Source of the DNA: Delphinus delphis
Lineage: Eukaryota; Chordata; Mammalia; Artiodactyla; Delphinidae
DNA: 64,000 nt
NCBI RefSeq assembly: GCF_949987515.2
Contig: NW_027192651.1
Location: 1,364,001-1,428,000, forward strand
Direction of reading: 5' to 3'
Shown: positions 1 to 64,000 of the stretch, in pieces
Layout: each line of letters opens with the position of its first letter
Numbering within the stretch: position 1 is the stretch's first letter
Translations under genes and position numbers: made by a program
The notes under the pieces: model-generated
Told to the model about the DNA's origin: nothing
Database searches by the model: none
What the model saw: only the letters and a program-made list of their open reading frames with translations

Positions 1-322
1 AAATTTAACTCTCATTTCCCACCAGGAAGAGGAATTAACCAAAGGCTCAGCGTGCCGTGCCGGAACCAGATTAGGGCCTGAAGCCATCCTGCGGTGTTGC
101 GGCCAGCTCAAAAGAAAGCGAGTTGAAGAAAGGAGCTCAGGGGCACTGTAATTCACAAAACTGCAGAGTTATAAATGACAGCTATCGTCCAAAAATAGAC
201 TGAAGTAAGGCTGCCAAGAGGACTTGAAAGCGGGGCAGAATTGCAGGAAACCGATTTCAGGAGGTAGACTGGAATTGCATTGAAAGCATAGGAAAAGAGG
301 CAGAACGTCCACAATGATGCAC

Positions 323-394
323 TTGGCCAAAAAGGGCGTATGCGTTTTTTCCTGAATATATTCAGGAAAAAACGCATACGCCCTTTTTGGCCAA
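323..394. repeat. 72-bp perfect palindrome, no spacer (unit 1 exemplar; present in all 41 units)
   Basis: The sequence runs TTGGCCAAAAAGGG... to ...CCCTTTTTGGCCAA and equals its own reverse complement over 72 bp, centred on GAATATATTC between 358 and 359. It stops because C lies outside both ends. It recurs at +322 to +393 of each unit. It is perfect in 29 units. One-base mismatches occur in units 2, 8, 9, 11, 17, 18, 24, 36 and 39, and two-base mismatches in units 4, 13 and 26. It could extrude as a cruciform in DNA. A transcript of either strand would fold into a hairpin of about 34 bp. A 10-bp palindrome, GCAAGCTTGC, follows at 399-408. No function is known to me. Confidence 0.97.
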
Positions 395-421
395 CCAAGC
401 AAGCTTGCAAAGGAAATCTGC

Positions 422-919
422 ACTACAATGAAGTCTCACTTCCCCCCGGTCAAAAGGGCCATCTGAAAAAAGTGTAAAATCCAGAAAGGCAGGACAGGCC
501 ATGGAGAATTGGGAGCCTTGTTATGCTGATGGGCGGGATGTAAATTGCCAACAGACACTCGGGAGAAGTGTATGGTGTTTCCTGAAACATCTAAAAAACA
601 AAGCAACAGAGCCTAGGGCACTGCCACTTATGGTCCTATAGCTTAGGGAAATTAAAATCAAAAAGACACAGCCACCCCAATGTTTGGAACGGCTCTGTTT
701 ACAAGAACTCGTTTACAGTACAAGTTCAACATCGCAGAAAGTGAAAAATGGATAAAGAAGTTGTGGTATTTACTTACAAAGCAATATCACTCAGCAATGA
801 AATCTATGTCATCAGGCCCTTAGCATCACAATGAGTGGATTCAGGTATGATGATTCTAACTGAAATAAGTCACACAGAAAAAGAAACATCATAAGATATC
901 AGTAATACACGGAATGTAA
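422..919 (+). pseudogene. Decayed LINE-1 ORF2 C-terminus inside the satellite (unit 1 exemplar)
   Basis: This part reads collinearly with the last roughly 165 codons of mammalian L1 ORF2, with frameshifts and stops. At 422-463 it reads TTMKSHFPPVKRAI, against the L1 pattern TTMRYHLTPVRMAI. At 530-547 it reads WAGCKL, against the conserved WWDCKL of the cysteine-rich region. At 749-799 it reads WIKKLWYLLTKQYHSAM, against WIKKMWYIYTMEYYSAI. At 853-882 it reads ILTEISHTEK, against IILSEVSQTQK. The TAA at 917-919 falls where the L1 stop lies. The L1 consensus was recalled from memory. The same segment is at about +421 to +918 of every unit, so it predates the amplification. It cannot code: the frame is broken, for example by a stop straight after the first motif. 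Confidence 0.88.
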
Positions 920-1150
920 ACTTGGCTACACAGGAACTGAATTACAGAACAGAACAGGGTCTCAAATTTAGAAAACCAACTTATGCTTGCTTAAGGGTAA
1001 AGGTGAGTTGGGGTGCTGCATAAAACCAGAGATTGAAATGAGCACAGATAAAGTTCCTTAAGTCAAATATGGAATAGACAAGAGCTACTCCTTGCTCAAC
1101 GAAATGGACTCAACACCGCATATTAAACGCCTAAGAATGTACCTGACTAG
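920..1150 (+). mobile_element. LINE-1 3' untranslated region remnant (unit 1 exemplar)
   Basis: Directly after the ORF2 stop, the sequence stays collinear with the L1 3' UTR I know from cetartiodactyl genomes. There is a stretch rich in ACAGAACAGAACAGG, then CTTGCTTAAGGG (L1: TTGCCAAGGGG), GAGTTGGGG, and TATGGAATAGACAAG followed by CTCCTTGCTCAACG (L1: a TCCTACTGTATAGCAC-like motif). Then CATATTAAACGCC corresponds to the L1 CAATATCCTGTGATAAACC region. Similarity becomes uncertain after about 1150, and there is no poly-A tail or target-site duplication. The element was probably cut by the event that formed the ancestral satellite unit. The same part lies at about +919 to +1149 of all units. Confidence 0.75.
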
Positions 1151-1579
1151 TAAGTATCTTAAAACCTATGGATTGCTATGTCTCCGAAAGAGAATCAAGC
1201 ATGTGTACAGGGGCATAAACGCAGCAGTGATAGGATTGGAGAGGTTCGGTGAGCAAATGAAGACCCTTTGAAGTCATATTGCATGGTACCCATTCCACGG
1301 GTTTCAACTACCCAGGTTTAAGGTATTCTTCCTTCAGCTAAAACATGCATGTGGAACCTAGAGTATGATCAACCATGTGATCGGGAGACGTGTTCAAATA
1401 TGTCTCAGTTTTCGTACCCTGGTACTCGGGTGCAACATTCCAGACGCTTTACTAACACTCTCCCCACTTGGAGAGTCAGTCCCTTTAACCTCCTGTTTGG
1501 CCCAGTTTGCAATTTCTGCCGAAGATGAACAGGAATAGCGAGAACTAATGAGAGACTAGCTGGACGTGTCTGGACGGGC
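1151..1579 (+). other. Unrecognised, relatively CpG-rich part of the monomer (unit 1 exemplar)
   Basis: I cannot relate this 3' part, or its continuation at the start of the next unit (+0 to about +300), to any gene or repeat family. It has no long open frame in most units. It carries a 10-bp palindrome, ACATGCATGT, at 1343-1352, and the near-palindrome GTACCCTGGTAC at 1414-1425 in units of the GATCGGG/TTCGTACC subtype only. From about 1290 through +150 of the next unit I count about 16 CpGs in roughly 440 bp, against about 10 in 730 bp of the L1-derived part. Small insertions and deletions here, such as AACCTAGAGTATG against AACCCAAGTATG, explain much of the 1579/1580 length difference between units. 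Confidence 0.6.
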
Positions 1580-3159
1580 AAATTTAACTCTCATTTCCCA
1601 CCAGGAAGAGGAAATAACCAAAGGCTCAGCATGCCGTGCCGGAACCAGATTAGGGCCTGAAGCCATCCTGCGGTGTTGCGGCCAGGTCACAAGAAAGCGA
1701 GTTGAAGAATGGAGCTCAGGGGCACTGTAATTCACAAACCTGCAGAGTTATAAATGACAGCTATCGTCCAAAAATAGACTGAAGTAAGGCTGCCAAGAGG
1801 ACTTGAAAGCGGGGCAGTATTGCAGGAAACCGATTTCAGGAGGTAGACTGGAATTGCATTGAAAGCATAGGAAAAGAGGCAGAACGTCCACAATGATGCA
1901 CTTGGCCAAAAAGGGCGTATGCGTTTTTTCCTGAATATATTCAGGAAAAATCGCATACGCCCTTTTTGGCCAACCAAGCAAGCTTGCAAAGGAAATCTGC
2001 ACTACAATGAAGTCTCACTTCCCCCCGGTCAAAAGGGCCATCTGAAAAAAGTGTAAAATCCAGAAAGGCAGGACAGGCCATGGAGAACTGGGAGCCTTGT
2101 TATGCTGATGGGCGGGATGTAAATTGCCAACAGACACTCGGGAGAAGTGTATGGTGTTTCCTGAAACATCTAAAAAACAAAGCAACAGAGCCTAGGGCAC
2201 TGCCACTTATGGTCCTATAGCTTAGGGAAATTAAAATCAAAAAGACACAGCCACCCCAAAGTTTGGGACGCCTCTGTTTACAAGAACCTCGTTTACAGTA
2301 CAAGTTCAACATCGCAGAAAGTGAAAAATGGATAAAGAAGTTGTGGTATTTACTTACAAAGCAATATCACTCAGCAATGAATTCTATGTCATCAGGCCCT
2401 TAGCATCACAATGAGTGGATTCAGGTATGATGATTCTAACTGAAATAAGTCACACAGAAAAAGAAACATCATAAGATATCACTAATACACGGAATGTAAA
2501 CTTGGCTACACAGGAACTGAATTACAGAACAGAACAGGGTCTCAAATTTAGAAAACCAACTTATGCTTGCTTAAGGGGAAAGGTGAGTTGGGGTGCTGCA
2601 TAAAACCAGAGATTGAAATGAGCACAGATAAAGTTCCTTAAGCCAAATATGGAATAGACAAGAGCTACTCCTTGCTCAACGAAATGGACTCAAAACCCCA
2701 TATTAAACCCCTAAGAATGTACCTGACTAGTAAGTATCTTAAAACCTATGGATTGCTATGTCTCCAAAAGAGAATCAAGCGTGTGTACAGGGGAATAAAC
2801 ACAGCAGTGATAGGATTGGAGAGGTTCGGTGAGAAAATGAAGACCCTTTGAAGTTATATTGCATGGTACCGATTACACGGGTCTCAACTCTCCAGGTTTA
2901 TGGTATTCTTCCTTCAGCTAAAACATGCATGTGGAACCCAGAGTATGATCAACCATGTGAACGGGAGACGTGTTCAAATATGTCTCAGTTTTCCTCCCCT
3001 GGTACTCGGGTGCAACATTCCAGACGCTTTACTAACACTCTCCCGACTTGGAGAGTTAGTCCCTTTAACATCCTGTTTGGCCCAGTTTGCAATTTCTGCG
3101 GAAGATGAACAGGAATAGCGAGAACTAATGAGAGGCTAGCTGGAGGTGTCTGGACGGGC
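1580..3159 (+). repeat. Satellite monomer 2 (1580 bp)
   Basis: The palindrome at 1902-1973 has one mismatch, T at 1951. It has an EcoRI-type variant AATGAATTCTATG, plus ACCCCATATTAAACCCC, GTGAGAAAATG and GGTACCGATTACAC. The tail is of the CCCAGAG/GAACGGG type with CTCCCGACTTGG. Confidence 0.95.
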
Positions 3160-4738
3160 AAATTTAACTCTCATTTCCCACCAGGAAGAGGAATTAACCA
3201 AAGGCTCAGCATGCCGTACCGGAACCAGATTAGGGCCTGAAGCCATCCAGCGGTGTTGCGGCCAGGTCACAAGAAAGCGAGTTGAAGAAAGGAGCTCAGG
3301 GGCACTGTAATTCACAAACCTGCAGAGTTATAAATGACAGCTATCGTCCAAAAATAGACTGAAGTAAGGCTGCCAAGAGGACTTGAAAGCGGGGCAGAAT
3401 TGCAGGAAACCGATTTCAGGAGGTAGACTGGAATTGCATTGAAAGCATAGGAAAAGAGGCAGAACGTCCACAATGATGCACTTGGCCAAAAAGGGCGTAT
3501 GCGTTTTTTCCTGAATATATTCAGGAAAAAACGCATACGCCCTTTTTGGCCAACCAAGCAAGCTTGCAAAGGAAATCTGCACTACAATGAAGTCTCACTT
3601 CCCCCCGGTCAAAAGGGCCATCTGAAAAAAGTGTAAAATCCAGAAGGCAGGACAGGCCATGGAGAACTGGGAGCCTTGTTATGCTGATGGGCGGGATGTA
3701 AATTGCCAACAGACACTCGGGAGAAGTGTATGGTGTTTCCTGAAACATCTAAAAAACAAAGCAACAGAGCCTAGGGCACTGCCACTTATGGTCCTATAGC
3801 TTAGGGAAATTAAAATCAAAAAGACACAGCTACCCCAAAGTTTGGGACGCCTCTGTTTACAAGAACCTCGTTTACAGTACAAGTTCAACATCGCAGAAAG
3901 TGAAAAATGGATAAAGAAGTTGTGGTATTTACTTACAAAGCAATATCACTCAGCAATGAAATCTGTGTCATCAGGCCCTTAGCAGCACAATGAGTGGATT
4001 CAGGTATGATGATTCTAACTGAAGTAAGTCACACAGAAAAAGAAACATCATAAGATATCAGTAATACACGGAATGTAAACTTGGCTACACAGGAACTGAA
4101 TTACAGAACAGAACAGGGTCTCAAATTTAGAAAACCAACTTATGCTTGCTTAAGGGTAAAGGTGAGTTGGGGTGCTGCATAAAACCAGAGATTGAAATGA
4201 GCACAGATAAAGTTCCTTAAGTCAAATATGGAATAGACAAGAGCTACTCCTTGCTCAACGAAATGGACTCAACACCGCATATTAAACGCCTAAGAATGTA
4301 CCTGACTAGTAAGTATCGTAAAACCTATGGATTGCTATGTCTCCGAAAGAGAATCAATCATGTGTACAGGGGCATAAACGCAGCAGGGATAGGACTGGAG
4401 AGGTTCGGTGAGCAAATGAAGACCCTTTGAAGTCATATTGCATGGTACCCATTCCACGGGTCTCAACTCTCAAGGTTTAAGGTATTCTTCCTTCAGCTAA
4501 AACATGCATGTGGAACCTAGAGTATGATCAACCATGTGATCGGGAGACGTGTTCAAATATGTCTCAGTTTTCCTCCCCTGGTACTCGGGTGCAACATTCC
4601 AGACGCTTTACTAACACTCTCCCCACTTGGAGAGTCAGCGCCTTTAACCTCCTGTTTGGCCCAGTTTGCAATTTCTGCGGAAGATGAACAGGAATAGCGA
4701 GAACCAATGAGAGGCTAGCTGGAGGTGTCTGGACGGGC
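3160..4738 (+). repeat. Satellite monomer 3 (1579 bp)
   Basis: The palindrome at 3482-3553 is perfect. One A is missing in CCAGAAGGCAGG near 3643, which briefly joins open frames on the minus strand. Other variants are CAGCTACCCC, TATCGTAAAACC and AGCAGGGATAGG. The tail carries TAGAG/GATCGGG but CCTCCCCTGG, so it is mixed. Confidence 0.95.
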
Positions 4739-6317
4739 AAATTTAACTCTCATTTCCCACCAGGAAGAGGAATTAACCAAAGGCTCAGCGTGCCATGCCG
4801 GAACCAGATTAGGGCCTGAAGCCATCCTGCGGTGTTGCGGCCAGCTCAAAAGAAAGCGAGTTGAAGAAAGGAGCTCAGGGGCACTGTAATTCACAAAACT
4901 GCAGAGTTATAAATGACAGCTATCGTCCAAAAATAGACTGAAGTAAGGCTGCCAAGAGGACTTGAAAGCGGGGCAGAATTGCAGGAAACCGATTTCAGGA
5001 GGTAGACTGGAATTGCATTGAAAGCATAGGAAAAGAGGCAGAACGTCCACAATGATGCACTTGGCCAAAAAGGGCATATGCGTTTTTTCCTGAATATATT
5101 CAGGAAAAAATGCATACGCCCTTTTTGGCCAACCAAGCAAGCTTGCAAAGGAAATCTGCACTACAATGAAGTCTCACTTCCCCCCGGTCAAAAGGGCCAT
5201 CTGAAAAAAGTGTAAAATCCAGAAAGGCAGGACAGGCCATGGAGAATTGGGAGCCTTGTTATGCTGATGGGCGGGATGTAAATTGCCAACAGACACTCGG
5301 GAGAAGTGTATGGTGTTTCCTGAAACATCTAAAAAACAAAGCAACAGAGCCTAGGGCACTGCCACTTATGGTCCTATAGCTTAGGGAAATTAAAATCAAA
5401 AAGACACAGCCACCCCAATGTTTGGAACGGCTCTGTTTACAAGAACCTCGTTTACAGTACAAGTTCAACATCGCAGAAAGTGAAAAATGGATAAAGAAGT
5501 TGTGGTATTTACTTACAAAGCAATATCACTCAGCAATGAAATCTATGTCATCAGGCCCTTAGCATCACAATGAGTGGATTCAGGTATGATGATTCTAACT
5601 GAAATAAGTCACACAGAAAAAGAAACATCATAAGATATCAGTAATACACGGAATGTAAACTTGGCTACACAGGAACTGAATTACAGAACAGAACAGGGTC
5701 TCAAATTTAGAAAACCAACTTATGCTTGCTTAAGGGTAAAGGTGAGTTGGGGTGCTGCATAAAACCAGAGATTGAAATGAGCACAGATAAAGTTCCTTAA
5801 GCCAAATATGGAATAGACAAGAGCTACTCCTTGCTCAACGAAATGGACTCAACACCCATATTAAACGCCTAAGAATGTTCCTGACTAGTAAGTATCTTAA
5901 AACCTATGGATTGCTAAGTCTCCAAAAGAGAATCAAGCATGTGTACAGGGGCATAAACGCAGCAGTGATAGGATTGGAGAGGTTCGGTGAGCAAATGAAG
6001 ACCCTTTGAAGTCATATTGCATGGTACCCATTCCATGGGTTTCAACTACCCAGGTTTAAGGTATTCTTCCTTCAGCTAAAACATGCATGTGGAACCTGGA
6101 GTATGATCAACCATGTGATCGGGAGACGTGTTCAAATATGTCTCAGTTTTCGTACCCTGGTACTTGGGTGCAACATTCCAGACGCTTTACTAACACTCTC
6201 CCAACTTGGAGAGTCAGTCCCTTTAACCTCCTGTTTGGCCCAGTTTGCAATTTCTGCGGAAGATGAACAGGAATAGCGAGAACCAATGAGAGGCTAGCTG
6301 GAGGTGTCTGGACGGGC
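4739..6317 (+). repeat. Satellite monomer 4 (1579 bp)
   Basis: The palindrome at 5061-5132 has two unpaired changes, A at 5076 (left arm) and T at 5111 (right arm). CAACACCCATATT lacks one G. Other variants are AATGTTCCTG, ACCTGGAGTATG and GGTACTTGGG. It opens like unit 1 (GGAATTAACC, CAGCTCAAAAG). Confidence 0.95.
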
Positions 6318-7896
6318 AAATTTAACTCTCATTTCCCACCAGGAAGAGGAATTAACCAAAGGCTCAGCGTGCCGTGCCGGAACCAGATTAGGTCCTGAAG
6401 CCATCCTGCGGTGTTGCGGCCAGGTCACAAGAAAGCGAGTTGAAGAAAGGAGCTCAGGGGCACTGTAATTCACAAACCTGCAGAGTTATAAATGACAGCT
6501 ATCGTCCAAAAATAGACTGAAGTAAGGCTGCCAAGAGGACTTGAAAGCGGGGCAGAATTGCAGGAAACCGATTTCAGGAGGTAGACTGGAATTGCATTGA
6601 AAGCATAGGAAAAGAGGCAGAACGTCCACAATGATGCACTTGGCCAAAAAGGGCGTATGCGTTTTTTCCTGAATATATTCAGGAAAAAACGCATACGCCC
6701 TTTTTGGCCAACCAAGCAAGCTTGCAAAGGAAATCTGCACTACAATGAAGTCTCACTTCCCCCCGGTCAAAAGGGCCATCTGAAAAAAGTGTAAAATCCA
6801 GAAAGGCAGGACAGGCCATGGAGAACTGGGAGCCTTGTTATGCTGATGGGCGGGATGTAAATTGCCAACAACCACTCGGGAGAAGTGTATGGTGTTTCCT
6901 GAAACATGTAAACAACAAAGCAACAGAGCCTAGGGCACTTCCACTTATGGTCCTATAGCTTAGGGAAATTAAAATCAAAAAGACACAGCCACCCCAAAGT
7001 TTGGAACGGCTCTGTTTACAAGAAGCTCGTTTACAGTACAAGTTCAACATCGCAGAAAGTGAAAAATGGATAAAGAACTTGTGGTATTTACTTACAAAGC
7101 AATATCACTCAGCAATGAAATCTGTGTCATCAGGCCCTTAGCAGCACAATGAGTGGATTCAGGTATGATGATTCTAACTGAAGTAAGTCACACAGAAAAA
7201 GAAACATCATAAGATATCAGTAATACACGGAATGTAAACTTGGCTACACAGGAACTGAATTACAGAACAGAACAGGGTCTCAAATTTAGAAAACCAACTT
7301 ATGCTTGCTTAAGGGGAAAGGTGAGTTGGGGTGCTGCATAAAACCAGAGATTGAAATGAGCACAGATAAAGTTCCTTAAGTCAAATATGGAATAGACAAG
7401 AGCTACTCCTTGCTCAATGAAATGGACTCAACACCGCATATTAAACGCCTAAGAATGTACCTGACTAGTAAGTATCTTAAAACCTATGGATTGCTATGTC
7501 TCCGAAAGAGAATCAAGCATGTGTACAGGGGCATAAACGCAGCAGTGATAGGATTGGAGAGGTTCGGTGAGCAAATGAAGACCCTTTGAAGTCATATTGC
7601 ATGGTACCCATTACACGGGTCTTAACTCTCCAGGTTTAAGGTATTCTTCCTTCAGCTAAAACATGCATGTGGAACCCAAGTATGATCAACCATGTGAACG
7701 GGAGACGTGTTCAAATATGTCTCAGTTTTCCTCCCCTGGTACTCGGGTGCAACATTCCAGACGCTTTACTAACACTCTCCCCACTTGGAGAGTCAGCGCC
7801 TTTAACCTCCTGTTTGGCACAGTTTGCAATTTCTGCGGAAGATGAACAGGAATAGCGAGAACCAATGAGAGACTAGCTGGAGGTGTCTGGACGGGC
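6318..7896 (+). repeat. Satellite monomer 5 (1579 bp)
   Basis: The palindrome at 6640-6711 is perfect. Variants are TTAGGTCCTGAAG, CAACAACCACTCGG, ACATGTAAACAAC and GAAGCTCG. The tail is of the CCCAAG/GAACGGG type with TTTGGCACAG. Confidence 0.95.
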
Positions 7897-9475
7897 AAAT
7901 TTAACTCTCATTTCCCACCAGGAAGAGGAAATAACCAAAGGCTCAGCGTGCCGTGCCGGAACCAGATTAGGGCCTGAAGCCATCCTGCAGTGTTGCGGCC
8001 AGGTCACAAGAAAGCAAGTTGAAGAAAGGAGCTCAGGGCCACTGTAATTCACAAACCTGCAGAGTTATAAATGACAGCTATCGTCCAAAAATAGACTGAA
8101 GTAAGGCTGCCAAGAGGACTTGAAAGCGGGGCAGAATTGCAGGAAACCGATTTCAGGAGGTAGACTGGAATTGCATTGAAAGCATAGGAAAAGAGGCAGA
8201 ACGTCCACAATGATGCACTTGGCCAAAAAGGGCGTATGCGTTTTTTCCTGAATATATTCAGGAAAAAACGCATACGCCCTTTTTGGCCAACCAAGCAAGC
8301 TTGCAAAGGAAATCTGCACTACAATGAAGTCTCACTTCCCCCCGGGCAAAAGGGCCATCTGAAAAAAGTGTAAAATCCAGAAAGGCAGGACAGGCCATGG
8401 AGAACTGGGAGCCTTGTTATGCTGATGGGCGGGATGTAAATTGCCAACAACCACTCGGGAGAAGTGTATGGTGTTTCCTGAAACATCTAAAAAACAAAGC
8501 AACAGAGCCTAGGGCACTTCTACTTATGGTCCTATAGCTTAGGGAAATTAAAATCAAAAAGACACAGCCACCCCAAAGTTTGGGACGCCTCCGTTTATAA
8601 GAACCTCGTTTACCATACAAGTTCAATATCACAGAAAGTGAAAAATGGATAAAGAACTTGTGGTACTTACGTACAAAGCAATATCACTCAGCAATGAAAT
8701 CTATGTCATCAGGCCCGTAGCAGCATAATGACTGGATTCAGGTACGATGATTCTAACTGAAACAAGTCACACAGAAAAAGAAACATCATAAGATATCACT
8801 AATACACGGAATGTAAACTTGGCTACACAGGAACTGCATTCCAAAACAGAACAGGGTCTCAAATTTAGAAAACCAACTTATGCTTGCTTAAGGGGAAAGG
8901 TGAGTTGGGGTGCTGCATAAAACCAGAGATTGAAACGAGCACAGATAAAGTTCCTTAAGCCAAATATGGAATAGACAAGAGCTACTCCTTGCTCAATGAA
9001 ATGGCCTCAACACCGCATATTAAACGCCTAAGAATGTACCTGACTAGTAAGTATCTTAAAACCTATGGATTGCTATGTCTCCAAAAGAGAATCAAGCGTG
9101 TGTACAGGGGCATAAACGCAGCAGTGATAGGATTGGAGAGGTTCGGTGAGCAAATGAAGACCCTTTGAAGTCATATTGCATGGTACCCATTCCACGGGTC
9201 TCAACTCTCCAGGTTTAAGGTATTCTTCCTTCAGCTAAAACATGCATGTGGAACCCAAGTATGATCAACCATGTGAACGGGAGACGTGTTCAAATATGTC
9301 TCAGTTTTCCTCGCCTGGTACTCGGGTGCAACATTCCAGACGCTTTACTAACACTCTCCCCACTTGGAGAGTCAGCGCCTTTAACCTCCTGTTTGGCACA
9401 GTTTGCAATTTCTGCGGAAGATGAACAGGAATAGCGAGAACCAATGAGAGACTAGCTGGAGGTGTCTGGACGGGC
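7897..9475 (+). repeat. Satellite monomer 6 (1579 bp), divergent L1-derived half
   Basis: The palindrome at 8219-8290 is perfect. The L1-derived half is unusually different: CGTTTATAAGAACC, TTTACCATACAAG, GGTACTTACGTAC, GCCCGTAGCAGCATAATG, GGTACGATG, AACTGCATTCC and ATGGCCTCAAC. Several of these recur only in units 32, 37 and 40, far away in the array. Confidence 0.95.
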
Positions 9476-11054
9476 AAATTTAACTCTCATTTCCCACCAG
9501 GAAGAGGAAATAACCAAAGGCTCAGCATGCCGTGGCGGAACCAGATTAGGGCCTGAAGCCATCCTGCGGTGTTGCGGCCAGGTCACAAGAAAGCAAGTTG
9601 AAGAAAGGAGCTCAGGGGCACTGTAATGCACAAACCTGCAGAGTTATAAATGACAGCTATCGTCCAAAAATAGACTGAAGTAAGGCTGCCAAGAGGACTT
9701 GAAAGCGGGGCAGAATTGCAGGAAACCGATTTCAGGAGGTAGACTGGAATTGCATTGATAGCATAGGAAAAGAGGCAGAACGTCCACAATGATGCACTTG
9801 GCCAAAAAGGGCGTATGCGTTTTTTCCTGAATATATTCAGGAAAAAACGCATACGCCCTTTTTGGCCAACCAAGCAAGCTTGCAAAGGAAATCTGCACTA
9901 CAATGAAGTCTCACTTCCCCCCGGTCAAAAGGGCCATCTGAAAAAAGTGTAAAATCCAGAAAGGCAGGACAGGCCATGGAGAATTGGGAGCCTTGTTATG
10001 CTGATGGGCGGGATGTAAATTGCCAACAACCACTCGGGAGAAGTGTATGGTGTTTCCTGAAACATCTAAAAAACACAGCAACAGAGCCTAGGGCACTGCC
10101 ACTTATGGTCCTATAGCTTAGGGAAATTAAAATCAAAAAGACACAGCCACCCCAAAGTTTGGAACGGCTCTGTTTACAAGAACCTCGTTTACAGTACAAG
10201 TTCAACATCACAGAAAGTGAAAAATGGATAAAGAAGTTGTGGTATTTACTTACAAAGCAATATCACTCAGCAATGAAATCTGTGTCATCAGGCCCTTAGC
10301 AGCACAATGAGTGGATTCAGGTATGATGATTCTAACTGAAGTAAGTCACACAGAAAAAGAAACATCATAAGATATCAGTAATACACGGAATGTAAACTTG
10401 GCTACACAGGAACTGAATTACAGAACAGAACAGGGTCTCAAATTTAGAAAACCAACTTATGTTTGCTTAAGGGTAAAGGTGAGTTGTGGTGCTGCATAAA
10501 ACCAGAGATTGAAATGAGCACAGATAAAGTTCCTTAAGTCAAATATGGAATAGACAAGAGCTACTCCTTGCTCAACGAAATGGACTCAACACCGCATATT
10601 AAACGCCTAAGAATGTACCTGACTAGTAAGTATGTTAAAACCTATGGATTGCTATGTCTCTGAAAGAATATCAAGCATGTGTACAGGGGCATAAACGCAG
10701 CAGTGATAGGATTGGAGAGGTTCGGTGAGCAAATGAAGACCCTTTGAAGTCATATTGCATGGTACCCATTACACGGGTCTTAACTCTCCAGGTTTAAGGT
10801 ATTCTTCCTTCAGCTAAAACATGCATGTGGAACCCAAGTATGATCAACCATGTGAACGGGAGACGTGTTCAAATATGTCTCAGTTTTCCTCCCCTGGTAC
10901 TCGGGTGCAACATTCCAGACGCTTTACTAACACTCTCCCCACTTGGAGAGTCAGCGCCTTTAACCTCCTGTTTGGCCCAGTTTGCAATTTCTGCGGAAGA
11001 TGAACAGGAATAGCGAGAACCAATGAGAGACTAGCTGGAGGTGTCTGGACGGGC
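9476..11054 (+). repeat. Satellite monomer 7 (1579 bp)
   Basis: The palindrome at 9798-9869 is perfect. TGTAATGCAC replaces TGTAATTCAC, which removes a stop on the minus strand and lengthens a spurious frame. Other variants are CATTGATAGC, AAACACAGC, TATGTTTGC, GAGTTGTGGTG and CTCTGAAAGAATATC. Confidence 0.95.
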
Positions 11055-12633
11055 AAATTTAACTCTCATTTCCCACCAGGAAGAGGAAATAACCAAAGGC
11101 TCAGCGTGCCGTGCCGGAACCAGATTAGGGCCTGAAGCCATCCTGCGGTGTTGCGGCCAGGTCACAAGAAAGCAAGTTGAAGAAAGGAGCTCAGGGGCAC
11201 TGTAATTCACAAACCTGCAGAGTTATAAATGACAGCTATCGTCCAAAAATAGACTGAAGTAAGGCTGCCAAGAGGACTTGAAAGCGGGGCAGAATTGCAG
11301 GAAACCGATTTCAGGAGGTAGACTGGAATTGCATTGAAAGCATAGGAAAAGAGGCAGAACGTCCACAATGATGCACTTGGCCAAAAAGGGCGTATGCGTT
11401 TTTTCCTGAATATATTCAGGAGAAAACGCATACGCCCTTTTTGGCCAACCAAGCAAGCTTGCAAAGGAAATCTGCACTACAATGAAGTCTCACTTCCCCC
11501 CGGTCAAAAGGGCCATCTGAAAAAAGTGTAAAATCCAGAAAGGCAGGACAGGCCATGGAGAACTGGGAGCCTTGTTATGCTGATGGGCGGGATGTAAATT
11601 GCCAACAACCACTCGGGAGAAGTGTATGGTGTTTCCTGAAACATCTAAAAAACAAAGCAACAGAACCTAGGGCACTTCCACTTATGGTCCTATAGCTTAG
11701 GGAAATTAAAATCAAAAAGACACAGCCACCCCAAAGTTTGGAACGGCTCCGTTTACAAGAACCTCGTTTACAGTACAAGTTCAACATCGCAGAAAGTGAA
11801 AAATGGATAAAGAAGTTGTGGTATTTACTTACAAAGCAATATCACTCAGCAATGAAATCTGTGTCATCAGGCCCTTAGCAGCACAATGAGTGGATTCAGG
11901 TATGATGATTCTAACTGAAGTAAGTCACACAGAAAAAGAAACATCATAAGATATCAGTAATACATGGAATGTAAACTTGGCTACACAGGAACTGAATTAC
12001 AGAACAGAACAGGGACTCAAATTTAGAAAACCAACTTATGCTTGCTTAAGGGTAAAGGTGAGTTGGGGTGCTGCATAAAACCAGAGATTGAAATGAGCAC
12101 AGATAAAGTTCCTTAAGTCAAATATGGAATAGACAAGAGCTACTCCTTGCTCAACGAAATGGACTCAACACCGCATATTAAACACCTAAGAATGTACCTG
12201 ACTAGTAAGTATCTTAAAACCTATGGATTGCTATGTCTCCGAAAGAGAATCAAGCATGTGTACAGGGGCATTAATGCAGCAGTGATAGGATTGGAGAGGT
12301 TCGGTGAGCAAATGAAGACCCTTTGAAGTCATATTGCATGGTACCCATTACACGGGTCTTAACTCTCCAGGTTTAAGGTATTCTTCCTTCAGCTAAAACA
12401 TGCATGTGGAACCCAAGTATGATCAACCATGTGAACGGGAGACGTGTTCAAATATGTCTCAGTTTTCCTCCCCTGGTACTCGGGTGCAACATTCCAGACG
12501 CTTTACTAACACTCTCCCCACTTGGAGAGTCAGCGCCTTTAACCTCCTGTTTGGCCCAGTTTGCAATTTCTGTGGAAGATGAACAGGAATAGCGAGAACC
12601 AATGAGAGACTAGCTGGAGGTGTCTGGACGGGC
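11055..12633 (+). repeat. Satellite monomer 8 (1579 bp)
   Basis: The palindrome at 11377-11448 has one mismatch, G at 11422. Variants are GGCTCCGTTTAC, TACATGGAATG, CAGGGACTC and AACACCTAAG. From 12185 on it joins the dimer repeat, with GGCATTAATGC and TTCTGTGGAAG, also seen in unit 10. Confidence 0.95.
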
Positions 12634-14213
12634 AAATTTAACTCTCATTTCCCACCAGGAAGAGGAAATAACCAAAGGCTCAGCGTGCCGTGCCGGAACC
12701 AGATTAGGGCCTGAAGCCATCCTGCGGTGTTGCGGCCAGGTCACAAGAAAGCAAGTTGAAGAAAGGAGCTCAGGGGCACTGTAATTCACAAACCTGCAGA
12801 GTTATAAATGACAGCTATCGTCCAAAAATAGACTGAAGTAAGGCTGCCAAGAGGACTTGAAAGCGGGGCAGAATTGCAGGAAACCGATTTCAGGAGGTAG
12901 ACTGGAATTGCTTTGAAAGCATAGGAAAAGAGGCAGAACGTCCACAATGATGCACTTGGCCAAAAAGGGCGTATGCGTTTTTTCCTGAATATATTCAAGA
13001 AAAAACGCATACGCCCTTTTTGGCCAACCAAGCAAGCTTGCAAAGGAAATCTGCACTACAATGAAGTCTCACTTCCCCCCGGTCAAAAGGGCCATCTGAA
13101 AAAAGTGTAAAATCCAGAATGGCAGGACAGGCCATGGAGAACTGGGAGCCTTGTTATTCTGATGGGCGGGATGTAAATTGCCAACAACCACTCGGGAGAA
13201 GTATATGGTGTTTCCTGAAACATCTAAAAAACAAAGCAACAGAACCTAGGGCACTTCCACTTATGGTCCTATAGCTTAGGGAAATTAAAATCAAAAAGAC
13301 ACAGCCACCCCAAAGTTTGGAATGGCTCTGTTTACAAGAACCTCGTTTACAGTACAAGTTCAACATCGCAGAAAGTGAAAAATGGATAAAGAAGTTGTGG
13401 TATTTACTTACAAAGCAATATCACTCAGCAATGAAATCTATGTCATCAGGCCCTTAGCAGCACAATGAGTGGATTCAGGTATGATGATTCTAACTGAAAT
13501 AAGTCACACAGAAAAAGAAACATCATAAGATATCACTAATACACGGAATGTAATCTTGGCTACACAGGAACTGAATTCCAAAACAGAACAGGGTCTCAAA
13601 TTTAGAAAACCAACTTATGCTTGCTTAAGTGTAAAGGTGAGTTGGGGTGCTGCATAAAACCAGAGATTGAAATGAGCACAGATAAAGTTCCTTAAGTCAA
13701 ATATGGAATAGACAAGAGCTACTCCTTGCTCAACGAAATGGACTCAACACCGCATATTAAACGCCTAAGAATGTACCTGACTAGTAAGTATCTTAAAACC
13801 TATGGATTGCTATGTCTCCGAAAGAGAATCAAGCATGTGTACAGGGGCATAAACGCAGCAGTGATAGGATTGGAGAGGTTCGGTGAGCAAATGAAGACCC
13901 TTTGAAGTCATATTGCATGGTACCCATTCCACGGGTTTCAACTACCCAGGTTTAAGGTATTCTTCCTTCAGCTAAAACATGCATGTGGAACCTAGAGTAT
14001 GATCAACCATGTGATCGGGAGACGTGTTCAAATATGTCTCAGTTTTCGTACCCTGGTACTCGGGTGCAACATTCCAGACGCTTTACTAACACTCTCCCCA
14101 CTTGGACAGTCAGTCCCTTTAACCTCCTGTTTGGCCCAGTTTGCAATTTCTGCGGAAGATGAACAGGAATAGCGAGAACCAATGAGAGGCTAGCTGGAGG
14201 TGTCTGGACGGGC
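12634..14213 (+). repeat. Satellite monomer 9 (1580 bp), dimer type A
   Basis: The palindrome at 12956-13027 has one mismatch, A at 12998 (TTCAAG). Variants are TTGCTTTGAAAG, CAGAATGGCAGG, TTGTTATTCTG, AGTATATGG and AATGTAATCTTGG. The tail is GATCGGG/TTCGTACC with CTTGGACAGTC. Confidence 0.95.
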
Positions 14214-15792
14214 AAATTTAACTCTCATTTCCCACGAGGAAGAGGAATTAACCAAAGGCTCAGCGTGCCATGCCGGAACCAGATTAGGGCCTGAAGCCAT
14301 CCTGCGGTGTTGCGGCCAGGTCACAAGAAAGCGAGTTGAAGAAAGGAGCTCAGGGGCACTGTAATTCACAAACCTGCAGAGTTATAAATGACAGCTATCG
14401 TCCAAAAATAGACTGAAGTAAGGCTGCCAAGAGGACTTGAAAGCGGGGCAGAATTGCAGGAAACCGATTTCAGGAGGTAGACTGGAATTGCATTGAAAGC
14501 ATAGGAAAAGAGGCAGAACGTCCACAATGATGCACTTGGCCAAAAAGGGCGTATGCGTTTTTTCCTGAATATATTCAGGAAAAAACGCATACGCCCTTTT
14601 TGGCCAACCAAGCAAAGTTGCAAAGGAAATGTGCACTACAATGAAGTCTCACTTCCCCCCAGTCAAAAGGGCCATCTGAAAAAAGTGTAAAATCCAGAAA
14701 GGCAGGACAGGCCATGGAGAACTGGGAGCCTTGTTATGCTGATGGGCGGGATGTAAATTGCCAACAACCACTCGGGAGAAGTGTATGGTGTTTCCTGAAA
14801 CATCTAAAAAACACAGCAACAGAGCCTAGGGCACTGCCACTTATGGTCCTATAGCTTAGGGAAATTAAAATCAAAACGACACAGCCACCCCAAAGTTTGG
14901 GACGGCTCTGTTTACAAGAACCTCGTTTACAGTACAAGTTCAACATCGCAGAAAGTGAAAAATGGATAAAGAAGTTGTGGTATTTACTTACAAAGCAATA
15001 TCACTCAGCAATGAAATCTGTGTCATCAGGCCCTTAGCAGCACAATGAGTGGATTCAGGTATGATGATTCTAACTGAAGTAAGTCACACAGAAAAAGAAA
15101 CATCATAAGATATCAGTAATACATGGAATGTAAACTTGGCTACACAGGAACTGAATTACAGAACAGAACAGGGTCTCAAATTTAGAAAACCAACTTATGC
15201 TTGCTTAAGGGGAAAGGTGAGTTGGGGTGCTGCATAAAACCAGAGATTGAAATGAGCACAGATAAAGTTCCTTAAGTCAAATATGGAATAGACAAGAGCT
15301 ACTCCTTGCTCAACGAAATGGACTCAACACCGCATATTAAACGCCTAAGAATGTACCTGACTAGTAAGTATCTTAAAACCTATGGATTGCTATGTCTCCG
15401 AAAGAGAATCAAGCATGTGTACAGGGGCATTAATGCAGCAGTGATAGGATTGGAGAGGTTCGGTGAGCAAATGAAGACCCTTTGAAGTCATATTGCATGG
15501 TACCCATTACACGGGTCTTAACTCTCCAGGTTTAAGGTATTCTTCCTTCAGCTAAAACATGCATGTGGAACCCAAGTATGATCAACCATGTGAACGGGAG
15601 ACGTGTTCAAATATGTCTCAGTTTTCCTCCCCTGGTACTCGGGTGCAACATTCCAGACGCTTTACTAACACTCTCCCCACTTGGAGAGTCAGCGCCTTTA
15701 ACCTCCTGTTTGGCCCAGTTTGCAATTTCTGTGGAAGATGAACAGGAATAGCGAGAACCAATGAGAGACTAGCTGGAGGTGTCTGGACGGGC
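14214..15792 (+). repeat. Satellite monomer 10 (1579 bp), dimer type B
   Basis: The palindrome at 14536-14607 is perfect, but the adjacent HindIII palindrome is lost (CAAAGTTGC). Variants are CCCACGAGGAAG, GTGCCATGCC, CCCCCCAGTC, AAACACAGC and CAAAACGAC. The tail is CCCAAG/GAACGGG with TTCTGTGGAAG. Confidence 0.95.
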
Positions 15793-17372
15793 AAATTTAA
15801 CTCTCATTTCCCACCAGGAAGAGGAAATAACCAAAGGCTCAGCGTGCCGTGCCGGAACCAGATTAGGGCCTGAAGCCATCCTGCGGTGTTGCGGCCAGGT
15901 CACAAGAAAGCAAGTTGAAGAAAGGAGCTCAGGGGCACTGTAATTCACAAACCTGCAGAGTTATAAATGACAGCTATCGTCCAAAAATAGACTGAAGTAA
16001 GGCTGCCAAGAGGACTTGAAAGCGGGGCAGAATTGCAGGAAACCGATTTCAGGAGGTAGACTGGAATTGCTTTGAAAGCATAGGAAAAGAGGCAGAACGT
16101 CCACAATGATGCACTTGGCCAAAAAGGGCGTATGCGTTTTTTCCTGAATATATTCAAGAAAAAACGCATACGCCCTTTTTGGCCAACCAAGCAAGCTTGC
16201 AAAGGAAATCTGCACTACAATGAAGTCTCACTTCCCCCCGGTCAAAAGGGCCATCTGAAAAAAGTGTAAAATCCAGAATGGCAGGACAGGCCATGGAGAA
16301 CTGGGAGCCTTGTTATTCTGATGGGCGGGATGTAAATTGCCAACAACCACTCGGGAGAAGTATATGGTGTTTCCTGAAACATCTAAAAAACAAAGCAACA
16401 GAACCTAGGGCACTTCCACTTATGGTCCTATAGCTTAGGGAAATTAAAATCAAAAAGACACAGCCACCCCAAAGTTTGGAATGGCTCTGTTTACAAGAAC
16501 CTCGTTTACAGTACAAGTTCAACATCGCAGAAAGTGAAAAATGGATAAAGAAGTTGTGGTATTTACTTACAAAGCAATATCACTCAGCAATGAAATCTAT
16601 GTCATCAGGCCCTTAGCAGCACAATGAGTGGATTCAGGTATGATGATTCTAACTGAAATAAGTCACACAGAAAAAGAAACATCATAAGATATCACTAATA
16701 CACGGAATGTAATCTTGGCTACACAGGAACTGAATTCCAAAACAGAACAGGGTCTCAAATTTAGAAAACCAACTTATGCTTGCTTAAGTGTAAAGGTGAG
16801 TTGGGGTGCTGCATAAAACCAGAGATTGAAATGAGCACAGATAAAGTTCCTTAAGTCAAATATGGAATAGACAAGAGCTACTCCTTGCTCAACGAAATGG
16901 ACTCAACACCGCATATTAAACGCCTAAGAATGTACCTGACTAGTAAGTATCTTAAAACCTATGGATTGCTATGTCTCCGAAAGAGAATCAAGCATGTGTA
17001 CAGGGGCATAAACGCAGCAGTGATAGGATTGGAGAGGTTCGGTGAGCAAATGAAGACCCTTTGAAGTCATATTGCATGGTACCCATTCCACGGGTTTCAA
17101 CTACCCAGGTTTAAGGTATTCTTCCTTCAGCTAAAACATGCATGTGGAACCTAGAGTATGATCAACCATGTGATCGGGAGACGTGTTCAAATATGTCTCA
17201 GTTTTCGTACCCTGGTACTCGGGTGCAACATTCCAGACGCTTTACTAACACTCTCCCCACTTGGACAGTCAGTCCCTTTAACCTCCTGTTTGGCCCAGTT
17301 TGCAATTTCTGCGGAAGATGAACAGGAATAGCGAGAACCAATGAGAGGCTAGCTGGAGGTGTCTGGACGGGC
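15793..17372 (+). repeat. Satellite monomer 11 (1580 bp), dimer type A
   Basis: I found no base that differs from unit 9. The palindrome is at 16115-16186, with the same single arm mutation, so that mutation was copied with the unit. Confidence 0.95.
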
Positions 17373-18951
17373 AAATTTAACTCTCATTTCCCACGAGGAA
17401 GAGGAATTAACCAAAGGCTCAGCGTGCCATGCCGGAACCAGATTAGGGCCTGAAGCCATCCTGCGGTGTTGCGGCCAGGTCACAAGAAAGCGAGTTGAAG
17501 AAAGGAGCTCAGGGGCACTGTAATTCACAAACCTGCAGAGTTATAAATGACAGCTATCGTCCAAAAATAGACTGAAGTAAGGCTGCCAAGAGGACTTGAA
17601 AGCGGGGCAGAATTGCAGGAAACCGATTTCAGGAGGTAGACTGGAATTGCATTGAAAGCATAGGAAAAGAGGCAGAACGTCCACAATGATGCACTTGGCC
17701 AAAAAGGGCGTATGCGTTTTTTCCTGAATATATTCAGGAAAAAACGCATACGCCCTTTTTGGCCAACCAAGCAAAGTTGCAAAGGAAATGTGCACTACAA
17801 TGAAGTCTCACTTCCCCCCAGTCAAAAGGGCCATCTGAAAAAAGTGTAAAATCCAGAAAGGCAGGACAGGCCATGGAGAACTGGGAGCCTTGTTATGCTG
17901 ATGGGCGGGATGTAAATTGCCAACAACCACTCGGGAGAAGTGTATGGTGTTTCCTGAAACATCTAAAAAACACAGCAACAGAGCCTAGGGCACTGCCACT
18001 TATGGTCCTATAGCTTAGGGAAATTAAAATCAAAACGACACAGCCACCCCAAAGTTTGGGACGGCTCTGTTTACAAGAACCTCGTTTACAGTACAAGTTC
18101 AACATCGCAGAAAGTGAAAAATGGATAAAGAAGTTGTGGTATTTACTTACAAAGCAATATCACTCAGCAATGAAATCTGTGTCATCAGGCCCTTAGCAGC
18201 ACAATGAGTGGATTCAGGTATGATGATTCTAACTGAAGTAAGTCACACAGAAAAAGAAACATCATAAGATATCAGTAATACATGGAATGTAAACTTGGCT
18301 ACACAGGAACTGAATTACAGAACAGAACAGGGTCTCAAATTTAGAAAACCAACTTATGCTTGCTTAAGGGGAAAGGTGAGTTGGGGTGCTGCATAAAACC
18401 AGAGATTGAAATGAGCACAGATAAAGTTCCTTAAGCCAAATATGGAATAGACAAGAGCTACTCCTTGCTCAACGAAATGGACTCAACACCGCATATTAAA
18501 CGCCTAAGAATGTACCTGACTAGTAAGTATCTTAAAACCTATGGATTGCTATGTCTCCGAAAGAGAATCAAGCATGTGTACAGGGGCATTAATGCAGCAG
18601 TGATAGGATTGGAGAGGTTCGGTGAGCAAATGAAGACCCTTTGAAGTCATATTGCATGGTACCCATTACACGGGTCTTAACTCTCCAGGTTTAAGGTATT
18701 CTTCCTTCAGCTAAAACATGCATGTGGAACCCAAGTATGATCAACCATGTGAACGGGAGACGTGTTCAAATATGTCTCAGTTTTCCTCCCCTGGTACTCG
18801 GGTGCAACATTCCAGACGCTTTACTAACACTCTCCCCACTTGGAGAGTCAGCGCCTTTAACCTCCTGTTTGGCCCAGTTTGCAATTTCTGCGGAAGATGA
18901 ACAGGAATAGCGAGAACCAATGAGAGACTAGCTGGAGGTGTCTGGACGGGC
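17373..18951 (+). repeat. Satellite monomer 12 (1579 bp), dimer type B
   Basis: It matches unit 10 up to 18435, then differs at 18436 (TTAAGCCAAA) and by TTCTGCGGAAG. The palindrome at 17695-17766 is perfect and the neighbouring HindIII site is lost. Confidence 0.95.
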
Positions 18952-20531
18952 AAATTTAACTCTCATTTCCCACCTGGAAGAGGAAATAACCAAAGGCTCA
19001 GCGTGCCGTGCCGGAACCAGATTAGGGCCTGAAGCCATCCTGCGGTGTTGCGGCCAGCTCAAAAGAAAGCAAGTTGAAGAAAGGAGCTCAGGGGCACTGT
19101 AATTCACAAACCTGCAGAGTTATAAATGACAGCTATCGTCCAAAAATAGACTGAAGTAAGGCTGCCAAGAGGACTTGAAAGCGGGGCAGAATTGCAGGAA
19201 ACCGATTTCAGGAGGTAGACTGGAATTGCATTGAAAGCATAGGAAAAGAGGCAGAACGTCCACAATGATGCACTTGGCCAAAAAGGGCGTATGCGTTTTT
19301 TCCTGAATATACTCAAGAAAAAACGCATACGCCCTTTTTGGCCAACCAAGCAAGCTTGCAAAGGAAATCTGCACTACAATGAAGTCTCACTTCCCCCCGG
19401 TCAAAAGGGCCATCTGAAAAAAGTGTAAAATCCAGAATGGCAGGACAGGCCATGGAGAACTGGGAGCCTTGTTATTCTGATGGGCGGGATGTAAATTGCC
19501 AACAACCACTCGGGAGAAGTATATGGTGTTTCCTGATACATCTAAAAAACAAAGCAACAGAACCTAGGGCACTTCCACTTATGGTCCTATAGCTTAGGGA
19601 AATTAAAATCAAAAAGACACAGCCACCCCAAAGTTTGGAATGGCTCTGTTTACAAGAACCTCGTTTACAGTACAAGTTCAACATCGCAGAAAGTGAAAAA
19701 TGGATAAAGAAGTTGTGGTATTTACTTACAAAGCAATATCACTCAGCAATGAAATCTATGTCATCAGGCCCTTAGCAGCACAATGAGTGGATTCAGGTAT
19801 GATGATTCTAACTGAAATAAGTCACACAGAAAAAGAAACATCATAAGATATCACTAATACACGGAATGTAATCTTGGCTACACAGGAACTGAATTCCAAA
19901 ACAGAACAGGGTCTCAAATTTAGAAAACCAACTTATGCTTGCTTAAGTGTAAAGGTGAGTTGGGGTGCTGCATAAAACCAGAGATTGAAATGAGCACAGA
20001 TAAAGTTCCTTAAGTCAAATATGGAATAGACAAGAGCTACTCCTTGCTCAACGAAATGGACTCAACACCGCATATTAAACGCCTAAGAATGTACCTGACT
20101 AGTAAGTATCTTAAAACCTATGGATTGCTATGTCTCCGAAAGAGAATCAAGCATGTGTACAGGGGCATAAACGCAGCAGTGATAGGATTGGAGAGGTTCG
20201 GTGAGCAAATGAAGACCCTTTGAAGTCATATTGCATGGTACCCATTCCACGGGTTTCAACTCTCCAGGTTTAAGGTATTCTTCCTTCAGCTAAAACATGC
20301 ATGTGGAACCTAGAGTATGATCAACCATGTGATCGGGAGACGTGTTCAAATATGTCTCAGTTTTCGTACCCTGGTACTCGGGTGCAACATTCCAGACGCT
20401 TTACTAACACTCTCCCCACTTGGACAGTCAGTCCCTTTAACCTCCTGTTTGGCCCAGTTTGCAATTTCTGCGGAAGATGAACAGGAATAGCGAGAACCAA
20501 TGAGAGGCTAGCTGGAGGTGTCTGGACGGGC
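18952..20531 (+). repeat. Satellite monomer 13 (1580 bp), dimer type A variant
   Basis: The palindrome at 19274-19345 has two changes: C at 19312 (private) and A at 19316 (shared with units 9 and 11). Other variants are CCCACCTGGAAG, CAGCTCAAAAG and CCTGATACATC. Confidence 0.95.
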
Positions 20532-22110
20532 AAATTTAACTCTCATTTCCCACGAGGAAGAGGAATTAACCAAAGGCTCAGCGTGCCATGCCGGAACCAG
20601 ATTAGGGCCTGAAGCCATCCTGCGGTGTTGCGGCCAGGTCACAAGAAAGCGAGTTGAAGAAAGGAGCTCAGGGGCACTGTAATTCACAAACCTGCAGAGT
20701 TATAAATGACAGCTATCGTCCAAAAATAGACTGAAGTAAGGCTGCCAAGAGGACTTGAAAGCGGGGCAGAATTGCAGGAAACCGATTTCAGGAGGTAGAC
20801 TGGAATTGCATTGAAAGCATAGGAAAAGAGGCAGAACGTCCACAATGATGCACTTGGCCAAAAAGGGCGTATGCGTTTTTTCCTGAATATATTCAGGAAA
20901 AAACGCATACGCCCTTTTTGGCCAACCAAGCAAAGTTGCAAAGGAAATGTGCACTACAATGAAGTCTCACTTCCCCCCAGTCAAAAGGGCCATCTGAAAA
21001 AAGTGTAAAATCCAGAAAGGCAGGACAGGCCATGGAGAACTGGGAGCCTTGTTATGCTGATGGGCGGGATGTAAATTGCCAACAACCACTCGGGAGAAGT
21101 GTATGGTGTTTCCTGAAACATCTAAAAAACAAAGCAACAGAGCCTAGGGCACTGCCACTTATGGTCCTATAGCTTAGGGAAATTAAAATCAAAAAGACAC
21201 AGCCACCCCAAAGTTTGGAACGGCTCTGTTTACAAGAACCTCGTTTACAGTACAAGTTCAACATCGCAGAAAGTGAAAAAGGGATAAAGAAGATGTGGTA
21301 TTTACTTACTAAGCAATATCACTCAGCAATGAAATCTATGTCATCAGGCCCTTAGCATCACAATGAGTGGATTCAGGTATGATGATTCTAACTGAAATAA
21401 GTCACACAGAAAAAGAAACATCATAAGATATCAGTAATACACGGAATGTAAACTTGGCTACACAGGAACTGAATTACAGAACAGAACAGGGTCTCAAATT
21501 TAGAAAACCAACTTATGCTTGCTTAAGTGTAAAGGTGAGTTGGGTTGCTGCATAAAACCAGAGATTGAAATGAGCACAGATAAAGTTCCTTAAGTCAAAT
21601 ATGGAATAGACAAGAGCTACTCCTTGCTCAACGAAATGGACTCAACACCGCATATTAAACGCCTAAGAATGTACCTGACTAGTAAGTATCTTAAAACCTA
21701 TGGATTGCTATGTCTCCGAAAGAGAATCAAGCATGTGTACAGGGGCATTAATGTAGCAGTGATAGGATTGGAGAGGTTCGGTGAGCAAATGAAGACCCTT
21801 TGAAGTCATCTTGCATGGTACCCATTACACGGGTCTCAACTCTCCAGGTTTAAGGTATTCTTCCTTCAGCTAAAACATGCATGTGGAACCCAAGTATGAT
21901 CAACCATGTGAACGGGAGACGTGTTCAAATATGTCTCAGTTTTCCTCCCCTGGTACTCGGGTGCAACATTCCAGATGCTTTACTAACACTCTCCCCACTT
22001 GGAGAGTCAGCGCCTTTAACCTCCTGTTTGGCCCAGTTTGCAATTTCTGCGGAAGATGAACAGGAATAGCGAGAACCAATGAGAGACTAGCTGGAGGTGT
22101 CTGGACGGGC
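20532..22110 (+). repeat. Satellite monomer 14 (1579 bp), dimer type B then mosaic
   Basis: The palindrome at 20854-20925 is perfect and the HindIII site is lost, as in units 10 and 12. The L1-derived half switches subtype after about 21120. Private variants are GAAAAAGGGATAAAG, TTACTTACTAAGC, GGCATTAATGTAGC and CAGATGCTTT. Confidence 0.95.
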
Positions 22111-23690
22111 AAATTTAACTCTCATTTCCCACCAGGAAGAGGAAATAACCAAAGGCTCAGCGTGCCGTGCCGGAACCAGATTAGGGCCTGAAGCCATCCT
22201 GCGGTGTTGCGGCCAGGTCACAAGAAAGCAAGTTGAAGAAAGGAGCTCAGGGGCACTGTAATTCACAAACCTGCAGAGTTATAAATGACAGCTATCGTCC
22301 AAAAATAGACTGAAGTAAGGCTGCCAAGAGGACTTGAAAGCGGGGCAGAATTGCAGGAAACCGATTTCAGGAGGTAGACTGGAATTGCATTGAAAGCATA
22401 GGAAAAGAGGCAGAACGTCCACAATGATGCACTTGGCCAAAAAGGGCGTATGCGTTTTTTCCTGAATATATTCAGGAAAAAACGCATACGCCCTTTTTGG
22501 CCAACCAAGCAAGCTTGCAAAGGAAATCTGCACTACAATGAAGTCTCACTTCCCCCCGGTCAAAAGGGCCATCTGAAAAAAGTGTAAAATCCAGAAAGGC
22601 AGGACAGGCCATGGAGAACTGGGAGCCTTGTTAATCTGATGGGCGGGATGTAAATTGCCAACAACCACTCGGGAGAAGTATATGGTGTTTCCTGAAACAT
22701 CTAAAAAACAAAGCAACAGAACCTAGGGCACTTCCACTTATGGTCCTATAGCTTAGGGAAATTAAAATCAAAAAGACACAGCCACCCCAAAGTTTGGAAC
22801 GGCTCTGTTTACAAGAACCTCGTTTACAGTACAAGTTCAACATCGCAGAAAGTGAAAAATGGATAAAGAAGTTGTGGTATTTACTTACAAAGCAATATCA
22901 CTCAGCAATGAAATCTATGTCATCAGGCCCTTAGCAGCACAATGAGTGGATTCAGGTATGATGATTCTAACTGAAGTAAGTCACACAGAAAAAGAAACAT
23001 CATAAGATATCAGTAATGCACGGAATGTAAACTTGGCTACACAGGAACTGCATTCCAAAACAGAACAGCGTCTCAAATTTAGAAAACCAACTTATGCTTG
23101 CTTAAGGGGAAAGGTGAGTTGGGGTGCTGCATAAAACCAGAGATTGAAATGAGCACAGATAAAGTTCCTTAAGCCAAATATGGAATAGACAAGAGCTACT
23201 CCTTGCTCAACGAAATGGACTCAACACCGCATATTAAACGCCTAAGAATGTACCTGACTAGTAAGTATCTTAAAACCTATGGATTGCTATGTGTCCAAAA
23301 GAGAATCAAGCGTGTGTACAGGGGCATAAACGCAGCAGTGATAGGATTGGAGAGGTTCGGTGAGCAAATGAAGACCCTTTGAAGTCATATTGCATGGTAC
23401 CCATTCCACGGGTCTCAACTCTCAAGGTTTAAGGTATTCTTCCTTCAGCTAAAACATGCATGTGGAACCCAGAGTATGATCAACCATGTGAACGGGAGAC
23501 GTGTTCAAATATGTCTCAGTTTTCCTCCCCTGGTACTCGGGTGCAACATTCCAGACGCTTTACTAACACTCTCCCGACTTGGAGAGTCAGTCCCTTTAAC
23601 CTCCCGTTTGGCCCAGTTTGCAATTTCTGCGGAAGATGAACAGGAATAGCGAGAACCAATGAGAGACTAGCTGGAGGTGTCTGGACAGGC
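22111..23690 (+). repeat. Satellite monomer 15 (1580 bp)
   Basis: The palindrome at 22433-22504 is perfect. Variants are TTGTTAATCTG, AGTATATGG, AGTAATGCACGG, GAACTGCATTCC, ACAGCGTCTC and CTATGTGTCC. The tail is CCCAGAG/GAACGGG with CTCCCGTTTGG and GGACAGGC. Confidence 0.95.
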
Positions 23691-25268
23691 AAATTTAACA
23701 ATCATTTCCCACCAGGAAGAGGAATTAACCAAAGACTCAGCATGCCGTGCCGGAACTAGATTAGGGCCTGAAGCCATCCTGCGGTGTTGCAGCCAGGTCA
23801 CAAGAAAGCGAGTTGAAGAAAGGAGCTCAGGGGCACTGTAATTCACAAACCTGCAGAGTTATAAATGACAGCTATCGTCCAAAAATAGACTGAAGTAAGG
23901 CTGCCAAGAGGACTTGAAAGCGGGGCAGAATTGCAGGAAACCGATTTCAGGAGGTAGACTGGAATTGCATTGAAAGCATAGGAAAAGAGGCAGAACGTCC
24001 ACAATGATGCACTTGGCCAAAAAGGGCGTATGCGTTTTTTCCTGAATATATTCAGGAAAAAACGCATACGCCCTTTTTGGCCAACCAAGCAAGCTTGCAA
24101 AGGAAATCTGCACTACAATGAAGTCTCACTTCCCCCCGGTCAAAAGGGCCATCTGAAAAAAGTGTAAAATCCAGAAAGGCAGGACAGGCCATGGAGAACT
24201 GGGAGCCTTGTTATGCTGATGGGCGGGATGTAAATTGCCAACAGACACTCGGGAGAAGTGTATGGTGTTTCCTGAAACATCTAAAAAACAAAGCAACAGA
24301 GCCTAGGGCACTGCCACTTATGGTCCTATAGCTTAGGGAAATTAAAATCAAAAAGACACAGCCACCCCAAAGTTTGGAACGGCTCTGTTTACAAGAACCT
24401 CGTTTACAGTACAAGTTCAACATCGCAGAAAGTGAAAAATGGATAAAGAAGTTGTGGTATTTACTTACAAAGCAATATCACTCAGCAATGAAATCTGTGT
24501 CATCAGGCCCGTAGCACCACAATGAGTGGATTCAGGTATGATGATTCTAACTGAAATAAGTCACACAGAAAAGAAACATCATAAGATATCAGTAATACAC
24601 GGAATGTAAACTTGGCTACACAGGAACTGAATTACAGAACAGAACAGGGTCTCAAATTTAGAAAACCAACTTATGCTTGCTTAAGGGTAAAGGTGAGTTG
24701 GGGTGCTGCATAAAACCAGAGATTGAAATGAGCACAGATAAAGTTCCTTAAGCCAAATATGGAATAGACAAGAGCTACTCCTTGCTCAACGAAATGGACT
24801 CAACACTCCATATTAAATGCCTAAGAATGTACCTGACTAGTAAGTATCTTAAAACCTATGGATTGCTATGTCTCCGAAAGAGAATCAAGCATGTGTACAG
24901 GGGCATAAACACAGCAGTGATAGGATTGGAGAGGTTCGGTGAGCAAATGAAGACCCTTTGAAGTCATATTGCATGGTACCCATTACACGGGTCTCAACTC
25001 TCCAGGTTTAAGGTATTCTTCCTTCAGCTAAAACATGCATGTGGAACCCAAGTATGATCAACCATGTGAACGGGAGACGTGTTCAAATATGTCTCAGTTT
25101 TCCTCCCCTGGTACTCGGGTGCAACATTCCAGACGCTTTACTAACACTCTCCCCACTTGGAGAGTCAGCGCCTTTAACCTCCTGTTTGGCCCAGTTTGCA
25201 ATTTCTGCCGAAGATGAACAGGAATAGCGAGAACCAATGAGAGACTAGCTGGAGGTGTCTGGACGGGC
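23691..25268 (+). repeat. Satellite monomer 16 (1578 bp)
   Basis: The palindrome at 24013-24084 is perfect. One A is lost in CAGAAAAGAAAC near 24570. Variants are TTTAACAATC, GGAACTAGATT, TGTTGCAGCC, CCCGTAGCACCAC and ACTCCATATTAAATGCC. The tail is CCCAAG/GAACGGG with TGCCGAAG. Confidence 0.95.
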
Positions 25269-26846
25269 AAATTTAACTCTCATTTCCCACCAGGAAGAGG
25301 AAATAACCAAAGACTCAGCGTGCCGTGCCGGAACCAGATTAGGGCCTGAAGCCATCCTGCGGTGTTGCGGCCAGGTCACAAGAAAGCGAGTTGAAGAAAG
25401 GAGCTCAGGGGCACTGTAATTCACAAACCTGCAGAGTTATAAATGACAGCTATCGTCCAAAAATAGACTGAAGTAAGGCTGCCAAGAGGACTTGAAAGCG
25501 GGGCAGAATTGTAGGAAACCGATTTCAGGAGGTAGACTGGAATTGCATTGAAAGCATAGGAAAAGAGGCAGAACGTCCACAATGATGCACTTGGCCAAAA
25601 AGGGCGTATGCGTTTTTTCCTGAATATATTCAGGAAAAAACGCATACGCACTTTTTGGCCAACCAAGCAAGCTTGCAAAGGAAATCTGCACTACAATGAA
25701 GTCTCACTTCCCCCCGGTCAAAAGGGCCATCTGAAAAAAGTGTAAAATCCAGAAAGGCAGGACAGGCCATGGAGAACTGGGAGCCTTGTTATGCTGATGC
25801 GCGGGATGTAAATTGCCAACAGACACTCGGGAGAAGTGTATGGTGTTTCCTGAAACATCTAAAAAACAAAGCAACAGAGCCTAGGGCACTGCCACTTATG
25901 GTCCTATAGCTTAGGGAAATTAAAATCAAAAAGACACAGCCACGCCAAAGTTTGGGACGCCTCTGTTTACAAGAACCTCGTACAGTACAAGTTCAACATC
26001 GCAGAAAGTGAAAAATGGATAAAGAAGTTGTGGTATTTACTTACAAAGCAATATCACTCAGCAATGAATTCTATGTCATCAGGCCCTTAGCATCACAATG
26101 AGTGGATTCAGGTATGATGATTCTAACTGAAATAAGTCACACAGAAAAAGAAACATCATAAGATATCAGTAATACACGGAATGTAAACTTGGCTACACAG
26201 GAACTGAATTACAGAACAGAACAGGGTCTCAAATTTAGAAAACCAACTTATGCTTGCTTAAGGGGAAAGGTGAGTTGGGGTGCTGCATAAAACCAGAGAT
26301 TGAAATGAGCACAGATAAAGTTCCTTAAGCCAAATATGGAATAGACAAGAGCTACTCCTTGCTCAACCAAATGGACTCAAAACCCCATATTAAACCCCTA
26401 AGAATGTACCTGACTAGTAAGTATCTTAAAACCTATGGATTGCTATGTCTCCAAAAGAGAATCAAGCGTGTGTACAGGGGAATAAACGCAGCAGTGATAG
26501 GATTGGAGAGGTTCGGTGAGCAAATGAAGACCCTTTGAAGTCATATTGCATGGTACCCATTACACGGGTCTCAACTCTCCAGGTTTAAGGTATTCTTCCT
26601 TCAGCTAAAACATGCATGTGGAACCCAGAGTATGATCAACCATGTGAACGGGAGACGTGTTCAAATATGTCTCAGTTTTCCTCCCCTGGTACTCGGGTGC
26701 AACATTCCAGACGCTTTACTAACACTCTCCCCACTTGGAGAGTCAGTCCCTTTAACCTCCTGTTTGGCCCAGTTTGCAATTTCTGCGGAAGATGAACAGG
26801 AATAGCGAGAACCAATGAGAGGCTAGCTGGAGGTGTCTGGACGGGC
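25269..26846 (+). repeat. Satellite monomer 17 (1578 bp)
   Basis: The palindrome at 25591-25662 has one mismatch, A at 25650 (CGCACTTTTT), a change shared with units 18, 26, 36 and 39. CCTCGTACAG lacks two T's near 25981. Other variants are ATTGTAGGAAACC, GATGCGCGGG and CACGCCAAAG. Confidence 0.95.
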
Positions 26847-28425
26847 AAATTTAACTCTCATTTCCCACCAGGAAGAGGAATTAACCAAAGGCTCAGCATG
26901 CCGGGCCGGAACCAGATTAGGGCCTGAAGCCATCCTGCGGTGTTGCGGCCAGGTCACAAGAAAGCGAGTTGAAGAAAGGAGCTCAGGGGCACTGTAATTC
27001 ACAAACCTGCAGAGTTATAAATGACAGCTATCGTCCAAAAATAGACTGAAGTAAGGCTGCCAAGAGGACTTGAAAGCGGGGCAGAATTGCAGGAAACCGA
27101 TTTCAGGAGGTAGACTGGAATTGCATTGAAAGCATAGGAAAAGAGGCAGAACGTCCACAATGATGCACTTGGCCAAAAAGGGCGTATGCGTTTTTTCCTG
27201 AATATATTCAGGAAAAAACGCATACGCACTTTTTGGCCAACCAAGCAAGCTTGCAAAGGAAATCTGCACTACAATGAAGTCTCACTTACCCCCGGTCAAA
27301 AGGGCCATCTGAAAAAAGTGTAAAATCCAGAAAGGCAACAGGCCATTGAGAACTGGGAGCCTTGTTATGCTGATGGGCGGGATGTAAATTGCCAACAGAC
27401 ACTTGGCAGAAGTGTATGGTGTTTCCTGAAACATCTAAAAAACAAAGCAACAGAGCCTAGGGCACTTCCACTTATGGTCCTATAGCTTAGGGAAATTAAA
27501 ATCAAAAAGACACAGCCACCCCAAAGTTTGGAACGGCTCTGTTTACAAGAACCTCGTTTACAGTACAAGTTCAACATCGCAGAAAGTGAAAAATGGATAA
27601 AGAAGTTGTGGTATTTACTTACAAAGCAATATCACTCAGCAATGAAATCTGTGTCATCAGGCCCTTAGCAGCACAATGAGTGGATTCAGGTATGATGATT
27701 CTAACTGAAGTAAGTCACACAGAAAAAGAAACATCATAAGATATCAGTAATACACGGAATGTAAACTTGGCTACACAGGAACTGAATTACAGAACAGAAC
27801 AGGGTCTCAAATTTAGAAAACCAACTTATGCTTGCTTAAGGGTAAAGGTGAGTTGGGGTGCTGCATAGAACCAGAGATTGAAATGAGCACAGATAAAGTT
27901 CCTTAAGTCAAATATGGAATAGACAAGAGCTACTCCTTGCTCAACGAAATGGACTCAACACCGCATATTAAACGCCTAAGAATGTACCTGACTAGTAAGT
28001 ATCTTAAAAACCTATGGATTGCTATGTCTCCGAAAGAGAATCAAGCATGTGTACAGGGGCATAAACGCAGCAGTGATAGGATTGGAGAGGTTCGGTGAGC
28101 AAATGAAGACCCTTTGAAGTCATATTGCATTGTACCCATTCCACGGGTTTCAACTACCCAGGTTTAAGGTATTCTTCCTTCAGCTAAAACATGCATGTGG
28201 AACCTAGAGTATGATCAACCATGTGATCGGGAGACGTGTTCAAATATGTCTCAGTTTTCCTCCCCTGGTACTCGGGTGCAACATTCCAGACGCTTTACTA
28301 ACACTCTCCCCACTTGGAGAGTCAGTCCCTTTAACCTCCTGTTTGGCCCAGTTTGCAATTTCTGCGGAAGATGAACAGGAATAGCGAGAACCAATGAGAG
28401 GCTAGCTGGAGGTGTCTGGACGGGC
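26847..28425 (+). repeat. Satellite monomer 18 (1579 bp)
   Basis: The palindrome at 27169-27240 has one mismatch, A at 27228. The 2-bp-shorter AGGCAACAGGCCATTGAG is partly balanced by an extra A in CTTAAAAACCTATGG. Other variants are TGCCGGGCCGG, CTTACCCCCGG and GCATTGTACCC. Confidence 0.95.
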
Positions 28426-30003
28426 AAATTTAACTCTCATTTCCCACCAGGAAGAGGAATTAACCAAAGGCTCAGCATGCCGGGCCGGAACCAGATTAGG
28501 GCCTGAAGCCATCCTGCGGTGTTGCGGCCAGGTCACAAGAAAACGAGTTGAAGAAAGGAGCTCAGGGGCACTGTAATTCACAAACCTGCAGAGTTATAAA
28601 TGACAGCTATCGTCCAAAAATAGACTGAAGTAAGGCTGCCAAGAGGACTTGAAAGCGGGGCAGAATTGCAGGAAACCGATTTCAGGAGGTAGACTGGAAT
28701 TGCATTGAAAGCATAGGAAAAGAGGCAGAACGTCCACAATGATGCACTTGGCCAAAAAGGGCGTATGCGTTTTTTCCTGAATATATTCAGGAAAAAACGC
28801 ATACGCCCTTTTTGGCCAACCAAGCAAGCTTGCAAAGGAAATCTGCACTACAATGAAGTCTCACTTCCCCCCGGCCAAAAGGGCCATCTGAAAAAAGTGT
28901 AAAATCCAGAAAGGCAACAGGCCATTGAGAACTGGGAGCCTTGTTATGCTGATGGGCGGGATGTAAATTGCCAACAGACACCTGGGCGAAGTGTATGGTG
29001 TTTCCTGAAACATCTAAAAAACAAAGCAACAGAGCCAAGGGCACTTCCACTTATGGTCCTATAGCTTAGGGAAATTAAAATCAAAAAGACACAGCCACCC
29101 CAAAGTTTGGAACGGCTCTGTTTACCAGAACCTCGTTTACAGTACAAGTTCAACATCGCAGAAAGTGAAAAATGGATAAAGAAGTTGTAGTATTCACTTA
29201 CAAAGCAATATCACTCAGCAATGAAATCTGTGTCATCAGGCCCTTAGCATCACAATGAGTGGATTCAGGTATGATGATTCTAACTGAAATAAGTCACACA
29301 GAAAAAGAAACATCATAAGATATCACTAATACACGGAATGTAAACTTGGCTACACAGGAACTGAATTCCAAAACAGAACAGGGTCTTAAATTTAGAAAAC
29401 CAACTTATGCTTGCTTAAGGGGAAAGGTGAGTTGGGTTGCTGCATAAAACCAGAGATTGAAATGAGCACAGATAAAGTTCCTTAAGCCAAATATGGAATA
29501 GACAAGAGCTACTCCTTGCTCAACGAAATGGACTCAACACCGCATATTAAATGCCTAAGAATGTACCTGACTAGTAAGTATCTTAAAAACCTATGGATTG
29601 CTATGTCTCCGAAAGAGAATCAAGCATGTGTACAGGGGCATAAACGCAGCAGTGATAGGATTGGAGAGGTTCGGTGAGCAAATGAAGACCCTTTGAAGTC
29701 ATCTTGCATGGTACCCATTACACGGGTCTCAACTCTCCATGTTTAAGGTATTCTTCCTTCAGCTAAAACATGCATGTGGAACCCAAGTATGATCAACCAT
29801 GTGAACGGGAGACGTGTTCAAATATGTCTCAGTTTTCCTCCCCTGGTACTCGGGTGCAACATTCCAGACGCTTTACTAACACTCTCCCCACTTGGAGAGT
29901 CAGCGCCTTTAACCTCCTGTTTGGCCCAGTTTGCAATTTCTGCGGAAGATAAACAGGAATAGCGAGAACCAATGAGAGACTAGCTGGAGGTGTCTGGACG
30001 GGC
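28426..30003 (+). repeat. Satellite monomer 19 (1578 bp)
   Basis: The palindrome at 28748-28819 is perfect. It has the short AGGCAACAGGCCATTGAG form, and ACACCTGGGCGAAG, AGCCAAGGGC, TTTACCAGAACC, GTTGTAGTATTCAC, GGGTCTTAAA and AAGATAAACAGG. Confidence 0.95.
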
Positions 30004-31583
30004 AAATTTAACTCTCATTTCCCACCAGGAAGAGGAAATAACCAAAGGCTCAGCGTGCCGTACCGGAACCAGATTAGGGCCTGAAGCCATCCTGCGGTGT
30101 TGCGGCCAGGTCACAAGAAAGCGAGTTGAAGAAAGGAGCTCAGGGGCACTGTAATGCACAAACCTGCAGAGTTATAAATGACAGCTATCGTCCAAAAATA
30201 GACTGAAGTAAGGCTGCCAAGAGGACTTGAAAGCGGGGCAGAATTGCAGGAAACCGATTTCAGGAGGTAGACTGGAATTGCATTGAAAGCATAGGAAAAG
30301 AGGCAGAACGTCCACAATGATGCACTTGGCCAAAAAGGGCGTATGCGTTTTTTCCTGAATATATTCAGGAAAAAACGCATACGCCCTTTTTGGCCAACCA
30401 AGCAAGCTTGCAAAGGAAATCTGCACTACAATGAAGTCTCACTTCCCCCCGGTCAAAAGGGCCATCTGAAAAAAGTGTAAAATCCAGAAAGGCAGGACAG
30501 GCCATGGAGAACTGGGAGCCTTGTTATGCTGATGGGCGGGATGTAAATTGCCAACAGACACTCGGGAGAAGTGTATGGTGTTTCCTGAAACATCTAAAAA
30601 ACAAAGCAACAGAGCCTAGGGCACTGCCACTTATGGTCCTATAGCTTAGGGAAATTAAAATCAAAAAGACACAGCCACCCCAAAGTTTGGGACGCCTCTG
30701 TTTACAAGAACCTCGTTTACAGTACAAGTTCAACATCGCAGAAAGTGAAAAATGGATAAAGAAGTTGTGGTATTTACTTACAAAGCAATATCACTCAGCA
30801 ATGAATTCTATGTCATCAGGCCCTTAGCATCACAATGAGTGGATTCAGGTATGATGATTCTAACTGAAATAAGTCACACAGAAAAAGAAACATCATAAGA
30901 TATCAGTAATACACGGAATGTAAACTTGGCTACACAGGAACTGAATTCCAAAACAGAACAGGGTCTCAAATTTAGAAAACCAACTTCTGCTTGCTTAAGG
31001 GGAAAGGTGAGTTGGGGTGCTGCATAAAACCAGAGATTGAAATGAGCACAGATAAAGTTCCTTAAGCCAAATATGGAATAGACAAGAGCTACTCCTTGCT
31101 CAACGAAATGGACTCAAAACCCCATATTAAACCCCTAAGAATGTACCTGACTAGTAAGTATCTTAAAACCTATGGATTGCTATGTCTCCAAAAGAGAATC
31201 AAGCGTGTGTACAGGGGAATAAACGCAGCAGTGATAGGATTGGAGAGGTTCGGTGAGCAAATGAAGACCCTTTGAAGTCATATTGCATGGTACCCATTAC
31301 ACGGGTCTCAACTCTCCAGGTTTAAGGTATTCTTCCTTCAGCTAAAACATGCATGTGGAACCCAGAGTATGATCAACCATGTGAACGGGAGACGTGTTCA
31401 AATATGTCTCAGTTTTCCTCCCCTGGCACTCGGGTGCAACATTCCAGACACTTTACTAACACTCTCCCCACTTGGAGAGTCAGTCCCTTTAACCTCCTGT
31501 TTGGCCCAGTTTGCAATTTCTGTGGAAGATGAACAGGAATAGCGAGAACCAATGAGAGGCTAGCTGGAGGTGTCTGGACGGGC
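30004..31583 (+). repeat. Satellite monomer 20 (1580 bp)
   Basis: The palindrome at 30326-30397 is perfect. TGTAATGCAC lengthens the spurious minus-strand frame. Variants are GCCGTACCGG, AATGAATTCTATG, CAACTTCTGC, ACCCCATATTAAACCCC, TGGCACTCGG and CAGACACTTT. Confidence 0.95.
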
Positions 31584-33162
31584 AAATTTAACTCTCATTT
31601 CCCACCAGGAAGAGGAATTAACCAAAGGCTCAGCATGCCGGGCCGGAACCAGATTAGGGCCTGAAGCCATCCTGCGGTGTTGCGGCCAGGTCACAAGAAA
31701 GCGAGTTGAAGAAAGGAGCTCAGGGGCACTGTAATTCACAAACCTGCAGAGTTATAAATGACAGCTATCGTCCAAAAATAGACTGAAGTAAGGCTGCCAA
31801 GAGGACTTGAAAGCGGGGCAGAATTGCAGGAAACCGATTTCAGGAGGTAGACTGGAATTGCATTGAAAGCATAGGAAAAGAGGCAGAACGTCCACAATGA
31901 TGCACTTGGCCAAAAAGGGCGTATGCGTTTTTTCCTGAATATATTCAGGAAAAAACGCATACGCCCTTTTTGGCCAACCAAGCAAGCTTGCAAAGGAAAT
32001 CTGCACTACAATGAAGTCTCACTTCCCCCCGGTCAAAAGGGCCATCTGAAAAAAGTGTAAAATCCAGAAAGGCAGGACAGGCCATGGAGAACTGGGAGCC
32101 TTGTTATGCTGATGGGCGGGATGTAAATTGCCAACAGACACTCGGGAGAAGTGTATGGTGTTTCCTGAAACATATAAAAAACAAAGCAACAGAACCTAGA
32201 GCACTTCCACTTATGGTCCTATAGCTTAGGGAAATTAAAATCAAAAAGACACAGCCACCCCAAAGTTTGGAACGGTTCTGTTTACAAGAACCTCGTTTAC
32301 AGTACAAGTTCAACATCGCAGAAAGTGAAAAATGGATAAAGAAGTTGTAGTATTCACTTACAAAGCAATATCACTCAGCAATGAAATCTGTGTCATCAGG
32401 CCCTTAGCATCACAATGAGTGGATTCAGGTATGATGATTCTAACTGAAATAAGTCACACAGAAAAAGAAACATCATAAGATATCACTAATACACGGAATG
32501 TAAACTTGGCTACACAGGAACTGAATTACAGAACAGAACAGGGTCTCAAATTTAGAAAACCAACTTATGCTTGCTTAAGGGGAAAGGTGAGTTGGGTTGC
32601 TGCATAAAACCAGAGATTGAAATGAGCACAGATAAAGTTCCTTAAGCCAAATATGGAATAGACAAGAGCTACTCCTTGCTCAATGAAATGGACTCAACAC
32701 CGCATATTAAACGCCTAAGAATGTACCTGACTAGTAAGTATCTTAAAACCTATGGATTGCTATGTCTCCGAAAGAGAATCAAGCATGTGTACAGGGGCAT
32801 AAACGCAGCAGTGATAGGATTGGAGAGGTTCGGTGAGCAAATGAAGACCCTTTGAATTCATATTGCATGGTACCCATTCCACGGGTTTCAACTACCCAAG
32901 TTTTAGGTATTCTTCCTTCAGCTAAAACATGCATGTGGAACCCAAGTATGATCAACCATGTGAACGGGAGACGTGTTCAAATATGTCTCAGTTTTCCTCC
33001 CCTGGTACTCGGGTGCAACATTCCAGACGCTTTACTAACACTCTCCCCACTTGGAGAGTCAGCGCCTTTAACCTCCTGTTTGGCACAGTTTGCAATTTCT
33101 GCGGAAGATGAACAGGAATAGCGAGAACCAATGAGAGGCTAGCTGGAGGTGTCTGGACGGGC
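31584..33162 (+). repeat. Satellite monomer 21 (1579 bp)
   Basis: The palindrome at 31906-31977 is perfect. Variants are AACATATAAAAAAC, AACCTAGAGCAC, CGGTTCTG, GTTGTAGTATTC and TTTGAATTCATATTG (an EcoRI site). CCCAAGTTTTAGG extends a plus-strand frame in this subtype. Confidence 0.95.
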
Positions 33163-34741
33163 AAATTTAACTCTCATTTCCCACCAGGAAGAGGAAATAA
33201 CCAAAGGCTCAGCGTGCCGTGCCGGAACCAGATTAGGGCCTGAAGCCATCCTGCGGTGTTGCGGCCAGGTCACAAGAAAGCGAGTTGAAGAAAGGAGCTC
33301 AGGGGCACTGTAATTCACAAACCTGCAGAGTTATAAATGACAGCTATCGTCCAAAAATAGACTGAAGTAAGGCTGCCAAGAGGACTTGAAAGCGGGGCAG
33401 AATTGCAGGAAACCGATTTCAGGAGGTACACTGGAATTGCATTGAAAGCATAGGAAAAGAGGCAGAACGTCCACAATGATGCACTTGGCCAAAAAGGGCG
33501 TATGCGTTTTTTCCTGAATATATTCAGGAAAAAACGCATACGCCCTTTTTGGCCAACCAAGCAAGCTTGCAAAGGAAATCTGCACTACAATGAAGTCTCA
33601 CTTCCCCCCGGTCAAAAGGGCCATCTGAAAAAAGTGTAAAATCCAGAAAGGCAGGACAGGCCATGGAGAACTGGGAGCCTTGTTATGCTGATGGGCGGGA
33701 TGTAAATTGCCAACAGACACTCGGGAGAAGTGTATGGTGTTTCCTGAAACATATAAAAAACAAAGCAACAGAGCCTAGAGCACTTCCACTTATGGTCCTA
33801 TAGCTTAGGGAAATTAAAATCAAAAAGACACAGCCACCCCAAAGTTTGGAACGGCTCTGTTTACAAGAACCTCGTTTACAGTACAAGTTCAACATCGCAG
33901 AAAGTGAAAAATGGATAAAGAAGTTGTAGTATTCACTTACAAAGCAATATCACTCAGCAATGAAATCTGTGTCATCAGGCCCTTAGCATCACAATGAGTG
34001 GATTCAGGTATGATGATTCTAACTGAAATAAGTCACACAGAAAAAGAAACATCATAAGATATCACTAATACACGGAATGTAAACTTGGCTACACAGGAAC
34101 TGAATTCCAAAACAGAACAGGGTCTCAAATTTAGAAAACCAACTTATGCTTGCTTAAGGGGAAAGGTGAGTTGGGTTGCTGCATAAAACCAGAGATTGAA
34201 ATGAGCACAGATAAAGTTCCTTAAGCCAAATATGGAATAGACAAGAGCTACTCCTTGCTCAACGAAATGGACTCAACACCGCATATTAAACGCCTAAGAA
34301 TGTACCTGACTAGTAAGTATCTTAAAACCTATGGATTGCTATGTCTCCGAAAGAGAATCAAGCATGTGTACAGGGGCATAAACGCAGCAGTGATAGGATT
34401 GGAGAGGTTCGGTGAGCAAATGAAGACCCTTTGAATTCATATTGCATGGTACCCATTCCACGGGTTTCAACTACCCAGGTTTTAGGTATTCTTCCTTCAG
34501 CTAAAACATGCATGTGGAACCCAAGTATGATCAACCATGTGAACGGGAGACGTGTTCAAATATGTCTCAGTTTTCCTCCCCTGGTACTCGGGTGCAACAT
34601 TCCAGACGCTTTACTAACACTCTCCCCACTTGGAGAGTCAGCGCCTTTAACCTCCTGTTTGGCACAGTTTGCAATTTCTGCGGAAGATGAACAGGAATAG
34701 CGAGAACCAATGAGAGGCTAACTGGAGGTGTCTGGACGGGC
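33163..34741 (+). repeat. Satellite monomer 22 (1579 bp)
   Basis: The palindrome at 33485-33556 is perfect. It is close to unit 21 in the L1-derived part (AACATATAAAAAAC, GTTGTAGTATTC) and has the same TTTGAATTCAT EcoRI variant. Private variants are GGTACACTGG and GGCTAACTGG. Confidence 0.95.
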
Positions 34742-36321
34742 AAATTTAACTCTCATTTCCCACCAGGAAGAGGAAATAACCAAAGGCTCAGCGTGCCGTG
34801 CCGGAACCAGATTAGGGCCTGAAGCCATCCTGCGGTGTTGCGGCCAGGTCACAAGAAAGCGAGTTGAAGAAAGGAGCTCAGGGGCACTGTAATTCACAAA
34901 CCTGCAGAGTTATAAATGACAGCTATCGTCCAAAAATAGACTGAAGTAAGGCTGCCAAGAGGACTTGAAAGCGGGGCAGAATTGCAGGAAACCGATTTCA
35001 GGAGGTAGACTGGAATTGCATTGAAAGCATAGGAAAAGAGGCAGAACGTCCACAATGATGCACTTGGCCAAAAAGGGCGTATGCGTTTTTTCCTGAATAT
35101 ATTCAGGAAAAAACGCATACGCCCTTTTTGGCCAACCAAGCAAGCTTGCAAAGGAAATCTGCACTACAATGAAGTCTCACTTCCCCCCAGTCAAAAGGGC
35201 CATCTGAAAAAAGTGTAAAATCCAGAAAGGCAGGACAGGCCATGGAGAACTGGGAGCCTTGTTATGCTGATGGGCGGGATGTAAATTGCCAACAACCACT
35301 CGGGAGAAGTGTATGGTGTTTCCTGAAACATCTAAAAAACAAAGCAACAGAACCTAGGGCACTTCCACTTATGGTCCTATAGCTTAGGGAAATTAAAATC
35401 AAAAAGACACAGCCACCCCAAAGTTTGGAACGGCTCTGTTTACAAGAACCTCGTTTACAGTACAAGTTCAACATCGCAGAAAGTGAAAAATGGATAAAGA
35501 AGTTGTGGTATTTACTTACAAAGCAATATCACTCAGCAATGAAATCTGTGTCATCAGGCCCTTAGCAGCACAATGAGTGGATTCAGGTATGATGATTCTA
35601 ACTGAAGTAAGTCACACAGAAAAAGAAACATCATAAGATATCAGTAGTACACGGAATGTAAACTTGGCTACACAGGAACTGAATTACAGAACAGAACAGG
35701 GACTCAAATTTAGAAAACCAACTTATGCTTGCTTAAGGGTAAAGGTGAGTTGGGGTGCTGCATAAAACCAGAGATTGAAATGAGCACAGATAAAGTTCCT
35801 TAAGTCAAATATGGAATAGACAAGAACTACTCCTTGCTCAACGAAATGGACTCAACACCGCATATTAAACGCCTAAGAATGTACCTGACTAGTAAGTATC
35901 TTAAAACCTATGGATTGCTATGTCTCCGAAAGAGAATCAAGCATGTGTACAGGGGCATAAACGCAGCAGTGATAGGATTGGAGAGGTTCGGTGAGCAAAT
36001 GAAGACCCTTTGAAGTCATATTGCATGGTACCCATTCCACGGGTTTCAACTACCCAGGTTTAAGGTATTCTTCCTTCAGCTAAAACATGCATGTGGAACC
36101 TAGAGTATGATCAACCATGTGATCGGGAGACGTGTTCAAATATGAGTCAGTTTTCGTACCCTGGTACTCAGGTGCAACATTCCAGACGCTTTATTAACAC
36201 TCTCCCCACTTGGAGAGTCAGTCCCTTTAACCTCCTGTTTGGCCCAGTTTGCAATTTCTGCGGAAGATGAACAGGAATAGCGAGAACCAATGAGAGACTA
36301 GCTGGAGGTGTCTGGACGGGC
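34742..36321 (+). repeat. Satellite monomer 23 (1580 bp)
   Basis: The palindrome at 35064-35135 is perfect. Variants are CCCCCCAGTC, TCAGTAGTACACGG, CAGGGACTC, CAAGAACTACTCC, ATATGAGTCAG, GGTACTCAGG and TTTATTAACAC. The tail is TAGAG/GATCGGG/TTCGTACC. Confidence 0.95.
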
Positions 36322-37898
36322 AAATTTAACTCTCATTTCCCACCAGGAAGAGGAAATAACCAAAGGCTCAGCGTGCCGGGCCGGAACCAGATTAGGGCCT
36401 GAAGCCATCCTGCGGTGTTGCGGCCAGGTCACAAGAAAGCAAGTTGAAGAAAGGAGCTCAGGGGCACTGTAATTCACAAACCTGCAGAGTTATAAATGAC
36501 AGCTATCGTCCAAAAATAGACTGAAGTAAGGCTGCCAAGAGGACTTGAAAGCGGGGCAGAATTGCAGGAAACCAATTTCAGGAGGTAGACTGGAATTGCA
36601 TTGAAAGCATAGGAAAAGAGGCAGAACGTCCACAATGATGCACTTGGCCAAAAAGGGTGTATGCGTTTTTTCCTGAATATATTCAGGAAAAAACGCATAC
36701 GCCCTTTTTGGCCAACCAAACAAGCTTGCAAAGGAAATCTGCACTACAATGAAGTCTCACTTCCCCCTGGTCAAAAGGGCCATCTGAAAAAAGTGTAAAA
36801 TCCAGAAAGGCAACAGGCCATTGAGAACTGGGAGCCTTGTTATGCTGATGGGCGGGATGTAAATTGCCAACAGACACTTGGGAGAAGTGTATGGTGTTTC
36901 CTGAAACATCTAAAAAACAAAGCAACAGAGCCTAGGGCACTTCCACTTATGGTCCTATAGCTTAGGGAAATTAAAATCAAAAAGACACAGCCACCCCAAA
37001 GTTTGGAATGGCTCTGTTTACAAGAACCTCGTTTACAGTACAAGTTCAACATCGCAGAAAGTGAAAAATGGATAAAGAAGTTGTAGTATTCACTTACAAA
37101 GCAATATCACTCAGCAATGAAATCTGTGTCATCAGGCCCTTAGCATCACAATGAGTGGATTCAGGTATGATGATTCTAACTGAAATAAGTCACACAGAAA
37201 AAGAAACATCATAAGATATCACTAATACACGGAATGGAAACTTGGCTACACAGGAACTGAATTCCAAAACACAACAGGGTCTTAAATTTAGAAAACTAAC
37301 TTATGCTTGCTTAAGGGGAAAGGTGAGTTGGGTTGCTGCATAAAACCAGAGATTGAAATGAGCACAGATAAAGTTCCTTAAGCCAAATATGGAATAGACA
37401 AGAGCTACTCCTTGCTCAACGAAATGGACTCAACACCGCATATTAAACGCCTAAGAATGTACCTGACTAGTAAGTATCTTAAAACCTATGGATTGCTATG
37501 TCTCCGAAAGAGAATCAAGCATGTGTACAGGGGCATAAACGCAGCAGTGATAGGATTGGAGAGGTTCAGTGAGCAAATGAAGACCCTTTGAATTCATATT
37601 GCATGGTACCCATTCCACGGGTTTCAACTACCCAGGTTTTAGGTATTCTTCCTTCAGCTAAAACATGCATGTGGAACCCAAGTATGATCAACCATGTGAA
37701 CGGGAGACGTGTTCAAATATGTCTCAGTTTTCCTCCCCTGGTACTCGGGTGCAACATTCCAGACGCTTTACTAACACTCTCCCCACTTGGAGAGTCAGCG
37801 CCTTTAACCTCCTGTTTGGCACAGTTTGCAATTTCTGCGGAAGATGAACAGGAATAGCGAGAACCAATGAGAGGCTAGCTGGAGGTGTCTGGACGGGC
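36322..37898 (+). repeat. Satellite monomer 24 (1577 bp, the shortest)
   Basis: The palindrome at 36644-36715 has one mismatch, T at 36658. It combines the 2-bp-shorter AGGCAACAGGCCATTGAG with the 1-bp-shorter CCCAAG tail. Other variants are AACCAAACAAGCTTG, CCCCCTGGTC, AATGGAAACTTGG, AACACAACAGG and GTTCAGTGAG. Confidence 0.95.
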
Positions 37899-39477
37899 AA
37901 ATTTAACTCTCATTTCCCACCAGGAAGAGGAAATAACCAAAGGCTCAGCGTGCCGTACCGGAACCTGATTAGGGCCTGAAGCCATCCTGCGGTGTTGCGG
38001 CCAGCTCAAAAGAAAGCGAGTTGAACAAAGGAGCTCAGGGGCACTGTAATTCACAAACCTGCAGAGTTATAAATGACAGCTATCGTCCAAAAATAGACTG
38101 AAGTAAGGCTGCCAAGAGGACTTGAAAGCGGGGCAGAATTGCAGGAAACCGATTTCAGGAGGTAGACTGGAATTGCATTGAAAGCATAGGAAAAGAGGCA
38201 GAACGTCCACAATGATGCACTTGGCCAAAAAGGGCGTATGCGTTTTTTCCTGAATATATTCAGGAAAAAACGCATACGCCCTTTTTGGCCAACCAAGCAA
38301 GCTTGCAAAGGAAATCTGCACTACAATGAAGTCTCACTTCCCCCCGGTCAAAAGGGCCATCTGAAAAAAGTGTAAAATCCAGAAAGGCAGGACAGGCCAT
38401 GGAGAACTGGGAGCCTTGTTATGCTGATGGGCGGGATGTAAATTGCCAACAACCACTCGGGAGAAGTGTATGGTGTTTCCTGAAACATCTAAAAAACAAA
38501 GCAACAGAACCTAGGGCACTTCCACTTATGGTCGTATAGCTTAGGGAAATTAAAATCAAAAAGACACAGCCACCCCAAAGTTTGGAACGGCTCTGTTTAC
38601 AAGAACCTCGTTTACAGTACAAGTTCAACATCGCAGAAAGTGAAAAATGGATAAAGAAGTTGTGGTATTTACTTACAAAGCAATATCACTCAGCAATGAA
38701 ATCTGTGTCATCAGGCCCTTAGCAGCACAATGAGTGGATTCAGGTATGATGATTCTAACTGAAGTAAGTCACACAGAAAAAGAAACATCATAAGATATCA
38801 GTAATACACGGAATGTAAACTTGGCTACACAGGAACTGAATTACAGAACAGAACAGGGTCTCAAATTTAGAAAACCAACTTATGCTTGCTTAAGGGGAAA
38901 GGTGAGTTGGGGTGCTGCAAAAAACCAGAGATTGAAATGAGCACAGATAAAGTTCCTTAAGTCAAATATGGAATAGACAAGAGCTACTCCTTGCTCAACG
39001 AAATGGACTCAACACCGCATATTAAATGCCTAAGAATGTACCTGACTAGTAAGTATCTTAAATCCTATGGATTGCTATGTCTCTGAAAGAGAATCAAGCA
39101 TGTGTACAGGGGCATAAACGCAGCAGTGATAGGATTGGAGAGGTTCGGTGAGCAAATGAAGACCCTTTGAAGTCATCTTGCATGGTACCCATTACACGGG
39201 TCTCATCTCTCCAGGTTTAAGGTATTCTTCCTTCAGCTAAAACATGCATGTGGAACCCAAGTATGATCAACCATGTGAACGGGAGACGTGTTCAAATATG
39301 TCTCAGTTTTCCTCCCCTGGTACTCGGGTGCAACATTCCAGAAGCTTTACTAACACTCTCCCCACTTGTAGAGTCAGCGCCTTTAACCTCCTGTTTGGCC
39401 CAGTTTGCAATTTCTGCGGAAGAAGAACAGGAATAGCGAGAACCAATGAGAGACTAGCTGGAGGTGTCAGGACGGGC
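37899..39477 (+). repeat. Satellite monomer 25 (1579 bp)
   Basis: The palindrome at 38221-38292 is perfect. Variants are GGAACCTGATT, CAGCTCAAAAG, GTTGAACAAAGG, GGTCGTATAG, CTGCAAAAAACC, AAATCCTATGG, CAGAAGCTTTAC (a new HindIII site) and GGAAGAAGAAC, which removes a stop and gives a spurious 104-residue frame. Confidence 0.95.
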
Positions 39478-41056
39478 AAATTTAACTCTCATTTCCCACC
39501 AGGAAGAGGAAATAACCAAAGGCTCAGCGTGCCGGGCCGGAACCAGATTAGGGCCTGAAGCCATCCTGCGGTGTTGCGGCCAGGTCACAAGAAAGCAAGT
39601 TGAAGAAAGGAGCTCAGGGGCACTGTAATGCACAAACCTGCAGAGTTATAAATGACAGCTATCGTCCAAAAATAGACTGAAGTAAGGCTGCCAAGAGGAC
39701 TTGAAAGCGGGGCAGAATTGCAGGAAACCGATTTCAGGAGGTAGACTGGAATTGCATTGAAAGCATAGGAAAAGAGGCAGAACGTCCACAGTGATGCACT
39801 TGGCCAAAAAGGGCATATGCGTTTTTTCCTGAATATATTCAGGAAAAAACGCATACGCACTTTTTGGCCAACCAAGCAAGCTTGCAAAGGAAATCTGCAC
39901 TACAATGAAGTCTCACTTCCCCCCGGTCAAAAGGGCCATCTGAAAAAAGTGTAAAATCCAGAAAGGCAGGACAGGCCATGGAGAACTGGGAGCCTTGTTA
40001 TGCTGATGGGCGGGATGTAAATTGACAACAGACACTCGGGAGAAGTGTATTGTGTTTCCTGAAACATCTAAAAAACAAAGCAACAGAGCCTAGGGCACTG
40101 CCACTTATGGTCCTATAGCTTAGGGAAATTAAAATCAAAAAGACACAGCCACCCCAAAGTTTGGGACGCCTCTGTTTACAAGAACCTCGTTTACAGTACA
40201 AGTTCAACATCGCAGAAAGTGAAAACTGGATAAAGAAGTTGTGGTATTTACTTACAAAGCAATATCACTCAGCAATGAATTCTATGTCATCAGGCCCTTA
40301 GCATCACAATGAGTGGATTCAGGTATGATGATTCTAACTGAAATAAGTCACACAGAAAAAGAAACATCATAAGATATCAGTAATACACGGAATGTAAACT
40401 TGGCTACACAGGAACTGAATTACAGAACAGAACAGGGTCTCAAATTTAGAAAACCAACTTATGCTTGCTTAAGGGGAAAGGTGAGTTGGGGTGCTGCATA
40501 AAACCAGAGATTGAAATGAGCACAGATAAAGTTCCTTAAGCCAAATATGGAATAGACAAGAGCTACTCCTTGCTCAACCAAATGGACTCAAAACCCCATA
40601 TTAAACCCCTAAGAATGTACCTGACTAGTAAGTATCTTAAAACCTATGGATTGCTATGTCTCCGAAAGAGAATCAAGCGTGTGTACAGGGGCATAAACGC
40701 AGCAGTGATAGGATTGGAGAGGTTCGGTGAGCAAATGAAGACCCTTTGAAGTCATATTGCATGGTACCCATTCCACGGGTTTCAACTACCCAGGTTTAAG
40801 GTATTCTTCCTTCAGCTAAAACATGCATGTGGAACCTAGAGTATGATCAACCATGTGATCGGGAGACGTGTTCAAATATGTCTCAGTTTTCGTACCCTGG
40901 TACTCGGGTGCAACATTCCAGACGCTTTACTAACACTCTCCCGATTGGAGAGTCAGTCCCTTTAACCTCCTGTTTGGCCCAGTTTGCAATTTCTGCGGAA
41001 GATGAACAGGAATAGCGAGAACCAATGAGAGACTAGCTGGAGGTGTCTGGACGGGC
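39478..41056 (+). repeat. Satellite monomer 26 (1579 bp)
   Basis: The palindrome at 39800-39871 has two changes: A at 39815 (the unit 4 variant) and A at 39859 (the unit 17 variant). Other variants are CACAGTGATGC, AAATTGACAAC, GTGTATTGTG, AAAACTGG, and CTCCCGATTGG, which is one base short. Confidence 0.95.
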
Positions 41057-42635
41057 AAATTTAACTCTCATTTCCCACCAGGAAGAGGAAATAACCAAAG
41101 GCTCAGCGTGCCGTGCCGGAACCAGATTAGGGCCTGAAGCCTTCCTGCGGTGTTGCGGCCAGGTCACAAGAAAGCGAGTTGAAGAAAGGAGCTCAGGGGC
41201 ACTGTAATTCACAAACCTGCAGAGTTATAAATGACAGCTATCGTCCAAAAATAGACTGAAGTAAGGCTGCCAAGAGGACTTGAAAGCGGGGCAGAATTGC
41301 AGGAAACCGATTTCAGGAGGTAGACTGGAATTGCATTGAAAGCATAGGAAAAGAGGCAGAACGTCCACAATGATGCACTTGGCCAAAAAGGGCGTATGCG
41401 TTTTTTCCTGAATATATTCAGGAAAAAACGCATACGCCCTTTTTGGCCAACCAAGCAAGCTTGCAAAGGAAATCTGCACTACAATGAAGTCTCACTTCCC
41501 CCCGGTCAAAAGGGCCATCTGAAAAAAGTGTAAAATCCAGAAAGGCAGGACAGGCCATGGAGAACTGGGAGCCTTGTTATGCTGATGGGCGGGATGTAAA
41601 TTGCCAACAACCACTCGGGAGAAGTGTATGGTGTTTCCTGAAACATCTAAAAAACAAAGCAACAGAGCCTAGGGCACTTCCACTTATGGTCCTATAGCTT
41701 AGGGAAATTAAAATCAAAAAGACACAGCCACCCCAAAGTTTGGAACGGCTCTGTTTACAAGAACCTCGTTTACAGTACAAGTTCAACATCGCAGAAAGTG
41801 AAAAATGGATAAAGAAGTTGTAGTATTCACTTACAAAGCAATATCACTCAGCAATGAAATCTGTGTCATCAGGCCCTTAGCATCACAATGAGTGGATTCA
41901 GGTATGATGATTCTAACTGAAATAAGTCACACAGAAAAAGAAACATCATAAGATATCACTAATACACGGAATGTAAACTTGGCTACACAGGAACTGAATT
42001 CCAAAACAGAACAGGGTCTCAAATTTAGAAAACCAACTTATGCTTGCTTAAGGGGAAAGGTGAGTTGGGGTGCTGCATAAAACCAGAGATTGAAATGAGC
42101 ACAGATAAAGTTCCTTAAGCCAAATATGGAATAGACAAGAGCTACTCCTTGCTCAACGAAATGGACTCAACACCGCATATTAAACGCCTAAGAATGTACC
42201 TGACTAGTAAGTATCTTAAAACCTATGGATTGCTATGTCTCCGAAAGAGAATCAAGCATGTGTACAGGGGCATAAACGCAGCAGTGATAGGATTGGAGAG
42301 GTTCGGTGAGCAAATGAAGACCCTTTGAATTCTTATTGCATGGTACCCATTCCACGGGTTTCAACTACCCAGGTTTTAGGTAATCTTCCTTCAGCTAAAA
42401 CATGCATGTGGAACCCAAGTATGATCAACCATGTGAACGGGAGACGTGTTCAAATATGTCTCAGTTTTCCTCCCCTGGTACTCGGGTGCAACATTCCAGA
42501 CGCTTTACTAACACTCTCCCCACTTGGAGAGTCAGCGCCTTTAACCTCCTGTTTGGCACAGTTTGCAATTTCTGCGGACGATGAACAGGAATAGCGAGAA
42601 CCAATGAGAGGCTAGCTGGAGGTGTCTGGACGGGC
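41057..42635 (+). repeat. Satellite monomer 27 (1579 bp)
   Basis: The palindrome at 41379-41450 is perfect. A private variant is AAGCCTTCCTG. From 41265 it is nearly the same as unit 28, sharing TTTGAATTCTTATTG, GGTAATCTTCC and GCGGACGATG. Confidence 0.95.
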
Positions 42636-44830
42636 AAATTTAACTCTCATTTCCCACCAGGAAGAGGAAATAACCAAAGGCTCAGCGTGCCGTACCGGAA
42701 CCAGATTAGGGCCTGAAGCCATCCTGCGGTGTTGCGGCCAGCTCAAAAGAAAGCGAGTTGAAGAAAGGAGCTCAGGGGCACTGTAATTCACAAACCTGCA
42801 GAGTTATAAATGACAGCTATCGTCGAAAAATAGACTGAAGTAAGGCTGCCAAGAGGACTTGAAAGCGGGGCAGAATTGCAGGAAACCGATTTCAGGAGGT
42901 AGACTGGAATTGCATTGAAAGCATAGGAAAAGAGGCAGAACGTCCACAATGATGCACTTGGCCAAAAAGGGCGTATGCGTTTTTTCCTGAATATATTCAG
43001 GAAAAAACGCATACGCCCTTTTTGGCCAACCAAGCAAGCTTGCAAAGGAAATCTGCACTACAATGAAGTCTCACTTCCCCCCGGTCAAAAGGGCCATCTG
43101 AAAAAAGTGTAAAATCCAGAAAGGCAGGACAGGCCATGGAGAACTGGGAGCCTTGTTATGCTGATGGGCGGGATGTAAATTGCCAACAACCACTCGGGAG
43201 AAGTGTATAGTGTTTCCTGAAACATCTAAAAAACAAAGCAACAGAGCCTAGGGCACTTCCACTTATGGTCCTATAGCTTAGGGAAATTAAAATCAAAAAG
43301 ACACAGCCACCCCAAAGTTTGGAACGGCTCTGTTTACAAGAACCTCGTTTACAGTACAAGTTCAACATCGCAGAAAGTGAAAAATGGATAAAGAAGTTGT
43401 AGTATTCACTTACAAAGCAATATCACTCAGCAATGAAATCTGTGTCATCAGGCCCTTAGCATCACAATGAGTGGATTCAGGTATGATGATTCTAACTGAA
43501 ATAAGTCACACAGAAAAAGAAACATCATAAGATATCACTAATACACGGAATGTAAACTTGGCTACACAGGAACTGAATTCCAAAACAGAACAGGGTCTCA
43601 AATTTAGAAAACCAACTTATGCTTGCTTAAGGGGAAAGGTGAGTTGGGGTGCTGCATAAAACCAGAGATTGAAATGAGCACAGATAAAGTTCCTTAAGCC
43701 AAATATGGAATAGACAAGAGCTACTCCTTGCTCAACGAAATGGACTCAACACCGCATATTAAACGCCTAAGAATGTACCTGACTAGTAAGTATCTTAAAA
43801 CCTATGGATTGCTATGTCTCCGAAAGAGAATCAAGCATGTGTACAGGGGCATAAACGCAGCAGTGATAGGATTGGAGAGGTTCGGTGAGCAAATGAAGAC
43901 CCTTTGAATTCTTATTGCATGGTACCCATTCCACGGGTTTCAACTACCCAGGTTTTAGGTAATCTTCCTTCAGCTAAAACATGCATGTGGAACCCAAGTA
44001 TGATCAACCATGTGAACGGGAGACGTGTTCAAATATGTCTCAGTTTTCCTCCCCTGGTACTCGGGTGCAACATTCCAGACGCTTTACTAACACTCTCCCC
44101 ACTTGGAGAGTCAGCGCCTTTAACCTCCTGTTTGGCACAGTTTGCAATTTCTGCGGACGATGAACAGGAATAGCGAGAACCAATGAGAGGCTAGCTGGAG
44201 GTGTCTGGACGGGCAAATTTAACTCTCATTTCCCACCAGGAAGAGGAAATAACCAAAGGCTCAGCGTGCCGTACCGGAACCAGATTAGGGCCTGAAGCCA
44301 TCCTGCGGTGTTGCGGCCAGCTCAAAAGAAAGCGAGTTGAAGAAAGGAGCTCAGGGGCACTGTAATTCACAAACCTGCAGAGTTATAAATGACAGCTATC
44401 GTCGAAAAATAGACTGAAGTAAGGCTGCCAAGAGGACTTGAAAGCGGGGCAGAATTGCAGGAAACCAATTTCAGGAGGTAGACTGGAATTGCATTGAAAG
44501 CATAGGAAAAGAGGCAGAACGTCCACAATGATGCACTTGGCCAAAAAGGGCGTATGCGTTTTTTCCTGAATATATTCAGGAAAAAACGCATACGCCCTTT
44601 TTGGCCAACCAAGCAAGCTTGCAAAGGAAATCTGCACTACAATGAAGTCTCACTTCCCCCCGGTCAAAAGGGCCATCTGAAAAAAGTGTAAAATCCAGAA
44701 AGGCAGGACAGGCCATGGAGAACTGGGAGCCTTGTTATGCTGATGGGCGGGATGTAAATTGCCAACAACCACTCGGGAGAAGTGTATGGTGTTTCCTGAA
44801 ACATCTAAAAAACAAAGCAACAGAACCTAG
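41265..44830 (+). repeat. Run of near-identical single monomers (units 27, 28 and early 29)
   Basis: At an offset of exactly 1579 the sequence repeats with very few changes seen: A at 43209 (GTATAGTG) and A at 44467 (AAACCAATTT). Shared private variants are TTTGAATTCTTATTG, GGTAATCTTCC, GCGGACGATG and, in units 28 and 29, CGTCGAAAAATAG. The likeness ends early in unit 29, where CAGAACCTAG and GAAGCTCG appear. Confidence 0.85.
42636..44214 (+). repeat. Satellite monomer 28 (1579 bp)
   Basis: The palindrome at 42958-43029 is perfect. Variants are GCCGTACCGG, CAGCTCAAAAG, CGTCGAAAAATAG and the private GTATAGTG at 43209. The rest copies unit 27. Confidence 0.95.
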
Positions 44831-45794
44831 GGCACTTCCACTTATGGTCCTATAGCTTAGGGAAATTAAAATCAAAAAGACACAGCCACCCCAAAGTTTG
44901 GAACGGCTCTGTTTACAAGAAGCTCGTTTACAGTACAAGTTCAACATCGCAGAAAGTGAAAAATGGATAAAGAATTTGTGGTATTTACTTACAAAGCAAT
45001 ATCACTCAGCAATGAAATCTGTGTCATCAGGCCCTTAGCAGCAGAATGAGTGGATTCAGGTATGATGATTCTAACTGAAGTAAGTCACACAGAAAAAGAA
45101 ACATCATAAGATATCAGTAATACACGGAATGTAAACTTGGCTACACAGGAACTGAATTACAGAACAGAACATGGTCTCAAATTTAGAAAACCAACTTATG
45201 CTTGCTTAAGGGTAAAGGTGAGTTCGGGTGCTGCATAAAACCAGAGATTGAAATGAGCACAGATAAAGTTCCTTAAGTCAAATATGGAATAGACAAGAGC
45301 TACTCCTTGCTCAATGAAATGGACTCAACACCGCATATTAAATGCCTAAGAATGTACCTGACTAGTAAGTATCTTAAAAACCTATGGATTGCTATGTCTC
45401 CGAAAGAGAATCAAGCATGTGTACAGGGGCATAAACGCAGCAGTGATAGGATTGGAGAGGTTCGGTGAGCAAATGAAGACACTTTGAAGTCATCTTGCAT
45501 GGTACCCATTACACGGGTCTTAACTCTCCAGGTTTAAGGTATTCTTCCTTCAGCTAAAACATGCATGTGGAACCCAAGTATGATCAACCATGTGAACGGG
45601 AGACGTGTTCAAATATGTCTCAGTTTTCCTCCCCTGGTACTCGGGTGCAACATTCCAGACGCTTTACTAACACTCTCCCCACTTGGAGAGTCAGCGCCTT
45701 TAACCTCCTGTTTGGCCCAGTTTGCAATTTCTGCGGAAGATGAACAGGAATAGCGAGAACCAATGAGAGACTAGCTGGAGGTGTCAGGACGGGC
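44215..45794 (+). repeat. Satellite monomer 29 (1580 bp)
   Basis: The palindrome at 44537-44608 is perfect. It begins like unit 28 (CGTCGAAAAATAG), then continues as a type shared only with unit 31: GAAGCTCG, AGAATTTGTGG, CAGCAGAATGAG, AACATGGTCTC and GTTCGGGTG. Private variants are AAACCAATTT and AAGACACTTTG. Confidence 0.95.
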
Positions 45795-47374
45795 AAATTT
45801 AACTCTCATTTCCCACCAGGCAAAGGAAATAACCAAAGGCTCAGCGTGCCGTGCCAGAACCAGATTAGGGCCTGAAGCCATCCTGCGGTGTTGCGGCCAG
45901 GTCACAAGAAAGCAAGTTGAAGAAAGGAGCTCAGGGGCACTGTAATGCACAAACCTGCAGAGTTATAAATGACAGCTATCGTCCAAAAATAGACTGAAGT
46001 AAGGCTGCCAAGAGGACTTGAAAGCGGGGCAGAATTGCAGGAAACCGATTTCAGGAGGTAGACTGGAATTGCATTGAAAGCATAGGAAAAGAGGCAGAAC
46101 GTCCACAATGATGCACTTGGCCAAAAAGGGCGTATGCGTTTTTTCCTGAATATATTCAGGAAAAAACGCATACGCCCTTTTTGGCCAACCAAGCAAGCTT
46201 GCAAAGGAAATCTGCACTACAATGAAGTCTCACTTCCCCCCGGTCAAAAGGGCCATCTGAAAAAAGTGTAAAATCCAGAAAGGCAGGACAGGTCATGGAG
46301 AACTGGGAGCCTTGTTATGCTGATGGGCGGGATGTAAATTGCCAACAACCACTCGGGAGAAGTGTATGGTGTTTCCTGAAACATCTAAAAAACAAAGCAA
46401 CAGAGCCTAGGGCACTGCCACTTATGGTCCTATAGCTTAGGGAAATTAAAATCAAAAAGACACAGCCACCCCAAAGTTTGGAATGGCTATGTTTACAAGA
46501 ACCTCATTTACAGTACAAGTTCAACATCGCAGAAAGTGAAAAATGGATAAAGAAGTTGTGGTATTTACTTACAAAGCAATATCACTCAGCAATGAAATCT
46601 GTGTCATCAGGCCCTTAGCAGCACAATGAGTGGATTCAGGTATGATGATTCTAACTGAAGTAGGTCACACAGAAAAAGAAACATCATAAGATATCAGTAA
46701 TACACGGAATGTAAACTTGGCTACACAGGAACTGAATTACAGAACAGAACAGGGTCTCAAATTTAGAAAACCAACTTATGCTTGCTTAAGGGTAAAGGTG
46801 AGTTGGGGTGCTGCAAAAAACCAGAGATTGAAATGAGCACAGATAAAGTTCCTTAAGTCAAATATGGAATAGACAAGAGCTACTCCTTGCTCAACGAAAT
46901 GGACTCAACACCGCATATTAAACGCCTAAGAATGTACCTGTCTAGTAAGTATCTTAAAAACCTATGGATTGCTATGTCTCCGAAAGAGAATCAAGCATGT
47001 GTACAGGGGCATAAACGCAGCAGTGATAGGATTGGAGAGGTTCGGTGAGCAAATGAAGACCCTTTGAAGTCATATTGCATGGTACCCATTACACGGGTCT
47101 TAACTCTCTAGGTTTAAGGTATTCTTCCTTCAGCTAAAACATGCATGTGGAACCCAAGTATGATCAACCATGTGAACGGGAGACGTGTTCAAATATGTCT
47201 CAGTTTTCCTCCCCTGGTACTCGGGTGCAACATTCCAGACGCTTTACTAACACTCTCCCCACTTGGAGAGTCAGCGCCTTTAACCTCCTGTTTGGCACAG
47301 TTTGCAATTTCTGCGGACGATGAACAGGAATAGCGAGAACCAATGAGAGGCTAGCTGGAGGTGTCTGGACGGGC
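45795..47374 (+). repeat. Satellite monomer 30 (1580 bp)
   Basis: The palindrome at 46117-46188 is perfect. Variants are CAGGCAAAGGAAAT, GTGCCAGAACC, TGTAATGCAC, ACAGGTCATGG, GGAATGGCTATG, ACCTCATTTAC, AGTAGGTCAC, CTGCAAAAAACC and CCTGTCTAGTAAG. The tail returns to the GCGGACGATG type of units 27 and 28. Confidence 0.95.
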
Positions 47375-48954
47375 AAATTTAACTCTCATTTCCCACCAGG
47401 AAGAGGAAATAACCAAAGGCTCAGCGTGCCGTACCGGAACCAGATTAGGGCCTGAAGCCATCCTGCGGTGTTGCGGCCAGCTGAAAAGAAAGCGAGTTGA
47501 AGAAAGGAGCTCAGGGGCACTGTAATTCACAAACCTGCAGAGTTATAAATGACAGCTATCGTCGAAAAATAGACTGAAGTAAGGCTGCCAAGAGGACTTG
47601 AAAGCGGGGCAGAATTGCAGGAAACCGATTTCAGGAGGTAGACTGGAATTGCATTGAAAGCATAGGAAAAGAGGCAGAACGTCCACAATGATGCACTTGG
47701 CCAAAAAGGGCGTATGCGTTTTTTCCTGAATATATTCAGGAAAAAACGCATACGCCCTTTTTGGCCAACCAAGCAAGCTTGCAAAGGAAATCTGCACTGC
47801 AATGAAGTCTCACTTCCCCCCGGTCAAAAGGGCCATCTGAAAAAAGTGTAAAATCCAGAAAGGCAGGACAGGCCATGGAGAACTGGGAGCCTTGTTATGC
47901 TGATGGGCGGGATGTAAATTGCCAACAACCACTCGGGAGAAGTGTATGGTGTTTCCTGAAACATCTAAAAAACAAAGCAACAGAACCTAGGGCACTTCCA
48001 CTTATGGTCCTATAGCTTAGGGAAATTAAAATCAAAAAGACACAGCCACCCCAAAGTTTGGAACGGCTCTGTTTACAAGAAGCTCGTTTACAGTACAAGT
48101 TCAACATCGCAGAAAGTGAAAAATGGATAAAGAATTTGTGGTATTTACTTACAAAGCAATATCACTCAGCAATGAAATCTGTGTCATCAGGCCCTTAGCA
48201 GCAGAATGAGTGGATTCAGGTATGATGATTCTAACTGAAGTAAGTCACACAGAAAAAGAAACATCATAAGATATCAGTAATACACGGAATGTAAACTTGG
48301 CTACACAGGAACTGAATTACAGAACAGAACATGGTCTCAAATTTAGAAAACCAACTTATGCTTGCTTAAGGGTAAAGGTGAGTTCGGGTGCTGCATAAAA
48401 CCAGAGATTGAAATGAGCACAGATAAAGTTCCTTAAGTCAAATATGGAATAGACAAGAGCTACTCCTTGCTCAACGAAATGGACTCAACACCGCATATTA
48501 AATGCCTAAGAATGTACCTGACTAGTAAGTATCTTAAAAACCTATGGATTGCTATGTCTCCGAAAGAGAATCAAGCATGTGTACAGGGGCATAAACGCAG
48601 CAGTGATAGGATTGGAGAGGTTCGGTGAGCAAATGAAGACCCTTTGAAGTCATCTTGCATGGTACCCATTACACGGGTCTTAACTCTCCAGGTTTAAGGT
48701 ATTCTTCCTTCAGCTAAAACATGCATGTGGAACCCAAGTATGATCAACCATGTGAACGGGAGACGTGTTCAAATATGTCTCAGTTTTCCTCCCCTGGTAC
48801 TCGGGTGCAACATTCCAGACGCTTTACTAACACTCTCCCCACTTGGAGAGTCAGCGCCTTTAACCTCCTGTTTGGCCCAGTTTGCAATTTCTGCGGAAGA
48901 TGAACAGGAATAGCGAGAACCAATGAGAGACTAGCTGGAGGTGTCAGGACGGGC
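47375..48954 (+). repeat. Satellite monomer 31 (1580 bp)
   Basis: It is a near copy of unit 29. The palindrome at 47697-47768 is perfect. Private variants are CAGCTGAAAAG and CTGCACTGCAATG, the latter adding an upstream start to the spurious minus-strand frame. Confidence 0.95.
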
Positions 48955-50534
48955 AAATTTAACTCTCATTTCCCACCAGGCAAAGGAAATAACCAAAGGC
49001 TCAGCGTGCCGTGCCAGAACCAGATTAGGGCCTGAAGCCATCCTGCGGTGTTGCGGCCAGGTCACAAGAAAGCAAGTTGAAGAAAGGAGCTCAGGGGCAC
49101 TGTAATGCACAAACCTGCAGAGTTATAAATGACAGCTATCGTCCAAAAATAGACTGAAGTAAGGCTGCCAAGAGGACTTGAAAGCGGGGCAGAATTGCAG
49201 GAAACCGATTTCAGGAGGTAGACTGGAATTGCATTGAAAGCATAGGAAAAGAGGCAGAACGTCCACAATGATGCACTTGGCCAAAAAGGGCGTATGCGTT
49301 TTTTCCTGAATATATTCAGGAAAAAACGCATACGCCCTTTTTGGCCAACCAAGCAAGCTTGCAAAGGAAATCTGCACTACAATGAAGTCTCACTTCCCCC
49401 CGGTCAAAAGGGCCATCTGAAAAAAGTGTAAAATCCAGAAAGGCAGGACAGGTCATGGAGAACTGGGAGCCTTGTTATGCTGATGGGCGGGATGTAAATT
49501 GCCAACAACCACTCGGGAGAAGTGTATGGTGTTTCCTGAAACATCTAAAAAACAAAGCAACAGAGCCTAGGGCACTGCCACTTATGGTCCTATAGCTTAG
49601 GGAAATTAAAATCAAAAAGACACAGCCACCCCAAAGTTTGGAATAGCTATGTTTACAAGAACCTCGTTTACAGTACAAGTTCGACATCGCAGAAAGTGAA
49701 AAATGGATAAAGAACTTGTGGTACTTACGTACAATGCAGTATCACTCAGCAATGAAATCTATGTCATCAGGCCCGTAGCAGCATAATGAGTAGATTCAGG
49801 TACGATGATTCTAACTGAAATAAGTCACACAGAAAAAGAAACATCATAAGATATCCCTAATACACGGAATGTAAACTTGGCTACACAGGAACTGAATTCC
49901 AAAACAGAACAGGGTCTCAAATTTAGAAAACCAACTTGTGCTTGCTTAAGGGGAAAGGTGAGTTGGGTTGCTGCATAAAACCAGAGATTGAAATGAGCAC
50001 AGATAAAGTTCCTTAAGCCAAATATGGAATAGACAAGAGCTACTCCTTGCTCAACGAAATGGACTCAACACCGCATATTAAACGCCTAAGAATGTACCTG
50101 ACTAGTAAGTATCTTAAAACTTATGGATTACTATGTCTCCGAAAGAGAATCAAGCATGTGTACAGGGGCATAAACGCAGCAGTGATAGGATTGGAGAGGT
50201 TCGGTGAGCAAATGAAGACCCTTTGAAGTCATATTGCCTGGTACCCATTCCACGGGTTTCAACTACCCAGGTTTTAGGTATTCTTCTTTCAGATAAAACA
50301 TGCATGTGGAACCCAGAGTATGATCAACCATGTGATCGGGAGACGTGTTCAAATATGTCTCAGTTTTCCTCCCCTGGTACTCGGGTGCAACATTCCAGAC
50401 GCTTTACTAACACTCTCCCCACTTGGAGAGTCAGCGCCTTTAACCTCCTGTTTGGCACAGTTTGCAATTTCTGCGGAAGATGAACAGGAATAGCGAGAAC
50501 CAATGAGAGGCTAGCTGGAGGTGTCTGGACGGGC
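48955..50534 (+). repeat. Satellite monomer 32 (1580 bp), mosaic
   Basis: It is like unit 30 up to about 49644 and then switches to the TACTTACGTACAATGC subtype, with CATAATGAGTAG, GGTACGATG, TATCCCTAAT, ACTTGTGCTTG, TTGCCTGG and TTTCAGATAAAAC, all shared with units 37 and 40. The palindrome at 49277-49348 is perfect. Confidence 0.95.
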
Positions 50535-52113
50535 AAATTTAACTCTCATTTCCCACCAGGAAGAGGAATTAACCAAAGGCTCAACGTGCCGTGCCGGAAC
50601 CAGATTAGGGCCTGAAGCCATCCTGCGGTGTTGCGGCCAGCTCAAAAGAAAGCGAGTTGAAGAAAGGAGCTCAGGGGCACTGTAATTCACAAACCTGCAG
50701 ACTTATAAATGACAGCTATCGTCCAAAAATAGACTGAAGTAAGGCTGCCAAGAGGACTTGAAAGCGGGGCAGAATTGCAGGAAACCGATTTCAGGAGGTA
50801 GACTGGAATTGCATTGAAAGCATAGGAAAAGAGGCAGAACGTCCACAATGATGCACTTGGCCAAAAAGGGCGTATGCGTTTTTTCCTGAATATATTCAGG
50901 AAAAAACGCATACGCCCTTTTTGGCCAACCAAGCAAGCTTGCAAAGGAAATCTGCACTACAATGAAGTCTCACTTCCCCCCGGTCAAAAGGGCCATCTGA
51001 AAAAAGTGTAAAATCCAGAAAGGCAGGACAGGCCATGGAGAACTGGGAACCTTGTTAATCTGATGGGCGGGATGTAAATTGCCAACAACCACTCGGGAGA
51101 AGTATATGGTGTTTCCTGAAACATCTAAAAAACAAAGCAACAGAACCTAGGGCACTGCCACTTATGGTCCTATAGCTTAGGGAAATTAAAATCAAAAAGA
51201 CACAGCCACCCCAAAGTTTGGGACGCCTCTGTTTACAAGAACCTCGTTTACAGTACAAGTTCAACATCGCAGAAAGTGAAAAATGGATAAAGAAGTTGTG
51301 GTATTTACTTACAAAGCAATATCACTCAGCAATGAATTCTATGTCATCAGGCCCTTAGCATCACAATGAGTGGATTCAGGTATGATGATTCTAACTGAAA
51401 TAAGTCACACAGAAAAGGAAACATCATAAGATATCAGTAATACACGGAATGTAAACTTGGCTACACAGGAACTGAATTACAGAACAGAACAGGGTCTCAA
51501 ATTTAGAAAACCAACTTATGCTTGCTTAAGGGTAAAGGTGATTTGGGGTGCTGCATAAAACCAGAGATTGAAATGAGCACAGATAAAGTTCCTTAAGCCA
51601 AATATGGAATAGACAAGAGCTACTCCTTGCTCAACGAAATGCACTCAAAACCCCATATTAAACCAATAAGAATGTACCTGACTAGTAAGTATCTTAAAAC
51701 CTATGGATTGCTAGGTCTCCAAAAGAGAATCAAGCGTGTGTACAGGGGAATAAACGCAGCAGTGATAGGATTGGAGAGGTTCGGTGAGCAAATGAAGACC
51801 CTTTGAAGTCATATTGCATGGTACCCATTACACGGGTCTCAACTCTCCAGGTTTAAGGTATTCTTCCTTCAGCTAAAACATGCATGTGGAACCCAAGTAT
51901 GATCAACCATGTGATCGGGAAATGTGTTCAAATATGTCTCAGTTTTCCTCCCCTGGTACTCGGGTGCAACATTCCAGACGCTTTACTAACACTCTCCCCA
52001 CTTGGAGAGTCAGTCCCTTTAACCTCCTGTTTGGCCCAGTTTGCAATTTCTGCGGAAGATGAACAGGAATAGCGAGAACCAATGAGAGGCTAGCTGGAGG
52101 TGTCTGGACGGGC
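50535..52113 (+). repeat. Satellite monomer 33 (1579 bp)
   Basis: The palindrome at 50857-50928 is perfect. Variants are GCTCAACGTGCC, CAGACTTATAAATG, GGGAACCTTGTTAATC, AATGAATTCTATG, AAAGGAAACATC, GTGATTTGGGG, TTAAACCAATAAG and CTAGGTCTCC. Its first half is shared with unit 41, eight units away. Confidence 0.95.
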
Positions 52114-53691
52114 AAATTTAACTCTCATTTCCCACCAGGAAGAGGAATTAACCAAAGGCTCAGCATGCCGTACCGGAACCAGATTAGGGCCTGAAGCCAT
52201 CCTGCGGTGTTGCGGCCAGGTCACAAGAAAGCGAGTTGAAGAAAGGAGCTCAGGGGCACTGTAATTCACAAACCTGCAGAGTTATAAATGACAGCTATCA
52301 TCCAAAAATAGACTGAAGTAAGGCTGCCAAGAGGACTTGAAAGCGGGGCAGAATTGCAGGAAACCGATTTCAGGAGGTAGACTGGAATTGCATTGAAAGC
52401 ATAGGAAAAGAGGCAGAACGTCCACAATAATGCACTTGGCCAAAAAGGGCGTATGCGTTTTTTCCTGAATATATTCAGGAAAAAACGCATACGCCCTTTT
52501 TGGCCAACCAAGCAAGCTTGCAAAGGAAATCTGCACTACAATGAAGTCTCACTTCCCCCCAGTCAAAAGGGCCATCTGAAAAAAGTGTAAAATCCAGAAA
52601 GGCAACAGGCCATTGAGAACTGGGAGCCTTGTTATGCTGATGGGCGGGATGTAAATTGCCAACAACCACTCGGGAGAAGTGTATGGTGTTTCCTGAAACA
52701 TCTAAAAAACAAAGCAACAGAGCCTAGGGCACTTCCACTTATGGTCCTATAGCTTAGGGAAATTAAAATAAAAAAGACACAGCCACTCCAAAGTTTGGAA
52801 CGGCTCTGTGTACAAGAACCTCGTTTACAGTACAAGTTCAACATCGCAGAAAGTGAAAAATGGATAAAGAAGTTGTAGTATTCACTTACAAAGCAATATC
52901 ACTCAGCAATGAAATCTGTGTCATCAGGCCCTTAGCATCACAATGAGTGGATTCAGGTATGATGATTCTAACTGAAATAAGTCACACAGAAAAAGAAACA
53001 TGATAAGATATCACTAATACACGGAATGTAAACTTGGCTACACAGGAACTGAATTCCAAAACAGAACAGGGTCTCAAATTTAGAAAACCAACTTATGCTT
53101 GCTTAAGGGGAAAGGTGAGTTGGGGTGCTGCATAAAACCAGAGATTGAAATGAGCACAGATAAAGTTCCTTAAGCCAAATATGGAATAGACAAGAGCTAC
53201 TCCTTGCTCAACGAAATGGACTCAACACCGCATATAAAACGCCTAAGAATGTACCTGACTTGTAAGTATCTTAAAACCTATGGATTGCTATGTCTCCGAA
53301 AGAGAATCAAGCATGTGTACAGGGGCATAAACGCAGCAGTGATAGGATTGGAGAGGTTCGGTGAGCAAATGAAGACCCTTTGAAGTCATATTGCATGGTA
53401 CCCATTCCACGGGTTTCAACTACCCAGGTTTTAGGTATTCTTCCTTCAGCTAAAACATGCATGTGGAACCCAGAGTATGATCAACCATGTGATCAGGAGA
53501 CGTGTTCAAACATGTCTCAGTTTTCCTCCCCTGGTACTCGGGTGCAACATTCCAGACGCTTTACTAACACTCTCCCCACTTGGAGAGTCAGCGCCTTTAA
53601 CCTCCTGTTTGGCACAGTTTGCAATTTCTGCGGAAGATGAACAGGAATAGCGAGAACCAATGAGACGCTAGCTGGAGGTGTCTGGACGGGC
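52114..53691 (+). repeat. Satellite monomer 34 (1578 bp)
   Basis: The palindrome at 52436-52507 is perfect. It has the short AGGCAACAGGCCATTGAG form. Private variants are TATCATCC, CACAATAATGC, CTGTGTACAAG, ACATGATAAG, CATATAAAACGCC, GACTTGTAAG and GATCAGGAG. Confidence 0.95.
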
Positions 53692-55270
53692 TAATTTAAC
53701 TCTCATTTCCCACCAGGAGGAGGAAATAACCAAAGGCTCAGCGTGCCGTGCCAGAACCAGATTAGGGCCTGAAGCCATCCTGCGGTGTTGCGGCCAGGTC
53801 ACAAGAAAGCGAGTTGAAGAAAGGAGCTCAGGGGCACTGTAATTCACAAACCTGCAGAGTTATAAATGACAGCTATCGTCCAAAAATAGACTGAAGTAAG
53901 GCTGCCAAGAGGACTTGAAAGCGGGGCAGAATTGCAGGAAACCGATTTCAGGAGGTAGACTGGAATTGCATTGAAAGCATAGGAAAAGAGGCAGAACGTC
54001 CACAATGATGCACTTGGCCAAAAAGGGCGTATGCGTTTTTTCCTGAATATATTCAGGAAAAAACGCATACGCCCTTTTTGGCCAACCAAGCAAGCTTGCA
54101 AAGGAAATCTGCACTACAATGAAGTCTCACTTCCCCCCGGTCAAAAGGGCCATCTGAAAAAAGTGTAAAATCCAGAAAGGCAGGACAGGCCATGGAGAAC
54201 TGGGAGCCTTGTTATGCTGATGGGCGGGATGTAAATTGCCAACAGACACTCGGGAGAAGTGTATGGTGTTTCCTGAAACATCTAAAAAACAAAGCAACAG
54301 AGCCTAGGGCACTGCCACTTATGGTCCTATAGCTTAGGGAAATTAAAATCAAAAAGACACAGCCACCCCAAAGTTTGGGACGCCTCTGTTTACAAAAACC
54401 TCGTTTACAGTACAAGTTCAACATCGCAGAAAGTGAAAAATGGATAAAGAAGTTGTGGTATTTACTTACAAAGCAATATCACTCAGCAATGAATTCTATG
54501 TCATCAGGCCCTTAGCATCACAATGAGTGGATTCAGGTATGATGATTCTAACTGAAATAAGTCACACAGAAAAAGAAACATCATAAGATATCAGTAATAC
54601 ACGGAATGTAAACTTGGCTACACAGGAACTGAATTACAGAACAGAACAGGGTCTCAAATTTAGAAAACCAACTTATGCTTGCTTAAGGGGAAAGGTGAGT
54701 TGGGGTGCTGCATAAAACCAGAGATTGAAATGAGCACAGATAAAGTTCCTTAAGCCAAATATGGAATAGACAAGAGCTACTCCTTGCTCAACGAAATGGA
54801 CTCAACACCGCATATTAAACGCCTAAGAATGTACCTGACTAGTAAGTATCTTAAAACCTATGGATTGCTATGTCTCCAAAAGAGAATCAAACATGTGTAC
54901 AGGGGCATAAACGCAGCAGTGATAGGATTGGAGAGGTTCGGTGAGCAAATGAAGACCCTTTGAAGTCATACTGCATGGTACCCATTCCACGGGTTTCAAC
55001 TACCCAGGTTTTAGGTATTCTTCCTTCAGCTAAAACATGCATGTGGTACCCAAGTATGATCAACCATGTGAATGGGAGACGTGTTCAAATATGTCTCAGT
55101 TTTCCTCCCCTGGTACTCGGGTGCAACATTCCAGACGCTTTACTAACACTCTCCCCACTTGGAGAGTCAGCGCCTTTAACCTCCTGTTTGGCCCAGTTTG
55201 CAATTTCTGCGGAAGATGAACAGGAATAGCGAGAACCAATGAGAGGCTAGCTGGAGGTGTCTGGACGGGC
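53692..55270 (+). repeat. Satellite monomer 35 (1579 bp)
   Basis: The palindrome at 54014-54085 is perfect. Variants are GGGCTAATTTAAC, AGGAGGAGGAAAT, ACAAAAACCTCG, AATCAAACATG, TCATACTGC, ATGTGGTACCC (private) and GTGAATGGG. The part from 54127 belongs to the duplicated trimer. Confidence 0.95.
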
Positions 55271-56850
55271 AAATTTAACTCTCATTTCCCACCAGGAAGA
55301 GGAAATAACCAAAGGCTCAGCGTGCCGTACCGGAACCAGATTAGGGCCTGAAGCCATCCTGCGGTGTTGCGGCCAGCTCAAAAGAAAGCTAGTTGAACAA
55401 AGGAGCTCAGGGGCACTGTATTTCACAAACCTGCAGAGTTATAAATGACAGCTATCGTCCAAAAATAGACTGAAGTAAGGCTGCCAAGAGGACTTGAAAG
55501 CGGGGCAGAATTGCAGGAAACCGATTTCAGGAGGTAGACTGGAATTGCATTGAAAGCATAGGAAAAGAGGCAGAACGTCCACAATGATGCACTTGGCCAA
55601 AAAGGGCGTATGCGTTTTTTCCTGAATATATTCAGGAAAAAACGCATACGCACTTTTTGGCCAACCAAGCAAGCTTGCAAAGGAAATCTGCACTACAATG
55701 AAGTCTCACTTCCCCCCGGTCAAAAGGGCCATCTGAAAAATGTGTAAAATCCAGAAAGGCAGGACAGGCCATGGAGAACTGGGAGCCTTGTTATGCTGAT
55801 GGGCGGGATGTAAATTGCCAACAACCACTCGGGAGAAGTGTATGGTGTTTCCTGAAACATCTAAAAAACAAAGCAACAGAACCTAGGGCACTTCCACTTA
55901 TGGTCCTATAGCTTAGGGAAATTAAAATCAAAAAGACACAGCCACCCCAAAGTTTGGAACGGCTCTGTTTACAAGAACCTCGTTTACAGTACAAGTTCAA
56001 CATCGCAGAAAGTGAAAAATGGATAAAGAAGTTGTGGTATTTACTTACAAAGCAATATCACTCAGCAATGAAATCTGTGTCATCAGGCCCTTAGCAGCAC
56101 AATGAGTGGATTCAGGTATGATGATTCTAACTGAAGTAAGTCACACAGAAAAAGAAACATCATAAGATATCAGTAATACACGGAATATAAACTTGGCTAC
56201 ACAGGAACTGAATTACAGAACAGAACAGGGTCTCAAATTTAGAAAACCAACTTATGCTTGCTTAAGGGTAAAGGTGAGTTGGGGTGCTGCATAAAACCAG
56301 AGATTGAAATGAGCACAGATAAATTTCCTTAAGTCAAATATGGAATAGACAAGAGCTACTCCTTGCTCAACGAAATGGACTCAACACCGCATATTAAACG
56401 CCTAAGAATGTACCTGACTAGTAAGTATCTTAAAAACCTATGGATTGCTATGTCTCCGAAAGAGAATCAAGCATGTGTACAGGGGCATAAACGCAGCAGT
56501 GATAGGATTGGAGAGGTTCGGTGAGCAAATGAAGACCCTTTGAAGTCATATTGCATGGTACCCATTACACGGGTCTTAACTCTCCAGGTTTAAGGTATTC
56601 TTCCTTCAGCTAAAACATGCATGTGGAACCCAAGTATGATCAACCATGTGAACGGGAGACGTGTTCAAATATGTCTCAGTTTTCCTCCCCTGGTACTCGG
56701 GTGCAACATTCCAGACGCTTTACTAACACTCTCCCCACTTGGAGAGTCAGCGCCTTTAACCTCCTGTTTGGCCCAGTTTGCAATTTCTGCGGAAGATGAA
56801 CAGGAATAGCGAGAACCAATGAGAGACTAGCTGGAGGTGTCAGGACGGGC
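55271..56850 (+). repeat. Satellite monomer 36 (1580 bp)
   Basis: The palindrome at 55593-55664 has one mismatch, A at 55652. Variants shared only with unit 39 are AAGCTAGTTGAAC, GTATTTCAC, GAAAAATGTG, GGAATATAAAC and GATAAATTTCC. Confidence 0.95.
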
Positions 56851-58430
56851 AAATTTAACTCTCATTTCCCACCAGGCAAAGGAAATAACCAAAGGCTCAG
56901 CGTGCCGTGCCAGAACCAGATTAGGGCCTGAAGCCATCCTGCGGTGTTGCGGCCAGGTCACAAGAAAGCAAGTTGAAGAAAGGAGCTCAGGGGCACTGTA
57001 ATGCACAAACCTGCAGAGTTATAAATGACAGCTATCGTCCAAAAATAGACTGAAGTAAGGCTGCCAAGAGGACTTGAAAGCGGGGCAGAATTGCAGGAAA
57101 CCGATTTCAGGAGGTAGACTGGAATTGCATTGAAAGCATAGGAAAAGAGGCAGAACGTCCACAATGATGCACTTGGCCAAAAAGGGCGTATGCGTTTTTT
57201 CCTGAATATATTCAGGAAAAAACGCATACGCCCTTTTTGGCCAACCAAGCAAGCTTGCAAAGGAAATCTGCACTACAATGAAGTCTCACTTCCCCCCAGT
57301 CAAAAGGGCCATCTGAAAAAAGTGTAAAATCCAGAAAGGCAGGACAGGTCATGGAGAACTGGGAGCCTTGTTATGCTGATGGGCGGGATGTAAATTGCCA
57401 ACAACCACTCGGGAGAAGTGTATGGTGTTTCCTGAAACATCTAAAAAACAAAGCAACAGAGCCTAGGGCACTGCCACTTATGGTCCTATAGCTTAGGGAA
57501 ATTAAAATCAAAAAGACACAGCCACCCCAAAGTTTGGAATGGCTATGTTTACAAGAACCTCGTTTACAGTACAAGTTCGACATCGCAGAAAGTGAAAAAT
57601 GGATAAAGAACTTGTGGTACTTACGTACAATGCAGTATCACTCAGCAATGAAATCTATGTCATCAGGCCCGTAGCAGCATAATGAGTAGATTCAGGTACG
57701 ATGATTCTAACTGAAATAAGTCACACAGAAAAAGAAACATCATAAGATATCCCTAATACACGGAATGTAAACTTGGCTACACAGGAACTGAATTCCAAAA
57801 CAGAACAGGGTCTCAAATTTAGAAAACCAACTTGTGCTTGCTTAAGGGGAAAGGTGAGTTGGGTTGCTGCATAAAACCAGAGATTGAAATGAGCACAGAT
57901 AAAGTTCCTTAAGCCAAATATGGAATAGACAAGAGCTACTCCTTGCTCAACGAAATGGACTCAACACCGCATATTAAACGCCTAAGAATGTACCTGACTA
58001 GTAAGTATCTTAAAACCTATGGATTACTATGTCTCCGAAAGAGAATCAAGCATGTGTACAGGGGCATAAATGCAGCAGTGATAGGATTGGAGAGGTTCGG
58101 TGAGCAAATGAAGACCCTTTGAAGTCATATTGCCTGGTACCCATTCCACGGGTTTCAACTACCCAGGTTTTAGGTATTCTTCTTTCAGATAAAACATGCA
58201 TGTGGAACCCAGAGTATGATCAACCATGTGATCGGGAGACGTGTTCAAATATGTCTCAGTTTTCCTCCCCTGGTACTCGGGTGCAACATTCCAGACGCTT
58301 TACTAACACTCTCCCCACTTGGAGAGTCAGCGCCTTTAACCTCCTGTTTGGCCCAGTTTGCAATTTCTGCGGAAGATGAACAGGAATAGCGAGAACCAAT
58401 GAGAGGCTAGCTGGAGGTGTCTGGACGGGC
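56851..58430 (+). repeat. Satellite monomer 37 (1580 bp)
   Basis: The palindrome at 57173-57244 is perfect. It resembles units 32 and 40: CAGGCAAAGGAAAT, ACAGGTCATGG, TACTTACGTACAATGC and TATCCCTAAT. A private T at 58071 (CATAAATGCAGC) separates it from unit 40. Confidence 0.95.
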
Positions 58431-60009
58431 AAATTTAACTCTCATTTCCCACCAGGAAGAGGAATTAACCAAAGGCTCAACGTGCCGTGCCGGAACCAGA
58501 TTAGGGCCTGAAGCCATCCTGCGGTGTTGCGGCCAGCTCAAAAGAAAGCGAGTTGAAGAAAGGAGCTCAGGGGCACTGTAATTCACAAACCTGCAGAGTT
58601 ATAAATGACAGCTATCGTCCAAAAATAGACTGAAGTAAGGCTGCCAAGAGGACTTGAAAGCGGGGCAGAATTGCAGGAAACCGATTTCAGGAGGTAGACT
58701 GGAATTGCATTGAAAGCATAGGAAAAGAGGCAGAACGTCCACAATGATGCACTTGGCCAAAAAGGGCGTATGCGTTTTTTCCTGAATATATTCAGGAAAA
58801 AACGCATACGCCCTTTTTGGCCAACCAAGCAAGCTTGCAAAGGAAATCTGCACTACAATGAAGTTTCACTTCCCCCCGGTCAAAAGGGCCATCTGAAAAA
58901 AGTGTAAAATCCAGAAAGGCAGGACAGGCCATGGAGAACTGGGAGCCTTGTTATGCTGATGGGCGGGATGTAAATTGCCAACAGACACTCGGGAGAAGTG
59001 TATGGTGTTTCCTGAAACATCTAAAAAACAAAGCAACAGAGCCTAGGGCACTGCCACTTATGGTCCTATAGCTTAGGGAAATTAAAATCAAAAAGACACA
59101 GCCACCCCAAAGTTTGGGACGCCTCTGTTTACAAAAACCTCGTTTACAGTACAAGTTCAACATCGCAGAAAGTGAAAAATGGATAAAGAAGTTGTGGTAT
59201 TTACTTACAAAGCAATATCACTCAGCAATGAATTCTATGTCATCAGGCCCTTAGCATCACAATGAGTGGATTCAGGTATGATGATTCTAACTGAAATAAG
59301 TCACACAGAAAAAGAAACATCATAAGATATCAGTAATACACGGAATGTAAACTTGGCTACACAGGAACTGAATTACAGAACAGAACAGGGTCTCAAATTT
59401 AGAAAACCAACTTATGCTTGCTTAAGGGGAAAGGTGAGTTGGGGTGCTGCATAAAACCAGAGATTGAAATGAGCACAGATAAAGTTCCTTAAGCCAAATA
59501 TGGAATAGACAAGAGCTACTCCTTGCTCAACGAAATGGACTCAACACCGCATATTAAACGCCTAAGAATGTACCTGACTAGTAAGTATCTTAAAACCTAT
59601 GGATTGCTATGTCTCCAAAAGAGAATCAAACATGTGTACAGGGGCATAAACGCAGCAGTGATAGGATTGGAGAGGTTCGGTGAGCAAATGAAGACCCTTT
59701 GAAGTCATACTGCATGGTACCCATTCCACGGGTTTCAACTACCCAGGTTTTAGGTATTCTTCCTTCAGCTAAAACATGCATGTGGAACCCAAGTATGATC
59801 AACCATGTGAATGGGAGACGTGTTCAAATATGTCTCAGTTTTCCTCCCCTGGTACTCGGGTGCAACATTCCAGACGCTTTACTAACACTCTCCCCACTTG
59901 GAGAGTCAGCGCCTTTAACCTCCTGTTTGGCCCAGTTTGCAATTTCTGCGGAAGATGAACAGGAATAGCGAGAACCAATGAGAGGCTAGCTGGAGGTGTC
60001 TGGACGGGC
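58431..60009 (+). repeat. Satellite monomer 38 (1579 bp), chimera of the unit 33 and unit 35 types
   Basis: The start has the unit 33 variants GGAATTAACC, GCTCAACGTGCC and CAGCTCAAAAG. The later part has the unit 35 variants ACAGACACTCGG, GGGACGCCTC, ACAAAAACCTCG, TCAAACATG and TCATACTGC. The change falls between about 58550 and 58985. The palindrome at 58753-58824 is perfect and lies in that interval. AAGTTTCAC is private. Confidence 0.95.
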
Positions 60010-61589
60010 AAATTTAACTCTCATTTCCCACCAGGAAGAGGAAATAACCAAAGGCTCAGCGTGCCGTACCGGAACCAGATTAGGGCCTGAAGCCATCCTG
60101 CGGTGTTGCGGCCAGCTCAAAAGAAAGCTAGTTGAACAAAGGAGCTCAGGGGCACTGTATTTCACAAACCTGCAGAGTTATAAATGACAGCTATCGTCCA
60201 AAAATAGACTGAAGTAAGGCTGCCAAGAGGACTTGAAAGCGGGGCAGAATTGCAGGAAACCGATTTCAGGAGGTAGACTGGAATTGCATTGAAAGCATAG
60301 GAAAAGAGGCAGAACGTCCACAATGATGCACTTGGCCAAAAAGGGCGTATGCGTTTTTTCCTGAATATATTCAGGAAAAAACGCATACGCACTTTTTGGC
60401 CAACCAAGCAAGCTTGCAAAGGAAATCTGCACTACAATGAAGTCTCACTTCCCCCCGGTCAAAAGGGCCATCTGAAAAATGTGTAAAATCCAGAAAGGCA
60501 GGACAGGCCATGGAGAACTGGGAGCCTTGTTATGCTGATGGGCGGGATGTAAATTGCCAACAACCACTCGGGAGAAGTGTATGGTGTTTCCTGAAACATC
60601 TAAAAAACAAAGCAACAGAACCTAGGGCACTTCCACTTATGGTCCTATAGCTTAGGGAAATTAAAATCAAAAAGACACAGCCACCCCAAAGTTTGGAACG
60701 GCTCTGTTTACAAGAACCTCGTTTACAGTACAAGTTCAACATCGCAGAAAGTGAAAAATGGATAAAGAAGTTGTGGTATTTACTTACAAAGCAATATCAC
60801 TCAGCAATGAAATCTGTGTCATCAGGCCCTTAGCAGCACAATGAGTGGATTCAGGTATGATGATTCTAACTGAAGTAAGTCACACAGAAAAAGAAACATC
60901 ATAAGATATCAGTAATACACGGAATATAAACTTGGCTACACAGGAACTGAATTACAGAACAGAACAGGGTCTCAAATTTAGAAAACCAACTTATGCTTGC
61001 TTAAGGGTAAAGGTGAGTTGGGGTGCTGCATAAAACCAGAGATTGAAATGAGCACAGATAAATTTCCTTAAGTCAAATATGGAATAGACAAGAGCTACTC
61101 CTTGCTCAACGAAATGGACTCAACACCGCATATTAAACGCCTAAGAATGTACCTGACTAGTAAGTATCTTAAAAACCTATGGATTGCTATGTCTCCGAAA
61201 GAGAATCAAGCATGTGTACAGGGGCATAAACGCAGCAGTGATAGGATTGGAGAGGTTCGGTGAGCAAATGAAGACCCTTTGAAGTCATATTGCATGGTAC
61301 CCATTACACGGGTCTTAACTCTCCAGGTTTAAGGTATTCTTCCTTCAGCTAAAACATGCATGTGGAACCCAAGTATGATCAACCATGTGAACGGGAGACG
61401 TGTTCAAATATGTCTCAGTTTTCCTCCCCTGGTACTCGGGTGCAACATTCCAGACGCTTTACTAACACTCTCCCCACTTGGAGAGTCAGCGCCTTTAACC
61501 TCCTGTTTGGCCCAGTTTGCAATTTCTGCGGAAGATGAACAGGAATAGCGAGAACCAATGAGAGACTAGCTGGAGGTGTCAGGACGGGC
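60010..61589 (+). repeat. Satellite monomer 39 (1580 bp)
   Basis: I found no base that differs from unit 36. The palindrome at 60332-60403 carries the same single mismatch (A at 60391). Confidence 0.95.
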
Positions 61590-63169
61590 AAATTTAACTC
61601 TCATTTCCCACCAGGCAAAGGAAATAACCAAAGGCTCAGCGTGCCGTGCCAGAACCAGATTAGGGCCTGAAGCCATCCTGCGGTGTTGCGGCCAGGTCAC
61701 AAGAAAGCAAGTTGAAGAAAGGAGCTCAGGGGCACTGTAATGCACAAACCTGCAGAGTTATAAATGACAGCTATCGTCCAAAAATAGACTGAAGTAAGGC
61801 TGCCAAGAGGACTTGAAAGCGGGGCAGAATTGCAGGAAACCGATTTCAGGAGGTAGACTGGAATTGCATTGAAAGCATAGGAAAAGAGGCAGAACGTCCA
61901 CAATGATGCACTTGGCCAAAAAGGGCGTATGCGTTTTTTCCTGAATATATTCAGGAAAAAACGCATACGCCCTTTTTGGCCAACCAAGCAAGCTTGCAAA
62001 GGAAATCTGCACTACAATGAAGTCTCACTTCCCCCCAGTCAAAAGGGCCATCTGAAAAAAGTGTAAAATCCAGAAAGGCAGGACAGGTCATGGAGAACTG
62101 GGAGCCTTGTTATGCTGATGGGCGGGATGTAAATTGCCAACAACCACTCGGGAGAAGTGTATGGTGTTTCCTGAAACATCTAAAAAACAAAGCAACAGAG
62201 CCTAGGGCACTGCCACTTATGGTCCTATAGCTTAGGGAAATTAAAATCAAAAAGACACAGCCACCCCAAAGTTTGGAATGGCTATGTTTACAAGAACCTC
62301 GTTTACAGTACAAGTTCGACATCGCAGAAAGTGAAAAATGGATAAAGAACTTGTGGTACTTACGTACAATGCAGTATCACTCAGCAATGAAATCTATGTC
62401 ATCAGGCCCGTAGCAGCATAATGAGTAGATTCAGGTACGATGATTCTAACTGAAATAAGTCACACAGAAAAAGAAACATCATAAGATATCCCTAATACAC
62501 GGAATGTAAACTTGGCTACACAGGAACTGAATTCCAAAACAGAACAGGGTCTCAAATTTAGAAAACCAACTTGTGCTTGCTTAAGGGGAAAGGTGAGTTG
62601 GGTTGCTGCATAAAACCAGAGATTGAAATGAGCACAGATAAAGTTCCTTAAGCCAAATATGGAATAGACAAGAGCTACTCCTTGCTCAACGAAATGGACT
62701 CAACACCGCATATTAAACGCCTAAGAATGTACCTGACTAGTAAGTATCTTAAAACCTATGGATTACTATGTCTCCGAAAGAGAATCAAGCATGTGTACAG
62801 GGGCATAAACGCAGCAGTGATAGGATTGGAGAGGTTCGGTGAGCAAATGAAGACCCTTTGAAGTCATATTGCCTGGTACCCATTCCACGGGTTTCAACTA
62901 CCCAGGTTTTAGGTATTCTTCTTTCAGATAAAACATGCATGTGGAACCCAGAGTATGATCAACCATGTGATCGGGAGACGTGTTCAAATATGTCTCAGTT
63001 TTCCTCCCCTGGTACTCGGGTGCAACATTCCAGACGCTTTACTAACACTCTCCCCACTTGGAGAGTCAGCGCCTTTAACCTCCTGTTTGGCCCAGTTTGC
63101 AATTTCTGCGGAAGATGAACAGGAATAGCGAGAACCAATGAGAGGCTAGCTGGAGGTGTCTGGACGGGC
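61590..63169 (+). repeat. Satellite monomer 40 (1580 bp)
   Basis: It matches unit 37 apart from C at 62810. The palindrome at 61912-61983 is perfect. Confidence 0.95.
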
Positions 63170-64000
63170 AAATTTAACTCTCATTTCCCACCAGGAAGAG
63201 GAATTAACCAAAGGCTCAACGTGCCGTGCCGGAACCAGATTAGGGCCTGAAGCCATCCTGCGGTGTTGCGGCCAGCTCAAAAGAAAGCGAGTTGAAGAAA
63301 GGAGCTCAGGGGCACTGTAATTCACAAACCTGCAGACTTATAAATGACAGCTATCGTCCAAAAATAGACTGAAGTAAGGCTGCCAAGAGGACTTGAAAGC
63401 GGGGCAGAATTGCAGGAAACCGATTTCAGGAGGTAGACTGGAATTGCATTGAAAGCATAGGAAAAGAGGCAGAACGTCCACAATGATGCACTTGGCCAAA
63501 AAGGGCGTATGCGTTTTTTCCTGAATATATTCAGGAAAAAACGCATACGCCCTTTTTGGCCAACCAAGCAAGCTTGCAAAGGAAATCTGCACTACAATGA
63601 AGTCTCACTTCCCCCCGGTCAAAAGGGCCATCTGAAAAAAGTGTAAAATCCAGAAAGGCAGGACAGGCCATGGAGAACTGGGAACCTTGTTAATCTGATG
63701 GGCGGGATGTAAATTGCCAACAACCACTCGGGAGAAGTATATGGTGTTTCCTGAAACATCTAAAAAACAAAGCAACAGAACCTAGGGCACTGCCACTTAT
63801 GGTCCTATAGCTTAGGGAAATTAAAATCAAAAAGACACAGCCACCCCAAAGTTTGGGACGCCTCTGTTTACAAGAACCTCGTTTACAGTACAAGTTCAAC
63901 ATCGCAGAAAGTGAAAAATGGATAAAGAAGTTGTGGTATTTACTTACAAAGCAATATCACTCAGCAATGAAATCTGTGTCATCAGGCCCTTAGCAGCACA
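63170..64000 (+). repeat. Satellite monomer 41 (831 bp, cut by the window end)
   Basis: The palindrome at 63492-63563 is perfect. It matches unit 33 through CAGACTTATAAATG and GGGAACCTTGTTAATC. It then carries AAATCTGTGTC and TTAGCAGCACA near 63969-64000, where unit 33 has AATTCTATGTC and TTAGCATCACA, so it looks mosaic too. Confidence 0.95.

Follow-up and report, generated by a model that had tools for sequence, protein, structure and literature searches.

A truncated L1 3′ end and a palindrome related to mariner-type MITEs in the monomer of an abundant Delphinus delphis satellite

The 1,579-bp satellite monomer that fills a 64,000-bp stretch of the Delphinus delphis genome (the window) is very probably a composite, in which a truncated L1 of an older type and a mariner-type MITE are carried as passengers in the satellite unit, whichever order of events brought them there. 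The L1 part, at about 409–1230 of the first monomer, accounts for 822 of the 1,579 bp (52%), and the MITE-related part is a palindrome that ends 14 bp before the L1 begins (Table 1). The L1 origin of the satellite, which had also been proposed in an initial annotation made from this DNA alone, is already published: according to papers that cite it, it has been in print since 1998 (Kapitonov, Holmquist & Jurka). Beyond that published statement, and without claim of novelty, the present study describes the older L1 subfamily type, the mariner-MITE palindrome, the copy number of the satellite, and the excess divergence of its L1 part. The results bear out, now with an assembled cetacean genome, the 1998 claim of a LINE-1 origin for a major whale satellite. 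By fixing the extent and subfamily type of the L1 and adding a second element, they also make the monomer a case of dispersed repeats becoming tandem heterochromatin.

The window consists of 40.5 tandem units of about 1,579 bp. With monomer 1 as the blastn query, 41 plus-strand places were found, including monomer 1 itself, arranged head to tail. Identity to monomer 1 is 96.3–98.9% for the other 39 full monomers and 98.0% for the partial one, and the mean pairwise difference among the 40 full monomers is 2.56%. Consensus work used these 40, with the partial 41st excluded, and 1,301 of the 1,579 columns of the resulting consensus are invariant. Monomers 9 and 11 are identical, as are 36 and 39. 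Together with 37/40 and 10/12, these pairs are identical or nearly so at a distance of two or three units, as expected of local duplication, and a general higher-order period is absent. Tandem Repeats Finder, which covers periods up to 500 only, reported nothing in the window. The segment at 201–322, to the left of the palindrome and with equivalents in every monomer, shows low variability among the 40 monomers. Where 10.8 shared variable sites and 12.1 singletons would be expected, there are 2 (p 0.002, without correction and for a region picked after looking) and 6 (p 0.07), respectively. For about 43% of the monomer no source was found when a 657-bp non-L1 profile was compared with a 200-kb random sample of the genome and with 18 L1 loci.

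Table 1. Features of the satellite array and of its first monomer, in window coordinates
Feature	Position	Strand	Remarks
Satellite array, 1,579-bp monomer	1..64000	+	40 full copies and one partial (63170-64000); blastn of monomer 1
Monomer 1, part without detected relative	1..321	+	Single match (E 3.2) to 200 kb sampled at random from the genome; nothing from L1 at E ≤ 10
Monomer 1, palindrome with TTGGCCAAAAAG ends of a mariner-type MITE	322..399 (palindrome 323-394)		72 bp, perfect; two 36-nt arms, no spacer
Monomer 1, L1 ORF2 C-terminal segment	409..920	+	5′-truncated at about 409; frame broken; ORF2 stop TAA at 917-919
Monomer 1, L1 3′ UTR, older L1 subfamily	921..1230	+	Final L1 part and poly-A unrecognisable
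Monomer 1, part without detected relative	1231..1579	+	Tested from about 1246; L1 tail remnants possible in 1231-1245

The L1 identity of the ORF2 part is supported at both the nucleotide and the protein level. Each of the 18 L1 loci fetched from the Delphinus delphis assembly via reverse-transcriptase matches gives an alignment with the consensus of the 40 monomers that starts at position 414, with E values between 9e-22 and 4e-14. A profile of their 3′ ends matches the consensus at 409–1051 with 158.7 bits (E 1.7e-50; nhmmer at maximum sensitivity), whereas the best score among 1,000 dinucleotide shuffles is 5.4 bits. An ORF2 protein of the same genome matches frame 3 (486–803, E 7e-12) and frame 2 (413–703, E 2e-7), and the reading frame is therefore broken. 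When a frame-3 piece was compared with 177,635 distinct PDB sequences, all four sequences matched at E ≤ 1 were L1 ORF2p chains (best E 0.0018; residues 1146–1236 of 1275). The ORF2 stop lies one base later in the consensus than in monomer 1. Identity between L1 and the monomer is low, at about 65–66%, and the sequence is A-rich. Variable sites among the 40 monomers fall in 409–1243 in proportion to its length, with 82 of the 140 shared sites (74 expected) and 85 of the 156 singletons (82.5 expected). With its frame broken and its variability like that of the rest of the monomer, the L1 segment looks like a passenger, without sign of function.

These results bear out most of what the initial annotation had read from the letters. 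It had described about 730 of the 1,579 bp as collinear with the C-terminal codons of ORF2, the stop, and the 3′ UTR, and this collinearity, on the plus strand, is significant against profiles of the genome's own L1s. The blocks that it singled out (422–463, 530–547, 749–799, and 853–882, with the stop at 917–919) all lie within one collinear plus-strand L1 alignment, and the broken frame and low identity agree with the decayed state that it assigned to the element. The profile search and the protein-level ORF2 comparison that it had proposed both gave a significant collinear plus-strand match. Its interval of 422–1150 holds as L1 homology but not in its boundaries, as homology can be detected between about 409 and about 1230.

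Beyond the stop, the 3′ UTR profile of the young L1s of the genome gives no positive score. Young-type L1 3′ ends were rejected as the source of the 3′ UTR, because single-copy alignments to 900–1579 plus 1–300 were no better than shuffles, of which 163 of 200 reached the score for L031, 89 of 200 that for L011, and 109 of 200 that for the intermediate L026. Older L1 copies were therefore sought. Two were obtained from 20 random 10-kb stretches (200 kb), a third candidate, L026, being excluded as young-type, and a 3′-UTR-only profile built from these two scores 35.9 bits, whereas shuffles reach no more than 4.4. With an older copy as the query, the genome gave 7,218 first-look candidates, the best 40 of which were scored. 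A first profile of mid-age L1s still included flanking sequence from outside L1 where copies were truncated, and it gave way to a version restricted to the 3′ part that the copies share. The 13-copy older-type profile, which comprises the older copy and twelve picked from the 40 scored (the best 11 after the self-match of L021, plus rank 16 after it) and is biased to low divergence, reaches 78.1 bits, compared with a maximum of 5.4 in 1,000 shuffles. Consensus positions 844–1230 align to positions 3–384 of the 434-nt consensus of these 13 copies with 245 identities, 127 mismatches, and 25 gaps, leaving about 50 nt at the end of the L1 subfamily consensus unaligned. No poly-A tail is recognisable where the homology ends, at 1230 (position 384 of 434), and for this reason the segment is termed L1-derived rather than an intact L1 insertion. 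The 3′ UTR belongs, by sequence similarity, to an older L1 subfamily of the Delphinus delphis genome and not to its young L1s. The earlier assignment of this part to an L1 3′ UTR is thus upheld, with significance against the older L1 type, but does not extend to the young L1s of this genome. The accompanying argument, that the age of the L1 lineage dates the birth of the satellite, provides a lower bound on when the L1 segment arose but no birth date for the array.

The second element is the palindrome, which is present at all 41 monomer places in the window. Its arms pair perfectly in 28 of the 40 full monomers, with one mismatch in 9 and two in 3. The arm begins with TTGGCCAAAAAG, a sequence of cetartiodactyl mariner elements. 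A 27-nt pattern representing the family form has 576 matches in the genome, compared with 0 for the reversed control. Twelve MITE copies were fetched, a non-random set in that some were chosen for paired arms or a variant arm, and both TTGGCCAAAAAG ends are exact in five of them, which measure 67–70 bp end to end. A profile of 11 of the 12 (L047, in which the second arm is missing, was excluded) matches 322–399 at 39.5 bits, while 5,000 null palindromes made from shuffled arms reach at most 21.7. A mariner with Transposase_1 and HTH_48 domains (L033) has similar ends. As a single copy this is weak evidence: among 20,000 shuffles of the arm, 40 and 172 reached the respective scores of its two ends, and a higher score (31 vs 30) came from an unrelated site in the 200-kb sample. 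The relation was settled by the genome-wide family. Two further palindromic matches, L034:2731 and L014:4613, were first taken for MITEs and were rejected on inspection.

Comparison with this family indicates that the palindrome is related to, and appears to derive from, a dispersed mariner-type MITE. Like the mariner-type MITEs of the genome, it has terminal TTGGCCAAAAAG and the CGT and GTTTTT motifs in both arms, and its length is similar (72 bp vs 67–70 bp between TTGGCC ends). Unlike them, it is perfect and spacer-free and has five departures shared by the two arms. By eye, no TA target-site duplication is visible in the alignments, the flanks being ATGCAC before TTGGCC and CCAAGC after GGCCAA, and the palindrome is thus described as derived from a MITE and is not itself termed one. 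Within the first 22 positions, the two satellite arms share five departures from the family consensus, and arm-to-arm mismatches, counted without gaps, occur in 10 of the 11 fetched MITEs with two readable arms. The simplest reading would be that one arm was at some time copied onto the other, by template switching or conversion. Counting against such copying, three of the five departures also occur as family variants (in 5, 8, and 1 of 23 family arms), and some may therefore be inherited. None of the perfectly paired monomers differs from the consensus within the palindrome, so that ongoing conversion is not supported. Among the 40 monomers, constraint on the palindrome was not detected (5 singletons vs 7.1 expected; 3 shared sites vs 6.4 expected), and an Rfam scan returned only sub-threshold microRNA-precursor matches to it, far below gathering scores, as any long hairpin may give.

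The L1 part of the satellite stands out by its divergence. A tree of the 3′ part groups the young L1 copies with 100% support and places the satellite outside that group, with the older copies; its exact position there has support of 40% or less. Its terminal branch is 0.66, compared with 0.034–0.14 for 18 dispersed copies, a contrast enlarged by the choice of 13 copies as best matches, which shortened their branches. Two older copies from outside that selection, L034 and L021b, have branches of 0.14 and 0.13, with a shared internal branch of 0.06. In the tree of the ORF2 part, the satellite branch is 0.46, compared with 0.014–0.13 for five young and mid-age copies, and alignment error at 55–66% identity inflates branch lengths. 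Two further comparisons weaken the excess. The young L1 group sits on a branch of 0.41 in the 3′-part tree, which indicates that L1 3′ UTRs can change fast, and, in the ORF2 tree, the terminal (0.18–0.34) and internal (0.10–0.15) branches of three ancient L1 pieces add up to a distance from the common node similar to that of the satellite. The L1 part nonetheless appears to be several times more diverged than the sampled dispersed L1s of matching type, to a degree that simple neutral decay of one such insertion would not explain. Either change has been faster in satellite DNA, or the source was an earlier, unsampled offshoot of the same L1 lineage. Whether satellite DNA changes faster than its source elements is thus posed as a testable question.

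In the model that we propose, a 5′-truncated L1 of an older subfamily adjoining a mariner-type MITE would, within about 1.6 kb that includes other DNA, have become the unit, and tandem amplification and homogenisation would have multiplied this unit to about 148,000 copies, with the amplification probably proceeding by unequal exchange or a rolling-circle route. We prefer the view that the L1 and the MITE were present before the first amplification rather than entering an existing unit. Counting against this model are the missing L1 poly-A, which does not favour a clean insertion event, the terminal branch of 0.66, and the roughly 43% of the monomer for which no source was found. The converse order of events, in which the L1 (and the MITE) entered one monomer of an existing satellite and the variant then replaced the others by homogenisation, is possible, if the less probable course. 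L1s do insert into arrays, since young-type L1s are directly joined to satellite at two loci (L009 and L018), and the identical monomers 9/11 and 36/39 indicate that homogenisation is active. The whole-length alignment of all 40 full monomers and the palindrome at all 41 places, both within the window, speak against this order without being decisive. Accordingly, the initial annotation's proposal that the satellite was seeded from, or formed across, an L1 insertion stands as regards derivation from L1, while seeding is not separable here from an L1 landing in an existing unit followed by homogenisation.

An extended form of the composite, which we regard as rather doubtful, would give its two elements an active history. 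The joined L1 3′ end and mariner MITE would since birth have been changing several times faster than dispersed L1s of the same type, the MITE would have been remade into a spacer-free perfect hairpin with its arms kept identical by arm-to-arm copying, and the hairpin would have helped to drive amplification to about 9% of the genome. It is very improbable that the whole monomer is L1, with a remainder too diverged to be recognised. The title of the 1998 paper by Kapitonov et al. reportedly calls L1 "a basic unit" of these satellites, and that wording, which is the title's only, would suit an all-L1 monomer. However, an L1 profile reaching 889 positions upstream of the match (nhmmer; the profile stops short of the L1 5′ half) finds nothing outside 409–1051 at E ≤ 10, and the 657-bp non-L1 profile, compared with the 18 L1 loci, matches only the satellite stretches of L009 and L018. 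Finally, chance or shared A-richness, for which the low identity, the A-rich sequence, and the failure of one-copy young-type 3′ UTR alignments to beat shuffles might speak, has a negligible likelihood and is refuted by the scores of the three profiles against their shuffle maxima, by collinearity over about 820 bp, and by the independent PDB protein match to ORF2p.

The satellite in the window is most likely the 1,579-bp common cetacean satellite, with which it shares a tandem monomer of that length, a cetacean host, high copy number, and similarity to the L1 3′ end, a likeness in length and description. The cetacean host is borne out by a myoglobin exon of the assembly, for which the closest of 177,635 PDB sequences are ancestral whale myoglobins obtained by reconstruction (3 differences in 75 residues for the best), whereas a second globin exon proved to be cytoglobin and was uninformative. 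The older L1 subfamily, the extent of 409–1230, and the mariner-like palindrome are measured here. In its citing passage, PMC9659126 describes the common cetacean satellite monomer as resembling the 3′-terminal part of L1, with reference to Kapitonov, Holmquist & Jurka 1998, a paper also cited in passages of PMC8909793, PMC6947457, PMC6471113, and PMC4079207. A passage in PMC7763226 likewise mentions similarity of the satellite to the 3′ part of L1. The 1,579-bp component of the killer whale is, by its title, the subject of Widegren et al. 1985, as given in passages of the citing papers PMC9659126, PMC8909793, PMC6947457, and PMC7763226 (cited for Widegren 1985 and Kapitonov 1998 together). 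Among the papers listed for the cetacean satellite, titles and abstract beginnings do not mention the palindrome. Compared with the L1s of the Delphinus delphis genome, the satellite segment has the ORF2 C-terminus, the stop, and the 3′ UTR in the same order, but it is 5′-truncated, broken in frame, left with no poly-A, about 34% different, and tandem rather than dispersed. The HinfI/CR1 (chicken), PisTR-A/Ogre (pea), and SGM (Drosophila guanche) satellites are likewise TE pieces turned into tandem units, by the account in a passage of PMC9659126, whereas the present monomer combines two unrelated element types, one next to the other.

Across the whole assembly, the palindrome arm occurs, with at most two mismatches, 148,405 times in forward and 148,174 times in reverse orientation, compared with 0 for the control. 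Assuming one arm of each orientation per monomer and faithful assembly of the arrays, this corresponds to about 148,000 monomers and about 234 Mb, which is about 8.8% of the 2,663-Mb assembly. Among the matches listed (the best 40 of 3,573 candidates were scored), whole-monomer matches lie on at least 22 contigs. The arm matches listed include arrays on C1 at 120.4–120.9 Mb and, near the contig end, at 184.1–184.2 Mb. Monomer 1 of the window has a nearly identical counterpart (2844 of 2848 bits) at G000:C27:2574719-2576297, on the contig of the window and 1.2 Mb from it. This match is far closer than that to the adjacent monomer (97.3%) and hints at long-range duplication or an assembly effect. 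At L009:145-4402 (G000 C205), a young-type L1 with a 1,273-codon ORF2 and an A-run is followed at once by satellite position 755, and at L018 (G000 C29) satellite sequence from position 654 follows a young-type L1 whose ORF2 is broken. Elsewhere in the genome, four L1 reverse-transcriptase matches about 8.6 kb apart (G000:C4:46713150-46739714) suggest a tandem duplication carrying L1, and three identical MITE arms at 14.93-kb spacing (G000:C1:148999800-149029679) suggest a tandem segmental duplication.
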